Source: Mycobacterium sp. ITM-2016-00318
Lineage (GTDB): Bacteria > Actinomycetota > Actinomycetes > Mycobacteriales > Mycobacteriaceae
Assembly (NCBI RefSeq): GCF_002968285.2
Contig: NZ_CP134400.1
Coordinates: 1,798,001 to 1,862,000 of the forward strand
Reading direction: 5' to 3'
DNA: 64,000 nucleotides
This document shows, piece by piece, positions 1 to 64,000 of this stretch. The notes beneath the pieces were generated by a model, which saw only the letters and a program-made list of their open reading frames with translations, had not been told where the DNA came from and searched no databases. How positions within the stretch are numbered: position 1 is the first letter of the stretch; each line of letters opens with the position of its first letter. The translations under genes and the position numbers were made by a program.

Positions 1-2418
1 CCGACCAACGCGGTGACACAGGCGATCACGGCGACCACCGCGTTGCTGGGTCTAGATGGCTTGTCGCCGATCAAACACCCCACCAATCCGTCCGGGTCCG
101 ATCCGCTGACGTGGGCGGCGCTAGGCGTGGCCAGCCGTCGGGCGATCGGAGCCGAGTCGAAGCTCGGCGGTCAAGACACCGCCGTGAACGCATTCACGGT
201 CGAGTCGCCCGACGTCGACCGCACCTCACTTGGGACGCCCGCTATCGGCGGCGGCACGGCAACCGATGCACTCGGGGCCGCGCAGCAGGCGTCATCGCCC
301 GCCGCCTTGGTCGGCATCGTCGTGTACGACCCCCTCCATGACGTCACGCAATTGTGGATCGCCAGTCCGATCGGCCAAGCAGTTAACGGGGTCATCAACA
401 CCCTGGCCGGCTCCTATGTGATCGGCAACGGTTCGGCAGGTACTGCGGAGCGTCCCGATGGAAGTACCGGTGGTTGGTTGCTGGGCGACGGTGGCGCCGG
501 CTGGAACAGCACGGTGGTGGGTATGGCCGGCGGCGCCGGCGGGACCGCCGGGCTGCTCGGCACTGGCGGACCCGGCGGAACAGGAGGCGCCGGCGCAGCC
601 GGCGGTGCTGGGGGTGGAGGAGGACTCCTGCTGGGCATCGGCGGTCTCGGCGGGGACGGCGGAGCTGGAATCGCCGGCGCGCGCGGAGGTGCAGGCGGTG
701 TCGGTGGCGGTGGACGCGGGCTGCTCTTCGGTCTGGGCGGTGACGGCGGCAACGGTGGTGACGGTGCGGTGGGTGGCATCGGCGGCGACGGCGGTAACGG
801 CTCGATGTTCCTCGGCATCGGCGGCGACGGTGGTGATACCGGCGACAGCGGGATCGGCGGCCCGGCAACCGGCTTGGTCGCGCTCGGTGGCGCAGGCGGC
901 ATCGCGGGATTCTTCGGCACCCACGGCGATGTCGGCGCCTTCGGAACCATCGCCGGATTCCCGCCGAACGTCGGCAACATCGAAAAGCTGACGACCACGG
1001 GGACCTGGGTCACCAACAGCGATGGGCAAGTCGTCATCATGCACGGGGTCAACGTGGTCTACAAGCTGCCCCCGTATCTCCCTTCAGCAATGGGCTTCAG
1101 TGACGACGACGCACAGTTCCTGGCGGACAACGGTTTCAACGTCGTTCGGCTCGGGGTCGATTGGGCTGCGGTAGAGCCCGAGCCGGGTGTCATCGACACC
1201 GAATATCTAGCCGGAATCGATCAAACCGTTCAAACTTTGAGCGACCACGGCATCTACACGGTCATCGATATGCACCAAGATCTGTACAGCGCGGAGCTCC
1301 ACGGCGAGGGCGCACCGGGATGGGCGACCCAGACCGGTGGGCTCCCCAATCCCGACCTGGGTGCACTTGTTGGCCAATTCGCCGTCAACTACTACCTCAG
1401 TCCTGCGCAGAACCATGCATGGGACGCGTTCTGGGCGAACTCCGACGCACCCGACGGCGTCGGGCTGCAGAACCACTACGCGCAAAGTTGGCAGGCCATC
1501 GCCAATTACTTCGCCGACGATCCCAATGTGATCGGATACAACATCATCAACGAGCCGTGGCCCGGATCGAGTTGGCTCCTTACGATTTTGAACGGTTCCT
1601 TCTTCGGCACTCAGCAGCTGACCCCGCTATACAATCAAACGATCGCCGCAATCCGGTCAGTCGACCCGAACACACCCGTGTACATCTCGCCGGCAACTCC
1701 CGCGGTCGACGAAATCAGTGCGATACTTCTCGGCCAGCCCGTCGTACTTGGCGCGATCTCCGACCCGAACACGGTCCTCGAGTATCACGGCTACGGCAAC
1801 CTCGGCGGCATCAGTCTGAGCTCCATCATCGGACCGATCCTCTCGGGTCGCGCCGCCGCCTATGGTGCAGCCCACGATATGCCCGCGTTCTTGGGGGAAT
1901 TCGGGGCCACCAGCGACGCCTCCTCGCTCTCGGCTGAAGCGCAAGCTGCCGATGCGAGCCAGATCAGTTGGGCGAACTGGGCCTACTCGGGCGTCGGCGA
2001 AATCACCAGCGCTGCCAGCCCCAGAGACCAAGCCTTGGTTTACGACCCGTCCCTGCCACCCGTCGGCGACAACGTGAACGCGAGCAACTTGCAGGTGCTG
2101 TCCAAGCCATACCCGCAGGTGATCTCCGGAACACCCCAAGGCTGGACGGTCGATGACGACGGCACGTTCAAGTTCAAGTACTCCACCGCAAGGGTCGACG
2201 GATCCGGTGACTTCGCGGCCGGCTCGCTCACCACGATCTCAACCCCGGTTGTCCAATACCCCAACGGATATAAGGTCGCTGTTACCGGTGGTCACGTCGT
2301 CTCCGCTCCGAATGACCCAAGACTCGTCATCGCATCCGATCCGGGCGCCACCACCGTCACTGTCACTGTCACTGTCACTGGCGTGGCTGCCACACCAGGA
2401 TCGGTGCTCTCCACATGA
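1..2418 (+). CDS. PGRS-like glycine-rich protein with C-terminal GH5 (endoglycoceramidase/cellulase-like) domain, 5'-partial
   Basis: The frame is already open at base 1, so the true start lies outside the window; a GTG at 13 is only the first visible start-like codon. Numbering from there, an N-terminal ~150 residues precedes a glycine-rich GGxGG/GGDGG region (about residues 150-310), typical of mycobacterial PGRS cell-surface proteins. A glycoside hydrolase domain (about 330-780) follows. Visible GH5 features are the HGVN motif, YNIINEPW with the presumed acid/base E514, and FLGEFGAT with the presumed nucleophile E629. The HGVN and DMHQDLYS segments resemble endoglycoceramidases more than classical cellulases. 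The protein is probably surface-exposed or secreted; an N-terminal PE domain would be outside the window. The substrate (glycolipid or beta-glucan) is inferred only from the family. Confidence 0.85.
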   Translation, partial: PTNAVTQAITATTALLGLDGLSPIKHPTNPSGSDPLTWAALGVASRRAIGAESKLGGQDTAVNAFTVESPDVDRTSLGTPAIGGGTATDALGAAQQASSPAALVGIVVYDPLHDVTQLWIASPIGQAVNGVINTLAGSYVIGNGSAGTAERPDGSTGGWLLGDGGAGWNSTVVGMAGGAGGTAGLLGTGGPGGTGGAGAAGGAGGGGGLLLGIGGLGGDGGAGIAGARGGAGGVGGGGRGLLFGLGGDGGNGGDGAVGGIGGDGGNGSMFLGIGGDGGDTGDSGIGGPATGLVALGGAGGIAGFFGTHGDVGAFGTIAGFPPNVGNIEKLTTTGTWVTNSDGQVVIMHGVNVVYKLPPYLPSAMGFSDDDAQFLADNGFNVVRLGVDWAAVEPEPGVIDTEYLAGIDQTVQTLSDHGIYTVIDMHQDLYSAELHGEGAPGWATQTGGLPNPDLGALVGQFAVNYYLSPAQNHAWDAFWANSDAPDGVGLQNHYAQSWQAIANYFADDPNVIGYNIINEPWPGSSWLLTILNGSFFGTQQLTPLYNQTIAAIRSVDPNTPVYISPATPAVDEISAILLGQPVVLGAISDPNTVLEYHGYGNLGGISLSSIIGPILSGRAAAYGAAHDMPAFLGEFGATSDASSLSAEAQAADASQISWANWAYSGVGEITSAASPRDQALVYDPSLPPVGDNVNASNLQVLSKPYPQVISGTPQGWTVDDDGTFKFKYSTARVDGSGDFAAGSLTTISTPVVQYPNGYKVAVTGGHVVSAPNDPRLVIASDPGATTVTVTVTVTGVAATPGSVLST
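2356..2379 (+). repeat. (GTCACT)x4 microsatellite near the 3' end of the GH5 gene
   Basis: Four perfect tandem copies of the hexamer GTCACT lie in frame and encode alternating Val-Thr close to the C-terminus of the PGRS-GH5 protein. Copy-number change would alter the tail by two residues per unit without shifting the frame. Confidence 0.8.
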
Positions 2419-2677
2419 TGAAGTATCGGCGATGAATTCGGTGTCTGCGCTCGAGAGACATTGATGCGCAACCCTTAGACGGCCACGCTCGGAACGGCAC
2501 ACACTGCGCTTACGCACGGGGCCGGAGAGCCAGCGCGGACAATCGTCGCTATGCGACGCCGCGTTCACGTCAGGGCAGAGGTGTTCACATCGACGACGCG
2601 AAGGACGCTACTGAAAGCGAGAACACCGAGCTTGACACCTGGGACGCTGAAGCCGAACCAGACCAGCAGGCATCAGG

Positions 2678-3185
2678 TCATCTCGAGCGTGCCACGATCA
2701 CCGGTACGCGGGTCAGCAGCACTACCGCCGCGCTGATCGAGCCCAGTAACATTCCGACGAATCCTCCGCGGCCATGACTGCCGACCACGACGAGTTGAGC
2801 AGCCTTCGACAAGTCGACAAGTTCGCGAGCTGGTTCGCTTCGCACAACGACACGGCGCACCGGTACATCGGGATAACGTTCGGTCCACCCAGCCAAACGC
2901 TCGGCCAGCACCTCGTCTTCCTTCGCCTTCAGCTCGGGCCACGGGGCACCGCCAAAATCGAAGGCCGAGTCGAAGACGTTCACGTCACTCCAGGCGTGCA
3001 ACGCCACCAGACCTACGTTCCGGCGTGAGGCCTCCGCAAACGCGATTTCGATTGCCGCTTCCGACGCCGGCGAGCCGTCGATGCCCACAAGCACCGGGGC
3101 CTGCGCGTAGATCGACCTCCGACGGGCTGTCGTCATGGATTATCGCGACCGGACAGTGCGCGTGATGGGCGAGCCATGGGGGCAT
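2678..3185 (-). pseudogene. Universal stress protein, N-terminal domain deleted and frameshifted
   Basis: Mycobacterial dormancy USPs usually carry two tandem UspA domains (~290 aa). Here the second domain is intact from an ATG at 3136, with an APVLVGIDGSP start and the ATP-binding GSHGRGGFVGMLLGS loop. Just upstream, another frame holds only the last ~20 residues of a first domain (LAHHAHCPVAIIHDD), then shifts. Most of domain 1 is missing because fdxA ends at 3219. The remaining 152-residue domain could still be translated from 3136, so it may survive as a single-domain USP. The position next to fdxA and near devR resembles the DosR regulon of M. tuberculosis. Confidence 0.75.
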
Positions 3186-3218
3186 AGGTCACCGATTCGG
3201 GATCCGTAGTGCCCTAGG

Positions 3219-3572
3219 TCAATGATCGGGACGAGGCTTCACCGGCATAGCGGCGACCAACGGCGTATCGACGCCGATACGCCCGATGCCTTCCGCCCCA
3301 CCCGGCGAGCCCAGCGGCGCGTCGCGCCCGGGCAGCACCGTCTGGAAGAACGCCGCGTTGTCGGCAAGATGCGGGCGGTCGTAGTCGGGAAGATCGGTCT
3401 CCCACTCGATCGCCTCCATGCGGCATACCAATCTGCACGCGCCGCAGTCCACACACTCGTCGGGATTGATGTAGAGAGACCGCGCACCTTCGTAGATGCA
3501 GTCCGCCGGGCATTCCTGCACACAGGACTTGTCCATCACGTCGACGCAAGCCGAACCGATCACGTAGGTCAT
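3219..3572 (-). CDS. fdxA: Seven-iron ferredoxin, FdxA type
   Basis: The product is a 117-residue electron carrier with the 3Fe-4S/4Fe-4S cysteine pattern: C9, C17, C21-P and C25, then C40-x2-C43-x2-C46-x3-C50. The ~60-residue tail after the cluster domain is normal for mycobacterial seven-iron ferredoxins. It is transcribed divergently from the Acg-type nitroreductase gene at 3827, and the shared intergenic space holds a DosR-box-like sequence at 3743. In M. tuberculosis fdxA is a DosR-regulon gene, so a role in hypoxic electron transfer is likely. Its redox partner is unknown; the neighbouring nitroreductase or a P450 are possibilities. Confidence 0.85.
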   Translation of the reverse strand: MTYVIGSACVDVMDKSCVQECPADCIYEGARSLYINPDECVDCGACRLVCRMEAIEWETDLPDYDRPHLADNAAFFQTVLPGRDAPLGSPGGAEGIGRIGVDTPLVAAMPVKPRPDH

Positions 3573-3742
3573 GGACTGACTGTCGCAGACCGGCGCAGCG
3601 CTGCGGGGGAGTCAAACGGCACCTTCAGGAATGACCTTCGTCCTCTGGGCGCCGTTAGCAGGCGGCCCACAACTTCCACGCTCGAGCTCGTGACCCGACA
3701 GTCCTGACCACCAGCCTCGACTGCCCAAGTCACTCGGATCCA

Positions 3743-3756
3743 GGGTCTTTGTGCCC
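3743..3756. promoter_or_regulatory. Candidate DevR/DosR box between fdxA and the nitroreductase gene
   Basis: GGGTCTTTGTGCCC matches the GGGACTTTNNGCCC style of DosR sites at most positions and keeps both the GGG and CCC ends. It lies ~70 bp upstream of the nitroreductase start and ~170 bp upstream of fdxA, with devR itself 2 kb away. Both flanking genes are DosR-regulon families. The match was judged by eye; a position-weight-matrix score was not computed. Confidence 0.5.
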
Positions 3757-3826
3757 TCTTGATCTTGGCGCGGTACCGGCAATCTGAAGGTGACTTATCA
3801 CTGTTCGACTGAAGGTGTAGAGACCA

Positions 3827-4819
3827 ATGAGTGCAAATTTCCCTGACAACCAGACCGTCCTTGCGGCACTGATGCTGGCCGGACGCGCTCCATCAGTGCA
3901 CAACTCGCAGCCATGGCAGTGGCGGGTCGGAGAGCGAACCCTTCATCTCTACGCCAACCCGGATCTACGGCTGCCCCACACTGACCCGGACGGTCGCGAC
4001 TGGATGCTCAGCTGCGGGGCGGCGCTGAACCACGGCCAGGTTGCCTTCGCTGCCCTGGGATGGCAGTTCAAGGCTCATCGGTTTCCCAACCCGGATGATC
4101 AGAATCATCTGGCGTCCATAGAACTTCATCGTTATGTGGCTACCGAAGTGGACATTGCGTTGGCCGCCGCCATCCCTCGCCGACGTACCGATCGGCGCCA
4201 TTACAGTGCGTGGCCGGTGCCGCCCCGAGACATCGCGCTGATGGGTGCTCGAGCCGCCCGTGCGGGCGTCATGCTGCGCCGAGTCGATGCGCTGACCAAT
4301 CTCAAGAGCCAGGTTGCGGAAGCGGCACATCGGCACATCACCGATCCGGACTATTTGACCGAATTGACAACGTGGAGCGGACGCTACGCGTCCACGGCAG
4401 GCGTTCCAGCGCGCAGCACTCCCGAAGCCGATTGGGATGCCGCGTTGCCTGCGCGGTCTTTCGCAGGTCCAGTCTTGGCTCAGACGCCGGGCGACGCGAC
4501 CGCAGATGACAGTGCGGTGGTAGTCGCCCTGGGTACCGCCACCGACGACAAGGTGTCGCAACTTCGCGCCGGCGAAGCGACAAGTTTGGTGTTGTTGACC
4601 GCAACGGCCGCCGGCCTGGCGAGCTGCCCGATCACCGAGCCGCTGGAGATTCCGGAAACACGCGCAGCGGTAGGGGCTGACTTATTCGGTGCGGAGGGCT
4701 ACCCGCAAATGCTGTTACGCATCGGCTGGGCGCCGGTCAACGCCGACCCATTGCCCGGCACACCTAGACGACCGCTGAATGAGTTCGTGAAGCGGCTGGA
4801 TGGCAACGCGTTTAACTAA
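3827..4819 (+). CDS. acg: Acg-family putative NAD(P)H nitroreductase (Rv2032/Rv3131 type)
   Basis: This 330-residue protein has the length and opening (a RAPSVHNSQPWQWR motif near residue 21) of the mycobacterial Acg family, a DosR-induced branch of the nitroreductase fold. Family members are predicted to bind FMN but often lack part of the canonical catalytic apparatus and may store FMN rather than act as enzymes. The C-terminal QMLLRIGWAP block is typical. The start is the ATG at 3827. It follows a DosR-like box and runs toward USP debris. The symbol is by family; orthology to Rv2032 rather than Rv3131 or Rv3127 cannot be decided here. Confidence 0.8.
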   Translation: MSANFPDNQTVLAALMLAGRAPSVHNSQPWQWRVGERTLHLYANPDLRLPHTDPDGRDWMLSCGAALNHGQVAFAALGWQFKAHRFPNPDDQNHLASIELHRYVATEVDIALAAAIPRRRTDRRHYSAWPVPPRDIALMGARAARAGVMLRRVDALTNLKSQVAEAAHRHITDPDYLTELTTWSGRYASTAGVPARSTPEADWDAALPARSFAGPVLAQTPGDATADDSAVVVALGTATDDKVSQLRAGEATSLVLLTATAAGLASCPITEPLEIPETRAAVGADLFGAEGYPQMLLRIGWAPVNADPLPGTPRRPLNEFVKRLDGNAFN

Positions 4820-4930
4820 CGGCAGCATCATCGATGCAGGCGAGGCCAACCTCAATGCTGAGCACCGGCCCCTCGCGACGCTGGGTGATCGGCCAATGGC
4901 ATCGCTGAGAACTCGACGCATTGCATAGTT

Positions 4931-5032
4931 TTCGAATTGGGTTCTACCGCGCTCAACCTGCTGCACCATTCGACCGTCCCAGTGATGGTCTGCCGCGCCG
5001 ACGGTGCTGAAGGATCTGCGAGTCGGAGCTGA
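4931..5032 (+). pseudogene. Relic: C-terminal end of a universal stress protein
   Basis: One frame reads LGSTALNLLHHSTVPVMVCR followed by a short tail and a TGA. This is the final beta-strand and closing block of a UspA domain. No start codon or upstream UspA sequence is recognisable in this frame, so only ~33 codons of a once longer gene remain. It lies directly ahead of a second USP relic (the start of another copy), which suggests a former tandem USP pair. Confidence 0.65.
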
Positions 5033-5047
5033 GCCAAGGAGCTCACC

Positions 5048-5149
5048 ATGGAGAACTTACCTGATATCGCCCCTGTCGTCATTGGCATCGATCGCTCTAA
5101 ATCAACTGCACGCGAGGCTATTTGGGCGACCGAGGCCAAGTTGCTATGA
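5048..5149 (+). pseudogene. Relic: N-terminal end of a universal stress protein
   Basis: A well-placed ATG preceded by an AAGGAG Shine-Dalgarno opens a 33-codon frame whose VVIGIDRSKSTAREAIWA stretch is the first strand and helix of a UspA domain (normally VVVGVDGSKSA-RAAVWA). It stops at TGA after about 10 percent of the expected length, and I cannot follow the domain in other frames. The translation signals are intact but the product would be non-functional. Confidence 0.7.
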
Positions 5150-5224
5150 AAAGCGGACCGCTCGCCGATGTTCGTCGGCCGCGGGGGGAAGGACTGGAAT
5201 GGCCGCGATGGCAGACGCGGACGG

Positions 5225-5878
5225 CTATTGCTCGGAATCTTGCCGATGTGGGCGGTCCAGTTTGGAGATGAATACCGCGGCCTGCGTGCGCCGTTCCATG
5301 CCGAGTTTGGCCAGCAATCGCGACACGTAGTTCTTGACGGTCTTTTCCGCGAGGAACATTCTTGCGGCGATCTGCTTGTTGGTCAGGCCCTCGCCGAGAA
5401 GATCGAGTAACACGCGTTCCTGCTCGCTGAGGCCTGACAACGGATCCGACTTTTCCGCGGCTCCGCGAAGTTTGGCCATGAGCGCCGCCGCCGCCCGGTT
5501 GTCGAGGAGGGAACGGCCCGCCCCGACGTCCTTGATCGCTTGGGCCAGTTCCATCCCCTTGATGTCTTTGACGACGTATCCGCTGGCGCCGGCCAGTATC
5601 GCGTCAAGCATCGCCTCGTCGGAGGTGAACGATGTCAACATGAGGCACCGCAAGTCCGGCAGCCGGGACAGCAGGTCTCGGCACAACTCGATGCCGTTCC
5701 CGTCGGGCAGCCTCACGTCAAGCACCGCTACGTCGGGTTGGAGAGCCGGTATCCGGGCCATCGCCTGCGCCACCGAACCCGCTTCGCCCACGACCTCGAG
5801 CTCGGGATCGGCGGTCAGCAGGTCCATCAGCCCCCGCCGGACGACTTCGTGGTCGTCCACCAGAAAGACTTTCACCAT
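5225..5878 (-). CDS. devR: Dormancy response regulator DevR (DosR), NarL/LuxR family
   Basis: This 217-residue protein matches DevR in length and key residues with the same numbering as M. tuberculosis: phospho-acceptor D54, switch T82, K104 in the receiver domain, and DNA-contact residues K179, K182 and N183 in the LuxR-type helix-turn-helix. On phosphorylation by DevS/DosT-type kinases under hypoxia, NO or CO it activates the dormancy regulon. A relic of a USP gene lies immediately upstream on the same strand, echoing the Rv3134c-devR arrangement. devS is not downstream but divergent at 6196, which is unlike M. tuberculosis. Confidence 0.95.
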
Positions 5879-5917
5879 GTGAAGTCCTCCAATCGCCGTC
5901 GACCATGCAGGAACTGC

Positions 5918-6142
5918 TCACAATACGTTCTGCGGTTCGCAGATCAACACCGAACAGTTGGTGCTACGCAGTGCACTACAGCCGGCAGGGCCGAGGAGTT
6001 CTGTGATTCCGTGGGCGCGATCATGAGCAACCACGACTAGCTGAATGAACTGTGCCTGATTCGCGAGATAACTGAGTAAGTGGCCGCTAGGCGACGTTTG
6101 CGGCGGCTCGATCCGAGCGTCCCAAGCCTCGTACAGTGCCAT
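5918..6142 (-). pseudogene. Truncated universal stress protein upstream of devR (Rv3134c position)
   Basis: The 74-codon frame contains QLVVVAHDRAHGITELLG followed by NCSVLICEP, a degraded form of the UspA C-terminal block (normally LVVVGSHGRGG-GLLLGS...CPVLVCRP). It ends 39 bp before devR. In M. tuberculosis the USP gene Rv3134c is co-transcribed with devR, so this is best read as the 3' stump of that gene. The catalytic-loop glycines are largely lost. The upstream 200 or so residues are absent, apparently replaced by the devS promoter region. Confidence 0.65.
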
Positions 6143-6183
6143 CGATTTGTGGTCGATTCTTCGTCCGCCGACTCTGTAAGTGA

Positions 6184-7914
<1,731 letters not shown>

Positions 7915-8055
7915 ACATGCCCGGCCTGATCAGTTCGTGAGTGGCAGACTCCACCGCACGTGCGTTCTGCCTGCCGGCGGAGTGATGAAGTCGCGTGTGC
8001 CAAGAAAGCAGCCCGCTCTGACGTTGGGGCGTTGAGCGGGTGACAATCCGTTGCT

Positions 8056-9324
8056 CTAGACGGCCGCGCCCGCAGCGCTACCCGATTGATTCTGGTGAAT
8101 CTGATGGAGGAATCGTCCGATGGCGGCGACAACCGCGCCAGTGCGTGCACCGTCGACCAGATCGAAACCATGGCCGACGCCTGGCAGCTCGACATAGCCG
8201 ACGGTCGCTGCGGACACAGATCGCAGCTTGTCGACGAACGCGCGCGCCTCTCCAACGGGAATGAGGCTGTCACGGCTTCCGTGCACCACGAGAAACGGTG
8301 GCGCGGCTTCGTGAATTCGATCCACTGGCGATGCCGCTTCAAACACCTCGGGGTGGCGAACCTGCGAGCGCTTGACGATAGCGCGCTCGAGGAACTGCAT
8401 GAACCGTGCGCGCTGCACCGTCGAGCGGTCCTGCCAGTCGTAGAGACCGTACAGGCTCACGACGGCATCGACGGATGTGTCAGCGTCAGCGGGTAGTTCG
8501 GTTTGCCACCGTGGATCGTTGGCGGTCAGTCCGGCCAGCGTCGCCAAGTGCCCACCTGCCGAACACCCAGCGGCAACAATGAATTCGGGGTCTCCACCGA
8601 ATTGGGCGACGTTGGCGCGCGCCCACGCGATCGCAGCTTTCACATCGGTCATCTGACGCGGCCAGCGATGTTGCGGGCTGGTCCGGTATTCGAGGGACAA
8701 ACAGACCCAGCCTCGCCTGACCAGATGGGCCATCAGCGCATGGCCCTGCAGTGTCCGGCTTCCGAAGACCCATGCGCCGCCCGGAATGTAGACGAGCACC
8801 GGAGCGGGAGTGCCTGGGTGTTCCTGGCTTCGCCATACGTCGAGTACCTGGCTGGGGTGATCACCGTAGTGCACAGATGACCGATGCACGTAGCGGCGCT
8901 GCCCAGCCGCCTTCCACAGGGGAGCGCGCTGCGGATGTGACGGCCACGGATGTGAAAGGTCGTCGGCACTCACGATGCCCTGCAGCGCTTCCGTCAATAC
9001 CGTCGGTGTCAGGGCGAGTTGTTGACGTCGGAGTTGGTAGCCGCCCGGGTCGAAACGCGCGCTGGCCATCGCCGAGACGATGCCGGGAAGATATGTCCTT
9101 CCGCACACACCGAGGGCTGCCATGCCGCTGATTGGCTGAATATGCCGCCCGATCACCGGAGTCGACGCGGATACGGCGCTCAGCGCAATCAAGTAGTCGC
9201 CTGGCTTTGCTCGAGTCATCCACCGGAGCTGGGACCGGACGGTGCGAACTGCCTGTCCAGCGTCGACTCGAGGCATCGCTGCAGCGTACGCGCGAGAGAC
9301 ACTGCTGCCTACGGTATCGGCCAA
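8056..9324 (-). CDS. Alpha/beta-hydrolase, HSL-family esterase/lipase (Lip type)
   Basis: This 422-residue protein has an extended N-terminal region (~150 aa) ahead of a hormone-sensitive-lipase-type hydrolase domain. Visible motifs are the oxyanion block IPGGAWVFGS (HGG-like with the His replaced), the nucleophile elbow GCSAGG, the acid loop HGSRDSLIP and the catalytic His in GVGHGFD. The long N-terminus is typical of mycobacterial LipN/LipC/LipO-like esterases. It lies between devS (convergent) and a ruined WS/DGAT gene, so a link to neutral-lipid turnover is plausible but only inferred from position. Confidence 0.85.
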   Translation of the reverse strand: MADTVGSSVSRAYAAAMPRVDAGQAVRTVRSQLRWMTRAKPGDYLIALSAVSASTPVIGRHIQPISGMAALGVCGRTYLPGIVSAMASARFDPGGYQLRRQQLALTPTVLTEALQGIVSADDLSHPWPSHPQRAPLWKAAGQRRYVHRSSVHYGDHPSQVLDVWRSQEHPGTPAPVLVYIPGGAWVFGSRTLQGHALMAHLVRRGWVCLSLEYRTSPQHRWPRQMTDVKAAIAWARANVAQFGGDPEFIVAAGCSAGGHLATLAGLTANDPRWQTELPADADTSVDAVVSLYGLYDWQDRSTVQRARFMQFLERAIVKRSQVRHPEVFEAASPVDRIHEAAPPFLVVHGSRDSLIPVGEARAFVDKLRSVSAATVGYVELPGVGHGFDLVDGARTGAVVAAIGRFLHQIHQNQSGSAAGAAV

Positions 9325-9446
9325 GCCGTAATGAGATTTGCTGCTCCGGTGCCGGTCAAGGTCTTTCTGAGGATGGCGCGTAATCCTTTACAGCTGCGAC
9401 GGCGCCTTGCGTGTGGCTCGGGGGATCGTGGGGAAGGAACTACGGA

Positions 9447-10286
9447 ATGGATCAGCTGAGCTGGACCGACGACATGATGTTTGCGCGCCGCCGCCCCCTG
9501 CCCTCGACGGCAGATCTCATCGGGCGGACAGCGATCAACGGTGTGCGCTCCATCCGCTGCGCGCGGGCAAGGTCCTCATTCCCAGCGCTCTTGGCGCGCT
9601 GCGTCACATCACAGAGCTGCCAGGCAAGCTTGCCGGCGGGGTAGCGGCCGCGCTGGCCTCGGGATCGGCTCATACTTTGCGCCGAGCACGCGATTCAACG
9701 GCGCGGCCACACCACACCGCGCGTTTGACGCACGCTTTCACGAACTGGCCGATTTCAAGCGGATCAAGGCATGTGTGCCGAATCCGACCCATCAACGACG
9801 AACCCTTGCTCCGTCGGAGGGGCGCTTCGCCGTTATCTGAATAGCCACGGAGAGTTGCCCGACGAAACTCTCGTTGCCACATGCCCGGCCTCGATTCGGT
9901 CCAGCAGCAAAACCGGTAGTGCGGCAACCGACTGTTCGGCCGGCTGCACGCGCTCGAAACCACGATCGCAGACCCGCTCGAACGACTGGCGGCGATGTCG
10001 ACGACACCTCCGCGTTTCGCGACGCTGCCGATACCTCCAGCAACACCCGGTTGATGGACCTGGTGGGCACAGTGCCCACCACACTGATCGGAGTCACCAT
10101 GAAAGCCGCTACGGCAGTGCGTGTTTCGGGCCCTCCGATCGCCAATACTACAGTGAGCAACGTGCCAGGCCCGACCGATCCGATCTACTTCGCGGGCGCT
10201 CGCCTTATGCGGGTGACGGAAGCGTCTCGATCGGGGTGACAGCTGATCGCAGTGCGTTCGGATCGATGCTCAACGCGGCACAGTAG
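9447..10286 (+). pseudogene. Wax-ester synthase/diacylglycerol acyltransferase (WS/DGAT, Tgs) pseudogene
   Basis: A Shine-Dalgarno (GGAAGGA) and an ATG start a WS/DGAT-like opening (MDQLSWTDDMMFA), after which the homology hops between frames. The ordered pieces are ALGALRHITELPGKLAGG (~9590), FAPSTRFNGAATPHR (~9680), GGALRRYLNSHGELPDETLV (~9810) and NTTVSNVPGPTDPIYFAGAR (~10145). The last is the conserved C-terminal WS/DGAT block. The segment that should carry the catalytic HHxxxDG motif is deleted and at least three frameshifts are present, so no active enzyme is expected. M. tuberculosis tgs1 is a DosR-regulon gene near devRS, which fits this location. Confidence 0.8.
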
Positions 10287-10337
10287 CCTAATCACATTCC
10301 CATCCAACACGAGGCTGACAGTCCGATCCGAGTTGCT

Positions 10338-11342
10338 GTGCTCTCGCCGATCGCGTGGAGGACACCGCCTCGGCACTATGGGCCGTGGGAGCAGTTCGCG
10401 TCGCTTCTCACCGAGGGTCTGGTGGCAGCCGGCCATCATGTCACCCTGTTCGCCACTGCAGACTCGATCACCGCGGCCAGCCTGCACGCAACGGTGCCGT
10501 GTGGCTGGTCTGAGGATGCGACGATCGACGCCAAGGTCGCAGAGTGCCTGCACGTCGCCTCGGTATTCGAGCGCGCCGGCGAGTTCGACATCATTCACAA
10601 CGGGTTCGACTTCTTGCCGCTCACGTACAGCGATCTCGTCACGACACCGGTGATTACCACGATCCACGGCTTCTCGTCCGATCGGATCATTCCCGTCTAC
10701 AAGCGCTACGACAGCACCATCGCGTATGTGTCGATAAGCGACTCCGATCGACACCCAAGTTTGCACTATGCCGCCACGATCCACCACGGCATCGACATCG
10801 ACGAGTTCGCAATCGATCCCAGTCCGGGTGAGCATCTTCTGTTCTTCGGACGGATCCACCCCGACAAGGGAACCGCCCACGCGATCGAGGTCGCCCGACG
10901 ATGTGGCCGTCGGCTCGACATCGCCGGGATCATCCAGGATGAGCAGTACTTCCGAGACGAGGTCGCGCCGCATGTTGACGGCGAGCAGGTGCGCTACCTC
11001 GGCGCTGTCGACGCCTCTATGCGCGCCGAAGTGCTGGCAGGCGCGCATGCACTGCTTCACCTGATCGACTTCGACGAGCCGTTCGGTTACAGCGTCATCG
11101 AGGCGATGGCCTGCGGCACACCCGTTATCGCCAACTCGAGAGGCTCGATGGGTGAGCTGATCGCACACGGGGTGACCGGCTTTCTGGTTGACAGCATCGA
11201 TTCGGCGGTGGCCGCGGTCGCTTCAACCGGCGAGCTTGACCGGCGCACGATCGCCGAATCGGCCTCCGACCGGTTCACAGCCGCCGCCATGATCGACAAA
11301 TACATCGAGGTATACCGCGACGTCATCAACAACCGGAAATGA
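10338..11342 (+). CDS. GT4-family glycosyltransferase
   Basis: A retaining GT-B glycosyltransferase of about 334 residues. Signatures are the N-terminal LSPIAWRTPPRHYGPWE donor-acceptor loop, the central LLFFGRIHPDKG motif and the C-terminal EPFGYSVIEAMACGTPVI block that contains the family EX7E motif. The family transfers sugars from nucleotide-sugars; the acceptor is unknown. GTG at 10338 is used, but the conserved beta-strand (R-V-A-V-L-S) begins 12 bases earlier without ATG or GTG, so the true start may be non-canonical. Its stop overlaps the ATG of a truncated GH13 gene by 4 bp, so both were once one operon. Confidence 0.85.
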   Translation: MLSPIAWRTPPRHYGPWEQFASLLTEGLVAAGHHVTLFATADSITAASLHATVPCGWSEDATIDAKVAECLHVASVFERAGEFDIIHNGFDFLPLTYSDLVTTPVITTIHGFSSDRIIPVYKRYDSTIAYVSISDSDRHPSLHYAATIHHGIDIDEFAIDPSPGEHLLFFGRIHPDKGTAHAIEVARRCGRRLDIAGIIQDEQYFRDEVAPHVDGEQVRYLGAVDASMRAEVLAGAHALLHLIDFDEPFGYSVIEAMACGTPVIANSRGSMGELIAHGVTGFLVDSIDSAVAAVASTGELDRRTIAESASDRFTAAAMIDKYIEVYRDVINNRK

Positions 11343-11638
11343 CACTGTCGCAACAGACTTGGTGGAAGTCTGCTGTGGTCTGCCAGATTTATCCGCGCAG
11401 TTTCCGCGGCTGGTCGTTCGACCCGTCCGGCGGTGATGAGCTAGTCAATCTTCACGTATTGCTTCAGGGGTGCTGTCCGGGCTTCGTACCGGTGGGATCG
11501 CTTGTCCTGCAGCCCTTTCCCAACTCACACTTAGTCCGGATGAACTCTTGTTCTCATCTTGCGTATGAGTTTCTCCACGCTCTTCTGATGATTTTCGTAC
11601 GTGCCCAGCTCCCGCGACGGTCCCAACGGATGCTGTAA
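11339..11638 (+). pseudogene. GH13 alpha-glucosidase N-terminal stump
   Basis: Starting at an ATG that overlaps the glycosyltransferase stop, the first ~20 residues (WWKSAVVCQIYPRSF) are the classical opening of GH13 oligo-1,6-glucosidases and trehalose-synthase-like enzymes, normally 500-600 residues. Homology ends at about 11400; the rest of the 99-codon frame is unrelated. The usual Tyr of VYQIYPRSF is replaced by Cys. From 11400 to 11898 I see no further gene; this stretch is noticeably AT-richer than its surroundings, so the gene was probably cut by insertion or deletion of foreign DNA. Confidence 0.65.
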
Positions 11639-11898
11639 TGCGTACCAAATGCTGTCAAGGCGACTATTCATTTTTCCTGCTCCTATTAGGTATTCACCAT
11701 AGCATGTTATGGCGCTGACCTGCGATTATCTGGTGCCGGCAAGCCTATAGTGACCCGCCCGCGTGCTCGCTCACGCCGATTTCTGAAGGCATCGTTCGTG
11801 CTTTGACCGATCACCCCGCCACCCAAACCACACACGGGCGCCGAGGGTTCCCGCCTAAGCGAGCTGGGATGGCGTCGCGACCCCTCATCTTGCTCGAC

Positions 11899-12315
11899 TC
11901 AGACGGTTCGCGCCTCGTCGGCGTACTCGGGATTGGAGAGCTTTTCGGCAAGTTGGTCTAGCTTGGCCTGCAATTGCTGCCTCTGTTCGCCTTCAGCGGG
12001 GTTGATGTCACCCTCAGTTTGCCGCTTCAAATGCACTACCTTTTCGACGTACTTGTTGGCAGTTTCAATCGCCGAATCGATCTTTCCGAGCACGTCCTCT
12101 GCATCGGCAGGACTTGTGGCTGCCTCAATCTTGTCGGGATGGGTTTCGGTCCCCGTGATGGTGACTGCATGCCCCCGAGCTGTCTGCAGGAAGCAATCCG
12201 TCCAGGCGACGGGAGGCAGCGGCAGGATTTGAATCCGGATGATGGCTTGCTGCAGTGTTTCGCCTACGACGATCTCGGGCTTGCCGACTCTGGATATTCC
12301 CCATTTTTCTGACAT
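11899..12315 (-). CDS. Hypothetical 138-residue protein with C-terminal coiled coil
   Basis: The start at 12315 is supported by a strong AAAGAAAGGA Shine-Dalgarno. The first ~75 residues look like a compact beta-rich domain (repeated I/V-x-I/V patterns). Residues ~85-138 are charged and heptad-like, ending in a QQLQAKLDQLAEKL helix, so a coiled coil is likely. No signal peptide or membrane segment is visible. I do not recognise the family. It sits alone in an AT-richer patch between the GH13 stump and the mmpL gene, consistent with acquired DNA. Confidence 0.6.
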   Translation of the reverse strand: MSEKWGISRVGKPEIVVGETLQQAIIRIQILPLPPVAWTDCFLQTARGHAVTITGTETHPDKIEAATSPADAEDVLGKIDSAIETANKYVEKVVHLKRQTEGDINPAEGEQRQQLQAKLDQLAEKLSNPEYADEARTV

Positions 12316-12800
12316 CGCTAGTCCTTTCTTTGGCTCTCTAGTTGTGACCGTGAAGTCCAGCGTGGGACGCGGCCCGCTTCGACCCTTCGCGGGGGATGCA
12401 TGTGGGGTACCCGATCCGGCCTGATTAGATCGCGTCTTGAGTGATCTAACGCAGGTACCTAGCCAGCGCACATTCGCCTTTCGCGGGGGTTCGATTCCGG
12501 GCAACTCGACTGTCGAAGTGCCGCTGATCAGCCGCGCTTCTCCATTGAGCAGATGCCACGATGAGGGCGTGACTGAGCGTGTGATCGACGACCTTGCCGC
12601 GAACGCCTCGATCACGCCGGATCGCCTGAAACCCCGACTGGTCGTCCGACCGCTCCGGCGGGATGAGCACAAAAAGTGAGCACGTCCAAGATGACTGGTG
12701 GCCGTCACGATCACGTGTGACAACGGCACCAGCACGACGGCGACGGCGTACTTCTGAGTCCCAACGTCGCCGTTAACCCGATCCGCGCCCGAGCCGTGTA
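12316..12800. other. Intergenic region of 485 bases, no convincing gene
   Basis: It lies upstream of the small hypothetical gene and downstream of the mmpL gene. A perfect 7-bp inverted repeat is present at 12425. A plus-strand reading from about 12569 (opening VTERVIDDLAANAS, 36 codons, ending DEHKK) is too short and lacks a Shine-Dalgarno, so I do not call it. No tRNA was found. Confidence 0.5.
12425..12449. repeat. Perfect inverted repeat TTAGATC-N11-GATCTAA
   Basis: Seven-base arms at 12425-12431 and 12443-12449 are exact reverse complements with an 11-base spacer, about 110 bp upstream of the small hypothetical gene. There is no U-run, so it is more likely an operator or insertion scar than a terminator. 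Confidence 0.5.
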
Positions 12801-15269
12801 CTACGGCCCCGGCGGTTTCGGGTTGGTATGCCTTGTCCGCTGACGGCCTTGAATGATCCCGGGCTTTGCGTGCCGGACGGTGTCGGCCTCGGGTGCGCGT
12901 ATCGACGGGAGTCGCTGCGTTTCCTCGTCTCGATCAGGTGTCGGATGTGCGTGCCGGACGGTGTCGGCGTCCAGTGCGCTTAACGGTGCGAGTCGCCGTG
13001 TCTCCTCATCCAGCTGTAGTGACGGCGTTGGGAGCCGGACGGTGTCGGGTTCTGGCGCGCGGATTGGCGAGAGTCGCTCTGTCTCTTCTTCCACGTGACG
13101 TGTCGGTGGCGGGCACTCGGTTTCGGTCGTGGCTTCACTGAGTCCGATGCGTGCGTGCAGCCACTTCAGCGGCCGCGGCGCCCACCAGTTGAGGTCGCCT
13201 GCGACACGCAGAAATGCGGGTACCACGACACCGCGAATCACGGTGGCGTCGATGACAATGGCCAGCGCGGTACCGATGCCGAACATCTTCATGAAGGACA
13301 GCCCGTTGGCGAAGGACAACAACGTAATTGTGAGCAAGAGCGCGGCGCTGCTGATGATCCGGCCTACCCGCCCAAGCCCGACGACGATGGCGTCGTTGTT
13401 CGACAGCCCCGCGTCGCGGGCTTCCTTGATCCGGCTGAGCAGGAAGATCTCATAATCGACGGACAGGCTGAACGCGATGCAGCACAACAGGACAACCATG
13501 GACAGGTTCAGCGGCGCGGGGGTGACTCCGAGGATCGGGGCCAGGTGTCCGTCCTGGAAGATCCAGACCATTGTGCCGAGGACCGCGCTCAGCATCAGCA
13601 GGTTCAGGACGAGCGCCTTTATCGGCACCACGACGCTGCCCGTGAACAGGAACAGCAGCACGAACGTGGCCAGAGCGATCAGCAGAATTGCCACCGGAAG
13701 CCGGTCGCCGACTGCGGCGCTGGTGTCGGTGAGTGTGGCGGTCGGACCGCCGACCTCCACCTGGTGGTCATCGATCTCCGCACGGATTGCGAGCACGAGC
13801 TGTTGAGCGGCGTCCGACTGCGCGCCTACCGATAGAAAGACCAAACCATAGGCAGCACCATCATTTTCGAACCCTGGCATTGGGCCACTGATGAGCTCGC
13901 CGCGTTCGAACGTGCCACCGGGTGCAACCACGCGCACCACATCGTCCATGAGTGACACCGCAGCGGCAAGATCATCGAGCGCGCGGACATCGTTGCGGGC
14001 CAACAACGTCACCGCCTGCGACGTGTCGGTCGTGTAGTTGTCGCGCAGCGATTCGGCCACCAACCGTCCATTGGAATCGGACGGTAGCGCTCGTTCGTCG
14101 GGCATGGCGAGCTGCACGCCGAGGAAGGGAATGCCGAGCACCAGCAGGACTGCAATCACCGGCACGGCCCACTGCAGCGGCCTTTTCGTCACCGCCTCGG
14201 CGCAACGCCGCCAGAACGCCGAGTCTGCAGAGAGAGGAGCCTTTCGGCGGATGACCGAAAGCGAATCTATTCGCTTTCCCAGCAGGGCCAGCAGCGCCGG
14301 CAACACGACGATCGCACTGACTGCCGACAGGATCACTACGGCGCTCGCGGTGAGAGCGGTCGACCGAAGGAAGTAGAGGGGGAATACCAGAAGTCCGGAC
14401 ATTGCCAAGGTGACAGTTGCTGCGCTGAAGATGATCGTTCGACCGGCGGTCGTCACGGTCGCGATGATGGCCGACTGATGGTCCTTGCCCTTGTCGCGTT
14501 CCTCCCGGAATCGCGACACCATCAGCAGGCCGAAGTCGATGGACAACCCGAGACCGAACGCTGTCGCCACGGTGAGCGCGTGCACCGACACATCGGTGAC
14601 GCTGACCATGAGCGTCAACACCAGCAGTGTCATGACGATCGACGTGATACCGATGGCAAGAGGCAGGAAGGCGGCGACGAGACTGCCGAAAACGATAATC
14701 AGCATGACGAGCAGAATGGGTAGAGCGATGCTCTCGCTGATGACGAGATCGTGTTTGACTCGGTCCTCGATCTCTACCGATACGCCTAGCGGGCCGCCTG
14801 CACGCACTTCGATCGCCGGGTCGTCGGTGGGCAGCGCGTCGATGATCCGGATCGCCGTCTTCGTCGCCTCGTCAGTGGTTCCGCCGACATGCACGAGGAT
14901 GAGACCGGAGCGACCATCGTCACTGCGCAGATCCGTGGCCGGTTCGGAAGTGAACGATCCGACCACCTTCGCCGCGGGTTCGACCTCGACAAGCTGCCGC
15001 ACTCGATCTGCAGCCGCCGCGACGGCGGGATTCTCGACAGCGCCGTCACGCGCGACGACTTCCAACACCAGGTTGGGTGTCGAGGGGAAGTTCTGGTCGA
15101 GGTAGTCAGCGACCTGTGCCGATTCGGAGGCCGGGTCGACGAAACCACCGACGCCAAGCTTCTCGGACACCCCGGCGCCGAAGACGATGCTGACACCGAG
15201 TAGAGCTAGGACCGCGATGAGGATCATCTTCGGCTGCCGTACCGTCAGAACGGCCAACCGGCTCAACAT
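12801..15269 (-). CDS. MmpL-family RND lipid exporter with repetitive cytosolic tail
   Basis: About 822 residues with the MmpL plan: TM1 after MLSRLAVLTVRQPK, a periplasmic loop, a block of five or six helices, a second loop and the C-terminal helices around LSVDYEIFLLSRIKEARD. The ATG at 15269 overlaps the stop of the upstream thioesterase by 7 bp (ATGTTGA), so translation is coupled and I reject longer in-frame starts inside the thioesterase gene. Being last in the FAAL-PKS operon, it is the presumed exporter of the lipid product, as MmpL7, MmpL8 and MmpL10 are for other PKS lipids. The tail after the last helix holds three 27-residue repeats rich in Thr, Glu and Arg. No MmpS partner is adjacent. 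Confidence 0.88.
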   Translation of the reverse strand: MLSRLAVLTVRQPKMILIAVLALLGVSIVFGAGVSEKLGVGGFVDPASESAQVADYLDQNFPSTPNLVLEVVARDGAVENPAVAAAADRVRQLVEVEPAAKVVGSFTSEPATDLRSDDGRSGLILVHVGGTTDEATKTAIRIIDALPTDDPAIEVRAGGPLGVSVEIEDRVKHDLVISESIALPILLVMLIIVFGSLVAAFLPLAIGITSIVMTLLVLTLMVSVTDVSVHALTVATAFGLGLSIDFGLLMVSRFREERDKGKDHQSAIIATVTTAGRTIIFSAATVTLAMSGLLVFPLYFLRSTALTASAVVILSAVSAIVVLPALLALLGKRIDSLSVIRRKAPLSADSAFWRRCAEAVTKRPLQWAVPVIAVLLVLGIPFLGVQLAMPDERALPSDSNGRLVAESLRDNYTTDTSQAVTLLARNDVRALDDLAAAVSLMDDVVRVVAPGGTFERGELISGPMPGFENDGAAYGLVFLSVGAQSDAAQQLVLAIRAEIDDHQVEVGGPTATLTDTSAAVGDRLPVAILLIALATFVLLFLFTGSVVVPIKALVLNLLMLSAVLGTMVWIFQDGHLAPILGVTPAPLNLSMVVLLCCIAFSLSVDYEIFLLSRIKEARDAGLSNNDAIVVGLGRVGRIISSAALLLTITLLSFANGLSFMKMFGIGTALAIVIDATVIRGVVVPAFLRVAGDLNWWAPRPLKWLHARIGLSEATTETECPPPTRHVEEETERLSPIRAPEPDTVRLPTPSLQLDEETRRLAPLSALDADTVRHAHPTPDRDEETQRLPSIRAPEADTVRHAKPGIIQGRQRTRHTNPKPPGP
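12872..13100 (-). repeat. Three tandem 81-bp (27-residue) repeats in the MmpL C-terminal tail
   Basis: The sequence GCCGGACGGTGTCGG recurs at 12872, 12953 and 13034, exactly 81 bp apart. The encoded units share an EETxRLxP segment followed about ten residues later by DTVRL or DTVRH. The units are imperfect at DNA level, so the array is not very recent. The tail is hydrophilic, cytosolic and threonine-rich, a plausible site for Ser/Thr kinase phosphorylation or FHA-domain binding. Confidence 0.8.
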
Positions 15270-15955
15270 TTCTCGCTCACCACCGGCAGTCTGGACAGCA
15301 TGGGCCGCAGGGTCGCCAACAGCTGAGACGCGTCGCTTAGATAGAAGTGACCACCCCGCAGGATCTGCACGGAGAATTCGCCGGATGTTCGCGACCGCCA
15401 TTCGTGCAAATCGAACTCGTTCACCAGCGGGTCGTTGCTGCCACCAAAGGCGTGGATCGGGCAGGACAGCACGACCGGTTCGGCTTCCGAATCGGTCATG
15501 CACAGGCGCAGGTCGATTCGTGCCGTCGCGACAGCTCGATCGCGCAGGTCGGGCCAATCGGCGAGCTCCGGCGGGATGCCGCCCAAGTCGGACAACAGCG
15601 CCGTCAGCTGGTGATCGTCGAGGTGGTCAACCGCTGGTATCGGCGCCGGAAGATGAGGTGGCGCAAAGGACGACACCAGCAGAACGCAAGGTAACTGAGC
15701 GTCCGACGCCGCTCGTAGGCACGCCAACCTGTATGCCAGCAGGGCGCCGAAGCTGTGACCGAAGAACACATGCGGATCGTCGAATGCCGATTTCAGTTGG
15801 TCATTGACCTCTCCCACGAGATGGCGCAGCGTCGCGAATCGTTCACGGTTGAGGACCTCGACCGGAACTACATCGACGCCCGGTCCGAGCGCCTTGCTCC
15901 ACGCGTTGAACATCGCCCCGCCACCGCCGGCGTGATGGAAGCAGAACAACCGCAC
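15263..15955 (-). CDS. Type II thioesterase (TesA/RifR-like) of the PKS cluster
   Basis: An alpha/beta hydrolase of ~230 residues with the type II thioesterase hallmarks: RLFCFHHAGGGG near the N-terminus, the nucleophile elbow FFGHSFGA, the acid region FGGSNDPLV and the terminal His in GGHFYL. These enzymes hydrolyse stalled or wrong acyl groups from carrier proteins and support PKS throughput. I place the start at GTG 15955, just past the PKS stop; a TTG at 16006 overlapping the PKS end is also possible. The stop overlaps the mmpL start. Since product release is probably by the PKS's oxoamine-synthase domain, this enzyme is more likely editing than terminal. Confidence 0.85.
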   Translation of the reverse strand: MRLFCFHHAGGGGAMFNAWSKALGPGVDVVPVEVLNRERFATLRHLVGEVNDQLKSAFDDPHVFFGHSFGALLAYRLACLRAASDAQLPCVLLVSSFAPPHLPAPIPAVDHLDDHQLTALLSDLGGIPPELADWPDLRDRAVATARIDLRLCMTDSEAEPVVLSCPIHAFGGSNDPLVNEFDLHEWRSRTSGEFSVQILRGGHFYLSDASQLLATLRPMLSRLPVVSEKC

Positions 15956-15959
15956 CGTT

Positions 15960-18900
15960 TCACGCGCCTTCAGAGGCTTCCGTGAGGAGCGCAAGCTCCT
16001 CGACAATCGCTTTCACCGTGTATCGGATCTGCTCCTCCGAATGGCAGCTGGTAACGAAGAATCTCAGGCGCGCTTTGTCCTCCGGCACGGCCGGGTAGAT
16101 GATCGGGTTGGCGTTGATGCCCCGCCCGAGAAGAGCATTGGACAGCTTCAGCGCTGTGGCCGAGCTCCCCACGATGCACGGAATGACCGGTGTGCCCTCG
16201 CTGTCGCCGGTGTCGAGGCCGGCCTCGCGGGCAAGCGCCAGGAACAACGCGGATAACTCATTGAGCCGCTGCAGGTGCTCCGGCTCGCTGCGGATCGTGC
16301 GGATCGCGGCGAGCGATGCCGCCGCGGTGGGTGGTGGCATGCCCACGCTGTAGACGAAGCCCGGCGTCGTGTACTTGAGGAAGTCGACGAGCTCCCGGCT
16401 GCCGCAGACGTATCCGCCGCAGCCGGCCAGCGACTTCGACATCGTGCCGGACCACAGCTCGACGTCGGTTCTGTCGACGCCGAAGTGTTCGCCTATGCCG
16501 CCACCGGTTTCGCCGAGCACGCCGATGCTGTGCGCCTCGTCGATCATGAGCAACGCCCGGTGCTTGCGCTTGACCTCGATGAAGGCGGGTAGATCGGGGA
16601 TGTCACCGTCCTGGCTGTAGATGCCCTCGATGATGATCAGCACCCGGCGGTACTGGTGCCGGATGTTTTCGAGTAGCTCGTCGAGGGCGGCGTGGTCGTT
16701 GTGCGGGAACGGCCGGCGGGTGGCCCCGGAGAGCATGCAGCCTTGCATGATGCTGTCGTGAGCGAGGCTGTCGTGGATTACCAGATCGCCCTCGCCGAGC
16801 AGGTGCCCGATCACCGTGACGTTGGTGGCGTGGCCGCTGACCAGAGCGATCGCGTCCTCGGTGCCGAGCAGTTTCGCCAGCTCGAGCTCGAGTTCGCGGT
16901 GGACCGGCTTCTCTCCAGAGATCGGGCGGGACGCCGAGCACGAGCTGCCCCACCGGCGCACCGCGTCCGACACCGCCTCGGAGACCGCGGGGTGGCCCGA
17001 CATTCCCAGATAGTTGTAGCTGGAGAAGTTGATCACCTCGGCACCGTCGATGATCGAGGTGTCGCGAGTGACGCCGTCGTTGACTCTGAAATAGGGGTTG
17101 TCGACGCCGATCGCCTCGCCGAACGCGAACCGGTCGGCCAGGGCTTTCACCTCTTCGAACTCGCCGATCCGGAACTGCGGGGTGACCGCCGACGCGTTCG
17201 GCGCTGTCCCTGGTGAAGATTGATGCGCCTGCCCGCCGGCCATGCTGATCACGTCGGCGACTGTGGTGGTCGCGCCGAACCCCGCTGGGTCGAAAGTCAC
17301 CCCGGGGAGTTTGCGGCTGAGGCCGCTGAACACGTCGGCCACCATGATGGAGTCGAACCCCAGGTCCCCGACGATAGTCTGGGCCGGCCGCAGTTTGTGT
17401 TCCGGGAATCCACTGACCCGCGCAATCTCAGAGCGCACCATAGCGGTCGTGTCCTCGGCCGAATGCGCTTGCGGTTCAGCATCGGCCGGCGTGGCGGCAG
17501 CGAGATTGCCCTGCCCGTACGCGGCGAGTACGGCGGCCTGTTCGCGGAACAACGCGATGAGATCGTTCATCGTCGAATCCTTCGTTGGGTCTTTCGCGGT
17601 AACCGCCTTCGGGGCAGCACTCAATGTCGCCGGCCGGACGGCTCCGGCGCCCTCCTTGATCCAGAACCGGTTTGCGGTGCTGAACGAGTATCCGCTGAGC
17701 CGATGCCCGGTTCGAGCTTCGTTGGGGTAGAGCAAGTTCCACTCCGGGTTCAGACCGTCGCGGTAAAGTGCGGCGACGGTTCCGAGCGGATCGGCAGCGA
17801 CATTCATTGCAGGCGGGGCGTTTTGGTGCGATCGCGTGATCATCGGGCCGAGCGTGCGCTTGGTCCCGAACTCCACGAGGTGTGTCGGTTCGGCCTGCAT
17901 CGCTTCGGTTGCTGCGTCGGCGAACCGAACCGTGGCGCGGACGTGGGCAGCCCAGTAGTCCGCGTCCATCGGTTCGTCATCGCCGAGCAATCGGCCGTGC
18001 AGCGTGGAGAAGATCGGGTATGCGGGCCGTCGGTAGGAGCACTCCGCGGCCACCGACGCGAATTCCGCCGTCATGGGATCCATGAGTTGTGAGTGGAACG
18101 CGTGCGAGACGTTGAGCTTACGCACAGTGAACCCCGACTGTTCAAGGGCGTGTGCGGCGTCGTCGATCGCTTCCATTGCACCAGACAGCACGACCTCGCT
18201 CGGGCCGTTCACCGCGGCGAGATCGAGTGGAAAGCCGGCCACTTCATCGACGTGAGCGCGGACTGCCAACATGCCGCCGCCCGCAGGCAACTGCTGCATG
18301 AGACGGCCGCGGGCGACTACCAATCGGCAGGCGTCGTCAAAGCTGAACACATCGGCGACGACGGCCGCGGCGTACTCGCCGATGCTGTGCCCGAGCAGCC
18401 ACGCCGGTTCTGCGCCCAGCCGACGCAGTGCCTGTGCCTGCGCGTATTGCATCGCGAAAATCGCGGGCTGGGCGAACTCCGTGCGATCGACGTGTTCGCC
18501 GTTCATGACCTCGCGGATGCGCGCACCCAGGTGCGGCTCCATCGCTTCCTCGACCTCGTCGAGCGCCGCGCAGAAAACCGCGCTGCGCTCGCCGACCGCC
18601 GCCATGCCGGGGTATTGCGTGCCTTGGCCGCTGAACAGCCAGCCCGCCGACAGTCCAGCAGCGGTTCCCATTTCGAGGTCGCCCCGCAGCGCCGCGACGG
18701 CCTCGGCGCGGTCTCCGACGACGATCGCCAACCGTGACTCGCCGGAGGCCTTCATCCGGTTTGTCGACCAGCACAGCTGCGCCAGTGGAGCGACGTTTTT
18801 CTCGAGGTCGCCGGCCAGCTGCAAAGCATTGCGGCGCAACCCCTCTGGGCAATCTGCAGATAACGTGACGATTCCGGGCTCCGACGGTGCGTCCGACGAC

Positions 18901-20177
18901 GGCGCGCGCTCGGCCGACGGGGCGCTGGCGAGGACCATGTGGCAGTTCGTGCCACCGATACCGAAGCTGGAGACTCCGGCATGAACGGATGTCGCCGGCA
19001 GTTCCATCGGTTCGGACAGTATCCGCAGTCCACCGTCGGCGAGCCGAAGCTGTTCGTTCTCCGAATCGGCGAAGCGGGACGGCGGCACCACTCGATGGTG
19101 CATGCTGAGCGCCACCTTGATAAGGCCTGCGATACCTGCCGCGCCCTCGGTGTGGCCTAAGTTGCCCTTGATCGAGCCGATCGCGCATGGGGTGTCGCGG
19201 CGCGAACGGTGAGCGTGCGCAAGTGCTTTCGCCTCGATCATGTCGCCCAGGATGGTCCCTGTGCCGTGTGCTTCGAGGAAGCTGATCTGCTCGGGCGAAA
19301 TCCCGGCGGTTCGGCATGCGGTGGCGACGACCTGCTGCTGCGCCCAGCGGTTCGGCGCCGTGATGCCGTTGCTGCGGCCGTCGCTGTTGACCGCGCTGCC
19401 CTTGATCGTGGCGTAGATCGGCAAGCCCTCGGCATCTGCGTCCGCCAGACGGCGCAGGACGACAACGGCGACTCCCTCGCCACGTCCGATTCCATCAGCC
19501 TTGCCGCTGAACGGTTTACAACGGCCGTCCGGAGCCGCCAAGCCCGCCTTCGTATAGAAGACGTTGAGTGCAGGGGTGAGTGTGAGGTTGACGCCGGCTG
19601 CGACTGCCTGGTCGCATCCCCTGTTGCGCAGAGCCTCCACGGCCAGATGCGCGGCAACCAGTGACGACGAGCACGCGGTGTCCACCGCGAGGCTCGGACC
19701 TGTCAGATCGAGTTGGTAGGAAAGCCGGTTCGCGGTCATGAAATAGCCGTTGCCCGAACCGTCCTGCGCTGTGATCGCGCGGTAGTCACTCATGTGCAGG
19801 TGGGCCCACTCGTTGGCCATCACACCCACGAACACCCCGGTATTGGAACCGGCCTGCCCGCGAGGGTCGAGCGTGGCGTTCTCCAGCGCGCGCCACACCG
19901 TCTGAAGGAGTAGCCGTTGCTGCGGATCCATCGCCGCCGCCTCGCGCGGCGATATGCCGAAGAAATCGTTGTCGAAGGCATCGGCGTCGCTGATCAACCC
20001 GCCGGCCAGATGGTTGATGGCGCCCTCGCGGTGCAATTCGGCCGCGTTCCAGCGCTCGGCCGGGATTTCGTCGATAGCGTCTGCGCCGTCGAGCAGCAGT
20101 TTCCACAGGGCGGCGGGATCGTCCGCCTTCGGGAAACGGCAATCCAGGCCCACAATCGCGATGTCGTCGGAGTTCAT
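15960..20177 (-). CDS. Type I PKS (KS-AT-ACP) fused to a PLP-dependent alpha-oxoamine synthase
   Basis: The 1405-residue protein has, in order: ketosynthase (1-420; catalytic C169, H304, H342), acyltransferase (510-800; GHSIGE with S598 and the malonyl-type HAFH motif at 692-695), ACP (910-980; phosphopantetheine S943 in GFDSI), and a fold-type I aminotransferase-like domain (1005-1400; DEAHS at 1213, PLP lysine K1248 in SGTMSK) of the AONS/KBL/serine-palmitoyltransferase family. There are no KR, DH or ER domains. Expected chemistry: one malonyl extension, then decarboxylative condensation of the ACP-bound beta-ketoacyl chain with an amino acid, releasing an amino-ketone lipid. The amino acid (Ala, Ser or Gly) cannot be read from sequence. 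The start overlaps the FAAL stop (ATGA). Fused PKS-oxoamine synthases are known (for example SxtA, prodiginine enzymes); I recall none characterised in mycobacteria. Confidence 0.92.
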   Translation of the reverse strand: MNSDDIAIVGLDCRFPKADDPAALWKLLLDGADAIDEIPAERWNAAELHREGAINHLAGGLISDADAFDNDFFGISPREAAAMDPQQRLLLQTVWRALENATLDPRGQAGSNTGVFVGVMANEWAHLHMSDYRAITAQDGSGNGYFMTANRLSYQLDLTGPSLAVDTACSSSLVAAHLAVEALRNRGCDQAVAAGVNLTLTPALNVFYTKAGLAAPDGRCKPFSGKADGIGRGEGVAVVVLRRLADADAEGLPIYATIKGSAVNSDGRSNGITAPNRWAQQQVVATACRTAGISPEQISFLEAHGTGTILGDMIEAKALAHAHRSRRDTPCAIGSIKGNLGHTEGAAGIAGLIKVALSMHHRVVPPSRFADSENEQLRLADGGLRILSEPMELPATSVHAGVSSFGIGGTNCHMVLASAPSAERAPSSDAPSEPGIVTLSADCPEGLRRNALQLAGDLEKNVAPLAQLCWSTNRMKASGESRLAIVVGDRAEAVAALRGDLEMGTAAGLSAGWLFSGQGTQYPGMAAVGERSAVFCAALDEVEEAMEPHLGARIREVMNGEHVDRTEFAQPAIFAMQYAQAQALRRLGAEPAWLLGHSIGEYAAAVVADVFSFDDACRLVVARGRLMQQLPAGGGMLAVRAHVDEVAGFPLDLAAVNGPSEVVLSGAMEAIDDAAHALEQSGFTVRKLNVSHAFHSQLMDPMTAEFASVAAECSYRRPAYPIFSTLHGRLLGDDEPMDADYWAAHVRATVRFADAATEAMQAEPTHLVEFGTKRTLGPMITRSHQNAPPAMNVAADPLGTVAALYRDGLNPEWNLLYPNEARTGHRLSGYSFSTANRFWIKEGAGAVRPATLSAAPKAVTAKDPTKDSTMNDLIALFREQAAVLAAYGQGNLAAATPADAEPQAHSAEDTTAMVRSEIARVSGFPEHKLRPAQTIVGDLGFDSIMVADVFSGLSRKLPGVTFDPAGFGATTTVADVISMAGGQAHQSSPGTAPNASAVTPQFRIGEFEEVKALADRFAFGEAIGVDNPYFRVNDGVTRDTSIIDGAEVINFSSYNYLGMSGHPAVSEAVSDAVRRWGSSCSASRPISGEKPVHRELELELAKLLGTEDAIALVSGHATNVTVIGHLLGEGDLVIHDSLAHDSIMQGCMLSGATRRPFPHNDHAALDELLENIRHQYRRVLIIIEGIYSQDGDIPDLPAFIEVKRKHRALLMIDEAHSIGVLGETGGGIGEHFGVDRTDVELWSGTMSKSLAGCGGYVCGSRELVDFLKYTTPGFVYSVGMPPPTAAASLAAIRTIRSEPEHLQRLNELSALFLALAREAGLDTGDSEGTPVIPCIVGSSATALKLSNALLGRGINANPIIYPAVPEDKARLRFFVTSCHSEEQIRYTVKAIVEELALLTEASEGA

Positions 20178-21922
20178 CGCAGGTGTTCCTGGTGCAGAAC
20201 GTCGGTGAGTTCGCCGTCGAGGTACGTGGTCCGCATCGATGCCCGCTGCACCTTGCCGCTGGTGGTGAGGTGAATCCCAGCCCGGTTGACGAACACCACG
20301 CCGGGGGCGGGGACCTCGAAGGCGCGGGCGACGGCGCCCTTGACTGCGGCGGCGAGCTCGCGAAAGCTCATATCACCGAGCAACTCAGGCTTGACGGCCT
20401 GAATCAGGACAAGACGTTCAGCATCGTCGACGTCGACTGGAATCACGCATCCGCGCGAACCGCTCACCGCGGGGTGCACGTCCTGTACGAACTCTTCGAT
20501 GTCCTGTGGATACAGGTTGCGGCCGTTGATGATCAACAGATCCTTGAGGCGACCGGTGACGTAGAGCTCGTCAGCATGGAGTAGCCCGAGGTCGCCGGTG
20601 CGCAGATAAGGATGCTCTCCATCCGAAGTGTGGGCGCGAAACCGTTCGATCGTCTCCGCAGGACGGTTGTGGTAACCGCTTGCCACGCTGGCACTGCGCA
20701 GCCAGATCTCGCCGACCCGGTCTTCGGCGAGCGCCTCGAGGGTCTCGGGTTCGACGACTCGCACCTCGACTCCAGGTGCCGGCTCGCCCGAGCTGACCAG
20801 GCTGATGGCGCGGTCCTTGGCGGGTAGGTAGCGGTGCTGTTCGAGGGAGTCGGCGTCGGCGTCAAGGTGGCGCGGAACGCCGCGGCTCACGGTGGCCATC
20901 AGTGTCACCTCAGCCATGCCGTACCCAGGGCGCATCGCCGACGGCGAAAAGCCGACCGGAGCAAGGACTTCGGTGATTCGCTCGACGGTGCGGCGGCGAA
21001 CGGGCTCGGCGCCGTTGAGGGCGACTTCCCAAGCAGACAGATCAAGGCCGGCGAGTTGCTCGGGAGTCACTCGCCGCGCGATCAAGTCGTAGGCGAAATT
21101 CGGTGCCGCGGTAATGGTTCCGTGGTAATCGCTGAGCGCCTTCAGCAGCCTGACGGGTTGCTTCAGAAACGCCAGCGGCGACATGGTGACGAGGTTGGCT
21201 CCGTTGAAGAACGCCAGCAACTGGCCGATGAGGCCCATATCGTGAAAGTGCGGGATCCAGCCGACCAGCACCGACTTGCTGCTTGCCCGGAGGGCTTCAG
21301 ACATTGCCGTCTCGTTGCTCACCATGTTGCCGTGGGTCACGGCCACGCCCTTCGGGGCTCCGGTCGACCCGGACGTGTACTGAAGAAACGCGACGATGTC
21401 GGAGGCGAAACGCGGCATCGTCCACGAGTCCGCATCGGCGAGCGGCGCGTTGTCGATCGCCACGCACTGCAGTGGGCGCTCGAGATCAAATCCCTCGATG
21501 CCCGCGGTGAGCAGTCCGCGCAGCTTCTCGGTGGTCAACGCCAGGCTGCTGTCCGCATCGCGAAGTATCCCGGCGACGCGCTTCATGCTCCGCTCATCCA
21601 TGGGAAGCGGGGTGGGCACAGCGACGACTCCGGCATAAAGGCAGCCGAGGAACGCGCGCCAGAAATCGATACCCGGCTCGAACAGGAGCAGCACCGGACG
21701 ATCGGTGTCCGGTCGTGAACTGAGCCACGCGGCGACCTCGCGGGCATCACGGTCGAGCTCGCCGAAACTCAGCGCCTCGGGAACGAGACGTCGGCCAGAC
21801 TCGTTCAGGAACGTGAAACAGCGAGTATCTGCGAATAACTCGAATTGCGACCGCAGCTGCGAAACGAGGTCTTTGGGAGCAACGCAGGGCGTTGCAGTGC
21901 TCCCGTTGTCATCCATGGTCAT
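20174..21922 (-). CDS. Fatty-acyl-AMP ligase (FAAL, FadD type)
   Basis: An adenylating enzyme of 582 residues with FAAL features: P-loop QYTSGSTGAPKGV, GWIPHFHDMGLIG, APNFAYDLI, NGAEPVR, and the C-terminal TGRLKDLLIINGRNLYPQDIE hinge. FAALs activate fatty acids as acyl-adenylates and load them on ACP or PKS rather than CoA. ATG 21922 is preferred over the GTG at 21928 because the GAAGGAG Shine-Dalgarno is 5 bases upstream of it. It overlaps the downstream PKS by 4 bp and follows the free ACP gene by ~215 bp. It is expected to supply the starter chain to the ACP at 22139 or directly to the KS. Confidence 0.92.
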   Translation of the reverse strand: MTMDDNGSTATPCVAPKDLVSQLRSQFELFADTRCFTFLNESGRRLVPEALSFGELDRDAREVAAWLSSRPDTDRPVLLLFEPGIDFWRAFLGCLYAGVVAVPTPLPMDERSMKRVAGILRDADSSLALTTEKLRGLLTAGIEGFDLERPLQCVAIDNAPLADADSWTMPRFASDIVAFLQYTSGSTGAPKGVAVTHGNMVSNETAMSEALRASSKSVLVGWIPHFHDMGLIGQLLAFFNGANLVTMSPLAFLKQPVRLLKALSDYHGTITAAPNFAYDLIARRVTPEQLAGLDLSAWEVALNGAEPVRRRTVERITEVLAPVGFSPSAMRPGYGMAEVTLMATVSRGVPRHLDADADSLEQHRYLPAKDRAISLVSSGEPAPGVEVRVVEPETLEALAEDRVGEIWLRSASVASGYHNRPAETIERFRAHTSDGEHPYLRTGDLGLLHADELYVTGRLKDLLIINGRNLYPQDIEEFVQDVHPAVSGSRGCVIPVDVDDAERLVLIQAVKPELLGDMSFRELAAAVKGAVARAFEVPAPGVVFVNRAGIHLTTSGKVQRASMRTTYLDGELTDVLHQEHLR

Positions 21923-22138
21923 CGCCACTCCTTCGGGTCACCGCCAAGGCGGTCGCCGGAGATGACTACAGCGCGACCTACGAGGCGGACCCTCCGATCA
22001 CAGCAAAGCTGTGCATTGAGATAGTGACCCCAAAGCCGCGGTTTGACAACCCTGAGTTCCTGGTCAGATGCAAGCGGTGCCCGGGACTGGTCATCGACGT
22101 CTTGGCAAATTTCTACCGGGCCAGCGGCCAGGACGCCT

Positions 22139-22402
22139 TCATGCCACCTGCTCGCGCTCGGCGACGCTGGTGCCGATGAAGTCGGCGATGCGCGACAGGG
22201 TGGGGTAGTCGAAGATCATCGTCGGGTCGACCTCGATATCGAAATGCAGTTCGACGTCACCGACGAGGCTGATGGCGTGCACGGAGTCGACGCCCATTTC
22301 GGCCAGGGGAACCATGGGGTTGATGGCGGTCGCCGGTACCTCGAGGTATGAAGCGAGTTGCTTGGTGAGCCAGCCGAGGATCGGGCGGCGGTTTGCGTTC
22401 AT
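22139..22402 (-). CDS. Stand-alone acyl carrier protein of the PKS cluster
   Basis: An 87-residue carrier protein with the phosphopantetheine serine S40 in GVDSVHAIS and the expected four-helix pattern. It is the first gene of the minus-strand cluster ACP-FAAL-PKS-TE-MmpL. The likely role is to receive the fatty acyl chain from the FAAL and present it to the KS of the PKS. The gap to the FAAL gene (about 215 bp) is larger than the other junctions and holds no gene I can see, so a second promoter there is possible. Confidence 0.88.
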   Translation of the reverse strand: MNANRRPILGWLTKQLASYLEVPATAINPMVPLAEMGVDSVHAISLVGDVELHFDIEVDPTMIFDYPTLSRIADFIGTSVAEREQVA

Positions 22403-22683
22403 TATGCGCTCCTTCGATGGTCTGTTTGTTCCGTAAGTCGACGAAAGCGCTGACTTCGATCAGGCTTCGCCGGTGCGTGCGGCTTGTGATCAATGGTCGT
22501 GGTCACGCGGCGATCCGGTAATCGCAGGGAAGCCAGATTCCACCTCGGAAAGGAGAGGGTTTGCTGTCCGCCAGGCAAGGTGTGAACTCCGCGCCCTTCG
22601 AGATGGCATGCTCGTTGTGAACGGCGTGTAGAAGGATCTGAGCCGGGAACACAAGTACCGCCCAGCCGACGCGAAAGACAACG

Positions 22684-24501
22684 ATGTCCATCGATAACAG
22701 TGCCCGACCGGCCACGACAACCTCGACGGCCAAGAACCTCGCGACGATGTTTTACGACCGTGTCGAGGCATCCGCCGGCAAGGAAGCGTTCCGAAGACTC
22801 GTCGACGGGAAATGGACCTCGCTGACCTGGCGCGAAGCCGCCGAACAGGTGGAAGCACTGGCGGCCGGGCTGCTCGCACTGGGCCTCGAACCCGAGCAGC
22901 GGGTCGGCATCGCGTCGAGTACCCGCTATGAGTGGATACTGGCCGACCTGGCGATCATCTGTGCTGGCGGCGCAACCACCACCGTTTATCCGACGACGAA
23001 CGCCGATGACACCGCCTACATCCTGCGCGACTCGGGATCTCGGTTCGTATTCGCCGAGGACGACGCACAGCTGAACAAGCTGCTGGAACGTCGCGACGAC
23101 CTGCCTGACCTCGAGAAGGTGGTGCTGTTCGACGGTGCGGGTGACGGAGACTGGGTGCTGTCGCTCGACGACGTCGCGGCGTTGGGCACCCGACACTTGC
23201 AGGAGCATCCGAAATCGGTGCGCGAACGCGCCGATGGCATCCCCGCCGAGCAGTTGGCGACGCTGATTTACACATCGGGCACCACCGGCAAGCCGAAGGG
23301 CGTACGGCTGTCCCATCGAGCCTGGGTGTACGAAGGCGACGCCATCGCGGGCTTCGGGATCCTCGACGAGGACGACCTGCAACTGCTCTGGTTACCGCTC
23401 GCGCACGCGTTCGGCAAGGTGCTGATCTCGGCCCAGCTCGCGTGCGGCTTCGCCAGCGCCATCGACGGCCGGGTGGACAAGATCGTGGAGAACATGGGCA
23501 CGGTCAAGCCGACGTTCATGGGCGCCGCCCCGCGCATCTTCGAGAAGGCCCACGCCAAGGTCGTCACCTCCCAGAAGGGTGCCAAGGAGAAGTTGTTCAA
23601 CGCCGCGTTCGCGGTCGGGCGGCAAGTCGACCGCCGGCGGCTGGCGGGCAAGTCGGTGCCGCTGCCGTTGAAGGCCGCGCACGGGTTGTTCGACCGGCTG
23701 GTGTTCAGCAAGGTGCGAAACGTGTTCGGCGGCCGGATCAAGTTAATGATCTCCGGCTCGGCGCCGCTGAACCGCGAGATCGGCGAGTGGTTCCACGCCG
23801 CAGGGCTGCTGATCCTGGAGGGTTACGGGCTCACCGAGACGTCGGCCGGCGCATTCATCAACCGCTTGGAGAACTACAAGCTGGGCACCGTCGGGCAGGT
23901 GTTCGACGGTACCGACACACGTATCAGCGACGACGGCGAGGTGCTGGTCAAGGGCCCCTGTGTGATGGACGGCTATCACAACCTCCCCGACAAGACAGCG
24001 GAGACGCTGACCGAAGACGGCTGGCTGCGCACTGGCGACAAGGGTCAGCTCGACGAGGACGGCTTCCTCACGATCACGGGGCGGCTCAAGGAACTGTTCA
24101 AGACCTCCGGCGGCAAGTACGTCGCACCGCCGGCGATCGAGAGCAAGTTCATGGCGCTGTGCCCCTACGCGGGCCACATGCTGGTATTCGGCGAGTCACG
24201 CAACTTCTGCGTCGCGCTGATCACGCTGGACCCCGACGCGATCAGCGGCTGGGCCAAGGAAAACGGGCTTGGCGATCAGGACTACGCCGACTTGGCGAAG
24301 TCAGACCGGGTACGAGACATGATCGGCGAGCACGTGCAGCGACTCAACTCCGAGCTGAACCGGTGGGAGACCATCAAGAAGTGGGAGATCCTCGATCACG
24401 ACCTGTCCATCGAACGCGGCGAGCTGACTCCTTCGTTGAAGGTGAAGCGGTCGGTGATCGCCGACGAGCAAAAGGATCTGCTCGACTCGTTCTACTCCTG
24501 A
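22684..24501 (+). CDS. Long-chain acyl-CoA synthetase (FadD15-like)
   Basis: A 605-residue AMP-forming ligase with the motifs LIYTSGTTGKPKGV, GYGLTETSAGA, GWLRTGDKG and TGRLKELFKTSGGKYV. The FKTSGGKYVAP form and overall length fit long-chain acyl-CoA synthetases of the FadD11/FadD15 type, not FAALs. It makes fatty acyl-CoA from fatty acid, ATP and CoA. It is divergent from the ACP gene at 22402; the 280-bp spacer probably carries both promoters. It may compete with or feed the FAAL pathway, or may simply be a general fatty-acid activator. It is convergent with the SDR at 24521. Confidence 0.9.
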   Translation: MSIDNSARPATTTSTAKNLATMFYDRVEASAGKEAFRRLVDGKWTSLTWREAAEQVEALAAGLLALGLEPEQRVGIASSTRYEWILADLAIICAGGATTTVYPTTNADDTAYILRDSGSRFVFAEDDAQLNKLLERRDDLPDLEKVVLFDGAGDGDWVLSLDDVAALGTRHLQEHPKSVRERADGIPAEQLATLIYTSGTTGKPKGVRLSHRAWVYEGDAIAGFGILDEDDLQLLWLPLAHAFGKVLISAQLACGFASAIDGRVDKIVENMGTVKPTFMGAAPRIFEKAHAKVVTSQKGAKEKLFNAAFAVGRQVDRRRLAGKSVPLPLKAAHGLFDRLVFSKVRNVFGGRIKLMISGSAPLNREIGEWFHAAGLLILEGYGLTETSAGAFINRLENYKLGTVGQVFDGTDTRISDDGEVLVKGPCVMDGYHNLPDKTAETLTEDGWLRTGDKGQLDEDGFLTITGRLKELFKTSGGKYVAPPAIESKFMALCPYAGHMLVFGESRNFCVALITLDPDAISGWAKENGLGDQDYADLAKSDRVRDMIGEHVQRLNSELNRWETIKKWEILDHDLSIERGELTPSLKVKRSVIADEQKDLLDSFYS

Positions 24502-24520
24502 CCCGATCGCGGTTCGACGG

Positions 24521-25372
24521 TCATGACCCGCCGAATGTCCGCCGGTCCCAGAACATTACGAGCTTGGTGTAGTAGCGGGGGGTGAGCCGAACCAAGGCGT
24601 CTACTCCCTTGGCATCCTTGCCGACCAGCACGCGGCTTCGGTTGGCCTGCACTCCGTCGAGGATGATGCGGGCCGCCTGTTGCGGCGACATCTTCAGCAG
24701 CTTCTTGTTGTAGGCCTCTGCGCGTTGCCGTTGTTGTTCGGTGATCTCCGCTCCGGTCTTTTCGGCCTCGGTGATCGCGGCTGTGGCGATGTTGGTCTTT
24801 ATGCCGCCCGGGTGCACCAGCGTCACCTGCACGGGGTGGCCGGCCGCAAGCATCTCCGCACGAAGGGATTCGGTGAATCCCCTGACAGCGAACTTGGTTG
24901 TGCAGTACGCACTCATCGATGCCTGTGCCATGATCCCGTTCAGGCTGGAGATGTTGACGACATGCCCGTCGCCGGACTCGATGAGATGCGGCAAGAACTC
25001 TTTGGTGCCGTGAATCACGCCCCATAGATTAATGGCGATGATGCGCTCGTAAGTGTCGTAGTCGCAGTCGATGACGGGCGCCGCGCCACCGGCGACGCCG
25101 GCGTTGTTGTAGATCTGGTGCACAACGCCGTAATGCGCGACCACTGAAGATGCATAGGCCTGGACGGCGGTACGGTCGCTGACGTCAAGAAGCTCGACGT
25201 GCGGCTCGGCATTGAGGGCGGCAAGCCTTTCGGCAGTGCCGTCGAGGCCTTCGTCGTCGACGTCTGAGATCGCGACGCGGGAGCCGCGAAGGGCGAGGCC
25301 GATCGCCAGTTCTCGGCCGATGCCCGAACCGGCCCCCGTGACGACTGCGACCCTGCCGTCGAACGAACTCAT
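24521..25372 (-). CDS. Short-chain dehydrogenase/reductase
   Basis: A classical SDR of 283 residues with TGAGSGIG cofactor loop, NNAG motif, catalytic S in NISSLNG, and YCTTK (YxxxK). The C-terminal extension of ~60 residues, rich in basic residues, is common in mycobacterial SDRs that act on lipophilic alcohols or ketones. The ATG at 25372 shares one base with the stop of the BVMO gene (TGATG), so the two are translationally coupled. It is the last gene of the five-gene minus-strand catabolic operon and probably interconverts an alcohol and the ketone used by the BVMO. Confidence 0.88.
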   Translation of the reverse strand: MSSFDGRVAVVTGAGSGIGRELAIGLALRGSRVAISDVDDEGLDGTAERLAALNAEPHVELLDVSDRTAVQAYASSVVAHYGVVHQIYNNAGVAGGAAPVIDCDYDTYERIIAINLWGVIHGTKEFLPHLIESGDGHVVNISSLNGIMAQASMSAYCTTKFAVRGFTESLRAEMLAAGHPVQVTLVHPGGIKTNIATAAITEAEKTGAEITEQQRQRAEAYNKKLLKMSPQQAARIILDGVQANRSRVLVGKDAKGVDALVRLTPRYYTKLVMFWDRRTFGGS

Positions 25373-26910
25373 CAGCCGTTGCCCTTGCGACTCACCGAAT
25401 TTCGTACTGACGCGGTCTCGTACGCGTCGATGTCGAAGCGCTTGGTCTGCCGGCGGAAGCGGAATGTGAAGTCGGGCCACAGGGTGGTGTTGTTGCCGTG
25501 GGCATCCAGATACCAGCTGGCACAGCCCCCGGTCATCCACACGGATCCACTGAGTTTGCGTTGCAGTTGGTCGTTGTACGCGTCCTGCGCGTCTCGTCGC
25601 ACGTCGACGCGTTGGAGGCCGTGACGTTTCATCGTGGTGAGGGCGTCGACGACGTAATTGATCTGGGATTCGATCATGTACACCATCGAGGTGTGACCAA
25701 GGCCGACATTCGGTCCGACGAGCACAAACATGTTCGGAAACCCCGCGATGGTCGTGCCTTTGAAAGCCTGCATGCCCTTGTCTGCGAACGTTTGGCTGAG
25801 GCTTCGTCCGTCCTTGCCGCATACGACATCGAACATCGGGGAGTCGGTGACGTGGAAACCCGTCGCGACGATGATGGCGTCCACCTCGCGTGCGGTGCCG
25901 TCTTCAGTGATGACTCGACGCCCATCGACCTCGCGAATGCCGTCAGTGACCAGTTCAACATGCTCGCGGTCCAGAGTGGGATACCAATCGTTGGCGATGA
26001 GCATCCGCTTGCACCCGATGCGGAAATTCGGTGTCACCTTGCGCCGTAACTCTGGGTCCTTGATCTCGGTGCGAATCTTGGCGCGCGAAATCAGCTCGAA
26101 TGGCTTCATCATGCGTGGGTTCTTGGCCAGGCCGACGACCTGACTCTCACGCGCAGCGTAGATGCCTGCGCGGGCCAGCCGCAGCGTCGCAGGGATGTTG
26201 CGAAACGCCCACCGCTCGACGCGGCTGAATGCGCGATCGAAGCGCGGCAGCAGCCAGGGGGCGGTGCGCTGGTACACGTCGATGTGCGCCACGGTGTCCG
26301 CGATGGCTGGAACCAGCTGAATCGCAGACGCGCCCGTGCCGATGACGGCGACGCGCTTGCCGGCGAGGTCTGCGCCGTGGTTCCACTGGGCCGAGTGGAA
26401 CAGTTCGCCATCGAAATCGTCGATGCCGGGGATGCCCGGAAGCGACGGCTCAGCCAAAGCCCCGAAAGCACCGATCAAGACGTCGGCGGTCATCGGCCCG
26501 TGCGAGGTCGAAAGCTCCCACCGGTTGTGCTGCTGTTGCCAGGCCGCTCTCGTCACTTCGCAACCGAACACGTGACGATCCAGGACGCCCGAGCGGCGCG
26601 CGACGCCGCGGATGTATGCCTCGATCTCGGGTTGGGTTGAAAACGATCGGGTCCAGTCGGGGTTGAGCGCGAAGGAGTACGAGTAGAGATGCGACGGCAC
26701 ATCGCAGGCCGCGCCAGGGTATGTGTTATCGCGCCACGTGCCGCCGACATCTTGACCGCGTTCCAATACGATGAAGTCGTGGTGGCCGGCCTCGTCGAGC
26801 TTGATGGCGGCACCCACACCGGAGAATCCACTCCCGACGATCGCGACTCGAACGTGGTCGGGTAATCGCTCCGCAGCTGCAGAATCGAGCTTCGAAGAGC
26901 GAGTCATCAA
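25372..26910 (-). CDS. Flavin-containing Baeyer-Villiger-type monooxygenase
   Basis: A 512-residue protein with two Rossmann motifs (GSGFSGVG near the N-terminus, GTGASA centrally) and a BVMO fingerprint variant (FDGELFHSAQWNHG, fitting FxGxxxHxxxW). The GGTWRDNTYPGAACDVPSHLYSYSF block is typical of mycobacterial EthA/MymA-related FAD monooxygenases. It would insert oxygen next to a ketone to give an ester, using NADPH and O2. It sits between a P450 and an SDR, which suggests a hydroxylation-oxidation-ring-opening sequence on a cyclic or aliphatic ketone. The substrate is unknown. Confidence 0.9.
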   Translation of the reverse strand: MMTRSSKLDSAAAERLPDHVRVAIVGSGFSGVGAAIKLDEAGHHDFIVLERGQDVGGTWRDNTYPGAACDVPSHLYSYSFALNPDWTRSFSTQPEIEAYIRGVARRSGVLDRHVFGCEVTRAAWQQQHNRWELSTSHGPMTADVLIGAFGALAEPSLPGIPGIDDFDGELFHSAQWNHGADLAGKRVAVIGTGASAIQLVPAIADTVAHIDVYQRTAPWLLPRFDRAFSRVERWAFRNIPATLRLARAGIYAARESQVVGLAKNPRMMKPFELISRAKIRTEIKDPELRRKVTPNFRIGCKRMLIANDWYPTLDREHVELVTDGIREVDGRRVITEDGTAREVDAIIVATGFHVTDSPMFDVVCGKDGRSLSQTFADKGMQAFKGTTIAGFPNMFVLVGPNVGLGHTSMVYMIESQINYVVDALTTMKRHGLQRVDVRRDAQDAYNDQLQRKLSGSVWMTGGCASWYLDAHGNNTTLWPDFTFRFRRQTKRFDIDAYETASVRNSVSRKGNG

Positions 26911-27011
26911 TTCCCCCGTGGCCGTGTCCTCCCGCCGGGAGGGCGCTTCAGTCCAGTAGGTTACCGCTGTAGTCGGCGGAACCAGAACACGGTACGCCGG
27001 ATGGGCGCCAC

Positions 27012-28292
27012 TCAGCGAGTGGGAGTGAACTCGATGTGCAGCTCAGTGAGTCCGCGCAGCAGGAAGGTCGGCTCGTAGCGGTAACGGCGTTGACCGGATG
27101 GTCCGTGCTCGGCTTCGCTGATCTGAATATCTGCCATTCGGTCGAGCATGCGGTTGATCGTCACGCGGCCCTCGACCCGGGCCAGCGGGGCTCCCGCACA
27201 GGTGTGGATACCGCGCCCGAAGGCGATGTGCTCGCGGACGTTTTTGCGATCGAGTCGAAACTCGTTCGGGTCGTCGAACTTTCGCAGATCACGGTTCGCT
27301 GCGCCCAGGCACAGCATGATGACGGTTCCGGCCTTCAGCGGCACGCCACCGAGCGTGGTGGACTTGCGGACGAGTCGGAAGTCGACCTTGGTGGGGCTTT
27401 CCAGTCGCAGTGCCTCTTCGATGAATGGCCCGATCAGGGTGCGGTCCTCGCGCAGCTGGTCCTGCAGCTCGGGCCGGTCGCCGAGGACCTGAACCGCGGA
27501 GCTGAGCAATTTGGTGACGGTCTCCTGGCCCGCCCCGAAGAGGAACGTCGCCGGCCGGACGACCTCCAGTAGCGGTGGAACCGAGCCGTCGGGATAGGTC
27601 GCCGTGGCCAGACCGGTCAGTACGTCTTCGCGCGGTGTGATGCGGCGGTCGGCAATGTAGCCGCTGAACAGGTCGTCGAGATACTGCAGCGGGTTACTGC
27701 CGACAGGTTGGTGGTGAAGCGAGCCGGGGCGGCCACCCGGCGCACCGCCTGCCCCGAGGTTGCGACGGACCTTAGGGCGATCTTCATGCGGGACACCAAG
27801 CAGGTCCGCAATGGCCAGTGTCGCAAACGGTTTGGCGTACTCGCTGAGGAACTCGCATCGCCCGTTGGCAATGAACTCGTCGAACTGGCTGTCCGCAAGG
27901 CCCCATATGTAATCCTCGTTCTCCGACAAGCGGCGTGGTGTCAACAGGCGGCTCAGCAGCGATCGAGCCTTTTCGTGCTCCGGGGGATCCATGACGACCA
28001 TGTGCTCGAAGATGGGGAACTCATGGCGGTGTCGGTCGATGAGTTCACTGATGTCGTCACCCTCGGGTGTGAAGGGCAGGGGTGGAAACGGTCCGCCGAT
28101 GGCATTGACCGCGGAGAACACTTCGAAGTCTTTGAACGCCGCCTGGACCTCCTGGTAGCCGGTCACCGCGACGACTCCGTAGTGGGGTTCGGGCACTACC
28201 GGTCCCTCGCTGCGCAAGTACTCCCAGTAGGCGTAGGGATCCTGGGCGATATCGGAGTTGGTGAAGTAGTCCAGGTCCGCCAGGTCAGACAT
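27012..28292 (-). CDS. Cytochrome P450
   Basis: About 426 residues from ATG 28292. P450 landmarks are the I-helix FGAGQETV (acid-alcohol pair as E-T rather than D-T), ExxR in EEALRLE, and the heme-thiolate loop FGRGIHTCAGAPLARVE. It is soluble, as is usual for bacterial class I P450s, and needs ferredoxin and reductase partners not encoded beside it. The start at 28292 overlaps the preceding CMD gene by a few bases; ATG at 28310 gives six more residues. Operon context (SDR, CMD, BVMO, SDR) suggests hydroxylation of a terpenoid, steroid or cyclic substrate. The P450 family number cannot be assigned by eye. Confidence 0.9.
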   Translation of the reverse strand: MSDLADLDYFTNSDIAQDPYAYWEYLRSEGPVVPEPHYGVVAVTGYQEVQAAFKDFEVFSAVNAIGGPFPPLPFTPEGDDISELIDRHRHEFPIFEHMVVMDPPEHEKARSLLSRLLTPRRLSENEDYIWGLADSQFDEFIANGRCEFLSEYAKPFATLAIADLLGVPHEDRPKVRRNLGAGGAPGGRPGSLHHQPVGSNPLQYLDDLFSGYIADRRITPREDVLTGLATATYPDGSVPPLLEVVRPATFLFGAGQETVTKLLSSAVQVLGDRPELQDQLREDRTLIGPFIEEALRLESPTKVDFRLVRKSTTLGGVPLKAGTVIMLCLGAANRDLRKFDDPNEFRLDRKNVREHIAFGRGIHTCAGAPLARVEGRVTINRMLDRMADIQISEAEHGPSGQRRYRYEPTFLLRGLTELHIEFTPTR

Positions 28293-29136
28293 TCCTTGTG
28301 TGCCTTCCATTGGGCATCGAATCATTGCGAACTGGTGGGCCCGAAGGACTTGCGCCAACCTCTTCGGCTACGCGAACGAGCAGGTCGTCGAGGCGGCGCG
28401 CGAGGTTCCAACCCAGGTAGACGGCGAAGTGAACGACGAGTTCCTCGAGTTCTTGGCGAGTCATGTCCCCGAGCGCGAGGGCGGCCCGCAGGTGCTCTGT
28501 GACCTCTTCGTCGACCGTGGCCGACGCCGCGCTGCAGATGGTCACGATGCGCCGGTCGCGACGGGTGAGATGTGCTTGCCTGCTCCAGATCTCGCCGTAC
28601 AGGTAGTCGAGTCGGGCGCAACCCTGATACGCGGTCGACGCTTCTGTCGCCGTGGCGCCGTGGATCTGCTCGTACGTCGCGGCGCCGCGTTGCCGGCGGG
28701 AAGTGGCCTCCGTCGGCTCCGCCCAGAGCTCGAAGTCGTGAGGTTCGAGTTCCTCGCCGCGCTCCTCGGCGATCTTGAACTTGGCCGCCATGCCGTACAT
28801 CTGCATCACCGCCGCCTTGGGCCAGCCGGCCTGCGTGGCGAAGTGCAGGACGAATTCGTCGAAGTCGGAGTAGGCGATGTCCCCGCTATTGAGAGCGGCG
28901 TAGACGTGGGTTTCGATCGGGGTGACCGAGCCGGCGGCGCCGACACAAGTGAGAGTGATCAACCGCCGGTCTCTGGGCGTGAGAATGCCGCGGCGCCACA
29001 TCTCACCGAAGACGTATCCGATCACCCCGGATTCGATGTACGCGCCGCTGGGATCTGGGCTGGCCGTTGTCATGATGTGCTCGTACTCGGCCCTTGCGGC
29101 CGCTTGCCGTTGTGCGCGAGTCATCCACTCGGTCAT
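28285..29136 (-). CDS. Double carboxymuconolactone decarboxylase (CMD)-domain protein
   Basis: A 283-residue protein with two CMD-like alpha-helical repeats. Each has the motif LTPRDRRLITLTCVGAA or LTRRDRRIVTICSAAS, followed by an E-x-H segment and a DEFVLHFATQAGWPKA or EELVVHFAVYLGWNLA block. The CxxC pair of AhpD-type peroxidases is absent, so a redox role is unlikely; lactone decarboxylation or hydrolysis, or a structural role, are more plausible. It lies between an SDR (38 bp upstream) and the P450 (overlapping), inside the catabolic operon. Its substrate is not evident. Confidence 0.85.
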   Translation of the reverse strand: MTEWMTRAQRQAAARAEYEHIMTTASPDPSGAYIESGVIGYVFGEMWRRGILTPRDRRLITLTCVGAAGSVTPIETHVYAALNSGDIAYSDFDEFVLHFATQAGWPKAAVMQMYGMAAKFKIAEERGEELEPHDFELWAEPTEATSRRQRGAATYEQIHGATATEASTAYQGCARLDYLYGEIWSRQAHLTRRDRRIVTICSAASATVDEEVTEHLRAALALGDMTRQELEELVVHFAVYLGWNLARRLDDLLVRVAEEVGASPSGPPVRNDSMPNGRHTRNV

Positions 29137-29173
29137 GCGGGTCCTTTCTTTCGGAGGCGGCGGGTAGCGCCGG

Positions 29174-29941
29174 TCAGAGCCGCATGATCCAGCCGCCGTC
29201 GACCGAGATGGTCTGGCCGTTGATCCACTCGCCCGCCGGTGAGCACAGCAGAAGCAACGTGCCGATCAAGTCCTGCGGGGGACCTGATGTCTTGCCGGGG
29301 ATCTGCGCGCCGAGGATCTCGCGGAACGGTGAGTCCTTCGGCAGGCTCACATAGCCGCTTTCATTGTCGACAAGGCCCGGCGCGATCCCATTGACGTTGA
29401 TGCCGCGAGAGCCGAGCTCAGCGGCAAGGTTGCACGTCAAGCCGTGCAGCGCGTACTTCGACACACCGTAGATGCCGCCGGGCATGAAACCACCGGCGGA
29501 AAGGCCGTTGACGATTCGTCCGCCGCCGCGGTCGGTCATCGACTCGACGACCGCCTGAGTGCACAGCAGCGGACCTCGCAGATTCACGTTGAGGACGCGA
29601 TCCCAGTCCGGTACCGGCATGTTCGACAGCCCGTACGGCGGCAGGTCGGTCATGACGGCTGCGTTGTTGATCAGGATGTCGATCCCGCCGAACGCGTCTG
29701 TCGCCGCCGACGCCATCCGAGTGACCGACTCGGCGGAGGTGACGTCGAGCTCTACCGCGACGGCGGAAGACCCCTCGCCGGTCAGCTCATCTGCGAAGCG
29801 TTGCGCCGCTTCGAGATTGATGTCGGCGATCACGACCGAAGCGCCGGCTTCGCACAGCGCCTTCGCATACACCTCACCGATACCGCCCGCTCCGCCCGTC
29901 ACCACGGCGACCTTGCCGGTCAGGTCGAAAAGTTCCTTCAC
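29174..29941 (-). CDS. Short-chain dehydrogenase/reductase
   Basis: A 255-residue SDR with TGGAGGIG cofactor motif, NNAAV, catalytic S in LSAGG and YGVSK (YxxxK). It ends with a GQTISVDGGW block typical of FabG-like SDRs. GTG 29941 is chosen because AGGAG lies 5 bases upstream; the in-frame ATG at 29974 would put the start inside the palindromic operator. It is the first gene of the minus-strand catabolic operon, divergent from the ALDH gene. The probable role is oxidation of an alcohol intermediate. Confidence 0.87.
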   Translation of the reverse strand: MKELFDLTGKVAVVTGGAGGIGEVYAKALCEAGASVVIADINLEAAQRFADELTGEGSSAVAVELDVTSAESVTRMASAATDAFGGIDILINNAAVMTDLPPYGLSNMPVPDWDRVLNVNLRGPLLCTQAVVESMTDRGGGRIVNGLSAGGFMPGGIYGVSKYALHGLTCNLAAELGSRGINVNGIAPGLVDNESGYVSLPKDSPFREILGAQIPGKTSGPPQDLIGTLLLLCSPAGEWINGQTISVDGGWIMRL

Positions 29942-29964
29942 ATTCACTCCTGCATTACGCACAT

Positions 29965-29985
29965 ACTTGACCATTGAAGTCAAGT
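29965..29985. promoter_or_regulatory. Perfect inverted repeat (ACTTGAC-N7-GTCAAGT), probable TetR operator
   Basis: Seven-base arms at 29965-29971 and 29979-29985 are exact reverse complements with a 7-base spacer. It lies in the ~100-bp divergent promoter region between the SDR at 29941 and the ALDH at 30043. A TetR-family regulator is encoded as the third gene of the rightward operon. The site is well placed to control both operons by repression. Binding is inferred, not shown. Confidence 0.6.
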
Positions 29986-30042
29986 GCCTTAGGAATAAGT
30001 AATGTATCTTAAAAGCTGGGCACGATGAAGCCGGAGGACCAT

Positions 30043-31500
30043 ATGATGAGCGTTGACCTGAGCGTGCCCGTGGTGCACCTGCACATCGGAGGCGAGGCGC
30101 GAACGAGCGGTTCGGGCGGTGAGCACCAGCACGTCTACCCGGCAACCGGGGAGATCCATGGGCCGGTGCCGTTGGCCGGGACCGACGACGTAGAAGCGGC
30201 AGTGCGGGCTGCGCATGCCGCATATCCCGAATGGCGCGCCTGGCGGCCGGCCGAGCGCGCACGTGTCCTTCGCCGACTCGGTGAGTTGATGGAACGAGAC
30301 ACCGCCGAAATCGCCCGCTTGTCGGTCCTCGACAACGGGATGTCGGCGGGTATGAGCCAGCCACTCGTCAGCATCATGGCGAGTTGGACGTCCTATTACG
30401 CCGGCTGGGCCGACAAGGTCGAAGGGCGGGTGACGTCGTTCCCGGCGAACCAGCGTGAACTGGCCTACTCGATGCCCGAGCCGTACGGAGTCGTGGGAAT
30501 AATCCTCACCTGGAACGGCCCTGTCGTCTCGGTCGGCATGAAACTGATCCCGGCCCTGGCGGCGGGAAATACGGTCGTCGTGAAGCCATCTGAGTTGACC
30601 CCGTATGCAACCGAGCACGTGATGCGTCTCGTCAAAGAGGCGGGATTGCCCGACGGAGTCGTCAACCTCGTGCTCGGAGGGCCGGAGACGGGTGACGCGC
30701 TGGTGCGCCACCCTCTCGTCGAAAAAGTCAGCTTCACCGGCGGACCGGCAACCGGGAGGAAAATCCTCACCGCGTGCGCCGAGTCCCTCAAGCCTGCAGT
30801 GCTCGAATTAGGGGGCAAGTCCGCGAACGTCCTTTTCCCCGATGCCGACTTGGACATGGCGGTCGCGATCAACGCCTTCAGCGTCCTCGGCACACTGGCG
30901 GGGCAAGGTTGCGCGATCCCGTCGCGCATGATCGTCCACAACGACATCTACGACGACGTTGTCGAACGTGTCCTCGCTGTCGTCGCCGGTATGCAATGCG
31001 GTGACCCGTTCGACCCCGCGACCGTCATCAGCCCGGTCGTCAGCCGCGAAGCCCAACAACGGATCCTTGCCATGATCGAGCGAGCCCAGGACGACGGGGC
31101 GAAGCTCCTGGCCGGCGGCCGCGTTCCCGGCCATCTGCCGAACGGGTTCTTCATCGAACCGACCGTGCTGGGCGACGTCGACCCCGGCTCCGAACTGGGT
31201 CAGACCGAGGTGTTCGGCCCGGTGCTCTCCTTGATGCGCTTCGAGACGGAAGAACAAGCGATCGAGATGGCGAACTCGACCCAATACGGGCTTGCCTCCT
31301 ACCTGTTCACCAAGGACATCGACCGAGTGAACCGCATGGTGAGCGCCCTGCGAGCGGGCGGGGTCTATGTCAATGGGGCGAGCCCGGTCGTCGGCTGCGA
31401 GCTCGCGTTCGGCGGCGTCGGCATCTCGGGCTTTGGCCGTGAGGGCGGTCAGGAAGGTCTGTTCGAGTTCCTCCGTACCAAGGCGGTCGGCGTCGGATGA
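30043..31500 (+). CDS. NAD(P)-dependent aldehyde dehydrogenase
   Basis: An ALDH-superfamily enzyme of ~485 residues. Motifs include LTWNGPVVSVGMKLIPAL, KPSELTPYA, the FTGGPATGR cofactor loop, LELGGKSANV with the general-base Glu, and the catalytic Cys in LAGQGCAIPSR. The C-terminal substrate-gate sequence SFGREGG is replaced by SGFGREGGQ. ATG 30043 (or 30046) is chosen because GGAGG lies just upstream; the ATG at 30025 lacks such a signal. It is the first gene of the rightward operon with an SDR and TetR, and probably oxidises an aldehyde from the P450/BVMO pathway to the acid. Confidence 0.9.
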   Translation: MMSVDLSVPVVHLHIGGEARTSGSGGEHQHVYPATGEIHGPVPLAGTDDVEAAVRAAHAAYPEWRAWRPAERARVLRRLGELMERDTAEIARLSVLDNGMSAGMSQPLVSIMASWTSYYAGWADKVEGRVTSFPANQRELAYSMPEPYGVVGIILTWNGPVVSVGMKLIPALAAGNTVVVKPSELTPYATEHVMRLVKEAGLPDGVVNLVLGGPETGDALVRHPLVEKVSFTGGPATGRKILTACAESLKPAVLELGGKSANVLFPDADLDMAVAINAFSVLGTLAGQGCAIPSRMIVHNDIYDDVVERVLAVVAGMQCGDPFDPATVISPVVSREAQQRILAMIERAQDDGAKLLAGGRVPGHLPNGFFIEPTVLGDVDPGSELGQTEVFGPVLSLMRFETEEQAIEMANSTQYGLASYLFTKDIDRVNRMVSALRAGGVYVNGASPVVGCELAFGGVGISGFGREGGQEGLFEFLRTKAVGVG

Positions 31501-32300
31501 GCAAGGGGCTCAACCTCAAAGGCGCGGTTACCGTCCTGACGGGCGCAGGAAGCGGGATCGGTCGCGCCACCGCCGTTGCGTTCGCCGAGCGCGGAGCCAA
31601 CGTCGTCGTGAGCGACGTGTCGGAAGCCAGGGTCGCCGAAGTCGTCGACCAGATCACCGGCCTCGGCCATCCGGCGATCGGGCTGACCGCCGACGTGACG
31701 GTCGAAGCCGATCTGTTGAAGCTCAGGGACGCTGCGCTCGAGCGGTTCGATCGAATCGACGTGGTGATGAACAACGTAGGGGTGATCGCGATGGGTGCGC
31801 CCGAGGCCCTCCCCGACGAGGCGTGGACCCGCACGCTCGACACCAATCTGCTCAGCATTGCCCGCAGCAACCGGGTGTTCCTCCCTCGCCTCATCGCGCA
31901 AGGCAGCGGACACGTGATCAACACGGCATCGGCGTCAGGTCTGCTCACGTACGGCTTCGACCGGCTTCCGTATGTCGCGTCCAAGCATGCAGTCGTCGGT
32001 CTGTCAGAGGCCTTGGCCACCTACCTGGGCTCGAATGGAATCGGGGTGACATGCCTGTGCCCGTCCGGAGTCATCACGAACATCCTGGAAGGGATCACCG
32101 TTTACGGCGAGGCGACCTCGACACCGCGCGCCCCGGCTCACCCACTGGTGAGCGCAGAAGAGGTCGGGCGGTTGACCGCCGACGCCGTCGAAGCGGGGCG
32201 ATTTCTCGTGGTGACCGCATCCGAGGTGCACGATTCGTTGCTGGAACGCGCAAAGGACATCGAGTCGTACATCCAGGCGAGCATCGCGGCGCAATCATGA
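31497..32300 (+). CDS. Short-chain dehydrogenase/reductase
   Basis: A 267-residue SDR with TGAGSGIG, MNNVGV, NTASASG and YVASK motifs. The ATG overlaps the ALDH stop (ATGA), so the two are translationally coupled. The length and the VCLCPSGVxTNI-like segment fit the mycobacterial SDR group found with P450 and BVMO catabolic genes. It is the third SDR of the cluster and suggests several sequential alcohol/ketone conversions. Confidence 0.87.
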   Translation: MSKGLNLKGAVTVLTGAGSGIGRATAVAFAERGANVVVSDVSEARVAEVVDQITGLGHPAIGLTADVTVEADLLKLRDAALERFDRIDVVMNNVGVIAMGAPEALPDEAWTRTLDTNLLSIARSNRVFLPRLIAQGSGHVINTASASGLLTYGFDRLPYVASKHAVVGLSEALATYLGSNGIGVTCLCPSGVITNILEGITVYGEATSTPRAPAHPLVSAEEVGRLTADAVEAGRFLVVTASEVHDSLLERAKDIESYIQASIAAQS

Positions 32301-32319
32301 CCGGATAAGCGATGATCCG

Positions 32320-32985
32320 ATGGTGAACACGCAAATCGGACCTCCTCCGGCGACTGCGCTGCAGCTGCTACTGGCCGCTGAACGGCTATTCGCCGAGCAC
32401 GGGCTCACCGGCGTATCGCTGCGCCAGATCTCACTCGAGGCGGGCTCGTCGAACAACTCGGCGATCCGATATCACTTCGGTTCGAAAGAAGATCTTCTGC
32501 GCGCGATCTTCGCCTACCGCCTCGGGGATCTGACACAGCGCCGCGCTCTCCTCAGTGCCCGCGCGAATCCCGATGATCTTCGCTCGCAGCTCGAAGCGCA
32601 CATCCTCCCGCTGATCGAGTTGGCGGAATCTCCCGACAGCTCTTACGTTTCGTTCATCGAACAACTGCAGCGTGCTGGTGCGGTCGATGTCTTTGTGCAT
32701 CAGCCGGATGCTCTGAAATCTCAAGAGAACTTCATCACCCAGATGCAGCGGCTCTTGCCGCACATCCCAGAACCCGGGCGGTCAATGCGAATTCAGCAGG
32801 CCCAAGACCTCGCGGTCCACCTTGCCGCGGAGCGGGAGCGTGCGATTCGCCGCAACGACGCAGCTGTCCCATTCGCGCTGTACGTCAGTGGCGTAGTCGA
32901 CGGGCTGGCGGGCTTCCTCGAAGCTCCCGCTTCCGCAGAGACCGAACAGCTGATTGCACGCGGAATCTCGTCCTCTCGACGGTGA
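32320..32985 (+). CDS. TetR-family transcriptional regulator
   Basis: The 221-residue protein has an N-terminal TetR helix-turn-helix (AAERLFAEHGLTGVSLRQIS followed by AIRYHFGSKEDLL) and a divergent C-terminal ligand domain. It is the third gene of the ALDH operon, 19 bp after the SDR, and is the obvious candidate to bind the inverted repeat at 29965. The ligand is probably the pathway substrate or an acyl-CoA derivative; nothing in the sequence shows which. Confidence 0.88.
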   Translation: MVNTQIGPPPATALQLLLAAERLFAEHGLTGVSLRQISLEAGSSNNSAIRYHFGSKEDLLRAIFAYRLGDLTQRRALLSARANPDDLRSQLEAHILPLIELAESPDSSYVSFIEQLQRAGAVDVFVHQPDALKSQENFITQMQRLLPHIPEPGRSMRIQQAQDLAVHLAAERERAIRRNDAAVPFALYVSGVVDGLAGFLEAPASAETEQLIARGISSSRR

Positions 32986-33069
32986 CCCATGAAACCTTGA
33001 ACGGCCACTGTCGAGTCACTTACCGGCCGGACTCTGGACTATTTCAGCGGAACGGAGTATCCAGCGGAT

Positions 33070-34491
33070 ATGGACGGCGTTGCAGGTGCCAGCGCGCACA
33101 CGGTTCTCGCCGAGGCCGACGGCACTGCCTACCGGTCGTTGCGGCAGCGGCCGGTCACCCGAGCTGAGCGCTACGCCCTCGGCAAGGGCCTGCGTAAGCG
33201 GGTGCCGCGCAAGTCACTGGCCGAATGGGCGCCGCCGCCTGATCGCCCCGATCCAGTGGACCTCATCAATGTCAGCCACCAGGGGAGGGTCGACCGGCTG
33301 ATTCCGATCCGGGTGGGTCGCATGGTCGCGTCGCCGTACGGCTTCCTGCGTGGAACCGCGGTGGTGATGGCCGAGGACGTCGCGCGTCTGCCTGCAACCG
33401 GAATCACGCCGGTGGTGTGCGGCGACTCGCACCTGGGCAACTTCGGGTTCTACGCGTCTCCCGAGCGGGATCTGGTCATCGATCTGAACGACTTCGACGA
33501 GGCCCACCCAGGCGGCTGGGAGTGGGACTTGAGACGGTTGGCCGCGAGCATCTGGGTGGCGGGGCGACACAACGGAACTTCGGAAGATCACTGCGGCGGT
33601 GCAGTACGGTCCTGTGTCGCCTCCTACCGCACCGAGTTGCGGCGGCTCGCCGACTTGCCCTTGTTCACAAGATCTTTCGTGCGGCTTGATGTAGACAGGC
33701 TGGCCGCCGAGACGGCGGGTCCGCTCAGCGAACAGGTGGAGCGGTCGGCGAAGCGGGCGCGTCACCGGACCGGCGACCGGGCGCTGCCGCGCTTCACCCA
33801 TGAGGTGGATGGCGAGCGGAGGATCATCGAGGAACAGCCTTTGATCACGCGGCTGCCGCCGCGTGAAGCGGAGTCACTGGCGGAGGCACTGGACGAGTAT
33901 CTCGACACTCTGCCCTCGTATTGGCGGCGCGTCCTCGGTGGCTACACGTTGATTGATGTCGCGCACAAGGTCGTCGGCGTGGGCAGTGTCGGCTTGCGCG
34001 CCTACGTGGCGCTGCTGGAGGGGTCATCGGAATCCGACGTCGTCTTCCTTCAGCTCAAACAGGCCCGCCGTTCGGTATTGGCGCGGTACGTGCACGGCGA
34101 ATCGGCATGGCACGCGCACCAGGGGCAGCGCGTCGTCGAGTACCAGCAATCGCTGCAGACGGTCAGTGACCCGCTCTTGGGCTGGACCACCATGGACGGG
34201 CTCCAATACTACGTACGTCAGTTCCGAAACATGAAGGGGCGCATTCCCTTAGACGCGATGGATGCGGCGGCGCTGGCTGACTACGCCGGGGTGGTGGGTC
34301 AGCTTCTCGCCAAGGGGCACGCCAGGACCAGTGGCGCGTCGATGATCGCCGGGTACATGGGGAGATCCGACCGCGTCGACAAGGCGCTGTGCACGTTCGC
34401 GCAGCGCTACGCCGACCAAACCGAAGCCGACCACGCCGCCCTCGTTGCCGCCGTCGACCGCGGACTGCTTCCTGTCGAGCGCGGGGTGTAG
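33070..34491 (+). CDS. DUF2252 family protein
   Basis: A 473-residue protein with the DUF2252 signature: R-x-x-R-M-x-x-SPYGFLRG, VCGDSHLGNFG and DLNDFDEA, which resemble the catalytic and Mg-binding loops of aminoglycoside-phosphotransferase-like kinases. The family is common in actinobacteria and has no settled function; phosphotransfer to a small molecule is the usual guess. It is monocistronic, 85 bp after the TetR gene, and convergent with a small membrane-protein gene. No signal peptide is evident. Confidence 0.88.
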   Translation: MDGVAGASAHTVLAEADGTAYRSLRQRPVTRAERYALGKGLRKRVPRKSLAEWAPPPDRPDPVDLINVSHQGRVDRLIPIRVGRMVASPYGFLRGTAVVMAEDVARLPATGITPVVCGDSHLGNFGFYASPERDLVIDLNDFDEAHPGGWEWDLRRLAASIWVAGRHNGTSEDHCGGAVRSCVASYRTELRRLADLPLFTRSFVRLDVDRLAAETAGPLSEQVERSAKRARHRTGDRALPRFTHEVDGERRIIEEQPLITRLPPREAESLAEALDEYLDTLPSYWRRVLGGYTLIDVAHKVVGVGSVGLRAYVALLEGSSESDVVFLQLKQARRSVLARYVHGESAWHAHQGQRVVEYQQSLQTVSDPLLGWTTMDGLQYYVRQFRNMKGRIPLDAMDAAALADYAGVVGQLLAKGHARTSGASMIAGYMGRSDRVDKALCTFAQRYADQTEADHAALVAAVDRGLLPVERGV

Positions 34492-34525
34492 GCCGCGTTC
34501 AACGGGCCAGCGCCGACGCGAACTC

Positions 34526-34777
34526 TCAGATGCGGGAAATCTGGCCGTTCGACTCCACGTGCACCGTCCCCGCCTCATGGGCTCCAGGCGAATCCGGCAT
34601 CTCATGGCGACCACGGGCCTGCCTGCGCCGCACGAACCACACAACACCGCCGGCTGACAGCAACCCGGCGGCGACCACTGTCGGCCACGCCAGTATCTGA
34701 GCCAGCCAGACTCGTCGCTGAACTCTGACGATTCGCTCTTGCGCGTGCCGAAGCCGGGTGAGCTTGTCCATGCGCAT
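34526..34777 (-). CDS. Small single-pass membrane protein, hypothetical
   Basis: An 83-residue reading frame with a basic N-terminus (RLRHAQERIVRVQRR), one clear hydrophobic helix (LAQILAWPTVVAAGLLSAGG), an RRRQARGR stop-transfer and a hydrophilic tail. The start may be ATG 34777 or 34771; neither has a strong Shine-Dalgarno. The frame continues far upstream across the strand opposite the phosphatase gene, but that part is a shadow. The composition looks like a genuine short membrane protein. I do not recognise the family. Confidence 0.5.
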   Translation of the reverse strand: MRMDKLTRLRHAQERIVRVQRRVWLAQILAWPTVVAAGLLSAGGVVWFVRRRQARGRHEMPDSPGAHEAGTVHVESNGQISRI

Positions 34778-34855
34778 CGGAATGCCCACGATCGGCCGGG
34801 CGAAAACGGTCAAACTGCGGTAACTCGCCGTAATGACAGCGGTGTCGATAACCTC

Positions 34856-37024
34856 ATGAAGGTGTCTTGGCCACTGACGACGCCGAGCGAGTCGGGCGAC
34901 AGCGCACGCCCGAACTGGCGGTCGGTTGGCGCGCTCTTCGGGGCGGTGGCGCTGGCCTACTCGGTGGGCGCGGCGTTGGCTTGGCAATCGTTCGGGGCCG
35001 AAGGGGGGACGCCGGCATTCTTCCCACCCGCAGGCGTGACGGTGGCCTTGATGCTGCTGACACCACGCTCCCGGTGGGCAGTCATCGTCGCCGCGATCGT
35101 TGCTTGCGAGCTCGCCGTCGATCTCTACTACGGCGTCGGCGCCCGGGGTGCGCTGGGCTATGCCGTGGCCAACTCGGTGGAGCCTGTCGTCGGTGCGTCG
35201 GTGGTGCTGGCGTTGTGCAACGGGACACCCGATCTTCGAAAACGCCGTGATCTGGCGAAATTCTTGGCTGGGGCCTGTCTGGTGGGCCCGCTCGTGGGCG
35301 GCTTGATCGGCGGCACCCTCAGCGCCGTCTCTTACGACCTCGGCTGGACCACTGCAGTAGTGCACTGGTGGGCAGGCGATGGGATCGGTGCTTTGGTGGT
35401 GGGCGCACCGATTCTCCTGTGGTCCACGCAGCACCACATATTGCGGGCTCGATCGGTCGAGACTGCCCTCGTACTCGTCGTCACCGTGCTGCTGTCGTTG
35501 GCGGCGCTCTGGTTGCAGGCGCCACCGTCACTGCTCCTGCTGCCGGTGATGGCATGGGCGGCTTTCCGGCTGGACGTGCTCGGGGCTGCACTGGCAGGCG
35601 CGGTGCTGGCCACCACCGTCAACTACATGACCCATTCAGGACACGGCCCGTTCACGGAACTGACTGTTGCCGCGCCGGCGCGGCTCGCGTTGACGCAGGT
35701 GTTCATCGCGGTGATCGTGTTGATGGCCATGCTGATCGCGCAGGAAGCCGCCGGACGCGTCGCGGCGGTCAGAGCACAGGAAGCCGAACGGCGAGAACGC
35801 GACCGGCTACAGGTCCTGGCACATCTGGCACAGCTCCTCTCGGCTGCACTGACACCCAGCCAGATCGGGGACGCTGTCGTCAACCAGTTGTACAAGGGGG
35901 CGGGCGCACAGGCGGTGGCGCTCGGCCTGGTGACACCTGACGGGCAGCGGCTGGAGTGGGTGAAGGCAGCCGGCTACCCGCAGCTTGTGCGCGACAAGTT
36001 CGCAACCGGAATCCCGCTCGATGACCCCACCGCTGCGACCGAAGCGGTGCATACCGGCCGGCCGGTGATGATCGGCAGTGCGGCGGAATACCACCGGAGG
36101 TACTTCAAGAACGCAGATCTGATGAAGCTGACCGGGGCGGAGGCCTTGGTCAACTGGCCGCTGACCTCCGGCGCCGCGCCGATTGGTGTGCTCGGCCTGA
36201 TGTGGACGACGCCGCAACCGTTGGATGCCGCCCAAATGGCATACATCTCCGCGGTCGCCACCATGGTCGGACAAGGATTGGTGCGCGCTCAGGTGTATGC
36301 CGACGAGCACGCGAGGGCCGCGGTGCTGCAAGCCGCGGTGCTGCCCGCCGAGCCGGCCGACGTCGCCGACCTCGATGTGGCGGTCACGTATGAACCGGCC
36401 GACGGCGAGCACGGGCTCGGCGGTGACTGGTATGACGTGATGGCCCTGCCGAAGCAGCGGACCTACCTGGCGGTGGGCGACGTGGTGGGGCACGGACTGC
36501 CCGCCGTCGAGGACATGGCGCAGTTGCGCAGCGCCGGACGCGCCATGGCGTTGCAGGGTCTCCCACCCGCCCAACTGCTGGCCGAGTTGAACACCTTCAC
36601 CGCCCACGCCAGTCATGGAAGGTTCGCAACCATGTACGTGGCCGTGTTCGATCCGGGAACCGGCACCTTGTCGTACGGTTCGGCCGGTCACCCGCCGGCA
36701 TTGTTGCGTCGCTCGCGCGACGGAAACGTCGTGCGACTTGTCGACGGTCACGGCCCGGTGCTCGGACCCATTCGCGACGCCACCTACAGCGAGGGCCACG
36801 TGCGGCTCGAGCCGGGCGACATCCTGGTCATGTACACCGACGGCCTGATCGAGGGAACCGGCCGGGACATCGAGACGGGAATCTCCAAAGCGCAGCGGCT
36901 GATAGCAGGCTGGGAGTCGGACACCGCGTTGGCAAAGGGGTGTCGGCAACTCACAGAAACGCTTGCCATGCGACCTCGCCGAGATGACGTCTGCGTTGTC
37001 GTCGTGCAATTACGCCGCGATTGA
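34856..37024 (+). CDS. MASE1-GAF-PP2C (SpoIIE) membrane phosphatase
   Basis: About 722 residues from ATG 34856. Residues 20-300 form an integral membrane sensor of roughly eight helices resembling MASE1 (FFPPAGVTVALMLL motif). A coiled linker and a GAF domain (about 330-500) follow, then a PP2C/SpoIIE Ser/Thr phosphatase with GGDWYDV, VGDVVGHGLPA, YGSAGHPPALL, MYTDGLIEG and RRDDVCVVVV. Such proteins usually dephosphorylate anti-anti-sigma factors to tune an alternative sigma factor (Rsb-like). No sigma, RsbW or RsbV gene is adjacent, so the partner must be elsewhere. The TTG start at 34739 is less likely. Confidence 0.88.
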   Translation: MKVSWPLTTPSESGDSARPNWRSVGALFGAVALAYSVGAALAWQSFGAEGGTPAFFPPAGVTVALMLLTPRSRWAVIVAAIVACELAVDLYYGVGARGALGYAVANSVEPVVGASVVLALCNGTPDLRKRRDLAKFLAGACLVGPLVGGLIGGTLSAVSYDLGWTTAVVHWWAGDGIGALVVGAPILLWSTQHHILRARSVETALVLVVTVLLSLAALWLQAPPSLLLLPVMAWAAFRLDVLGAALAGAVLATTVNYMTHSGHGPFTELTVAAPARLALTQVFIAVIVLMAMLIAQEAAGRVAAVRAQEAERRERDRLQVLAHLAQLLSAALTPSQIGDAVVNQLYKGAGAQAVALGLVTPDGQRLEWVKAAGYPQLVRDKFATGIPLDDPTAATEAVHTGRPVMIGSAAEYHRRYFKNADLMKLTGAEALVNWPLTSGAAPIGVLGLMWTTPQPLDAAQMAYISAVATMVGQGLVRAQVYADEHARAAVLQAAVLPAEPADVADLDVAVTYEPADGEHGLGGDWYDVMALPKQRTYLAVGDVVGHGLPAVEDMAQLRSAGRAMALQGLPPAQLLAELNTFTAHASHGRFATMYVAVFDPGTGTLSYGSAGHPPALLRRSRDGNVVRLVDGHGPVLGPIRDATYSEGHVRLEPGDILVMYTDGLIEGTGRDIETGISKAQRLIAGWESDTALAKGCRQLTETLAMRPRRDDVCVVVVQLRRD

Positions 37025-37059
37025 GGCCGACCGTCGCACGCCGCCGAAGCGCCGCAGAT

Positions 37060-37515
37060 TCAGTCGAGATCCGCGAGAACCTTGCGGGCGGCTTCGAGTT
37101 CGGCTTCGAGGGCGGCGACTCTGGCGGCCTGCTGGGAGCGCGCCTCCTCGATCAGCCCGTCGATCGGGGTGCAGAGGTCCTCGTGGAGCTCCTTGGCGGC
37201 GCGGGAGACCGCGGCGGCCGCGACCGCGAGGTTGCGTGCCAGATAGGTGGATCCTTGCTTGAGCTCGGCGCGCCACTCGCCGTCGGCGTTGCCGGTGACG
37301 GTGAGAGTCAGCTCGAGAGTCTTGGTCTTCTTGGCGGTCACCCTCTTGGCCTGAGTTTTCTTCGGCTTCTGCCCGGTGGAAGCGACGGAGGCCGGTGCGT
37401 CGGGCGCCGGTGAAGTCCCCGTAGGGGCGTCTTCGACGACGGCTCGCGAAATGGTGGGTGTGTCGGAGTCGGCCTCCAGCGCGTTGGCTGGCAGAGTGTC
37501 CACGGTCATCGTCAC
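37060..37515 (-). CDS. Conserved actinobacterial hypothetical protein with Ala/Lys-rich linker and C-terminal coiled coil
   Basis: The start is GTG 37515, six bases after AAGGAG; upstream in-frame codons lie in mmpL. The ~151-residue product has a disordered Ala/Pro/Thr N-terminus, a Lys-rich segment (KKTQAKRVTAKKTK), a small folded core beginning LELTLTVTG, and a terminal heptad helix (AARVAALEAELEAARKVL). It resembles a mycobacterial protein family seen in many genomes (possibly DUF6319), but I cannot confirm this. A nucleoid or envelope scaffold role would be a guess. Confidence 0.65.
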   Translation of the reverse strand: MTMTVDTLPANALEADSDTPTISRAVVEDAPTGTSPAPDAPASVASTGQKPKKTQAKRVTAKKTKTLELTLTVTGNADGEWRAELKQGSTYLARNLAVAAAAVSRAAKELHEDLCTPIDGLIEEARSQQAARVAALEAELEAARKVLADLD

Positions 37516-37660
37516 GGTGAGCTCCTTCTGATCATCGCCGGCATCGAGCGAGCTTCGGCAGTCATCCCCATTAGAACATAGGTTCGATTCGAACGCGAGC
37601 CCGGGGCTCGCCTCCACGAGCGCGACATGACGAAATAGCCTCGCCGCAAACGACTTTCGA

Positions 37661-40513
37661 TTACGAAGTGCTCGGCCATCTCGCGCGTACGGGCCGCGGA
37701 CGCACGAGTTGCGGCCACCAGAACCATCGGCCAAGCAGTGCCGCGATCGACGGCGTCATGAACGCACGGATCACCATGGTGTCGAACAGCAGACCCATCC
37801 CTATGGTCGTGCCCATCTGGGCGACCACGACCATGGCGCTCACCGACATCGACATCATGGTGAACGCGAACACCAAGCCCGCCGCGGTCACGACGGATCC
37901 ACTGCCACCCATGGCGCGGATGATTCCGGTATTGATTCCCGCCGGAATCTCCTCTTTGATCCGGGCGACCAACAGCAGGTTGTAGTCCGCGCCGACCGCC
38001 AACAGGATGATCACCGCCATCGCCATCACCATGAACTCCAGGTCCAATCCAATGAGGTGCTGCCAGAACAGAACTGACAACCCGAAGGATGCACCGAGCG
38101 ACAGCACAACGGTGCCTACGATGACGCCCGCCGCGACCACACTGCGCGTGATGATCAGCATGACGATGAAGATCAGCGTCAGCGCGGCGACGCCGGCGAT
38201 CAGCAGGTCATATGCGTTTCCGTCGCGCATATCCTTGAAGGTGGACGCGGTGCCGCCGAGGTAGACCCGCGATCCCTCCAACGGCGTGCCCTTGATGGCT
38301 TCGAAGGCAGCGTTCTTGATGGCGTCGATCCGCTGGATGCCGTCGGCGCCGAGCGGATCGTTCTCGTGGGAGATGATGAAACGGACAGCGTGGCCGTCGG
38401 GGGAGATGAAGTTCTTCATACCGCGCTTGAAGTCTTTGTTGTCGAAGATCTCCGGTGGCAGGTAAAACGTGTCGTCGTTGTGGGATTCGTTGAACGCATC
38501 GCCCATCGCGGATTGGTTCTCGCTCGCCGCATATTGCTGTTCCTGCTGGCTCGACTGAGTCGAGTGCATCGTCAGCATCATGTCCCGCATCGTCTTCATC
38601 GTCTCGATCTGCTGCGGCATCATCGCCTGCAACTGCGGCATCAGGGAGTCGAGTCGCTCCAGATCCGGAATCAGGGCTTGGATGTCGTCGGTCAACATGT
38701 CGACGCCGTCGAGGGTGTCGAAGATCGCGCGCAACGCATGGCAGACCGGAATGTCGTAACAGTGCGGCTCCCAGTACAGGTAATTGCGCACCGGACGGAA
38801 GAAATCGTCGAAATCGGCGATGTAGTCTCGCAATTCGGCGGTATCGACCGTCGTTTCCCGCACCTTGGCCACCATGGTATGTGTGACGGCGGTCATCTCT
38901 CCCATCAGCGAGTTCATCGTCGTCATCGCGTCGATGGTGGTCTGCATCTCGTTGGCCTGAACCAACATGTCGTCCATGGTTCTTTCGCTGTACGAGCGAT
39001 TGAGTTGCTGAAGTGTGCCGCTCATGCTCATCTGGGCCGGAATCGTGCTGAACTTCAGGGGCTTACCCTCTGGCCGCGTGATCGACTGCACCCGTCCGAT
39101 GCCCGGCACCTTCGTCACGGCCTTTGTGATCCGCTCGATCACGAGGAAGTCGGCCGAGTTGCGCAGGTCCTTGTCAGATTCGACGAGCAGCATTTCGGGG
39201 TTCATGCGGGACACCGGGAAATGGCGCTCGGCGGCTGCGAATCCCTGTTGCGAGGGCAGATCGGCGGGTAGGTACTCCCGGTCGTTGTAGCTGGGCCGGT
39301 ACCCCGGCAGGGTCAGCAGACCGATCAGGGCCAGGAGGATGGTCGCCGTCAGGATCCAACCCGGCCACCGCACGATCGCGGCGCCGATGCGTCGCCAGAA
39401 TCGAATCCGCATCGCGCGCTTGGGTTCCAGCAGTCCGAAGCGGCTGGCGACGGTGATGATCGCGGGCCCGAGAGTCAGCGCCACGACCACGGCGACGACC
39501 ATCCCGATGAAGAGCGGGATCCCCAGCGTCTGGAAGTAGGGCAGCCGGGTGAAGGAAAGGCAGAAGGTAGCGCCTGCGATCGTCATTCCCGAGCCGAGCA
39601 CGACGTGGGCTGTGCCGTGAAACATGACGTAGTACGCGGACTCCCCATCCTCCCCGATCGATCTGGCTTCCTGGTACCGCCCGATCAGGAAGATCGCGTA
39701 GTCGGTCGTCGCCGCGATCGCGAGAGTCACCAGGAGCTGAGTCGCGAACGTCGACAGTCCGATGAGGTCGTTGTAGCCGAGGAACGCCACCACCCCGCGC
39801 GTCACCGACAGGCTCAGCACCATGATCGTCAACACGAGCAGGACGGTGACGATCGAGCGGTAGAAGAACAACAGCATGAAGACGATGACGCCGACCGTCA
39901 CGATCTCGATGGTTCTGATGCTCGCGTTGCCTGCGTTTTCCTGGTCGGCCTGAAGTGCGGGGCCGCCGGTGACGTAGACCTTGACTCCGGGCGGCGGTGT
40001 CAATCCGTTGACCAGTTTTTGGGCTGCAATGACCGACTCGTTGCCGAGCGCTTCACCCATGTTGCCCGCGAGATACACCTGCACGTACGCGGCTTTGCCG
40101 TCCTCGCTCTGCGCCCCGACTCTCGTCAGCGGATCGCCCCAGAAGTCCTGGATGTGCTGGACGTGCTTGGTGTCGGCGCGAAGCTTGGCGATCATGTCGT
40201 CGTAGAACCGGTGGGAGTCCTCGCCAAGCGGCTTGTCGCCCTCGAGCACGATCATGGCCGAGCTGTCGGAGTCGAACTCCTCGAAGACCTTGCCGATGCG
40301 CATCATCGCGGCGACCGCAGGCGCGTCTTTGGGCGACATCGAGACGGCCTGCATCTTGCCGACCTCTTCGAGCTGCGGCACGGAGACGTTCAGCACCGCG
40401 ATGAGAGCGATCCAGCCGATGATGATGGGGACCGCCAGCCGCCGGATCCAGCGGGCCAGACCCGATCTCCGCTGCTCTTCGGCGCGGGCGACGTCGATCG
40501 CCGGAGCGCTCAC
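37661..40513 (-). CDS. MmpL4/MmpL5-type RND transporter
   Basis: A 950-residue protein with the full MmpL4/5 layout: TM1 near residue 30, a first periplasmic domain, helices 2-6 with [16 protein letters not shown], a long second periplasmic domain rich in Met and Gln (about 490-720, with a predicted helical hairpin), then helices 8-12 with [16 protein letters not shown]. The Asp-Tyr pairs are the proton-relay residues. MmpL4 and MmpL5 export siderophores with an MmpS adaptor, normally encoded directly upstream; here no mmpS is present and the upstream neighbour is divergent. It may use a distant MmpS or export another substrate such as a glycopeptidolipid. Confidence 0.92.
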
Positions 40514-40742
40514 CAGGGCGTCATTCCCTCAACGCAGCAGTCGGACACCACAAACGGGGACGTGTCCCGTGGCGTTGCATTCGGCACAGCCATATCAAAA
40601 CTCATCGATATTGCGGAGACTGGCTAAACGCTGACATCCGCACTGACCATGACTGACCCCGCAGCACTTCGACCCTAAGTGTGAATTCGTTCTCGGCAGG
40701 GTAAGCGAGTCGCATGATGGTGTGTGCACTGGCGGTTTACTG

Positions 40743-41873
40743 ATGGTCCCGACACTGCGCAGCGTCGCGCGATGGAGTGTCAAACCTGCTAAGAACGTCG
40801 AGACGGCGATAAGCCCCAAGGTGAATGTCTTGCGCGGTTTGGCTGCTCGCGCGACGACTCCGCTGCTTCCTGACGACTACCTGAAGATGCTCAACCCGCT
40901 GTGGACCGCACGCGAGCTCCGCGGGGAGGTCATCGGTGTGCAGAAGGAAACCGAGGACTCGGCAACGGTGACGATCAAGCCGGGCTGGGGCTTCTCGGCC
41001 GATTACCGGCCCGGGCAGTACGTCGGCATCGGGCTGCGAGTCAACGGCCGCTGGCACTGGCGCTCGTACTCGCTCACCTCGGTTCCACAGCGGGACGAGA
41101 AGCACATCACGATCACCGTGAAGGCGACTCCAGAAGGCTTTCTGTCCTCACATTTGGTGAACGGTGTAGAAGCAGGGACGATCGTGCGCCTCGCCACCCC
41201 GAAAGGGGACTTCGCACTGCCTGATCCGCCGCCCCCGAAGATTCTCTTCATCAGCGCAGGCAGTGGCATCACGCCGCTCATGGCGATGCTGCGGTCACTC
41301 ACCGCCCGCGAGCAGAACCCCGACATCGTGCATCTGCACTCCGCGCCGTCGAAAGATGGTGTGATCTTCCACGACGAACTGCGTGCGCTGGAGAACAGCG
41401 ACCACAGCTACCGGCTGCACCTTCAGCTGACCGAGACGGACGGCCACCTCGACTTCCAGCAGCTCGACGACCTGATACCGGATTGGCGGGACAGACCGAC
41501 GTGGGCGTGCGGGCCAACGCCGATGCTGGATGACATCGAGGGCGTCTTCGACGAGGCCGATCTCAGCGACCGTCTGCACATCGAACGGTTCACGATCGAT
41601 CGAACCGACAAGGGCGGTGAGGGCGGCACCGTGACATTCGCCATCTCCGACAAGACGATCGAGATCGACGGGGCCACATCACTTCTGGAAGCCGGCGAGC
41701 AGGTCGGCATCCAGATGCCTTTCGGCTGCCGGATGGGCATCTGCCAAACCTGCGTGCTGCCCTTGGAGGACGGGCATATCCGTGATTTCCGCTCCGGCAA
41801 TGAGCACGGTCCAGGTGATCGCATCAACACCTGCATATCCACCGCTTCTGGCGACTGCACTCTGAAGATTTAG
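40743..41873 (+). CDS. Ferredoxin-type oxidoreductase (FAD, NAD(P)H, 2Fe-2S), desaturase redox partner (Rv3230c-like)
   Basis: About 376 residues. An FNR-like FAD domain with RSYSLTS is followed by an NAD(P) domain with [14 protein letters not shown] and a C-terminal plant-type 2Fe-2S ferredoxin with [11 protein letters not shown] and the later INTCIS cysteine. It would move electrons from NADPH to the adjacent membrane desaturase, as Rv3230c does for DesA3. The gene for DesA3 begins 12 bp after this stop, so they form an operon. GTG 40722 is an alternative start, seven codons longer. Confidence 0.92.
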
Positions 41874-41885
41874 GAACACGCACTC

Positions 41886-43124
41886 ATGGCCATCACTGAC
41901 ATCAAGGCGTATGCCCATCTCACCCCGGAGGATGTCGAGAGCCTCGCCCACGAGCTGGATTCCATTCGCACCGACATCGAGGAATCGCGAGGCGAACGCG
42001 ACGCCCGCTACATTCGCAGGACGATCCAGCTGCAGCGCGGCCTGGCCGTCGGTGGACGCGCCGCCCTGTTCTTCAGTCACAACCGGATCGCACGGCTAGC
42101 CGGAATTGCGATGCTGGGAACGGCCAAGATCATCGAGAACATGGAACTCGGGCACAACATAACCCACGGCCAGTGGGACTGGATGAACGACCCGGAGATT
42201 CACTCGACCGAATGGGAGTGGGACACCACCTCACCGAGCGTGCACTGGAAAAAGTCCCACAACTTCATTCACCACAAGTACACGAACGTTGTCGGTCTGG
42301 ACGATGACATCGGGTACGGCATTTTGCGCCTCACTCGGGACCAGCGCTGGGAACGGTGGATGATCTTCAACCCCGTCATAAACCTCACGTTGGGAACACT
42401 CTTCGAATGGGGCGTCGCCGCGCACGGTCTGGAGACGACCAAGTTCCGCAAGGGCGAGAAGTCGAAGGACGAGGTGCTCAAGGATCTGCGCATCATCGGT
42501 AAGAAGGTCGGTAAGCAGGTCGGCAAGGACTACGTCGTGTTTCCCGCACTGGCCGGGAAGAACTGGAAGTCCACCATGAAGGCCAACGCGATCGCGAACC
42601 TGATCCGCAACTACTGGTCCTACATGGTGATTTTCTGCGGGCATTTCCCCGACGGCGCGGAGAAGTTCACCAAGCAAGAGTTCGAGAACGAGACCCAGGG
42701 TGAGTGGTATCTCCGGCAGATGCTGGGGTCTGCGAATTTTGATGCCGGGCCGGTGATGGCCTTCATGAGCGGCAACCTGTGCCATCAGATCGAGCATCAC
42801 CTGTTCCCTGATCTGCCGAGCAACCGGTACGCCGAGATCGGTGAGCGTGTGCGCGCGTTGTGCGAAAAGTACGACCTACCATATACAACAGGTTCGCTTC
42901 CACGGCAGTACATGCAGTCGTTCTGGACGATCCTGAAATTGGCTTTGCCTGACAAGCTTCTCAAGGCCACGTCGGACGACGCGCCCGAGACCAACTCGGA
43001 ATTGAAGTTCCGCATCCGGGGCGGCATGCGGGAAAGCTTCGGTGTCGACCCGGCCACTGGTAAGCGTCGCGGCCTCAGGACGGCGCTGCGCGAACTAGAG
43101 ACCGGGGCGATGGCGACGGCCTGA
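41886..43124 (+). CDS. desA3: Membrane acyl-CoA delta-9 desaturase (DesA3-like)
   Basis: A 412-residue membrane di-iron desaturase with all three histidine boxes: HNITH (HxxxH), HNFIHH (HxxxHH) and HQIEHH (HxxHH). It introduces a double bond in stearoyl/palmitoyl-CoA to give oleate/palmitoleate, using electrons from the upstream oxidoreductase. The layout matches the M. tuberculosis Rv3230c-Rv3229c pair. The C-terminal ~80 residues after the third box are hydrophilic and include the region that controls DesA3 turnover in M. tuberculosis. It is immediately followed by an acidic-protein gene. Confidence 0.92.
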   Translation: MAITDIKAYAHLTPEDVESLAHELDSIRTDIEESRGERDARYIRRTIQLQRGLAVGGRAALFFSHNRIARLAGIAMLGTAKIIENMELGHNITHGQWDWMNDPEIHSTEWEWDTTSPSVHWKKSHNFIHHKYTNVVGLDDDIGYGILRLTRDQRWERWMIFNPVINLTLGTLFEWGVAAHGLETTKFRKGEKSKDEVLKDLRIIGKKVGKQVGKDYVVFPALAGKNWKSTMKANAIANLIRNYWSYMVIFCGHFPDGAEKFTKQEFENETQGEWYLRQMLGSANFDAGPVMAFMSGNLCHQIEHHLFPDLPSNRYAEIGERVRALCEKYDLPYTTGSLPRQYMQSFWTILKLALPDKLLKATSDDAPETNSELKFRIRGGMRESFGVDPATGKRRGLRTALRELETGAMATA

Positions 43125-43163
43125 CACGCAGGACCGGATGTCTGGAAAAGGGAGGAATCACAA

Positions 43164-43541
43164 ATGGCGGAAAAAGAGGGTGGCCAGTGGGACGTCGGCG
43201 TCAAGGACAACGTCATCTTCGTCGCGCGCCTCAACGATGACGGCGAGCGGTTGTTCGAAGATCAGTTGGCGCCAGAGGAAGCGCGTCACCTCGCGGAATT
43301 GTTGAGGAAGTACGCAGGCAAGGTCGACGAGTCGAAGCCGGACGATCGGTCTACCGGTAAGGACGAGGACGACGATAAGGACGACGACAAGGACGACAAG
43401 GACGATCGCGACAAGAAGCAGCGCGACAAGAAGGAGCGCGACGGCAAAGACGACGACAAGGACGATAAGGACGATCGCGACAAGAAGGAGCGCGACGACA
43501 GGAACGACGATGACGACGACGATGAGGACGACAAGAAGTAG
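43164..43541 (+). CDS. Small protein with highly charged Asp/Lys repeat tail
   Basis: A 125-residue protein. Residues 1-55 are a short folded-looking region (opening MAEKEGGQWDVGVKD, then a helix EEARHLAELLRKYAGKV). The remaining ~70 residues are almost only Asp, Lys, Arg and Glu in DDKDD and DKKERD runs. GGAGG precedes the ATG at the expected distance. The stop shares one base with the start of the hemerythrin gene (TAGTG), so the two are translationally coupled. I do not recognise the family; metal binding or disorder-driven interactions are possible given the hemerythrin partner. Confidence 0.7.
   Translation: MAEKEGGQWDVGVKDNVIFVARLNDDGERLFEDQLAPEEARHLAELLRKYAGKVDESKPDDRSTGKDEDDDKDDDKDDKDDRDKKQRDKKERDGKDDDKDDKDDRDKKERDDRNDDDDDDEDDKK
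43386..43523 (+). repeat. Two tandem 69-bp copies encoding the Asp/Lys tail
   Basis: The segment beginning GACAAGGACGA recurs at 43386 and 43455, exactly 69 bp (23 codons) apart, including the shared GATCGCGACAAGAAG. This internal duplication is the main source of the Asp/Lys-rich tail and could expand or contract in frame. Confidence 0.75.
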
Positions 43542-44065
43542 TGGCTGACATCATCGATCTCGTCTACGCCGACCACGATTGGCTGCGACGTCAGTTCTTC
43601 CGACTCGACGACGCCAAATCTCCGGACGAACTCGCGGCGATATGGGATGTTCTGCGCATGCGTCTCGACGCGCATGCCGACGCCGAGGAGAGGGTCTTCT
43701 ATCCGGCGCTGCTCAAGCACGGTGGTCGCGATGACCCCGGCAATCCCGCAGGCGACCCGGAGGATGAAACCGAGGACGCGATCACCGACCACAACGCGAT
43801 ACGGGAGGCGGTGCGCGCGGCGCGCCGGCACGAGCCAGGCACCGACAAGTGGTTCGAGGCCGTGATTGAAGCCCGCAAGCAAAACGGTGAGCATCTCGAG
43901 GAGGAAGAGCGCGAAGCCATGCCGGACTTCATCAAGAGCGCGTCTCTCGAGCTGCGTCACGACTTGGGCATGCGATGGCTGAAGTTCTATGCCGAACACG
44001 AGTCAAGCCAGGGCATCGACAACCGCGACAAGGACGCCGACGTCTACATCGAACAGAACTCCTGA
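43541..44065 (+). CDS. Hemerythrin-like HHE-domain protein
   Basis: A 174-residue four-helix-bundle protein with the hemerythrin iron ligands: DHDWL (first His), HADAEERVFYPAL (His and Glu), DHNAIREAV (second His) and GEHLEEEEREAMP (His and Glu). The family binds O2, NO or reactive species through a di-iron site; mycobacterial homologues affect H2O2 and NO responses. GTG start at 43541, coupled to the preceding Asp/Lys-rich protein gene. Close to the iron-dependent desaturase operon, but co-transcription is only inferred from the short gap. Confidence 0.87.
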   Translation: MADIIDLVYADHDWLRRQFFRLDDAKSPDELAAIWDVLRMRLDAHADAEERVFYPALLKHGGRDDPGNPAGDPEDETEDAITDHNAIREAVRAARRHEPGTDKWFEAVIEARKQNGEHLEEEEREAMPDFIKSASLELRHDLGMRWLKFYAEHESSQGIDNRDKDADVYIEQNS

Positions 44066-44090
44066 CCACCCACTGCCGTAGATTGCCAGC

Positions 44091-44888
44091 GTGAGCCAAG
44101 AGAGAGTTCGGGTGCAGACGGGGTCCGGCGGTGTTGCGACGGTGACGATGATCCGAGCCGACAAGCACAACGCGCTTGACCAGGCCATGTTCGAGGCTTT
44201 GCAGGAAGCCGCCGGGCGGCTGACCGCTGACACGTCGGTCCGCGCGGTCGTGCTGCACGGCGAGGGCAAGAGCTTCTGCTCGGGTCTTGACGTCGCCAGC
44301 TTCATGGACGCCCGCGGCGGCACGAACGTGCTACTGGCCCGAGAGCACGGTCACCTGGCCAACTTCGCGCAGCGGGTGACCTACGACTGGTCGATGGTGC
44401 CTGCGCCGGTCATCGCCGCGATCCACGGCAATTGCTTCGGCGGTGGCCTTCAGATCGCGCTGGGCGCCGACATCCGGATCGCCGCGCCGGATGCGAAGCT
44501 GTCGATCATGGAGATCAAGTGGGGTCTCGTGCCCGACATGGGTATCACGCAGACCCTGCCGCGATTGCTGCCTATCGATGTCGCGAAAGAGCTGACGTTC
44601 AGCGGGCGCATCGTGTCCGGGACCGATGCCGTGACGCTCGGCTTGTGCACTCGCAGCGCCGACGATCCGCTCGCCTCGGCGCTCGCGCTGGCGGATGAGA
44701 TCGCGAACAAATCTCCGGATGCCATCCGCGCCGCCAAGCGCCTCTACAACGAAACCTGGATGAGCAGCGACCCGGCGACGGCTCTCGCTCGCGAGTCCGA
44801 GCTGCAAGCCGGCCTGATCGGCAAGCCCAACCAGGTTGCGGCAGTCGTGGCGGGGATGTCGGGCGAGCAGCCGACCTTCGTCGACTGA
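44091..44888 (+). CDS. Enoyl-CoA hydratase/isomerase family protein (crotonase)
   Basis: A 265-residue crotonase with the oxyanion-hole motifs GKSFCSGLDVASF and HGNCFGGGLQIALGADIRIAA. The second catalytic Glu (ALxxGxVxE) position reads IKWGLVPDMGITQTLPRLL, with Asp where hydratases have Glu, so isomerase or hydrolase activity is as likely as hydration. GTG start at 44091, 25 bp after hemerythrin. It probably acts in fatty acid beta-oxidation; the link to its neighbours is not clear. Confidence 0.85.
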   Translation: MSQERVRVQTGSGGVATVTMIRADKHNALDQAMFEALQEAAGRLTADTSVRAVVLHGEGKSFCSGLDVASFMDARGGTNVLLAREHGHLANFAQRVTYDWSMVPAPVIAAIHGNCFGGGLQIALGADIRIAAPDAKLSIMEIKWGLVPDMGITQTLPRLLPIDVAKELTFSGRIVSGTDAVTLGLCTRSADDPLASALALADEIANKSPDAIRAAKRLYNETWMSSDPATALARESELQAGLIGKPNQVAAVVAGMSGEQPTFVD

Positions 44889-44951
44889 GTTCGCGTCAGT
44901 CAAGCCCGAACAGCCTCGGCGTTTCGCTGCCGGTCGACGTTGCCGGTTGCC

Positions 44952-46106
44952 TCAGATGATGTTGAGTTCAGTGCGTTTGTACTCACCCGCGAACCGTCTG
45001 ACGTCGAAGGCGGCGACATCGACGGCGGGCTTGGCATGCAGATAAAGGTCGCGGACCGCCTCTCCCACCGCGGGCCCCTGCAGGAAGCCGTGCCCCGAGA
45101 ATCCGGCCGCGTACAGGAATCGAAACCCGGCCGTGTCCGCTTCGCCGATGAGGGCGTTGCAGTCCGGCGTCATCTCATACAGCCCGGCCCAGCCGGAGGT
45201 GAACTGCACGTCGGTCAACGTCGGGGCGAACTGCGCGAGCGCAGCGCGAAGCAGGCCATGCCAGTCGGTGGTCGCTGACGTGTCGAATCCCACCGCTTGT
45301 TGTTTGTCGGCGATACCGACCAGAAGCCCCGATCCGTCGTCGTCGCAGTGGAAGTAGGCGGTCGTGCTGTAGTCGATGGTGAACGGCATACGCGGTGGCC
45401 GTGGGGAAAGCGGTGCGGTGAAGGCGATTTGGCGACGAAGCGGCTCGATCGGGAGATCCACGTCGACCATCGCGCCGATCTGCCTCGACCAGGCACCACA
45501 CGTGCAGATCACGGTCGGAGTCGAATACCTGCGCCCATCGCGGGTGAGCACGGCCACCCTGCCGTCCTGCGCTTCCTCGATCCCGACGACAGGGGAGGCG
45601 GTGCAGATCTCGGCGCCGAGCCGGGCGGCAGCAGCAGCGTAGGCGTTTACCACGACGCCCGGGCGCGCGAAGCCGTCGGTGGGGGACCACGCCGCGGCGA
45701 CAACGGTGCCTGCGTCGACGTACGGCGAGAGTTCGGCGGCCGCGGATGCGGAGATCATTGCGCTGTCCACGCCGAGAGAGTTCTGCAGCTCGATGCTCAC
45801 CTGATAGCGGGCGACGTCGGCAGCGTCGCGGAACAGGAACAGGTAGCCGACCCGCTGGTAGCCGATATCCACGCCGAATTCCTCGGTGAAGCGTTCGAAC
45901 GCCATTAAGCTGCGTGCACCGAGCTCGATGTTGGCTGCATCCGAGAATTGCGCCCGGACGCCGCCGAGAGGCTTGCCCGATGATCCTGAGGCCAGCTCGT
46001 TGGCCTCCAACAGCACGATGCCGGAGACACCGGCGCGAGCGAGGTGGTACGCGGTGCTGGTGCCCATGACCCCGCCGCCGATGATCACAACCGTCGCATC
46101 CCGCAT
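44952..46106 (-). CDS. FAD-dependent amine/amino-acid oxidase (DAO family)
   Basis: A 384-residue flavoprotein with an N-terminal GGGVMGTSTAYHLA dinucleotide motif and the E-A/G-S-S-G-K-P-L-G flavin contact. The C-terminal block, GLYEMTPDCNALIGEAD then GFSGHGFLQGPAVGEAV, is typical of sarcosine oxidase, glycine oxidase and dimethylglycine-oxidase-type DAO enzymes. It would oxidise a secondary or primary amine to imine with release of H2O2 or electron transfer. Convergent with the crotonase gene, 51 bp from the cellulase gene. The substrate is unknown. Confidence 0.88.
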   Translation of the reverse strand: MRDATVVIIGGGVMGTSTAYHLARAGVSGIVLLEANELASGSSGKPLGGVRAQFSDAANIELGARSLMAFERFTEEFGVDIGYQRVGYLFLFRDAADVARYQVSIELQNSLGVDSAMISASAAAELSPYVDAGTVVAAAWSPTDGFARPGVVVNAYAAAAARLGAEICTASPVVGIEEAQDGRVAVLTRDGRRYSTPTVICTCGAWSRQIGAMVDVDLPIEPLRRQIAFTAPLSPRPPRMPFTIDYSTTAYFHCDDDGSGLLVGIADKQQAVGFDTSATTDWHGLLRAALAQFAPTLTDVQFTSGWAGLYEMTPDCNALIGEADTAGFRFLYAAGFSGHGFLQGPAVGEAVRDLYLHAKPAVDVAAFDVRRFAGEYKRTELNII

Positions 46107-46157
46107 ATGACCCCTTCTACTCCTGCTGCTTGAGAGTGGCGAGGAGAGTTAGGGCCG

Positions 46158-47012
46158 CTACTGACCCGCGTTGCGTGCCAACTCGATGGCGTAAGAATTC
46201 ACGAACCGCCCCGCGCCGGGCCCGCCATTGCACGACCCGTCGGACTCGCCGGGACGCTTTACCCACAGGAAGGCGTCGACGTTCCCGTTCCCGGTATCCG
46301 TCGTCGGTGCGGCCCCGAGCGCGCGGCCGCTCGGATTGCACCAGTACATGTCGCCGTCCGCCGGGCCTGCGCCGTTGCGCGACGTGTCGATGACATAGGG
46401 CTTCCCGCCGGTCATCTGAGAAATCGCGTCGCCGTAACCCATCGACTCTTCGGTGGTGAAGAAGTTCGCGGTGTTGAGGCTGAAACCCCGCGCCTTGGCG
46501 ACGCCGACCTGGTTGAGCCGGTTGGCCATGTCGTCGGCGGCGACCCACCGAGAATGGCCGGCGTCGACGTACACAGCCGTCGCCGGATTGCCTGTGAGTC
46601 TGTCGACGGCATAGCTCATCAAGTCGAAGCGCTCCTGGCGCTGGTCACCCGACAGGCAGTCGGCCATGGCGAGCGCATCGGGTTCGAGGATTACCGCCGC
46701 CGGTCCTGAACCGATGGCGCCGGCCACGCCGTCGATCCAGCCCCGGTAGGCGTCGCCCGAACCGAAGCCGCCTGCGGCGAAGCTCCCGCAGTCGCGATGC
46801 GGAATCCCGTATAGCGCGAGCACGGGAATGGTGCCCGCAGCCTGCGCGTCGGCGATGTACTTCGCGTCCACTGATGGGGTGGACAAGTTGTCCATCCAGT
46901 ACGCCGTCGGAGTGTTGGCGACGGAATCCAGTTCGGGACTACGCGGGTCGACTCCGTCGGCAGCGGTCCTGGCCTTGGACTTGGGATTGACGTAGAACGG
47001 CGATCCGGCCAA
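46158..47012 (-). CDS. GH6 endoglucanase/cellobiohydrolase (CelA1-like), start upstream of 47012
   Basis: The mature domain (opening AGSPFYVNP) has the GH6 features YGIPHRDCGS, ILEPDALAMADCL (catalytic Asp), YVDAGHSRWV and LWVKRPGESDGSC, and resembles M. tuberculosis CelA1. The TTG at 47012 lies inside the conserved domain. The same frame continues upstream without a stop to about 47270 and encodes a plausible signal anchor (CIAFFLIVAAVFGIGVF, 47060-47115). No ATG, GTG or TTG occurs in frame there, so either a rare start codon is used (for example an ATC or ATT) or an ATG at about 47152, one frame off, indicates a small indel. The product is probably exported and hydrolyses beta-1,4-glucan. 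Confidence 0.82.
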   Translation of the reverse strand: MAGSPFYVNPKSKARTAADGVDPRSPELDSVANTPTAYWMDNLSTPSVDAKYIADAQAAGTIPVLALYGIPHRDCGSFAAGGFGSGDAYRGWIDGVAGAIGSGPAAVILEPDALAMADCLSGDQRQERFDLMSYAVDRLTGNPATAVYVDAGHSRWVAADDMANRLNQVGVAKARGFSLNTANFFTTEESMGYGDAISQMTGGKPYVIDTSRNGAGPADGDMYWCNPSGRALGAAPTTDTGNGNVDAFLWVKRPGESDGSCNGGPGAGRFVNSYAIELARNAGQ

Positions 47013-47212
47013 CGGGTTCGCGTCGGCGGCCAGGCGGACCGCCGGAGCAGGGCCGACCTGCGCCGGCTCGACGAAAACACCGATGCCGAAAACGGCGGCA
47101 ACTATAAGGAAGAAGGCGATGCACCGCGCGATGCGCCTGTCGCTGAGGCCATAATCGGAAAAGATAGTGGCAGGCCGCGACGAAGCGCCAATCGTCCCCG
47201 ACGGCGACGCGG

Positions 47213-47464
47213 TCAGTCGATCGACACGACGTCGCCGTCGTCGACGAACACCAGGCTGCCGTCAGAGAGCCTGACAGCCCACCGACGAGCCGCATCCACA
47301 ATGTGGTGCTCGCCGATGTCGACCGCCTCACCCGACATATCGCCGAAATCCTCGACGACGAACCCGTAAACCTCCTGCGGAGTGCCCGGATAGACGCGAA
47401 CCGCGGCGTCGACCTTGACCTGTCCTGATCCGCCGCCGCCTGAATCGTCACGCGATTGCGTCAT
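47213..47464 (-). CDS. Conserved small hypothetical protein
   Basis: An 83-residue protein with a Gly-rich start and a compact beta-rich body (VYPGTPQEVYGFVVEDFGD, then WAVRLSDGSLVFVDDGDVV). No signal peptide or membrane helix is present. It is on the minus strand just upstream of the cellulase gene and divergent from the hydrolase relic; promoter block A lies ~100 bp upstream. The internal repeats of V-x-D-D-G suggest a small SH3-like or barrel fold. I do not recognise a function. Confidence 0.65.
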   Translation of the reverse strand: MTQSRDDSGGGGSGQVKVDAAVRVYPGTPQEVYGFVVEDFGDMSGEAVDIGEHHIVDAARRWAVRLSDGSLVFVDDGDVVSID

Positions 47465-47565
47465 CGGTGCCCACTTCCTCCCAGAGCGTTTACCTGCGCG
47501 TCAACTATTGCATCTTTGTCGAGGTCAGGTTGCTGTCTGTTACCCATTCCGTCGGTCTGCCACAC

Positions 47566-47650
47566 CTCTGCGCAATGCGCAGAACATCAGAAATCGCAGA
47601 TTGCGCCGCTTGTGCGCACAAGCGAGCCGCCGGGCCCAGCGGTCCGTAAC
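47566..47650 (+). promoter_or_regulatory. Promoter block A (copy 1 of 3) with palindrome CTTGTGCGCACAAG
   Basis: This ~85-bp stretch aligns base for base over most of its length with blocks B (50519) and C (55251, reverse strand). Shared landmarks in order are GCGCAATGCGCA, AAATCGC, TTGCGC, the 14-bp palindrome at 47609-47622, GCGAGCC and a terminal GTAAC. It reads toward the alpha/beta-hydrolase relic. Three like blocks flanking genes around one two-component system suggest a shared activator site. Confidence 0.7.
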
Positions 47651-47714
47651 TTTCAAGCTCGACGAGATGACGGAAACCTCCCGACCTCGACACCGAGCAA
47701 GGAGCCCGCCAGGA

Positions 47715-48155
47715 GAGCTGGAATCTGCGGGTGAGCCGCCTGCGGCGTCGGTACGGCACCAGGATCCGCATCGTCACGTACGACCACCGCGGTCACGGCG
47801 GTTCGAGCGCCGCGCCCATGCCGACCTATCTCATCGAGCAACTCGCCGCAGACCTCGCGACGGTTCTCACCGGCTACTCATCACGGGACCGTTGACACTG
47901 GCGGGCCATTCCATGGGAGGCATGGCGGCGCTCGCCTATCTCGGTCGTCCAGCCGCGACGCGTCCGGGGCACCCCCGTGGCCTTGTCCCGGTCGGAACCG
48001 CGGCGAGTGGAGTCGCTGAGCGGGGCATCGGCCGGCTGCTGGCGTCGCCCGCGACAGGGACGCTGTTCGGACTCGTTCACCGGATGCCGCGCAAGGTGAC
48101 GGACAAGGCTGTCGAAAAGTTCTCGCAGGCGTCACCGAAAGGCCGTCACCGCTGA
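47715..48155 (+). pseudogene. Alpha/beta-hydrolase pseudogene
   Basis: A first frame reads SWNLRVSRLRRRYG, then IVTYDHRGHGGSS, and stops at a TGA near 47895. The continuation GPLTLAGHSMGGMAALAYLG, with the GHSMGG nucleophile elbow, is in another frame. The frameshift is at about 47876-47886. The C-terminal half with the catalytic Asp and His is missing; the frame ends at 48155 as the convergent response-regulator gene begins. The N-terminal cap is also incomplete. It carries promoter block A upstream, so it was once part of the same regulon. Confidence 0.75.
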
Positions 48156-48829
48156 GGCCTTGGTGGCGGTTTGTCGACAGCCAAGAACTCCTGCTCGGGC
48201 CGCCCTGTCGTGCCGTATCTGAGCTGGATCTTGATCTCACCCGAGTTGGCAAGCGTCGACAGATATCGCTGCGCGGTCGCCCGTGAGACACCGATCTCAG
48301 CCGACACCTCTGCTGACGACATCGGCTGCCCCGATGCGCGAAGCGCCTGCAGCACAAGGTCCTTCGTCGGCGACGCCACGGCGGTGGGGGACTGGGCCTG
48401 CGCGATCTTCGGGCGCAGAGCGTCCAGCGCCGTGTCCACCTCCTTGCCGCCAAGGTTGGTGCCGGACAGGATCTTGCGGTAGCGCGCGTATCCGCCCAGT
48501 CGGGCGGCGAGATCTGCAGGCGCGAACGGTTTGACGACGTAGCTCAAAGCCCCCGCCGCCATCGCCGCCCGAATGGTGGGTGCGTCGGTTGCGGCGCTCA
48601 AAACCATGCTGTCGCAGCGCAACTCGCGGACGAAATCGATACCCGAGCCGTCGGGCAGATAGACGTCCACGAGCGCCAGGTCGACAGGGTCCGCCTTCCG
48701 TGCGGCGGCGATTGTCGTCGCGGTCGTCGTCACCGTGAAGCCCGGCAGCGCGTTGACGATGCCCGCGTGCATGTTGGCGACGCGGAAGTCGTCGTCGACC
48801 ACGAGCACCTTCAGTTCTGAGCCGCCCAT
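48146..48829 (-). CDS. Response regulator, CitB/DcuR/DctR type
   Basis: A 227-residue regulator from ATG 48829, which follows GAGGAGG. The receiver domain has VLVVDDD, LALVDVYLPDG (phospho-Asp) and YVVKPF. The C-terminal helix-turn-helix (SSAEVSAEIGVSRATAQRYL) is of the CitB/DpiA type. It overlaps the end of the histidine kinase gene by 19 bp, so they are one unit. Such pairs respond to citrate, C4-dicarboxylates or similar carboxylates and switch on transport genes. The three promoter blocks at 47566, 50519 and 55251 are its most likely targets, including its own operon promoter. Confidence 0.9.
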   Translation of the reverse strand: MGGSELKVLVVDDDFRVANMHAGIVNALPGFTVTTTATTIAAARKADPVDLALVDVYLPDGSGIDFVRELRCDSMVLSAATDAPTIRAAMAAGALSYVVKPFAPADLAARLGGYARYRKILSGTNLGGKEVDTALDALRPKIAQAQSPTAVASPTKDLVLQALRASGQPMSSAEVSAEIGVSRATAQRYLSTLANSGEIKIQLRYGTTGRPEQEFLAVDKPPPRPQR

Positions 48830-50499
48830 TGGGCCTCCTCCTCTACCATCACGCCCGGCAGGCGGGCGATGAACTCTGCGCCACACAATTCGGCGTCGGG
48901 GTTGCCGCGGCTCGACAATCGGATGTCGCCATCGAGCGCTCGGGTGATCTGGCGGGACAGCGCCATGCCGATACCGCGTCCCCCGGGTATGCCGGAGTCC
49001 GGCTTCGTCGACCTACCTTCGGTGAACACGTGCTCGACGAAATCGGGCGGCACACCGTCGCCGGAGTCGGCGACGGTGATGTGCAGCGTCGAATCATCCT
49101 GTAACAATTCGACTTCAACGATCTTGCTCTCGCCGGCACCGGTGCGCGCCGCATAGATCGCGTTGTCGAGCAGATTGCCGAGCACGGTCGTCACATCAAC
49201 CGGCAGCCCGAGTCGGCCAGGCACCCAGGTGTTCTCGCCGATCGTCAGCGTCACGCCCGCTTCGCGAGCGGCGGCCGCCTTGGCCGCAAGGAACGCCTGC
49301 AGAAACGCATCGCGGATGGCGTCGATACCCGGAATCGCCGACCCCAGCGGGCCCGAGCCCAACAGCTCCTCCACGTATTGACTCGCCTCGTCGACGTGGC
49401 CGCTCTGCAGAAGGCCGTTGAGCAGGTGCAGGCGATTGGCGAACTCGTGGCGCTGTGCTCGAAGGACGGTGCTCATCAACTGCACGGCGTCGAGCTGTCG
49501 GGTCAGGGATTCGAGGTCGGTGCGATCACGCACCACAAGAACGGTTCCAAGGGCTCGTCCCTCCCGCTCCACGTGTCGCGCCGACACCACGACGATCCGC
49601 TCGCCGACGGTGGCAATCGCGGGGGTCGGCTCGGCAGCGCGGAAGACGTCGAGCACACGCGGCGTGAGACCGATGTCGTCGACGAGCCTGCCCGTCTCGC
49701 CGTCGATCTCGAGCATCCGGCATGCGAGGTCGTTGACGAAAGTGACCTTCCACTGGGTGTCGACGGCAACCACGCCCTCGTCGATGCCGTGCAACACCGC
49801 CGCCTGGCCGCGGATCAATTCGGCCATCTCCGACGGCTGCAGGCCCAGCGTCAGGCCACGCCACCGTCGCGCCAGAAGCACAGAGCCCACGATGCCGATG
49901 ATCAACGCCAGACCCACCAGGATCGCTGCCCTGCGCACATCCGACCACAGCTGATGGTGCACCGTCTCAGTGGAGATGCCGACGCTGACCTCGCCGACCA
50001 CCCGGCCCGAGTTCGGCGCGTACACAGGAACTTTCGCCCGAACGGATCGGCCGAGACTGCCCTTCTCGCGGTCCACCACCTCCCGGCCTGCCAACGCCTC
50101 CGACGGATCGGTGCTTACGTGCTTGCCGAGTTCACTGGGGACAGGGTGGGACAACCGAATGCCCTGATTGTTGGTGATGACCACGAACAGCAGGTGGGTG
50201 TGTGTCTGGATTTCGGTGGCCAGCGTCTGCAGCGGCCCGTTGGCCAACTCCTCGGTGAGCTGGGGACTCGGAGTGAGTGGGGTGGCGTCGTAGCGCTCGA
50301 CGTCGGCGCGGACGGCTGGTGCGTAGGCGACGGCGCGCGCCACGTCCAACGACTGCGTCTCATATTGGGAGGCGAGGCGGTCGTGGCTGAAGAATGCGAG
50401 CATGCCGCCCGCCAGCCCCAGCGTCAGCGTCACCACCGCGACCTGAAGCACCAGCACCTGGGTGGCGAGGCGTAGATCCACGCGCCGCATCCGGACCAT
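48811..50499 (-). CDS. Sensor histidine kinase, CitA/DcuS type
   Basis: A 562-residue membrane kinase with TM1 near residues 12-32, an extracellular PAS-like (Cache) sensor of ~140 residues containing the IRLSHPVPSELGKHVSTDP block conserved in CitA/DcuS, TM2 near 185-210, a cytosolic PAS (about 230-330), the SpoOB-like phosphoacceptor LRAQRHEFANRLHLLNGLLQ, and a HATPase with NLLDNAIYA and GGRGIGMAL. It should detect a small carboxylate outside the cell and phosphorylate the regulator at 48146. It is divergent from the permease at 50631, with promoter block B between them. Confidence 0.92.
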   Translation of the reverse strand: MVRMRRVDLRLATQVLVLQVAVVTLTLGLAGGMLAFFSHDRLASQYETQSLDVARAVAYAPAVRADVERYDATPLTPSPQLTEELANGPLQTLATEIQTHTHLLFVVITNNQGIRLSHPVPSELGKHVSTDPSEALAGREVVDREKGSLGRSVRAKVPVYAPNSGRVVGEVSVGISTETVHHQLWSDVRRAAILVGLALIIGIVGSVLLARRWRGLTLGLQPSEMAELIRGQAAVLHGIDEGVVAVDTQWKVTFVNDLACRMLEIDGETGRLVDDIGLTPRVLDVFRAAEPTPAIATVGERIVVVSARHVEREGRALGTVLVVRDRTDLESLTRQLDAVQLMSTVLRAQRHEFANRLHLLNGLLQSGHVDEASQYVEELLGSGPLGSAIPGIDAIRDAFLQAFLAAKAAAAREAGVTLTIGENTWVPGRLGLPVDVTTVLGNLLDNAIYAARTGAGESKIVEVELLQDDSTLHITVADSGDGVPPDFVEHVFTEGRSTKPDSGIPGGRGIGMALSRQITRALDGDIRLSSRGNPDAELCGAEFIARLPGVMVEEEAQWAAQN

Positions 50500-50518
50500 G
50501 GACGAAGCGTACGTGCTG

Positions 50519-50609
50519 CGCTGAGCACAATGCGCAAAACCTCGAAATCGCCGGTTGCGCGGCTAGTGCACACAAGCGAGCCACCACGTCGATAGCTTTG
50601 TAACTTCGG
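50519..50609 (+). promoter_or_regulatory. Promoter block B (copy 2 of 3) between the kinase and permease genes
   Basis: It aligns with block A and with the reverse complement of block C over ~80 bp. The palindrome is degenerate here: CTAGTGCACACAAG at 50563-50576. The block ends GTAACTTCGG, 20 bp ahead of the permease Shine-Dalgarno and start at 50631. It lies between divergent genes, so it could serve both the permease and the kinase-regulator operon. Confidence 0.75.
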
Positions 50610-50630
50610 TCGAAACCGAAGGAGACCGCA

Positions 50631-51995
50631 ATGTTGATGCAGGCCGATACCGACGCCGCGCGGTTGCGCGAACTCGGCTACGAGCCAGAACTCGCGCGCA
50701 CTCTGTCGGTGCGCGATCTGGTGATACACGGACTGATCTACATGGTTCCGCTGGCACCGATCGGCGTCTTCGGAATCCTCTACAACATGTCGGCCGGGGC
50801 GGTCGCCGCGGTCTACGTCGTCGCTGCCGTCGCAATGCTGTTCAGCGCCATCAGCTATAAGGAGATGGCCCAGGTGTTTCCCGTCTCGGGATCGACCTAC
50901 AGCTACGTCAGCCTCGGGACGAACCGCTTCCTCGGATTCGTTTCCGGCTGGGCGATCCTGCTGGACTACCTGTTGCTGCCTGCGCTGCTGTGCGTGCTCT
51001 CGGCGAGCGCGATGACCACCATCGTCCCGTCGATTCCCGCCTGGGTTTGGGTGGTGTTCTTCGTGGCGGTCACGGCGGTGACCAACCTGCTCGGGATGAA
51101 CGTCACCGCGAAGATGAACAAGTACTCGCTCTACATCCAGCTCGGCATTCTCGCCGTGTTCCTCACCTGGGCAGCGGTTTTGGTCATGCAGGGGCAGGCA
51201 CATCTGACACTCGACCCGTTTCACCCGCACGGCGGCGCGTCGTGGTCGGTGGTGGCGGGCGCCATCCCGGTGGCTGCGTTCAGCTTCCTCGGGTTCGACG
51301 CGGTGTCGACCCTCAACGAGGAGGCCAAGGGCGGAGGCAAGGCGGTGTCCAAAGCGACCATGCTGGTCATGTACATCTCGACGTTGTTGTTCGTCGTGCA
51401 GGTCTATTTCGCGTGCATCCTGGTGCCGAACGGAACCCACTATGCCGACGGGACCGCGGCCAACAACGCGTTCTACGACCTCGTCGGCGACGTCATGGAC
51501 AACAAGTTCAAGTTGTTCATCGTGCTGAACTCGGCCCTGTTCGCGGCGCTGGGCAACATGGCCGCAGCCAACGCCACCGCGTCACGGCTGGTGTTCAGCA
51601 TGGCGCGCGACGGTCACCTGCCCAAGCTGTTCGCCAAGGTGAGCGGCAAGCACAAGGTGCCGGTGAACGCGATGGTCATGATCTGCGCGCTGGCATTGGC
51701 GATCGGCATCTTCGGGGTCAGGCAGGCGAGCCTGCTCACCACGCTGGTCACCTTCGGAGCGCTGCTTTCATACATCCTGATGCACTTCAGCGTGATCGTT
51801 CACTTCTTCAAGCGCAATGGAAGCAGGCGGTGGTTCACCCATGTGATTTCCCCGCTGCTCGGTGCGGCGATCCTGCTCGTCGCGCTGTGGGACGCCGACA
51901 TCAACGCCAAGATCGTCGGGATCATCTGGCTCGCCATCGGTCTCGGCGTCGCCACCTACCTTCGGGTGTCCGGTCGCGACCTCAGAACGCCCTAG
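50631..51995 (+). CDS. APC-superfamily amino acid/polyamine permease
   Basis: A 454-residue transporter with about 12 membrane helices. It has the APC opening of helix 1 (VPLAPIGVFGILYNMS), helix 3 EMAQVFPVSGSTYSYV, and helix 6 AAFSFLGFDAVSTLNEEAK, with the GFD-A-E motif of the cationic-amino-acid/putrescine APC subgroup. Promoter block B is 20-110 bp upstream, so it is the prime target of the CitA/CitB-like system. The substrate might be an amino acid or a polyamine; the kinase type hints at a carboxyl-bearing ligand. Confidence 0.9.
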   Translation: MLMQADTDAARLRELGYEPELARTLSVRDLVIHGLIYMVPLAPIGVFGILYNMSAGAVAAVYVVAAVAMLFSAISYKEMAQVFPVSGSTYSYVSLGTNRFLGFVSGWAILLDYLLLPALLCVLSASAMTTIVPSIPAWVWVVFFVAVTAVTNLLGMNVTAKMNKYSLYIQLGILAVFLTWAAVLVMQGQAHLTLDPFHPHGGASWSVVAGAIPVAAFSFLGFDAVSTLNEEAKGGGKAVSKATMLVMYISTLLFVVQVYFACILVPNGTHYADGTAANNAFYDLVGDVMDNKFKLFIVLNSALFAALGNMAAANATASRLVFSMARDGHLPKLFAKVSGKHKVPVNAMVMICALALAIGIFGVRQASLLTTLVTFGALLSYILMHFSVIVHFFKRNGSRRWFTHVISPLLGAAILLVALWDADINAKIVGIIWLAIGLGVATYLRVSGRDLRTP

Positions 51996-52812
51996 GCGTG
52001 AACCAGCGGCCGCGGTAGCCGCGCCTTCGGTGAGGCCGCCGACCTTCTTGGCGGCCTCTCCGCGTCGTCGATACCACTGCAGGCCGAATCGGACCGCTGC
52101 TGCGATGCCGCCTACAAGCGCGGTGAGCTGAACCCAGTAGTTCTTCACGGACTCGAGCAGGCCCGAAAGCCGGCTGCCGACACCCGGAGCCGACTTCGCC
52201 ATAGGGTGCACGGGAATTCGCAGCGGCACAGTTTCGGTCGTGACGCACCCATCCACTCCCGGGCAGGAGATCACGGCCTGCAGTTCGAGGTCGCCCGACA
52301 CGTGCGGCTGCACCTGCCAGCTGAAGAGGATGCTGACGTCTTCGCCGATGGACTTGTCGATGGTGTCCAGTGGCGTGACGGTCGCGTCGGAGGAGATCAC
52401 GGACAGCTTCGCGCGCACGATCGTCCCCACGGTGACATTGACCGGCAGCGGAGCCCGTGGAACGTCGGTCGGCACGGTGGCGTCGATCAATTCCCTGAGG
52501 CGCTGCGCATCGCCGATGCTCAACGCGATGGTGTCGGTCTGGCCCTCCGCCAAGAAGGCCGGTGCGTGCCACTCGGCGTTGCGCGTGATCAAGCCGCAAC
52601 GTATCCCGTGGTTCGGGCGGTGCTGGGGCAGGTGGTGCGGCGGTGAACGCCCTCGATGCGGTCGGCGCTGGAGGCTGTGGGCGCTGCGAGGTGATCGTCA
52701 TCGGTGAGCTGGGTGAGGTCGTTCGTGCGCCCTGCTGAGACGAACCCCAAGCCGACAGCAGCAGCGCGGCAAGCGCCGCCACGAGTAGGGGTATGGCTCT
52801 GATGTGGCGCAT
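51768..52812 (-). pseudogene. Frameshifted secreted or membrane-anchored hypothetical protein
   Basis: From ATG 52812 a signal peptide (MRHIRAIPLLVAALAALLLS) and a Pro/Ala/Thr-rich linker run to DTLRL at ~52590. The meaningful sequence then continues in the +1 frame (ITRNAEWHAPAFLAEGQTDT) through a beta-rich domain to a membrane helix (VQLTALVGGIAAAVRF) near 52100. A single extra base at about 52590 explains the shift. The C-terminal ~75 codons run antisense into the permease gene and are probably not native. The second part might be expressed alone from 52592. Function unknown. Confidence 0.6.
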
Positions 52813-52968
52813 GGCGAGCAGCTCCCATCGGCATTGTCGGTCACTCGACAAGGTAAGGCGGTTGCGAGGTAGGCCGAACGAGTAGTCGACTACCTGTTGT
52901 CCGCTCGCCGGCTCACACGACAACGTGCCGGCCTTCCGTTGGGGAGACCGGCACATTGTCGTTCGTGA

Positions 52969-54369
52969 TCACACCGGGTTGATCTCGTCCAGACTCTTGC
53001 CGGTGGTGCGCGGACCGAAGGGCACGAGCACGGCGACCGCGCCTGCCAGCGCGACGAGCACGACGGTGAACATCGCAGCGGCGCCATAATGATTCAGGAC
53101 AGGGATGAGGATGAACGGAAGTGCCGCGCTCGAGAGCCGCGAAACCGAGTACGTCCATCCGACCGCTGTTGCCCGAACATCACTCGGGAAGATCTCGGCC
53201 TGGTAGACGTGATAGATGTTCGAGAAAACGTTGCTCGCCGCGGTGGTCAGCAGTCCGCACACAATGATCATCGCCGGGGTGGTCACCGTCGCGAACAACA
53301 CGCCGCACACCGCCATGATGCCCACTGTGACCATGATCAGGTACTTGCGTTCGAACCTCTTCAGCAGCGGAATGGACGCCAGCGACCCCAATGGGTAGCC
53401 GATGAACGACACCGCGGTGAAGAGCAGCGATGATGTCACGTCATAGCCGCGGCTGACCAAGACCAGAGCCGCCAGTGTGCCGAACCCGTAGTAGCCGAAG
53501 GGCTGTAACAGGTGGAAAACAGCCATCACGGTCAGACGCTGCCGGTACGGCGAAAGCCGCAGCCGCGTCAGCGCAGCCGAAGCGGTCATCGGCTTCGCGT
53601 CGGTATCGTCCTCGTCTTCGTCGTCAATGTCAGTGGTGCTCTCCGGTGCGGGCGCCGAACCCGCTTCGAAGACTCGCACTGCCGCTTCTGCCTCATCGGT
53701 CCGGCCGACACTAGCCAGCCACCGCGGCGACTCGGGGAGGCCACGGCGCAACACGATCACGAACAGCGCACCGATTGCGCCGAGCACCAACAGGACTCGC
53801 CATCCGTCGAAGCCGAAGATGCTGCGACCGTTCATCGAAAGGGACAGGAATCCGAGCACCGGCACGGCGAGGAACGAGCAGGTGTAGGTCCATGCCGCCA
53901 GGCGGCCTCGATGGGCCTTGGGGAGCACGTCCGACAGGTATGAGTCGGCCACCGGGTACTCCGCGCCAACACCTATTCCCGCCATGAATCGTGCACCGAC
54001 GAGCATCCAAGGATTCGGTGCGATGGCGCCGATGATGCTCCACACCGAGAACCACACCAGGTTGACGAGGAACGCGTTCCTGCGCCCGATGCGATCGGCG
54101 ATGCGGCCGAATGCCGCTGCGCCGACGAACATTCCGACGAACGACGACGCCATCAACAGCTCCAACGCGGTGCCGCCGAACCCGTACTCCGCCTTCAGCG
54201 CGGTGGCGATGGTGCTGGACAGGAAGATCTCGTAGACCTCGAAGAAAAGGCCGAGCCCGATCGCGACGACGATCTTGCGGTGAACGCGCCCGACGGGCAG
54301 ATTGTCAAGGCGGCGGCCGATGGCGTGCAGCCCGACCTTGCGGTCGGGCTGCACCAGTGTTGCTGTCAT
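52969..54369 (-). CDS. MFS transporter, metabolite:H+ symporter type
   Basis: A 466-residue carrier with 12 predicted helices and the MFS motifs GRIADRIGRRNAFLV (loop 2-3), GIGVGAEYPVADSYLSDVLPKAHRGRL (helix 4-5) and RRGLPESPRWL. The signature fits the sugar-porter/aromatic-acid and dicarboxylate symporter group. An acidic insertion (DIDDEDEDDTD) lies in the central loop. The ATG overlaps the stop of the upstream Ser/Asp-rich protein gene (ATGA). Promoter block C, ahead of that gene, should drive both. Confidence 0.9.
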   Translation of the reverse strand: MTATLVQPDRKVGLHAIGRRLDNLPVGRVHRKIVVAIGLGLFFEVYEIFLSSTIATALKAEYGFGGTALELLMASSFVGMFVGAAAFGRIADRIGRRNAFLVNLVWFSVWSIIGAIAPNPWMLVGARFMAGIGVGAEYPVADSYLSDVLPKAHRGRLAAWTYTCSFLAVPVLGFLSLSMNGRSIFGFDGWRVLLVLGAIGALFVIVLRRGLPESPRWLASVGRTDEAEAAVRVFEAGSAPAPESTTDIDDEDEDDTDAKPMTASAALTRLRLSPYRQRLTVMAVFHLLQPFGYYGFGTLAALVLVSRGYDVTSSLLFTAVSFIGYPLGSLASIPLLKRFERKYLIMVTVGIMAVCGVLFATVTTPAMIIVCGLLTTAASNVFSNIYHVYQAEIFPSDVRATAVGWTYSVSRLSSAALPFILIPVLNHYGAAAMFTVVLVALAGAVAVLVPFGPRTTGKSLDEINPV

Positions 54370-55202
54370 TTCGAGTCTCCGCTTCCGTGTGAATCGCTCG
54401 AATTGCTGTTGTTGTTGTTCTGGTCGTTCGAGGAACTGCTGTTGCCGTTGTCGTGGTCGTGTGACGAGCTGCTGTCGCTGTCGCTGTCGCTGTCGTGGTC
54501 ACCCGACGAACGGCTGCTGTCGCTGTCGTGGCTCCAGCGATCGTCGTGGTCGCGGCTCCAGAAGTTCGATCGGCCGTCGTGGTCACCGGAGTAGTTCCAC
54601 CGGTAGTTGCCACCGTTGTTCCACTGCGAGGGATCCGACTGCCCCGAGTGATCCGGCTGCACCTGAGGGGCAGGCGGAGCCGCAGGCGCCTGCTGGGGCG
54701 CTTGATGACTGGCCGGCCTGGAGTAGCTGCCGCTCGACGTCGACGAGTGGTAGCTCGGCGCGGACGGCGCGGCGGTGGGCGCGGGAGCCGGGGCTGGGGC
54801 CGGAGCCGGAGCCGCTGCGGGCGCCGGTGCGCTATGGGTGGCCATGTGCACCGGGGTGCTGCTCGACGAGCCGTGCAGTGCACCGAAGAGGCCGGCCGCC
54901 GCCGCGGCGACGAACCCTGCGCTTGCGAAAGCCACCACGCGGGGGCGTGCGTACCAGGGCTGCTGCGCGGGATAACCCGCGGGCGCCGAGTTGAACTCGG
55001 GCTGCTCTGCCGACCACGCGTAGGCGGGTGCGTACTGCGGGCCGTACGCCGGGCCGTACGCGGGAGGCTGCGGGACCGGAGCGGTGGGACGCGCTGACGT
55101 CGGCGGGTAGTGGGCCGACATGGTCGGGACATCGGCAGGCGTGGTCCGCCATGAGGCGGCCTGCGTCTTGGTCCACTCCTGGTTCGAGGGATAGGTCGTC
55201 AT
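54366..55202 (-). CDS. Single-pass membrane protein with Pro/Ala linker and Ser/Asp-rich tail
   Basis: A 278-residue protein in four parts: a Pro/Tyr-rich N-terminus with PAYGPAYGPQYAPAYA repeats, one membrane helix (VVAFASAGFVAAAAAGLFGAL, about 89-108), a Pro-Ala linker, and a low-complexity tail of Ser, Asp, His and Asn (DHDSDSDSDSSSS). The tail should be outside the membrane. ATG 55202 follows AAGGAG. It overlaps the MFS gene downstream, so it is probably an accessory or envelope-anchored partner, perhaps metal-binding. I recognise no family. Confidence 0.75.
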   Translation of the reverse strand: MTTYPSNQEWTKTQAASWRTTPADVPTMSAHYPPTSARPTAPVPQPPAYGPAYGPQYAPAYAWSAEQPEFNSAPAGYPAQQPWYARPRVVAFASAGFVAAAAAGLFGALHGSSSSTPVHMATHSAPAPAAAPAPAPAPAPAPTAAPSAPSYHSSTSSGSYSRPASHQAPQQAPAAPPAPQVQPDHSGQSDPSQWNNGGNYRWNYSGDHDGRSNFWSRDHDDRWSHDSDSSRSSGDHDSDSDSDSSSSHDHDNGNSSSSNDQNNNNSNSSDSHGSGDSK

Positions 55203-55250
55203 TTCGTGCTCCTTGTTCGTGTGTCCGGTGCATCTGCTGCGCCGCTGTAA

Positions 55251-55337
55251 CCGAAGTTAAGGAGCCGAGCGCGTCAAAGCCCGCTTGTGCGCACAAGGGG
55301 CGCTAACAGGCGATCTGCACCTTCTGCGCGTTCTGCT
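55251..55337 (-). promoter_or_regulatory. Promoter block C (copy 3 of 3), reverse strand
   Basis: Read on the minus strand it matches blocks A and B: AGCAGAACGCGCAG, AGATCGC, TTAGCGC, the perfect palindrome CTTGTGCGCACAAG (55284-55297), GCGGGC and TTAACTTCGGTTA. It ends ~48 bp upstream of the Ser/Asp-rich protein start at 55202, in the same orientation as blocks A and B to their genes. The IS element begins only ~40 bp beyond its far end. Confidence 0.72.
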
Positions 55338-55382
55338 CACGCGCTCCGATGCTTGTCGGAAGTTTGTGATTTGTGTCTTGAG

Positions 55383-56291
55383 TCAAGAAGTTGGCAGGCT
55401 TTTATGGGGTTGGTCGGCGAGGTAGGCGGCTTGGGGTGTGCGGTCGTCGAGTGCTTGGTGGGGTCGGATGGTGTTGTAGATGATGCGGAAGCGGTGGGCT
55501 TCCATGTCGAGAGCGTCGCCGTCGCCGATGTAGCCGCGGAACAGGTGCTCGTATTTGAGTGTCTCGAAGAACCGCTCGATGACGCCGTTGGTTTGGGGTG
55601 ATTTGATCCGTGTGCGGATGTGGCGCAGGAGTGGATCGTGGCCTGTGAACAGTGTGTGGAAGTCTTTTCCGCGGTAGCAGGGGCCGTTGTCGGACACGAT
55701 GGCGATGGGTGCCGGCGCTCGCCCGATGACGTTGTCTTCGTGGTCGAGGACATCCATTTCGCCGCGGTCGAGTCGCAGGTCGGTCAGGTTGAGAACGCGG
55801 GTGGCTTCCTCGACGGCCAGCCGTATGCAGTGCGCCGCGTCGCGGCCGCGACTGGTGGGGGTGACAGTGACCGCGAAACAATATTTGGTGACGTAGTCGA
55901 TGACAGCGCTGATCCGCCAGATCCCACCGTGGGCGGTTTCAAACTCTGAGAAGTCTGTCTGCCACACCCTGTTGCGTTGTGTCGGGGGGTCGTGAAATAC
56001 CCGGCGGCGCAGAGCAGCCCAGGACTTTCGGTCAGCTCGGAATCCTTGAGGGAGCAGCAGACCACGCCGCCGCAGCGCCCGTTGCACCGAAGAGTTGGTT
56101 ACCTCGTGACCATCGGCGCGCATCAGCGCGGCGATCTTGCGGTAGCCCCACGCTGGCCACTCTTGAGCATATTTGGCCGCTGTCGCTTCGATTCGGTCGA
56201 CCACCGGCGCAGGCCACGGACCTTTGTCGGGGTTACCGGCGCGCAGGCGGGCCAGCCGGCGTCGATAGGTCCGCTCCGGAATGCCGGCCAA
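55383..56291 (-). CDS. IS3-family transposase OrfB (DDE integrase domain)
   Basis: The product has an HTH_21-type N-terminus (WPAWGYRKIAALM) and an rve integrase core with the DDE residues in WQTDFSEF, VSDNGPCY and GVIERFFETLKYE. It is full-length (about 300 aa). The frame is open upstream of the TTG at 56291 to the end of orfA. The likely product is an OrfAB fusion made by a -1 slip at the CGAAACCC stretch beside the orfA stop (about 56335), the usual IS3 mechanism. Confidence 0.88.
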   Translation of the reverse strand: MAGIPERTYRRRLARLRAGNPDKGPWPAPVVDRIEATAAKYAQEWPAWGYRKIAALMRADGHEVTNSSVQRALRRRGLLLPQGFRADRKSWAALRRRVFHDPPTQRNRVWQTDFSEFETAHGGIWRISAVIDYVTKYCFAVTVTPTSRGRDAAHCIRLAVEEATRVLNLTDLRLDRGEMDVLDHEDNVIGRAPAPIAIVSDNGPCYRGKDFHTLFTGHDPLLRHIRTRIKSPQTNGVIERFFETLKYEHLFRGYIGDGDALDMEAHRFRIIYNTIRPHQALDDRTPQAAYLADQPHKSLPTS

Positions 56292-56329
56292 TACAGCAAA
56301 CCTCGAAACCGGCAGACCTGCTGCTTCTC

Positions 56330-56674
56330 TTAGGGTTTCGAGGTCCGCGAAGGGACCTGGTCGGCCAAGGCAGCTCCGCGCTGCCAGATCCGCAACTGGA
56401 CCGTGGCTTCAGCCAAGGCCAGTTTGAGTTCCTCGTTCTCCCGGCGCAAACGCCGCTGCTCGGGAAGGCCCGCACGTCCAGGCGCGCCGCTGGGTACTTC
56501 GTGCATTCGTTGGGCGCCGGCCTCAAGGAACTGATGCTTCCACTTGGTCACCTGGGTAGGCGACACCCCGCACCGACGGGCTGCCTCGGCACCAGTCATT
56601 TCCCCGGCCAGCACCGCCAACACCAGTCGGGTTTTCTCCTCGGCAGGAATCTTCGTTCGTCGCGATCTGACCAT
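56330..56674 (-). CDS. IS3-family transposase OrfA (helix-turn-helix, leucine zipper)
   Basis: A 114-residue DNA-binding subunit. It opens MVRSRRTKIPAEEK and has an HTH_Tnp_1 motif (AARRCGVSPTQVTKWKHQFLEAG) and a leucine-zipper-like region (RRLRRENEELKLALAEATV). ATG 56674 is used; an upstream in-frame ATG in the terminal repeat is less likely. The -1 frame is open at its stop, supporting frameshift production of the full transposase. The element looks intact and possibly active. Confidence 0.85.
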   Translation of the reverse strand: MVRSRRTKIPAEEKTRLVLAVLAGEMTGAEAARRCGVSPTQVTKWKHQFLEAGAQRMHEVPSGAPGRAGLPEQRRLRRENEELKLALAEATVQLRIWQRGAALADQVPSRTSKP

Positions 56675-56742
56675 GACCCACTCAACCTCCTCAACAGTGG
56701 CCGCGTTGTGAATAACGCAGCCCTGCCAGAAAGTTTGAGTCA

Positions 56743-58190
56743 TTGGATTTGAGTACCATCGAACATGTGTTCGAAGAAATGAGCGATGCAGAGCTGATCG
56801 ACGCGATGGTTCAGGCCACTCGCAACGAGTCAGCGATGATCGCCCAGCGACTGGCTGCTGTCGGGGAGTTGGACGCTCGGCGTGCGGTGGAGTTGGCCGA
56901 ACGCAATTTGTGGACCCTCGACCCGTTCCAGGAGGTGGCAGCTGAGGTTTCGGCTGCGCAGAACATCAGCCGGGGTCGAGCGGGCAACCAGATCCACCTC
57001 GCGCGTGCGCTGCGCGACGATCTGCCCTGTGTGGCGAAAGTGTTCGCGACCGGAGCAATCGACTATCGGATGGTCGCCATGATCATCGAACGCACCGAGA
57101 ACGTCGACCCCAGTCGTGCGCAGGAGCTGGATGCAGCGATCGCCCGGCACTGTGTGAAGTGGATGCGGTTGTCGAAGCCCAAGCTGCGTGATCGCATCGA
57201 TCGGTGGGTGACCAAGTTCGACCCGTTGGCCAAACGGGTGCCACCGACGATCGATAACGGTCGCAATATCGAGGTGGGGAGACCTCTGCGGGGATGGCAG
57301 GCATCTGGGGAAACGTCCACGCCGCTGACGGCGCCCAATTCGACGCGAGACTCGATGCGCTGGCCTCCTCGGTGTGCGACGAGGATCCGCGAACCCACGA
57401 GCAACGCCGCGCGGATGCGGTCGGGCCGCTGTCACGGTATGAGGCGACGCTGGCGTGCCGGTGCGGGCGAGCGGAGTGTCCGGCTCCGGCTGAGCGGAAA
57501 GCGCCGACGGGCGTGTTGATCCATGTGCTTGCCGAGCAGGCCACCCTGGACGGGACCAGTGATGATCCGGGGTATCTGCCAGGGTTTGGGATCCTGCCCG
57601 CTGAGTCGGTGCGCGACCTCGCCGCGGCAGGGGCTCAGTGCAAGCCGCTGACCATGCCGGGTGCCGAGTCGGCGCCTGGGTATCGGCTGACCGCGGCGCA
57701 GAAGACGTTCGTGAAGTGGCGTGATCTGACGTGTCGCTTCCCCGGCTGCGACAAGCGTGCGCAGGTCTGCGACACCGACCACACCAAGCCCTACCCCTGC
57801 GGCCCGACGCACCCGTCGAACACCAAGCTGTACTGCCGTACCGATCATCTGCTGAAAACGTTCTACAGCGGTTTCGGCTGGACTGACCGTCAACTACCCG
57901 ACGGCACCATCGCTTTCACGGCGCCCACCGGCCACACCTACAGCACGGAAGCCCATGGCGGAGCGCTGTTTCCCGTGCTCGCTCAACCCACCACGAATCT
58001 CGGCGATATCACCGTCCCCGAGGAGTCACCGCACCGCGGCGTGATGACGCCGACGCGCAGACAGACCCGCGAACAAGATCGTCGAGACCGCATCACCAGA
58101 GAACGTCGCGAACGCGAACAGATCAACGGGCAGGAGGAACGGCAACGCCAAGCATGGCTCGCCGCCAACTATGAACCGCCGCCGTTCTGA
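56743..58190 (+). pseudogene. 13E12/DUF222 HNH-endonuclease-domain protein, single frameshift
   Basis: The first part (56743-57290) is a DUF222 domain with AQRLAAVGELDARRAVEL and YRMVAMIIERT. After NIEVG the sequence continues one frame over as ETSAGMAGIWGNVHAADG and runs to 58190, ending in a HNH nuclease domain with FPGCDKRAQVCDTDHTKPY and the following TKLYCRTDH. Loss of one G from a GGGG run at 57276-57279 explains the shift. The IS right end abuts the start, so the promoter is probably gone. The lesion is so small that a sequencing error is possible. These 13E12-repeat proteins are abundant and of unknown function. Confidence 0.85.
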
Positions 58191-58204
58191 CTCAGGGTTT
58201 GATT

Positions 58205-59416
58205 TCACTGCCCGTATGCGGGTGGAGCCTGAAGGTTCGGAGCCGCCGCGGCGAGCAGTGCGGCGCGGTCACCAGTACGGGGCGGATAGATGCGGTCGCC
58301 GTTGATGATCCGCTTGGTCGCCTTGGCCTCGTCGCCGCGACTGACGACCTTGCGGCCCCAGCCCTCGGTGTAGACCGCACCGGCCGACCCGAGATCGAGC
58401 ACGGTGACGTACCAGGGGATCCGTAGCGACAGCATGGGAACACCTAGCAGGTCGCTGACAACGTTGTAGCCGGCGTAGCGGCCCATCGGCCTGCCGTGCT
58501 GACACGACATCACCGACAGGTGCTCGTCGTCCATCCTCGCTGCTGCCACATCGCCCGCGGCGAACACGCCGTCGACACCCTCGACTCTCAAGTAATCGTC
58601 GACGGACAACCGCCCGAGCCGGTCGAGGGGCACCCCGAATTCGGCCGTCAGCGGATTGGCTCGCATCCCGGCGCACCACACCAACGTCGCCGCAGGAATG
58701 ACCTGCCCGTCCGACAGGGTCACGCTTCGCCGGTCGACGGCCACGACGCCGACGCCCGTCATGGTCTCGACATTGTTGGCTGCCAATGCCTCTTCGATCA
58801 CTGGGCGCGCCGAATCGCCCATATCCGAACCGACGTGCGGATTGTGGTCGACGAGGACCACTCGGGGCGTGGCGCCTTCACCAAGCGCAGCCGACAGCAT
58901 CGCCGGAAGCTCACACGATGTCTCGATTCCGGTCAGGCCCGCTCCGACGACGATCGCGGTCGCCGCCGCGGGATCTCCGGCGTCGAGGCTGCGAAGGTGC
59001 GCCTGCAGCTTCATTGCACTGTCGTAGGTGTCGACGTCAAAGCCGAACTCGGCCAACCCCGGCAGATCCGGTTTGGCCACCCGACTGCCCACCGCGAGCA
59101 CCAAGCGGTCATACCGATGTGTCGCACCGTCGGCCGTACTCACGGTCGCCGCAGCGGCGTCGATCGAGCTCACATCGGCGGCGGCATGCTTGATGCCCGC
59201 CGGTTCGAGTAAGTCTTGCAACGGGATTCGGCACGCGCTGAGGTCGGCTTCGTAATTGCGCACCCGGATGTCGTGGTAGGGCTGCGAGCTGACGACAGTG
59301 ATGTCGACTTCTTCCTCGGCGCCGAGTTCGTCGAGCCGCCTGGCCGCGCCGAGCGCCGCCCACAGACCGGCGAAGCCCGAGCCGAGGATCAGCACACGCT
59401 TGGCAGTCGTGGACAC
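58205..59416 (-). CDS. FAD/NAD(P)-dependent oxidoreductase (NDH-2/AIFM-like)
   Basis: A 403-residue flavoprotein with two Rossmann motifs: GSGFAGLWAALGA at the N-terminus (FAD) and VVGAGLTGIETSCEL centrally (NAD(P)H), plus the late FAAGDVAAA flavin block. There is no CxxxxC redox disulfide, so it is not a lipoamide dehydrogenase. It resembles type II NADH dehydrogenases without an obvious membrane anchor. GTG 59416 follows AGGAG by 7 bases. It starts 4 bp after the SDR stop and is the last gene of the seven-gene operon, so it probably supplies or removes electrons in that pathway. Confidence 0.87.
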   Translation of the reverse strand: MSTTAKRVLILGSGFAGLWAALGAARRLDELGAEEEVDITVVSSQPYHDIRVRNYEADLSACRIPLQDLLEPAGIKHAAADVSSIDAAAATVSTADGATHRYDRLVLAVGSRVAKPDLPGLAEFGFDVDTYDSAMKLQAHLRSLDAGDPAAATAIVVGAGLTGIETSCELPAMLSAALGEGATPRVVLVDHNPHVGSDMGDSARPVIEEALAANNVETMTGVGVVAVDRRSVTLSDGQVIPAATLVWCAGMRANPLTAEFGVPLDRLGRLSVDDYLRVEGVDGVFAAGDVAAARMDDEHLSVMSCQHGRPMGRYAGYNVVSDLLGVPMLSLRIPWYVTVLDLGSAGAVYTEGWGRKVVSRGDEAKATKRIINGDRIYPPRTGDRAALLAAAAPNLQAPPAYGQ

Positions 59417-59420
59417 GGCA

Positions 59421-60155
59421 TCACTCCTGGTCCAGATAGTCGTAGCCGCCGACGTAGATCGTGTCTCCGTTACGGTGGGGCTCGTAGGTCGCCCGCACGA
59501 TCGCGCTCGCGAACTCCGCCTCCGTCGGCAAGCCTCCGTTCGCAACTCGACGCGCAGCCACTGCATCGGCGTCGCGCCGCTCGAACAAGCGCACCATGGT
59601 GCTTCCCTCGACCATGTCACCCGACACCGCCACGAACGTCAATCCTGCCGCGTCGAACGCCGGTAGTTCGGCGCGCAACGCCGCCTCGCCTGCCTGCTTG
59701 CTTACCGCGATCGGCAAGTAGTCGGTCGGCACGGTCTTACGGCCGTGAAAGTGCGCGAGGTGGCTTGTCACGAACACTATTCGGCCTCCCGCCCGCATCA
59801 ACGGAAGCGCCAGCCGGGCCAGCGCTACCTGCGCATCACAGTTGAGTTGCCTCGCATACCCGGGGGCGGCGCCGGGTTCCAGGCCTCCGGAGGCGTTCAG
59901 TATCAATGCATCCAGCCCGCCCAACCGCTCGCGGATGTCGTCCAGCATCGTCGCCGTCGCCGCCGCGTCGCTGACGTCGGCCTGAACCGCAGACGCTTCG
60001 CCGCCCGCCGCCCTAACCGCCTCGACCACGGCGTCTGCGCGCCTGGACTTTTCGCGGTAGTTGACGACGACATGCCGTTGCGGGTCCGCCAGCTGCGTCG
60101 CGATCTGCGCTCCCACACCGCGTGAAGCGCCGGTGACGAGAACGACGTCGGTCAC
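59421..60155 (-). CDS. Short-chain dehydrogenase/reductase with non-canonical catalytic spacing
   Basis: A 244-residue SDR with TGASRGVGAQ and an ILNASGG loop. The usual YxxxK is replaced by DYLPIAVSKQAGE, in which Tyr and Lys are seven residues apart, a spacing found in a mycobacterial SDR subgroup. This may change the reaction or indicate a different proton relay. GTG 60155 overlaps the KASIII stop, giving translational coupling. In context it might reduce the beta-ketoacyl-ACP formed by the KASIII. Confidence 0.86.
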   Translation of the reverse strand: MTDVVLVTGASRGVGAQIATQLADPQRHVVVNYREKSRRADAVVEAVRAAGGEASAVQADVSDAAATATMLDDIRERLGGLDALILNASGGLEPGAAPGYARQLNCDAQVALARLALPLMRAGGRIVFVTSHLAHFHGRKTVPTDYLPIAVSKQAGEAALRAELPAFDAAGLTFVAVSGDMVEGSTMVRLFERRDADAVAARRVANGGLPTEAEFASAIVRATYEPHRNGDTIYVGGYDYLDQE

Positions 60156-61093
60156 GAGAGGCCGCGGGCCATCGCGTCGGCGAGGTCATAGTCAAGCGAT
60201 ACGCCGCCCCACGCCTCGCCTGCGCCGTACGCCACCAACGTCATCCGCCCCGACGCCGGAATGGACCGCTGTGCGACACACGTGCCCAACGCCAAGGGGA
60301 TCGACGCCGCTGACGTGTTCCCGAATTGTTCGACGCTGTCGACGAAGACAGCGGCCCCTGCGTCGACCTGTTCGCTTATCTTCTGCAGGATCCGCGAGTT
60401 CGCCTGGTGCCCCACGATCACGTCAGGCGCAGAACCTCGAGTGTGCAACCGGTCGAGCGTGTCCGTCATCATCTTCACCGCGCGGTCGTAGACCGCCATT
60501 CCGTCCAGCTGTATGCCGCCGCCGATCTCACCCGTCATGAGGCCGACCCGATCGCCGTCACTGCCTGCGTGCCAGTAGAAGTCCCGAAACGACGGGCGCT
60601 CCTCTACGAGCACTGCGCCGACACCGTCCCCGAACAGCGGGCCGGTGCTGCGATCCGATTTGTCGATGAGGCGCGACATCGCCTCGGCGGCACACACGAT
60701 CACCGCCTGCCCCGGCTTGCACAGCGACAGCCCCGAGATGAGGCCGTACACAAAGCCGCTGCAGGCGGCGTTCACGTCGAATGCCAAGACGTCGGTCGGC
60801 AGGCCTGACTGTTTGGCGACCCGTTGGGCGATAGCGGGCACCTTCCCCCCGGTCGAGCAGCTGGCGACGATGAGCGCTGCGATGTCCATCTGGTCGCGGT
60901 GACGCTCGACGAGCGGGGCGCACACCCGCGAAGCGGCGTCTTCGAGTGGTTCGTCGGGATCCATCCACCAGCGTGCGGAGACTCCGGTCCGTCGCCGGAT
61001 CCACTCGTCGGTCAGTCCGATATCGTCGAAATGACTGTTGTCGACATGCTTTCCGGGCGTCGCCGTGGCGATGTCGACGATGCCCGCCGTCAT
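60152..61093 (-). CDS. Beta-ketoacyl-ACP synthase III (FabH)-like condensing enzyme
   Basis: A 313-residue thiolase-fold enzyme with the KASIII triad: C111 in VNAACSGF, H228 in GHQANSRI, N258 in FGNTSAASIP. The N-terminus has the RRTGVSAR motif that contacts CoA in FabH. Substrate-pocket residues differ from mycobacterial FabH (which uses long acyl-CoA), so another acyl donor is likely. It overlaps the ACP gene (ATGA) and the SDR. In this operon its donor could be the acyl-lipoyl product of the E1 enzyme, and its product could go to the neighbouring ACP. Confidence 0.9.
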   Translation of the reverse strand: MTAGIVDIATATPGKHVDNSHFDDIGLTDEWIRRRTGVSARWWMDPDEPLEDAASRVCAPLVERHRDQMDIAALIVASCSTGGKVPAIAQRVAKQSGLPTDVLAFDVNAACSGFVYGLISGLSLCKPGQAVIVCAAEAMSRLIDKSDRSTGPLFGDGVGAVLVEERPSFRDFYWHAGSDGDRVGLMTGEIGGGIQLDGMAVYDRAVKMMTDTLDRLHTRGSAPDVIVGHQANSRILQKISEQVDAGAAVFVDSVEQFGNTSAASIPLALGTCVAQRSIPASGRMTLVAYGAGEAWGGVSLDYDLADAMARGLS

Positions 61094-61338
61094 GGCGATC
61101 CGATCAGTTCTCGGAAGTAGTGACCGATCTCGGCAGGAGTCAGACAGTCGGCGACACGCTCGAGGTCGGCTTCTACGCCGAACTCCTTCTCCAAGGCCTG
61201 GCTGAGGTCGACCACATCGAGCGAGTCCATGTCGAGGTCGTAGATCTGCTTGTCGAAGTCGGCGACGTCCGCGGACGGCGTCCGCCGCCGGATGATCGAC
61301 AACATCACCGAGTTCATGCGCTCATCATCGGCCGGCAT
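61090..61338 (-). CDS. Stand-alone acyl carrier protein
   Basis: An 82-residue ACP with phosphopantetheine serine S39 in DLDMDSLDVVDLSQALE and the LEKEFGVEAD helix III pattern. ATG 61338 is chosen; the GTG at 61341 is an alternative. It lies between the lipoyl-domain gene (16 bp upstream) and the KASIII gene (overlap), so it is the carrier of the dedicated pathway, either accepting the acyl unit or providing malonyl-ACP for condensation. Confidence 0.85.
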   Translation of the reverse strand: MPADDERMNSVMLSIIRRRTPSADVADFDKQIYDLDMDSLDVVDLSQALEKEFGVEADLERVADCLTPAEIGHYFRELIGSP

Positions 61339-61354
61339 CACATCTCGCCTTTCA

Positions 61355-61606
61355 TCATCGCTCGTCGAGCTTGTACAGGACAGCACCCGAGGTGGTGATC
61401 GATCGCGCGGCAACGACGATCTCGGCGACGGTGCCTGTCTTCTCCGCCAGCAGGTCCACACTGCTCTTGTCGGTCTCCAGCACGGCGATCACGTCACCGC
61501 GTTGGACGTGGTCTCCCACCGATACCACCCATTCGACGACGAGCGCATCGGTCAGCCCGTGCCCGAACTCCGGTACGAGGATGTCCACGCTACCGCTCAA
61601 CCGCAC
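61355..61606 (-). CDS. Stand-alone lipoyl (biotinyl/lipoyl-attachment) domain protein
   Basis: An 83-residue protein that is nothing but a lipoyl domain: VPEFGHG...VVEWVVSVGDHVQRGD and the lipoylation motif ETDKSSVDL with K47. A normal E2 subunit has this domain fused to a peripheral-binding domain and a catalytic acyltransferase; both are missing, and no other gene in the operon encodes them. GTG 61606 overlaps the E1beta stop. It probably carries the acyl group made by E1 and hands it to the KASIII or ACP rather than to CoA. Confidence 0.85.
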   Translation of the reverse strand: MRLSGSVDILVPEFGHGLTDALVVEWVVSVGDHVQRGDVIAVLETDKSSVDLLAEKTGTVAEIVVAARSITTSGAVLYKLDER

Positions 61607-62577
61607 ATCTCCTCGATAGCGCCGACGACGTCGGGTACACCTATCAGGTAGTGCTTTTCGTAGTCCGCGGGCGGGTACAGCCGCCGCGGCGCAGCCAACC
61701 GTCGCATCGGTGACCTCAGGAGCTCGCTGCCGCGCTCGGCCACCGTGGCCACCAGTTCGGCGCCCACACCCGCGAAGCCCACCGCCTCGTGCACCACCAG
61801 CAGGCGGCCGGTGCTCGCCACCGACCTCACCACGGTATCGGTGTCCATCGGTGCGATCCACCGCAGATCCACCACTTCGACGTCGATCGTCGGGGCGACC
61901 ATCTCGGCCGCCTGCAGTACCTCTTCGAGCACCGCGCCCCAACCGACGACGGTGACATCGGACCCGCGGCGCACCACGCGTGCACTCAGCGGCGACTCCG
62001 GCTCGGCAGGGTCGCGCGGCTGCTGCCTTCGCTTCCAGTACAGCCGTTTCGGCTCGTAGAAGATCACCGGTGAGCCGAGTGAGGCGGAGTACGTGAGCAT
62101 CGCAGCGGCGTCGGTGGGACACGACGGGAAAGCGACAAACAAGCCGGGCGCGTGCGCGAAGTATGCCTCGTTCGACTCGCTGTGGTGTTCGACGGCGCGG
62201 ATGCCGCCACCGACCGGCACCCTGATCACCAGATTCAGCGCGATCTCGTCGTTCCAGCGTGCCGTGATTCGCGCCGCCTGGGTGATGATCTGGTTCATCC
62301 CGGGATAGATGAAACCCTCGAACTGGATTTCGCAGACGGGCTTGAGCCCGCTCAGCGACATCCCGATCGCCTGTCCCACGATGGACGACTCGGCCAGGAT
62401 CGCGTCGCGGACACGGTGAGGTCCGAACCGCTCCTGCAGGCCCTTCGTCACCCGGAACACGCCGCCGAGGCGCCCGATGTCCTGACCGACGAGCACCACC
62501 GACTCGTCCATGTCCATCAGCTCGGTCAGAGCACCGTTGAGGGATTCGGCCAGGCAACTCGGCGTCGTATCGATCAC
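61597..62577 (-). CDS. 2-oxoacid dehydrogenase E1 beta subunit (TPP-dependent)
   Basis: A 326-residue transketolase-pyrimidine/C-terminal-type protein with the E1beta motifs GQDIGRLGGVFRVTKGL, AESSIVGQAIGMSLSG, PVGGGIRAVEHHSES and DLRWIAPMD. It pairs with the E1alpha encoded immediately upstream; its GTG at 62577 overlaps the E1alpha stop. It resembles branched-chain 2-oxoacid dehydrogenase E1beta more than pyruvate dehydrogenase. The complex decarboxylates a 2-oxoacid and transfers the acyl or hydroxyalkyl unit to lipoate. Confidence 0.92.
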   Translation of the reverse strand: MIDTTPSCLAESLNGALTELMDMDESVVLVGQDIGRLGGVFRVTKGLQERFGPHRVRDAILAESSIVGQAIGMSLSGLKPVCEIQFEGFIYPGMNQIITQAARITARWNDEIALNLVIRVPVGGGIRAVEHHSESNEAYFAHAPGLFVAFPSCPTDAAAMLTYSASLGSPVIFYEPKRLYWKRRQQPRDPAEPESPLSARVVRRGSDVTVVGWGAVLEEVLQAAEMVAPTIDVEVVDLRWIAPMDTDTVVRSVASTGRLLVVHEAVGFAGVGAELVATVAERGSELLRSPMRRLAAPRRLYPPADYEKHYLIGVPDVVGAIEEMCG

Positions 62578-63503
62578 CTCGCGAACGCTTTCAACAGTTC
62601 CTGCCGTGCGGTGACGACATCTGCGTCGGCCGACGTCAGCCATTCGTCGTCGACGACGCCCTCGTCGATCAGCGCCCTGCGGTACTGCTCGACGGGGTCG
62701 TTGGCGACCGCGGCGGCCAGCTCGTCGGCTTCGCGGTACTTGGTGTGCGGGTCGGCAGTGGTGTGCCCACCGATGCGGGTGGTTCTGAGCTCGATCAGGG
62801 CGGGAGACAGCGACGTCTCGACGTATTGTCTGGCTTCGACGCAACTGAGGTAGGTGCTGTCGGGGTCGTCGGCCGAGACCGACCACGACCGCACGCCGAA
62901 TCCGATGGCGCGATCGGCGATGGAGGTCAGCATCTGTTCGTGACTCGGCTTGGAGATCGCCCACCCGTTGTTCTGACAGATGAAGAGAACCTGCGCGGAC
63001 TCGACCGCTGCCAGGTTGAGCGCCTCAGACATGTCGCCTTCACTTGTCGCCCCGTCACCGACGTAGACCACAACGGTTTCGGCCATGTTCTGCAACCGCT
63101 GCCCGATCGCGTATCCGACGCCGTGCAGAGTCTGCGCCGCCAGCACCAGGGTGTAGGGAAAAAACCCGTGCTCGTGTGGATTCCAGCCGCAGAACGTGCG
63201 CCCGGCCCACTGCGCCACCAACGGGACCGCATCGATGCCACGCACGACGGCGACCGCGTGCTCGCGATAGCTCGGGAAGATCACCGCTTCGTCGCCGACG
63301 GCCATCGCCGAACCGACCTGTGCCGCCTCCTGGCCCCGGCACGACAGCCACAGGTCGAGCGCGCCCTGGTTCTCCAGAAGGCTCGCCTCTTCGTCGATAC
63401 CCCGCGCCATCAGCATGTGCCGCAACATCGCGCGCCGCGTCTGCGAATCGACGTCCGCGCGGCCGTCGACCCGACCAGCGCGGGCGGGCCCGGTGATCTC
63501 CAC
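62574..63503 (-). CDS. 2-oxoacid dehydrogenase E1 alpha subunit (TPP-dependent)
   Basis: A 309-residue subunit with the TPP motif GDGATSEGDMSEALNLAAV followed by ICQNNGWAIS. The opening block RGQEAAQVGSAMA is typical of branched-chain E1alpha. The short length (usual ~400 for mycobacterial BkdA-like) suggests a trimmed N-terminus. GTG 63503 is the start, without an obvious Shine-Dalgarno, so the mRNA may be nearly leaderless. It is first in a seven-gene minus-strand operon with E1beta, lipoyl domain, ACP, KASIII, SDR and FAD oxidoreductase. Confidence 0.92.
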   Translation of the reverse strand: MEITGPARAGRVDGRADVDSQTRRAMLRHMLMARGIDEEASLLENQGALDLWLSCRGQEAAQVGSAMAVGDEAVIFPSYREHAVAVVRGIDAVPLVAQWAGRTFCGWNPHEHGFFPYTLVLAAQTLHGVGYAIGQRLQNMAETVVVYVGDGATSEGDMSEALNLAAVESAQVLFICQNNGWAISKPSHEQMLTSIADRAIGFGVRSWSVSADDPDSTYLSCVEARQYVETSLSPALIELRTTRIGGHTTADPHTKYREADELAAAVANDPVEQYRRALIDEGVVDDEWLTSADADVVTARQELLKAFAR

Positions 63504-63560
63504 ACAACCAAGTTAATGCCATCGGGGTATTTCCACCGATATGGGTGCTGGTGAGGCGGG

Positions 63561-64000
63561 CTACCTCGCGACCGGCTCCTCGGCAGGCGAGGGCGGCGAC
63601 GGTTCGTCGTGCCGGTGTGTTGCCAGTACGCACCCGGCCAGAATCAACGTCAACGCACCGACGTTCCACGCGGTGAGCGGCTCGCTCAGCACGACCACAC
63701 CTGCCAGTAGCGCCACCGCGGGATTGACGTACGTGAAGACCAGTGCGCGCGTGGCACCGACTTCCCGGATGAGCGCGAAGAACACGATGAAGGCCAGAGC
63801 GGTGCAGATGACCGCCAATCCCGCCAGCGCCAACAACACTCGCGTCGACGGCATCTCGCTCGGCCATGTCGCCGCGGCCGGCGCGGCATAGACCAACGCG
63901 GCGAATCCCAGACACGTGGCGGTCATCGGCAGGGCGGGCACATCCGAGAGATGCCGGGCGGCGATCAGCGGAGCGATCGCATAGCAGGTGGCCACCATCA
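63561..64000 (-). CDS. EamA/DMT-superfamily transporter, C-terminal part (runs off the window)
   Basis: The frame is open to the right edge. It encodes the last four or five hydrophobic helices of an EamA-type drug/metabolite exporter, including ALIREVGATRALVFTYVNPAVALLAG, the conserved end of the second EamA repeat, then a hydrophilic tail with PSPPSPAEE. It ends 57 bp upstream of E1alpha on the same strand, so co-transcription is possible and it might export the pathway's product. The N-terminal half is not visible. Confidence 0.85.
   Translation of the reverse strand, partial: MVATCYAIAPLIAARHLSDVPALPMTATCLGFAALVYAAPAAATWPSEMPSTRVLLALAGLAVICTALAFIVFFALIREVGATRALVFTYVNPAVALLAGVVVLSEPLTAWNVGALTLILAGCVLATHRHDEPSPPSPAEEPVAR

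Follow-up and report, generated by a model that had tools for sequence, protein, structure and literature searches.

A probable split RedL-type gene cassette with an MmpL exporter, predicted to make a ketopyrroline lipid, in Mycobacterium sp. ITM-2016-00318

Introduction

In the passages of PMC11188435 that deal with RedL, this enzyme combines a fatty acyl chain, a malonyl unit and glycine into a 4-keto-2-alkylpyrroline. The compound of the RedL pathway is 4-keto-2-undecylpyrroline, which also appears in the excerpt of PMC6261592, and in Streptomyces the RedL product is described as an intermediate (PMC11188435, same passages). The SerT of PigH/RedN, a carrier-protein-fused oxoamine synthase, converts a beta-ketothioester to a pyrrole (excerpt of PMC11188435). 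For S. griseoviridis, the layouts A-CP-KS-AT-PLP2 and CP-CP-PLP2 are given in the excerpt of PMC3870968. In Pseudomonas, PfSgaAB, an iterative PKS with an oxoamine synthase, yields C24-C28 sphinganines with L-serine (excerpt of PMC12134224), and in Caulobacter a dedicated ACP and acyl-ACP synthetase (AcpR/AasR) feed SPT (excerpt of PMC9386255).

Organisation of the gene run

The window, that is, the whole stretch of 64,000 nucleotides that was analysed, lies in a genome made up of one 5.46-Mb contig. Pfam matches and strand confirmed the five-gene minus-strand run that had been proposed in the initial annotation. It comprises a free ACP, a fatty acyl-AMP ligase (FAAL), a KS-AT-ACP protein fused to an oxoamine synthase (OAS), a type II thioesterase (TE) and an MmpL:

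22139..22402, minus strand: free acyl carrier protein (ACP), 87 aa; Pfam PP-binding, 2e-14
20174..21928, minus strand: FAAL; Pfam AMP-binding, 3e-56, and a DIP2-like AMP domain
15960..20177, minus strand: PKS-OAS fusion, 1405 aa; Pfam, motifs, NCBIfam and trees
15263..15955, minus strand: type II thioesterase with GHSFGA; Pfam Thioesterase, 9e-31; likely GTG start
12801..15269, minus strand: MmpL, RND-type lipid exporter; Pfam MMPL, 1e-69; likely ATG start

The free ACP carries the phosphopantetheine site MGVDSVHA, and a Shine-Dalgarno-like GGAG precedes its ATG. The FAAL starts either at GTG 21928 or at the better placed ATG 21922, which leaves a gap of 210 bp or 216 bp after the ACP gene; such a gap had been noted before, with a figure (215 bp) that fits neither start. 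The overlaps annotated earlier at the FAAL/PKS and TE/MmpL junctions were found to span 4 nt (ATGA) and 7 nt (MmpL ATG 15269 and the TE stop), respectively, and the TE GTG at 15955 stands 4 nt past the PKS stop. Longer frames of 247 aa for the TE and 918 aa for the MmpL are mechanical calls and were discarded, as sequence and relatives favour GTG 15955 and ATG 15269. Two other minus-strand ORFs, 22402-23382 and 11899-12735, were not accepted as parts of the run; both are without a Pfam match and the first overlaps a divergent ligase gene. On the upstream side, past a divergent gene, SDR, FMO and P450 genes are located at 24521-28358.

Among the 25 best of 98 NCBIfam matches of the FAAL, an NRPS/PKS model and fatty-acid--AMP ligase models ranked at the top, all under their cut-offs. 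By this ranking, the AMP-binding protein is placed nearer to FAAL than to CoA-ligase models. The MmpL contains PF03176 in two stretches and scored 375 bits against the NCBIfam MmpL3 model, far short of the cut-off of 1400.

The PKS-OAS fusion consists of KS (residues 4-~420), AT (513-770), ACP (914-977) and oxoamine synthase (~1020-1405) domains, and no KR, DH or ER match was found by Pfam in its 1405 aa. The KS motifs DTACSSS (166), EAHGTGT (302) and GNLGHTEG (338) are present, as are GHSIGEY (596), HAFHS (692) and GFDSI (940). The HAFH at 692 is presumably that of a malonyl-type AT. The OAS part displays HDSLAHDS (1135) and MIDEAH (1211), and the PLP lysine K1248, correctly located in the initial annotation, sits within SGTMSKS. 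Against the NCBIfam SPT models this part reached 301 of 640, 269 of 500 and 198 of 670 bits, and against TIGR00858 (8-amino-7-oxononanoate synthase, BioF) 347 of 426 bits, in all cases below the curated cut-off.

Comparison with RedL

Red names were assigned to the compared loci from domain layout and gene neighbours, backed by the S. griseoviridis layouts in the excerpt of PMC3870968 and by the OAS match of locus L146 given next. The genus of G858 is taken as Streptomyces on its best-named protein matches, nearly all of which are to this genus. A RedL-like protein of 2297 aa (locus L146) has the layout FAAL-ACP-KS-AT-ACP-OAS, and its OAS part matches a Streptomyces anthocyanicus protein at 100% identity. 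It has the same domains, in the same reaction order, as the cassette, with 39% identity for the FAAL, 46% for the KS, 39% for the AT and 53% for the OAS; the short ACPs are 27-33% identical to those of the RedL type. Both modules are without a reductive domain and have a type II TE gene nearby, and the cassette TE shares 36% identity with the RedJ-like TE of L146 (phmmer 1.9e-30). In contrast, RedL is one polypeptide, while the cassette is divided over three genes (ACP, FAAL and KS-AT-ACP-OAS). The cassette is also without other prodiginine genes and, unlike RedL, is accompanied by an MmpL at some of its loci.

RedK is present in all six Streptomyces red-type loci, in three of them in the same frame as RedL. 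In contrast, no RedK match (E<=1e-5; ORFs >=100 aa) was detected in the window or in 26 other cassette loci, two of which are duplicates. No RedK ortholog was found in the organism's own genome, where the best match showed 30% identity and 81 bits. The flanking KS of the red-type loci was considered as RedX; NCBIfam gave a FabF-type KS in the two that were scanned, which is more like RedR.

Thus, by analogy, the chemistry of the cassette is already described, since RedL has been reported to carry out these reactions in this order (in the passages of PMC11188435 on this enzyme), and the label of an undescribed pathway is not supported. Prodiginine enzymes had been rightly named as fused examples in the initial annotation; RedL and its ring closure were missing.

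Proposed pathway

It is reasonably probable that the cassette is a split RedL-type machine producing a self-cyclised alkyl-ketopyrroline (hydroxypyrrole) lipid, exported by MmpL. Judged by its family, the FAAL would adenylate a free fatty acid and load it on the free ACP. The KS would accept the acyl chain and the AT would put malonyl on the internal ACP, a turnover predicted from the domain content. A single condensation would generate a 3-oxoacyl-ACP, left unreduced. As the module has no KR, DH or ER, the thioester that reaches the OAS should be a 3-oxoacyl one, and without a ketoreductase the expected product is a self-cyclised ketopyrroline, not an open sphingoid amino ketone. The C-terminal PLP domain, recognised by family and active-site residues, would join the 3-oxoacyl group to an amino acid, and CO2 would be lost. 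If RedL is taken as a guide, this amino acid would be glycine; serine or alanine is also possible. The released 1-amino-2,4-dione would then close to a 4-keto-2-alkylpyrroline, a tautomer of an alkyl-hydroxypyrrole, following chemistry published for RedL. The RedJ-like TE may provide free fatty acid or clear stalled carriers, the ketone would be retained without RedK, and the MmpL, by its gene position, would carry the lipid or a derivative outward. The FAAL-ACP loading, one malonyl extension, amino-acid capture by the OAS and the placing of an MmpL within the run had been anticipated and appear supported by family and motif. In searches of the open-licence literature no mycobacterial product of such a cassette was found, and no characterised mycobacterial cluster of this kind with a known product, in line with the earlier statement that no mycobacterial lipid is known to be made this way.

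Phylogeny and active site of the oxoamine synthase

In the KS tree, which has few comparators, picked by similarity to the window protein, the cassette grouped with L002 (a KS-AT protein without OAS) and the RedL-like proteins (95/86). Ten other PKS KSs and the lineage of Streptomyces KS-AT-ACP-OAS/MmpL proteins were placed separately. The OAS tree included ALAS, KBL, AONS, SPT, LCB2 and RedN-like references. In it, the OAS of the cassette and of the RedL-like proteins fell in one clade (100/98) with other carrier-linked OAS, RedN-like proteins being placed elsewhere. The cassette OAS is 65-66% identical to the OAS of Streptomyces MmpL-linked PKSs (two compared), 61% to a planctomycete FAAL-ACP-OAS protein, whose FAAL is 40% identical to that of the cassette, and 53% to RedL. 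In a second OAS tree, a weak fork (82/70) joined RedL to the Streptomyces MmpL-linked and planctomycete OAS.

The active-site motif TP of RedL is SR in the cassette OAS, so the amino acid may differ from that of RedL. The residue before R/P of the GSSCSAS-R motif is T in RedL-like and V in KBL proteins (beta-branched), and S in SPT and RedN-like ones. This S was considered as a sign of a serine or alanine substrate; however, S is also carried by 5/5 Streptomyces 5-aminolevulinate synthases (glycine family) and the one-residue rule was therefore dropped.

These data bear on the possibility that the product is an open-chain, sphingoid-like amino ketone or alcohol, formed without a ring when a housekeeping FAS reductase acts in trans before the OAS or when the OAS takes an unextended chain. 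A eukaryotic LCB2 row branches as sister (98/91) to the clade of carrier-linked OAS, and the serine before R1084 is common to SPT, LCB2 and RedN-like rows, although the same five ALAS rows carry it. Precedents are the sphinganines of PfSgaAB (excerpt of PMC12134224) and the Caulobacter ACP/acyl-ACP synthetase that feeds SPT (excerpt of PMC9386255). A trans-acting reductase could indeed act on the 3-oxoacyl-ACP, which would speak against a split RedL. However, neither KR, DH nor ER is found in the PKS-OAS, the five-gene run contains no reductase gene, and RedL, the closest characterised fused module, cyclises (excerpt of PMC11188435). Moreover, in the mycobacterial loci resembling SgaAB the PKS is fully reducing and the OAS is encoded separately. 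The open-chain outcome is considered unlikely, and the sphingoid-like product suggested earlier fits those other mycobacterial loci better than a module whose RedL-type dione would cyclise.

Distribution and conservation

The PKS-OAS fusion was found at 25 distinct loci of Mycobacterium, Smaragdicoccus, Rhodococcus, Nocardia and kin, the cassette genera being these four together with Prescottella, Antrihabitans and Skermania. ACP and FAAL accompany it at 24 of the 25 loci, TE at 14 and MmpL at 8, and the five genes occur together at six. At two of the 24 loci with an ACP (L051 and L070) it lies on the opposite strand. The closest named relatives of the PKS-OAS come from Mycolicibacterium moriokaense, at 89% over the ACP-OAS part, and from [Mycobacterium] manitobense, at 87%. 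M. moriokaense (L050), an environmental species, carries all five genes. In one protein search, none of the best 120 of 4316 proteins exceeded 91% identity within the part compared. For each of the five genes dN/dS against two relatives was 0.15-0.24 (the L071 MmpL value covers only 639 codons), from which the genes are judged to be under purifying selection. Given these ratios and the presence of ACP and FAAL at 24/25 loci, the association is not due to chance.

The distribution is patchy, with a match at >=72% identity in six of 248 genomes of the genus, and in M. intermedium the PKS-OAS stands alone, no ACP, FAAL, TE or MmpL match being found nearby. Both would suit a non-functional or decayed remnant; against the low dN/dS of all five genes and the intact state of the motifs checked, this is highly improbable. 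A flanking glycosyltransferase gene (10338-11342) was searched in 41 genomes and was present in three, the own genome included (E<=1e-60). Within this set it was seen in no other genome of the genus, which left no empty site to compare.

The ketopyrroline could also be only an intermediate that genes elsewhere in the genome turn into a larger molecule, prodiginine-like, acylated or glycosylated, before it is exported. In favour of this, the RedL product is an intermediate in Streptomyces (excerpt of PMC11188435), and the SDR, FMO and P450 genes mentioned above are found upstream (24521-28358). However, no gene family besides those of the cassette occurs in more than 7 of 36 compared loci. A second OAS protein of the RedN/PigH type was not found in the genome either: its 14 other Aminotran_1_2 matches are all in frames of 354-549 aa, whereas the RedN-like CP-OAS proteins observed are longer, with at least 629 aa in six loci of Streptomyces and 559 aa in L096. 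With the OAS as query, one other match at E<=1e-60 was obtained, in a 450-aa frame, among the 5 of 18 candidates that were scored. Such further elaboration is quite improbable.

Returning to the split RedL-type machine, it is tentatively suggested that some mycobacteria, rhodococci and nocardiae may make, and partly export, 2-alkyl-4-ketopyrroline (alkyl-hydroxypyrrole) envelope or secreted lipids through a RedL-type module no longer tied to pigment synthesis, with a dedicated exporter in some lineages. No ketopyrroline lipids of these three groups were found in searches of the open-licence literature. The proposal gives an orphan lipid cassette of seven genera a structure that is concrete and testable, with a ketopyrroline ring and an exact mass.

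Comparison with other known systems

Other mycobacteria have fully reducing PKS genes next to a separately encoded OAS, an arrangement similar to the sphinganine cluster of Pseudomonas. At least two designs are thus suggested for OAS-linked PKS lipids of mycobacteria: non-reducing fused modules, for which rings are predicted, and fully reducing PKSs with a separate OAS, for which sphingoid-like bases are predicted. MmpL genes occur at some loci of each.

PfSgaAB resembles the cassette in that a PKS-made acyl thioester is captured by an oxoamine synthase, as predicted here. Its AOS is separate and serine-preferring and its sphinganines are very long (excerpt of PMC12134224), whereas in the cassette the OAS is fused to a non-reducing module that FAAL/ACP would supply. 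The AcpR/AasR/SPT system shares a dedicated ACP and acyl-ACP synthetase that hand the acyl chain to an oxoamine synthase; it differs in having no PKS extension, a separate SPT and serine as substrate. The PigH/RedN SerT has 38% OAS identity to the cassette, is distant in the trees, uses serine and is a protein without KS-AT.

Streptomyces KS-AT-ACP-OAS proteins beside MmpL (L134-L139, L144, L145 and L090; MmpL match in 9/9 loci) differ from the cassette in a KS of another lineage, and no FAAL match was found within these 20-kb loci. The cassette described here probably combines the chemistry of the red Streptomyces pigments with a mycobacterial-type lipid exporter.

Organization of the cassette

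The window is part of a one-contig genome of 5.46 Mb. Gene and domain calls bore out the minus-strand run proposed in the initial annotation: a free ACP, a fatty acyl-AMP ligase (FAAL), a KS-AT-ACP-oxoamine synthase protein (PKS-OAS), a type II thioesterase (TE) and MmpL. The KS, AT, ACP and OAS motifs searched for were all found in PKS-OAS, including the predicted K1248 of the PLP domain, and reductive domains were absent. The overlapping FAAL/PKS (4 nt) and TE/MmpL junctions also stood, while the starts of TE and MmpL needed correcting and the ACP-FAAL intergenic gap is 210-216 bp.

Minus strand, PKS-OAS: KS-AT-ACP-OAS, 1405 aa
Minus strand, TE: probable start GTG 15955, 4 nt past the PKS stop
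Minus strand, MmpL: probable start ATG 15269, 7-nt overlap with the TE stop

On the upstream side lies a minus-strand row of SDR, FMO, P450, carboxymuconolactone-decarboxylase-like and second SDR genes (24521-30364), suggestive of a catabolic operon in its own right. Between this row and the cassette lies a divergent FadD11-like ligase (22684-24501, plus strand).

Distribution and conservation

Genomes were queried with the ACP-OAS part of the window protein. Within the genus, 28 of 248 genomes matched at E<=1e-60; 11 of these fell below 1e-110, own genome included: identity was 72-100% in six of them and 51-53% in the other five. At E<=1e-110, matches were obtained in 8/298 genomes of the order and 3/396 of the phylum, own included in each case. 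The search of genome contigs yielded 40 loci, from which 25 distinct full-length fusion loci were defined (the window, L050-L071, and L092 and L094 from the order search), leaving out L087 (partial OAS match) as well as L093 and L099, whose contigs are as long as those of L062 and L070 and which were treated as copies of these.

Partner genes were counted within 12 kb using self-chosen score cut-offs. ACP and FAAL were present in 24 of the 25 loci, TE in 14 and MmpL in 8, a weaker opposite-strand MmpL match in L061 (222 bits) being left out. The five-gene set, proposed as a target for neighbourhood searches, does recur: it was complete in six loci (window, L050, L051, L058, L070 and L071). In both L051 and L070, ACP is encoded on the opposite strand. 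M. intermedium (L052) was the sole locus lacking ACP and FAAL; its PKS-OAS (L052:7370-11572) is flanked by FMO-type and sugar kinase genes, and no FAAL, ACP, TE or MmpL match was found nearby. Gene families outside the cassette were each confined to 7 or fewer of the 36 loci compared. When M. moriokaense (L050) and [M.] manitobense (L071) served as references, dN/dS was 0.15-0.24 for every one of the five genes.

A second mycobacterial KS-AT-ACP-OAS fusion lineage with an adjoining FAAL gene was observed (L097:7455-13678, L098:6188-15998, L019-L023). It is 51-53% identical to the window ACP-OAS part, occurs in 5/248 genus genomes and has another KS lineage in the two tested.

Relationship to RedL and other oxoamine synthases

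In undecylprodiginine synthesis, RedL is described as extending a dodecanoyl chain with malonyl to a beta-ketomyristoyl thioester, which undergoes PLP-dependent condensation with glycine and loss of CO2; the product cyclises to 4-keto-2-undecylpyrroline, which RedK reduces to 2-undecylpyrrole (PMC11188435). The pyrroline has also been reported from S. coelicolor cultures (PMC6261592). Six genomes of the G858 genus, inferred to be Streptomyces (L129-L133, L146), carry red-type clusters with a RedJ-like TE, a RedK-like reductase, a FAAL-ACP-KS-AT-ACP-OAS protein and a carrier-OAS protein. Family scans covered a subset of the genes and loci; within that subset, a FabF-type KS and an amino-acid adenylation protein were present too. 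These layouts agree with A-CP-KS-AT-PLP2 and CP-CP-PLP2 of S. griseoviridis (PMC3870968, section 7). The OAS part of L146, the reference RedL-like protein, is 100% identical to that of a 2290-aa S. anthocyanicus protein.

The RedK match lies within RedL's long frame in L129, L131 and L132. An additional epimerase/SDR domain (PF01370) is present in many RedL homologues of about 2500-2750 aa, which would fit similar RedL-RedK fusions. In another family of the order (G273), L096:1317-12691 combines RedL-like, RedN-like and RedJ-like genes, a possible prodiginine-like cluster; no RedK match was found in its 20-kb stretch.

Compared with L146, identities were 46% for KS, 39% for AT, 33% for the internal ACP and 53% for OAS; among the separate genes they were 39% for FAAL, 27% for the free ACP and 36% for TE (against the RedJ-like TE). 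In the KS tree, where comparators were picked by similarity and L096 forms a long branch, the cassette, L002 (a KS-AT protein without OAS) and the RedL-like proteins form one group (95/86), outside which fall ten other PKS KS and those of the Streptomyces MmpL-linked fusions. The cassette OAS form a single clade (100/99). With reference enzymes included, cassette and RedL lie within a carrier-linked OAS clade (100/98; 82/70 for the same fork without them), and the RedN-like sequences join bacterial SPT (93/74). The eukaryotic LCB2 sequence (SPT subunit) was sister to the carrier-linked clade and not placed with bacterial SPT (98/91; long branch, few sequences). Outside the cassette, RedL is not the closest OAS relative: a planctomycete FAAL-ACP-OAS protein reaches 61% and Streptomyces MmpL-linked PKSs 65-66%, so the KS and OAS sequences may have differing histories.

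The Streptomyces KS-AT-ACP-OAS proteins (L134-L139, L144, L145, L090) had an MmpL match in 9/9 loci, whereas FAAL gave none within the 20-kb stretches. In L139 the fusion is next to a PPTase-family gene, relatives of which occur in three other loci, and a protein search listed this type of fusion for many named Streptomyces. In planctomycete loci L072-L076, FAAL and OAS parts sit in one protein that has no KS or AT match; L073, the one Pfam-scanned, has ACP in between, and its OAS shares 61% identity with that of the window. Related OAS also occur in rumen/gut Clostridia (L079-L085) and planctomycete L078, fused behind an AMP-ligase-like part in L084 and L085.

Predicted reaction and product

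The domains, motifs, gene order, conservation and missing reductive domains were established directly; the reaction steps that follow are inferred. FAAL would load a fatty acid onto the free ACP, KS-AT-ACP would extend it by one malonyl unit, and OAS would receive the unreduced 3-oxoacyl-ACP. Decarboxylative condensation would give R-CO-CH2-CO-CH(R')-NH2, expected to ring-close to a 4-keto-2-alkylpyrroline. RedK was found in 6/6 red-type loci and neither in the window nor in 26 other cassette loci (two duplicates), and the window's own genome gave at best a match of 30% identity (81 bits); the ketone is therefore expected to remain, barring the action of another enzyme. The sphingoid-like product initially predicted would arise from the cassette with a reductase acting in trans, for which PfSgaAB offers a precedent (PMC12134224).

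As the amino acid, glycine is tentatively favoured, serine is somewhat less likely and alanine less likely again. At the same place in the OAS motif, RedL has TP and the cassette SR. A one-residue rule for the amino acid was dropped, as it fails on Streptomyces ALAS.

Comparison with known systems

Stand-alone OAS genes beside a complete KS-AT-DH-ER-KR-ACP PKS were found in mycobacterial genomes G080, G126, G219 and G063 (4/6 such OAS loci fetched); no PKS was found in the sixth locus, L174.

L172:1474-12101, OAS and fully reducing PKS
L173:6923-17032, OAS and fully reducing PKS
L175:8216-15975, OAS and fully reducing PKS
L176:1032-8713, OAS and fully reducing PKS
L171:1-5467, OAS and ER-KR-ACP end only, short contig

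An MmpL match adjoins these genes in L171, L172 and L173. The arrangement resembles the Pseudomonas sphinganine cluster SgaAB, and a search for sphingoid-like bases in mycobacteria would do better to start from these loci. The stem mycobacter is absent from the main text of PMC12134224, as is the word Mycobacterium from that of PMC3870968.

Judged by title and abstract start, no description of the cassette, or of a mycobacterial lipid from it, was found in the open-licence papers searched, and none of the 27 papers there that pair 'oxoamine synthase' with 'polyketide' concerned mycobacteria by title. The proposal of an undescribed pathway is not supported as regards the chemistry, already known from RedL (PMC11188435). 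The cassette differs from a strict RedL system in its split genes, the lack of RedK and the lack of a prodiginine context. We rate the chemistry as the known part, and the split genes, host group and adjoining exporter as the new part.
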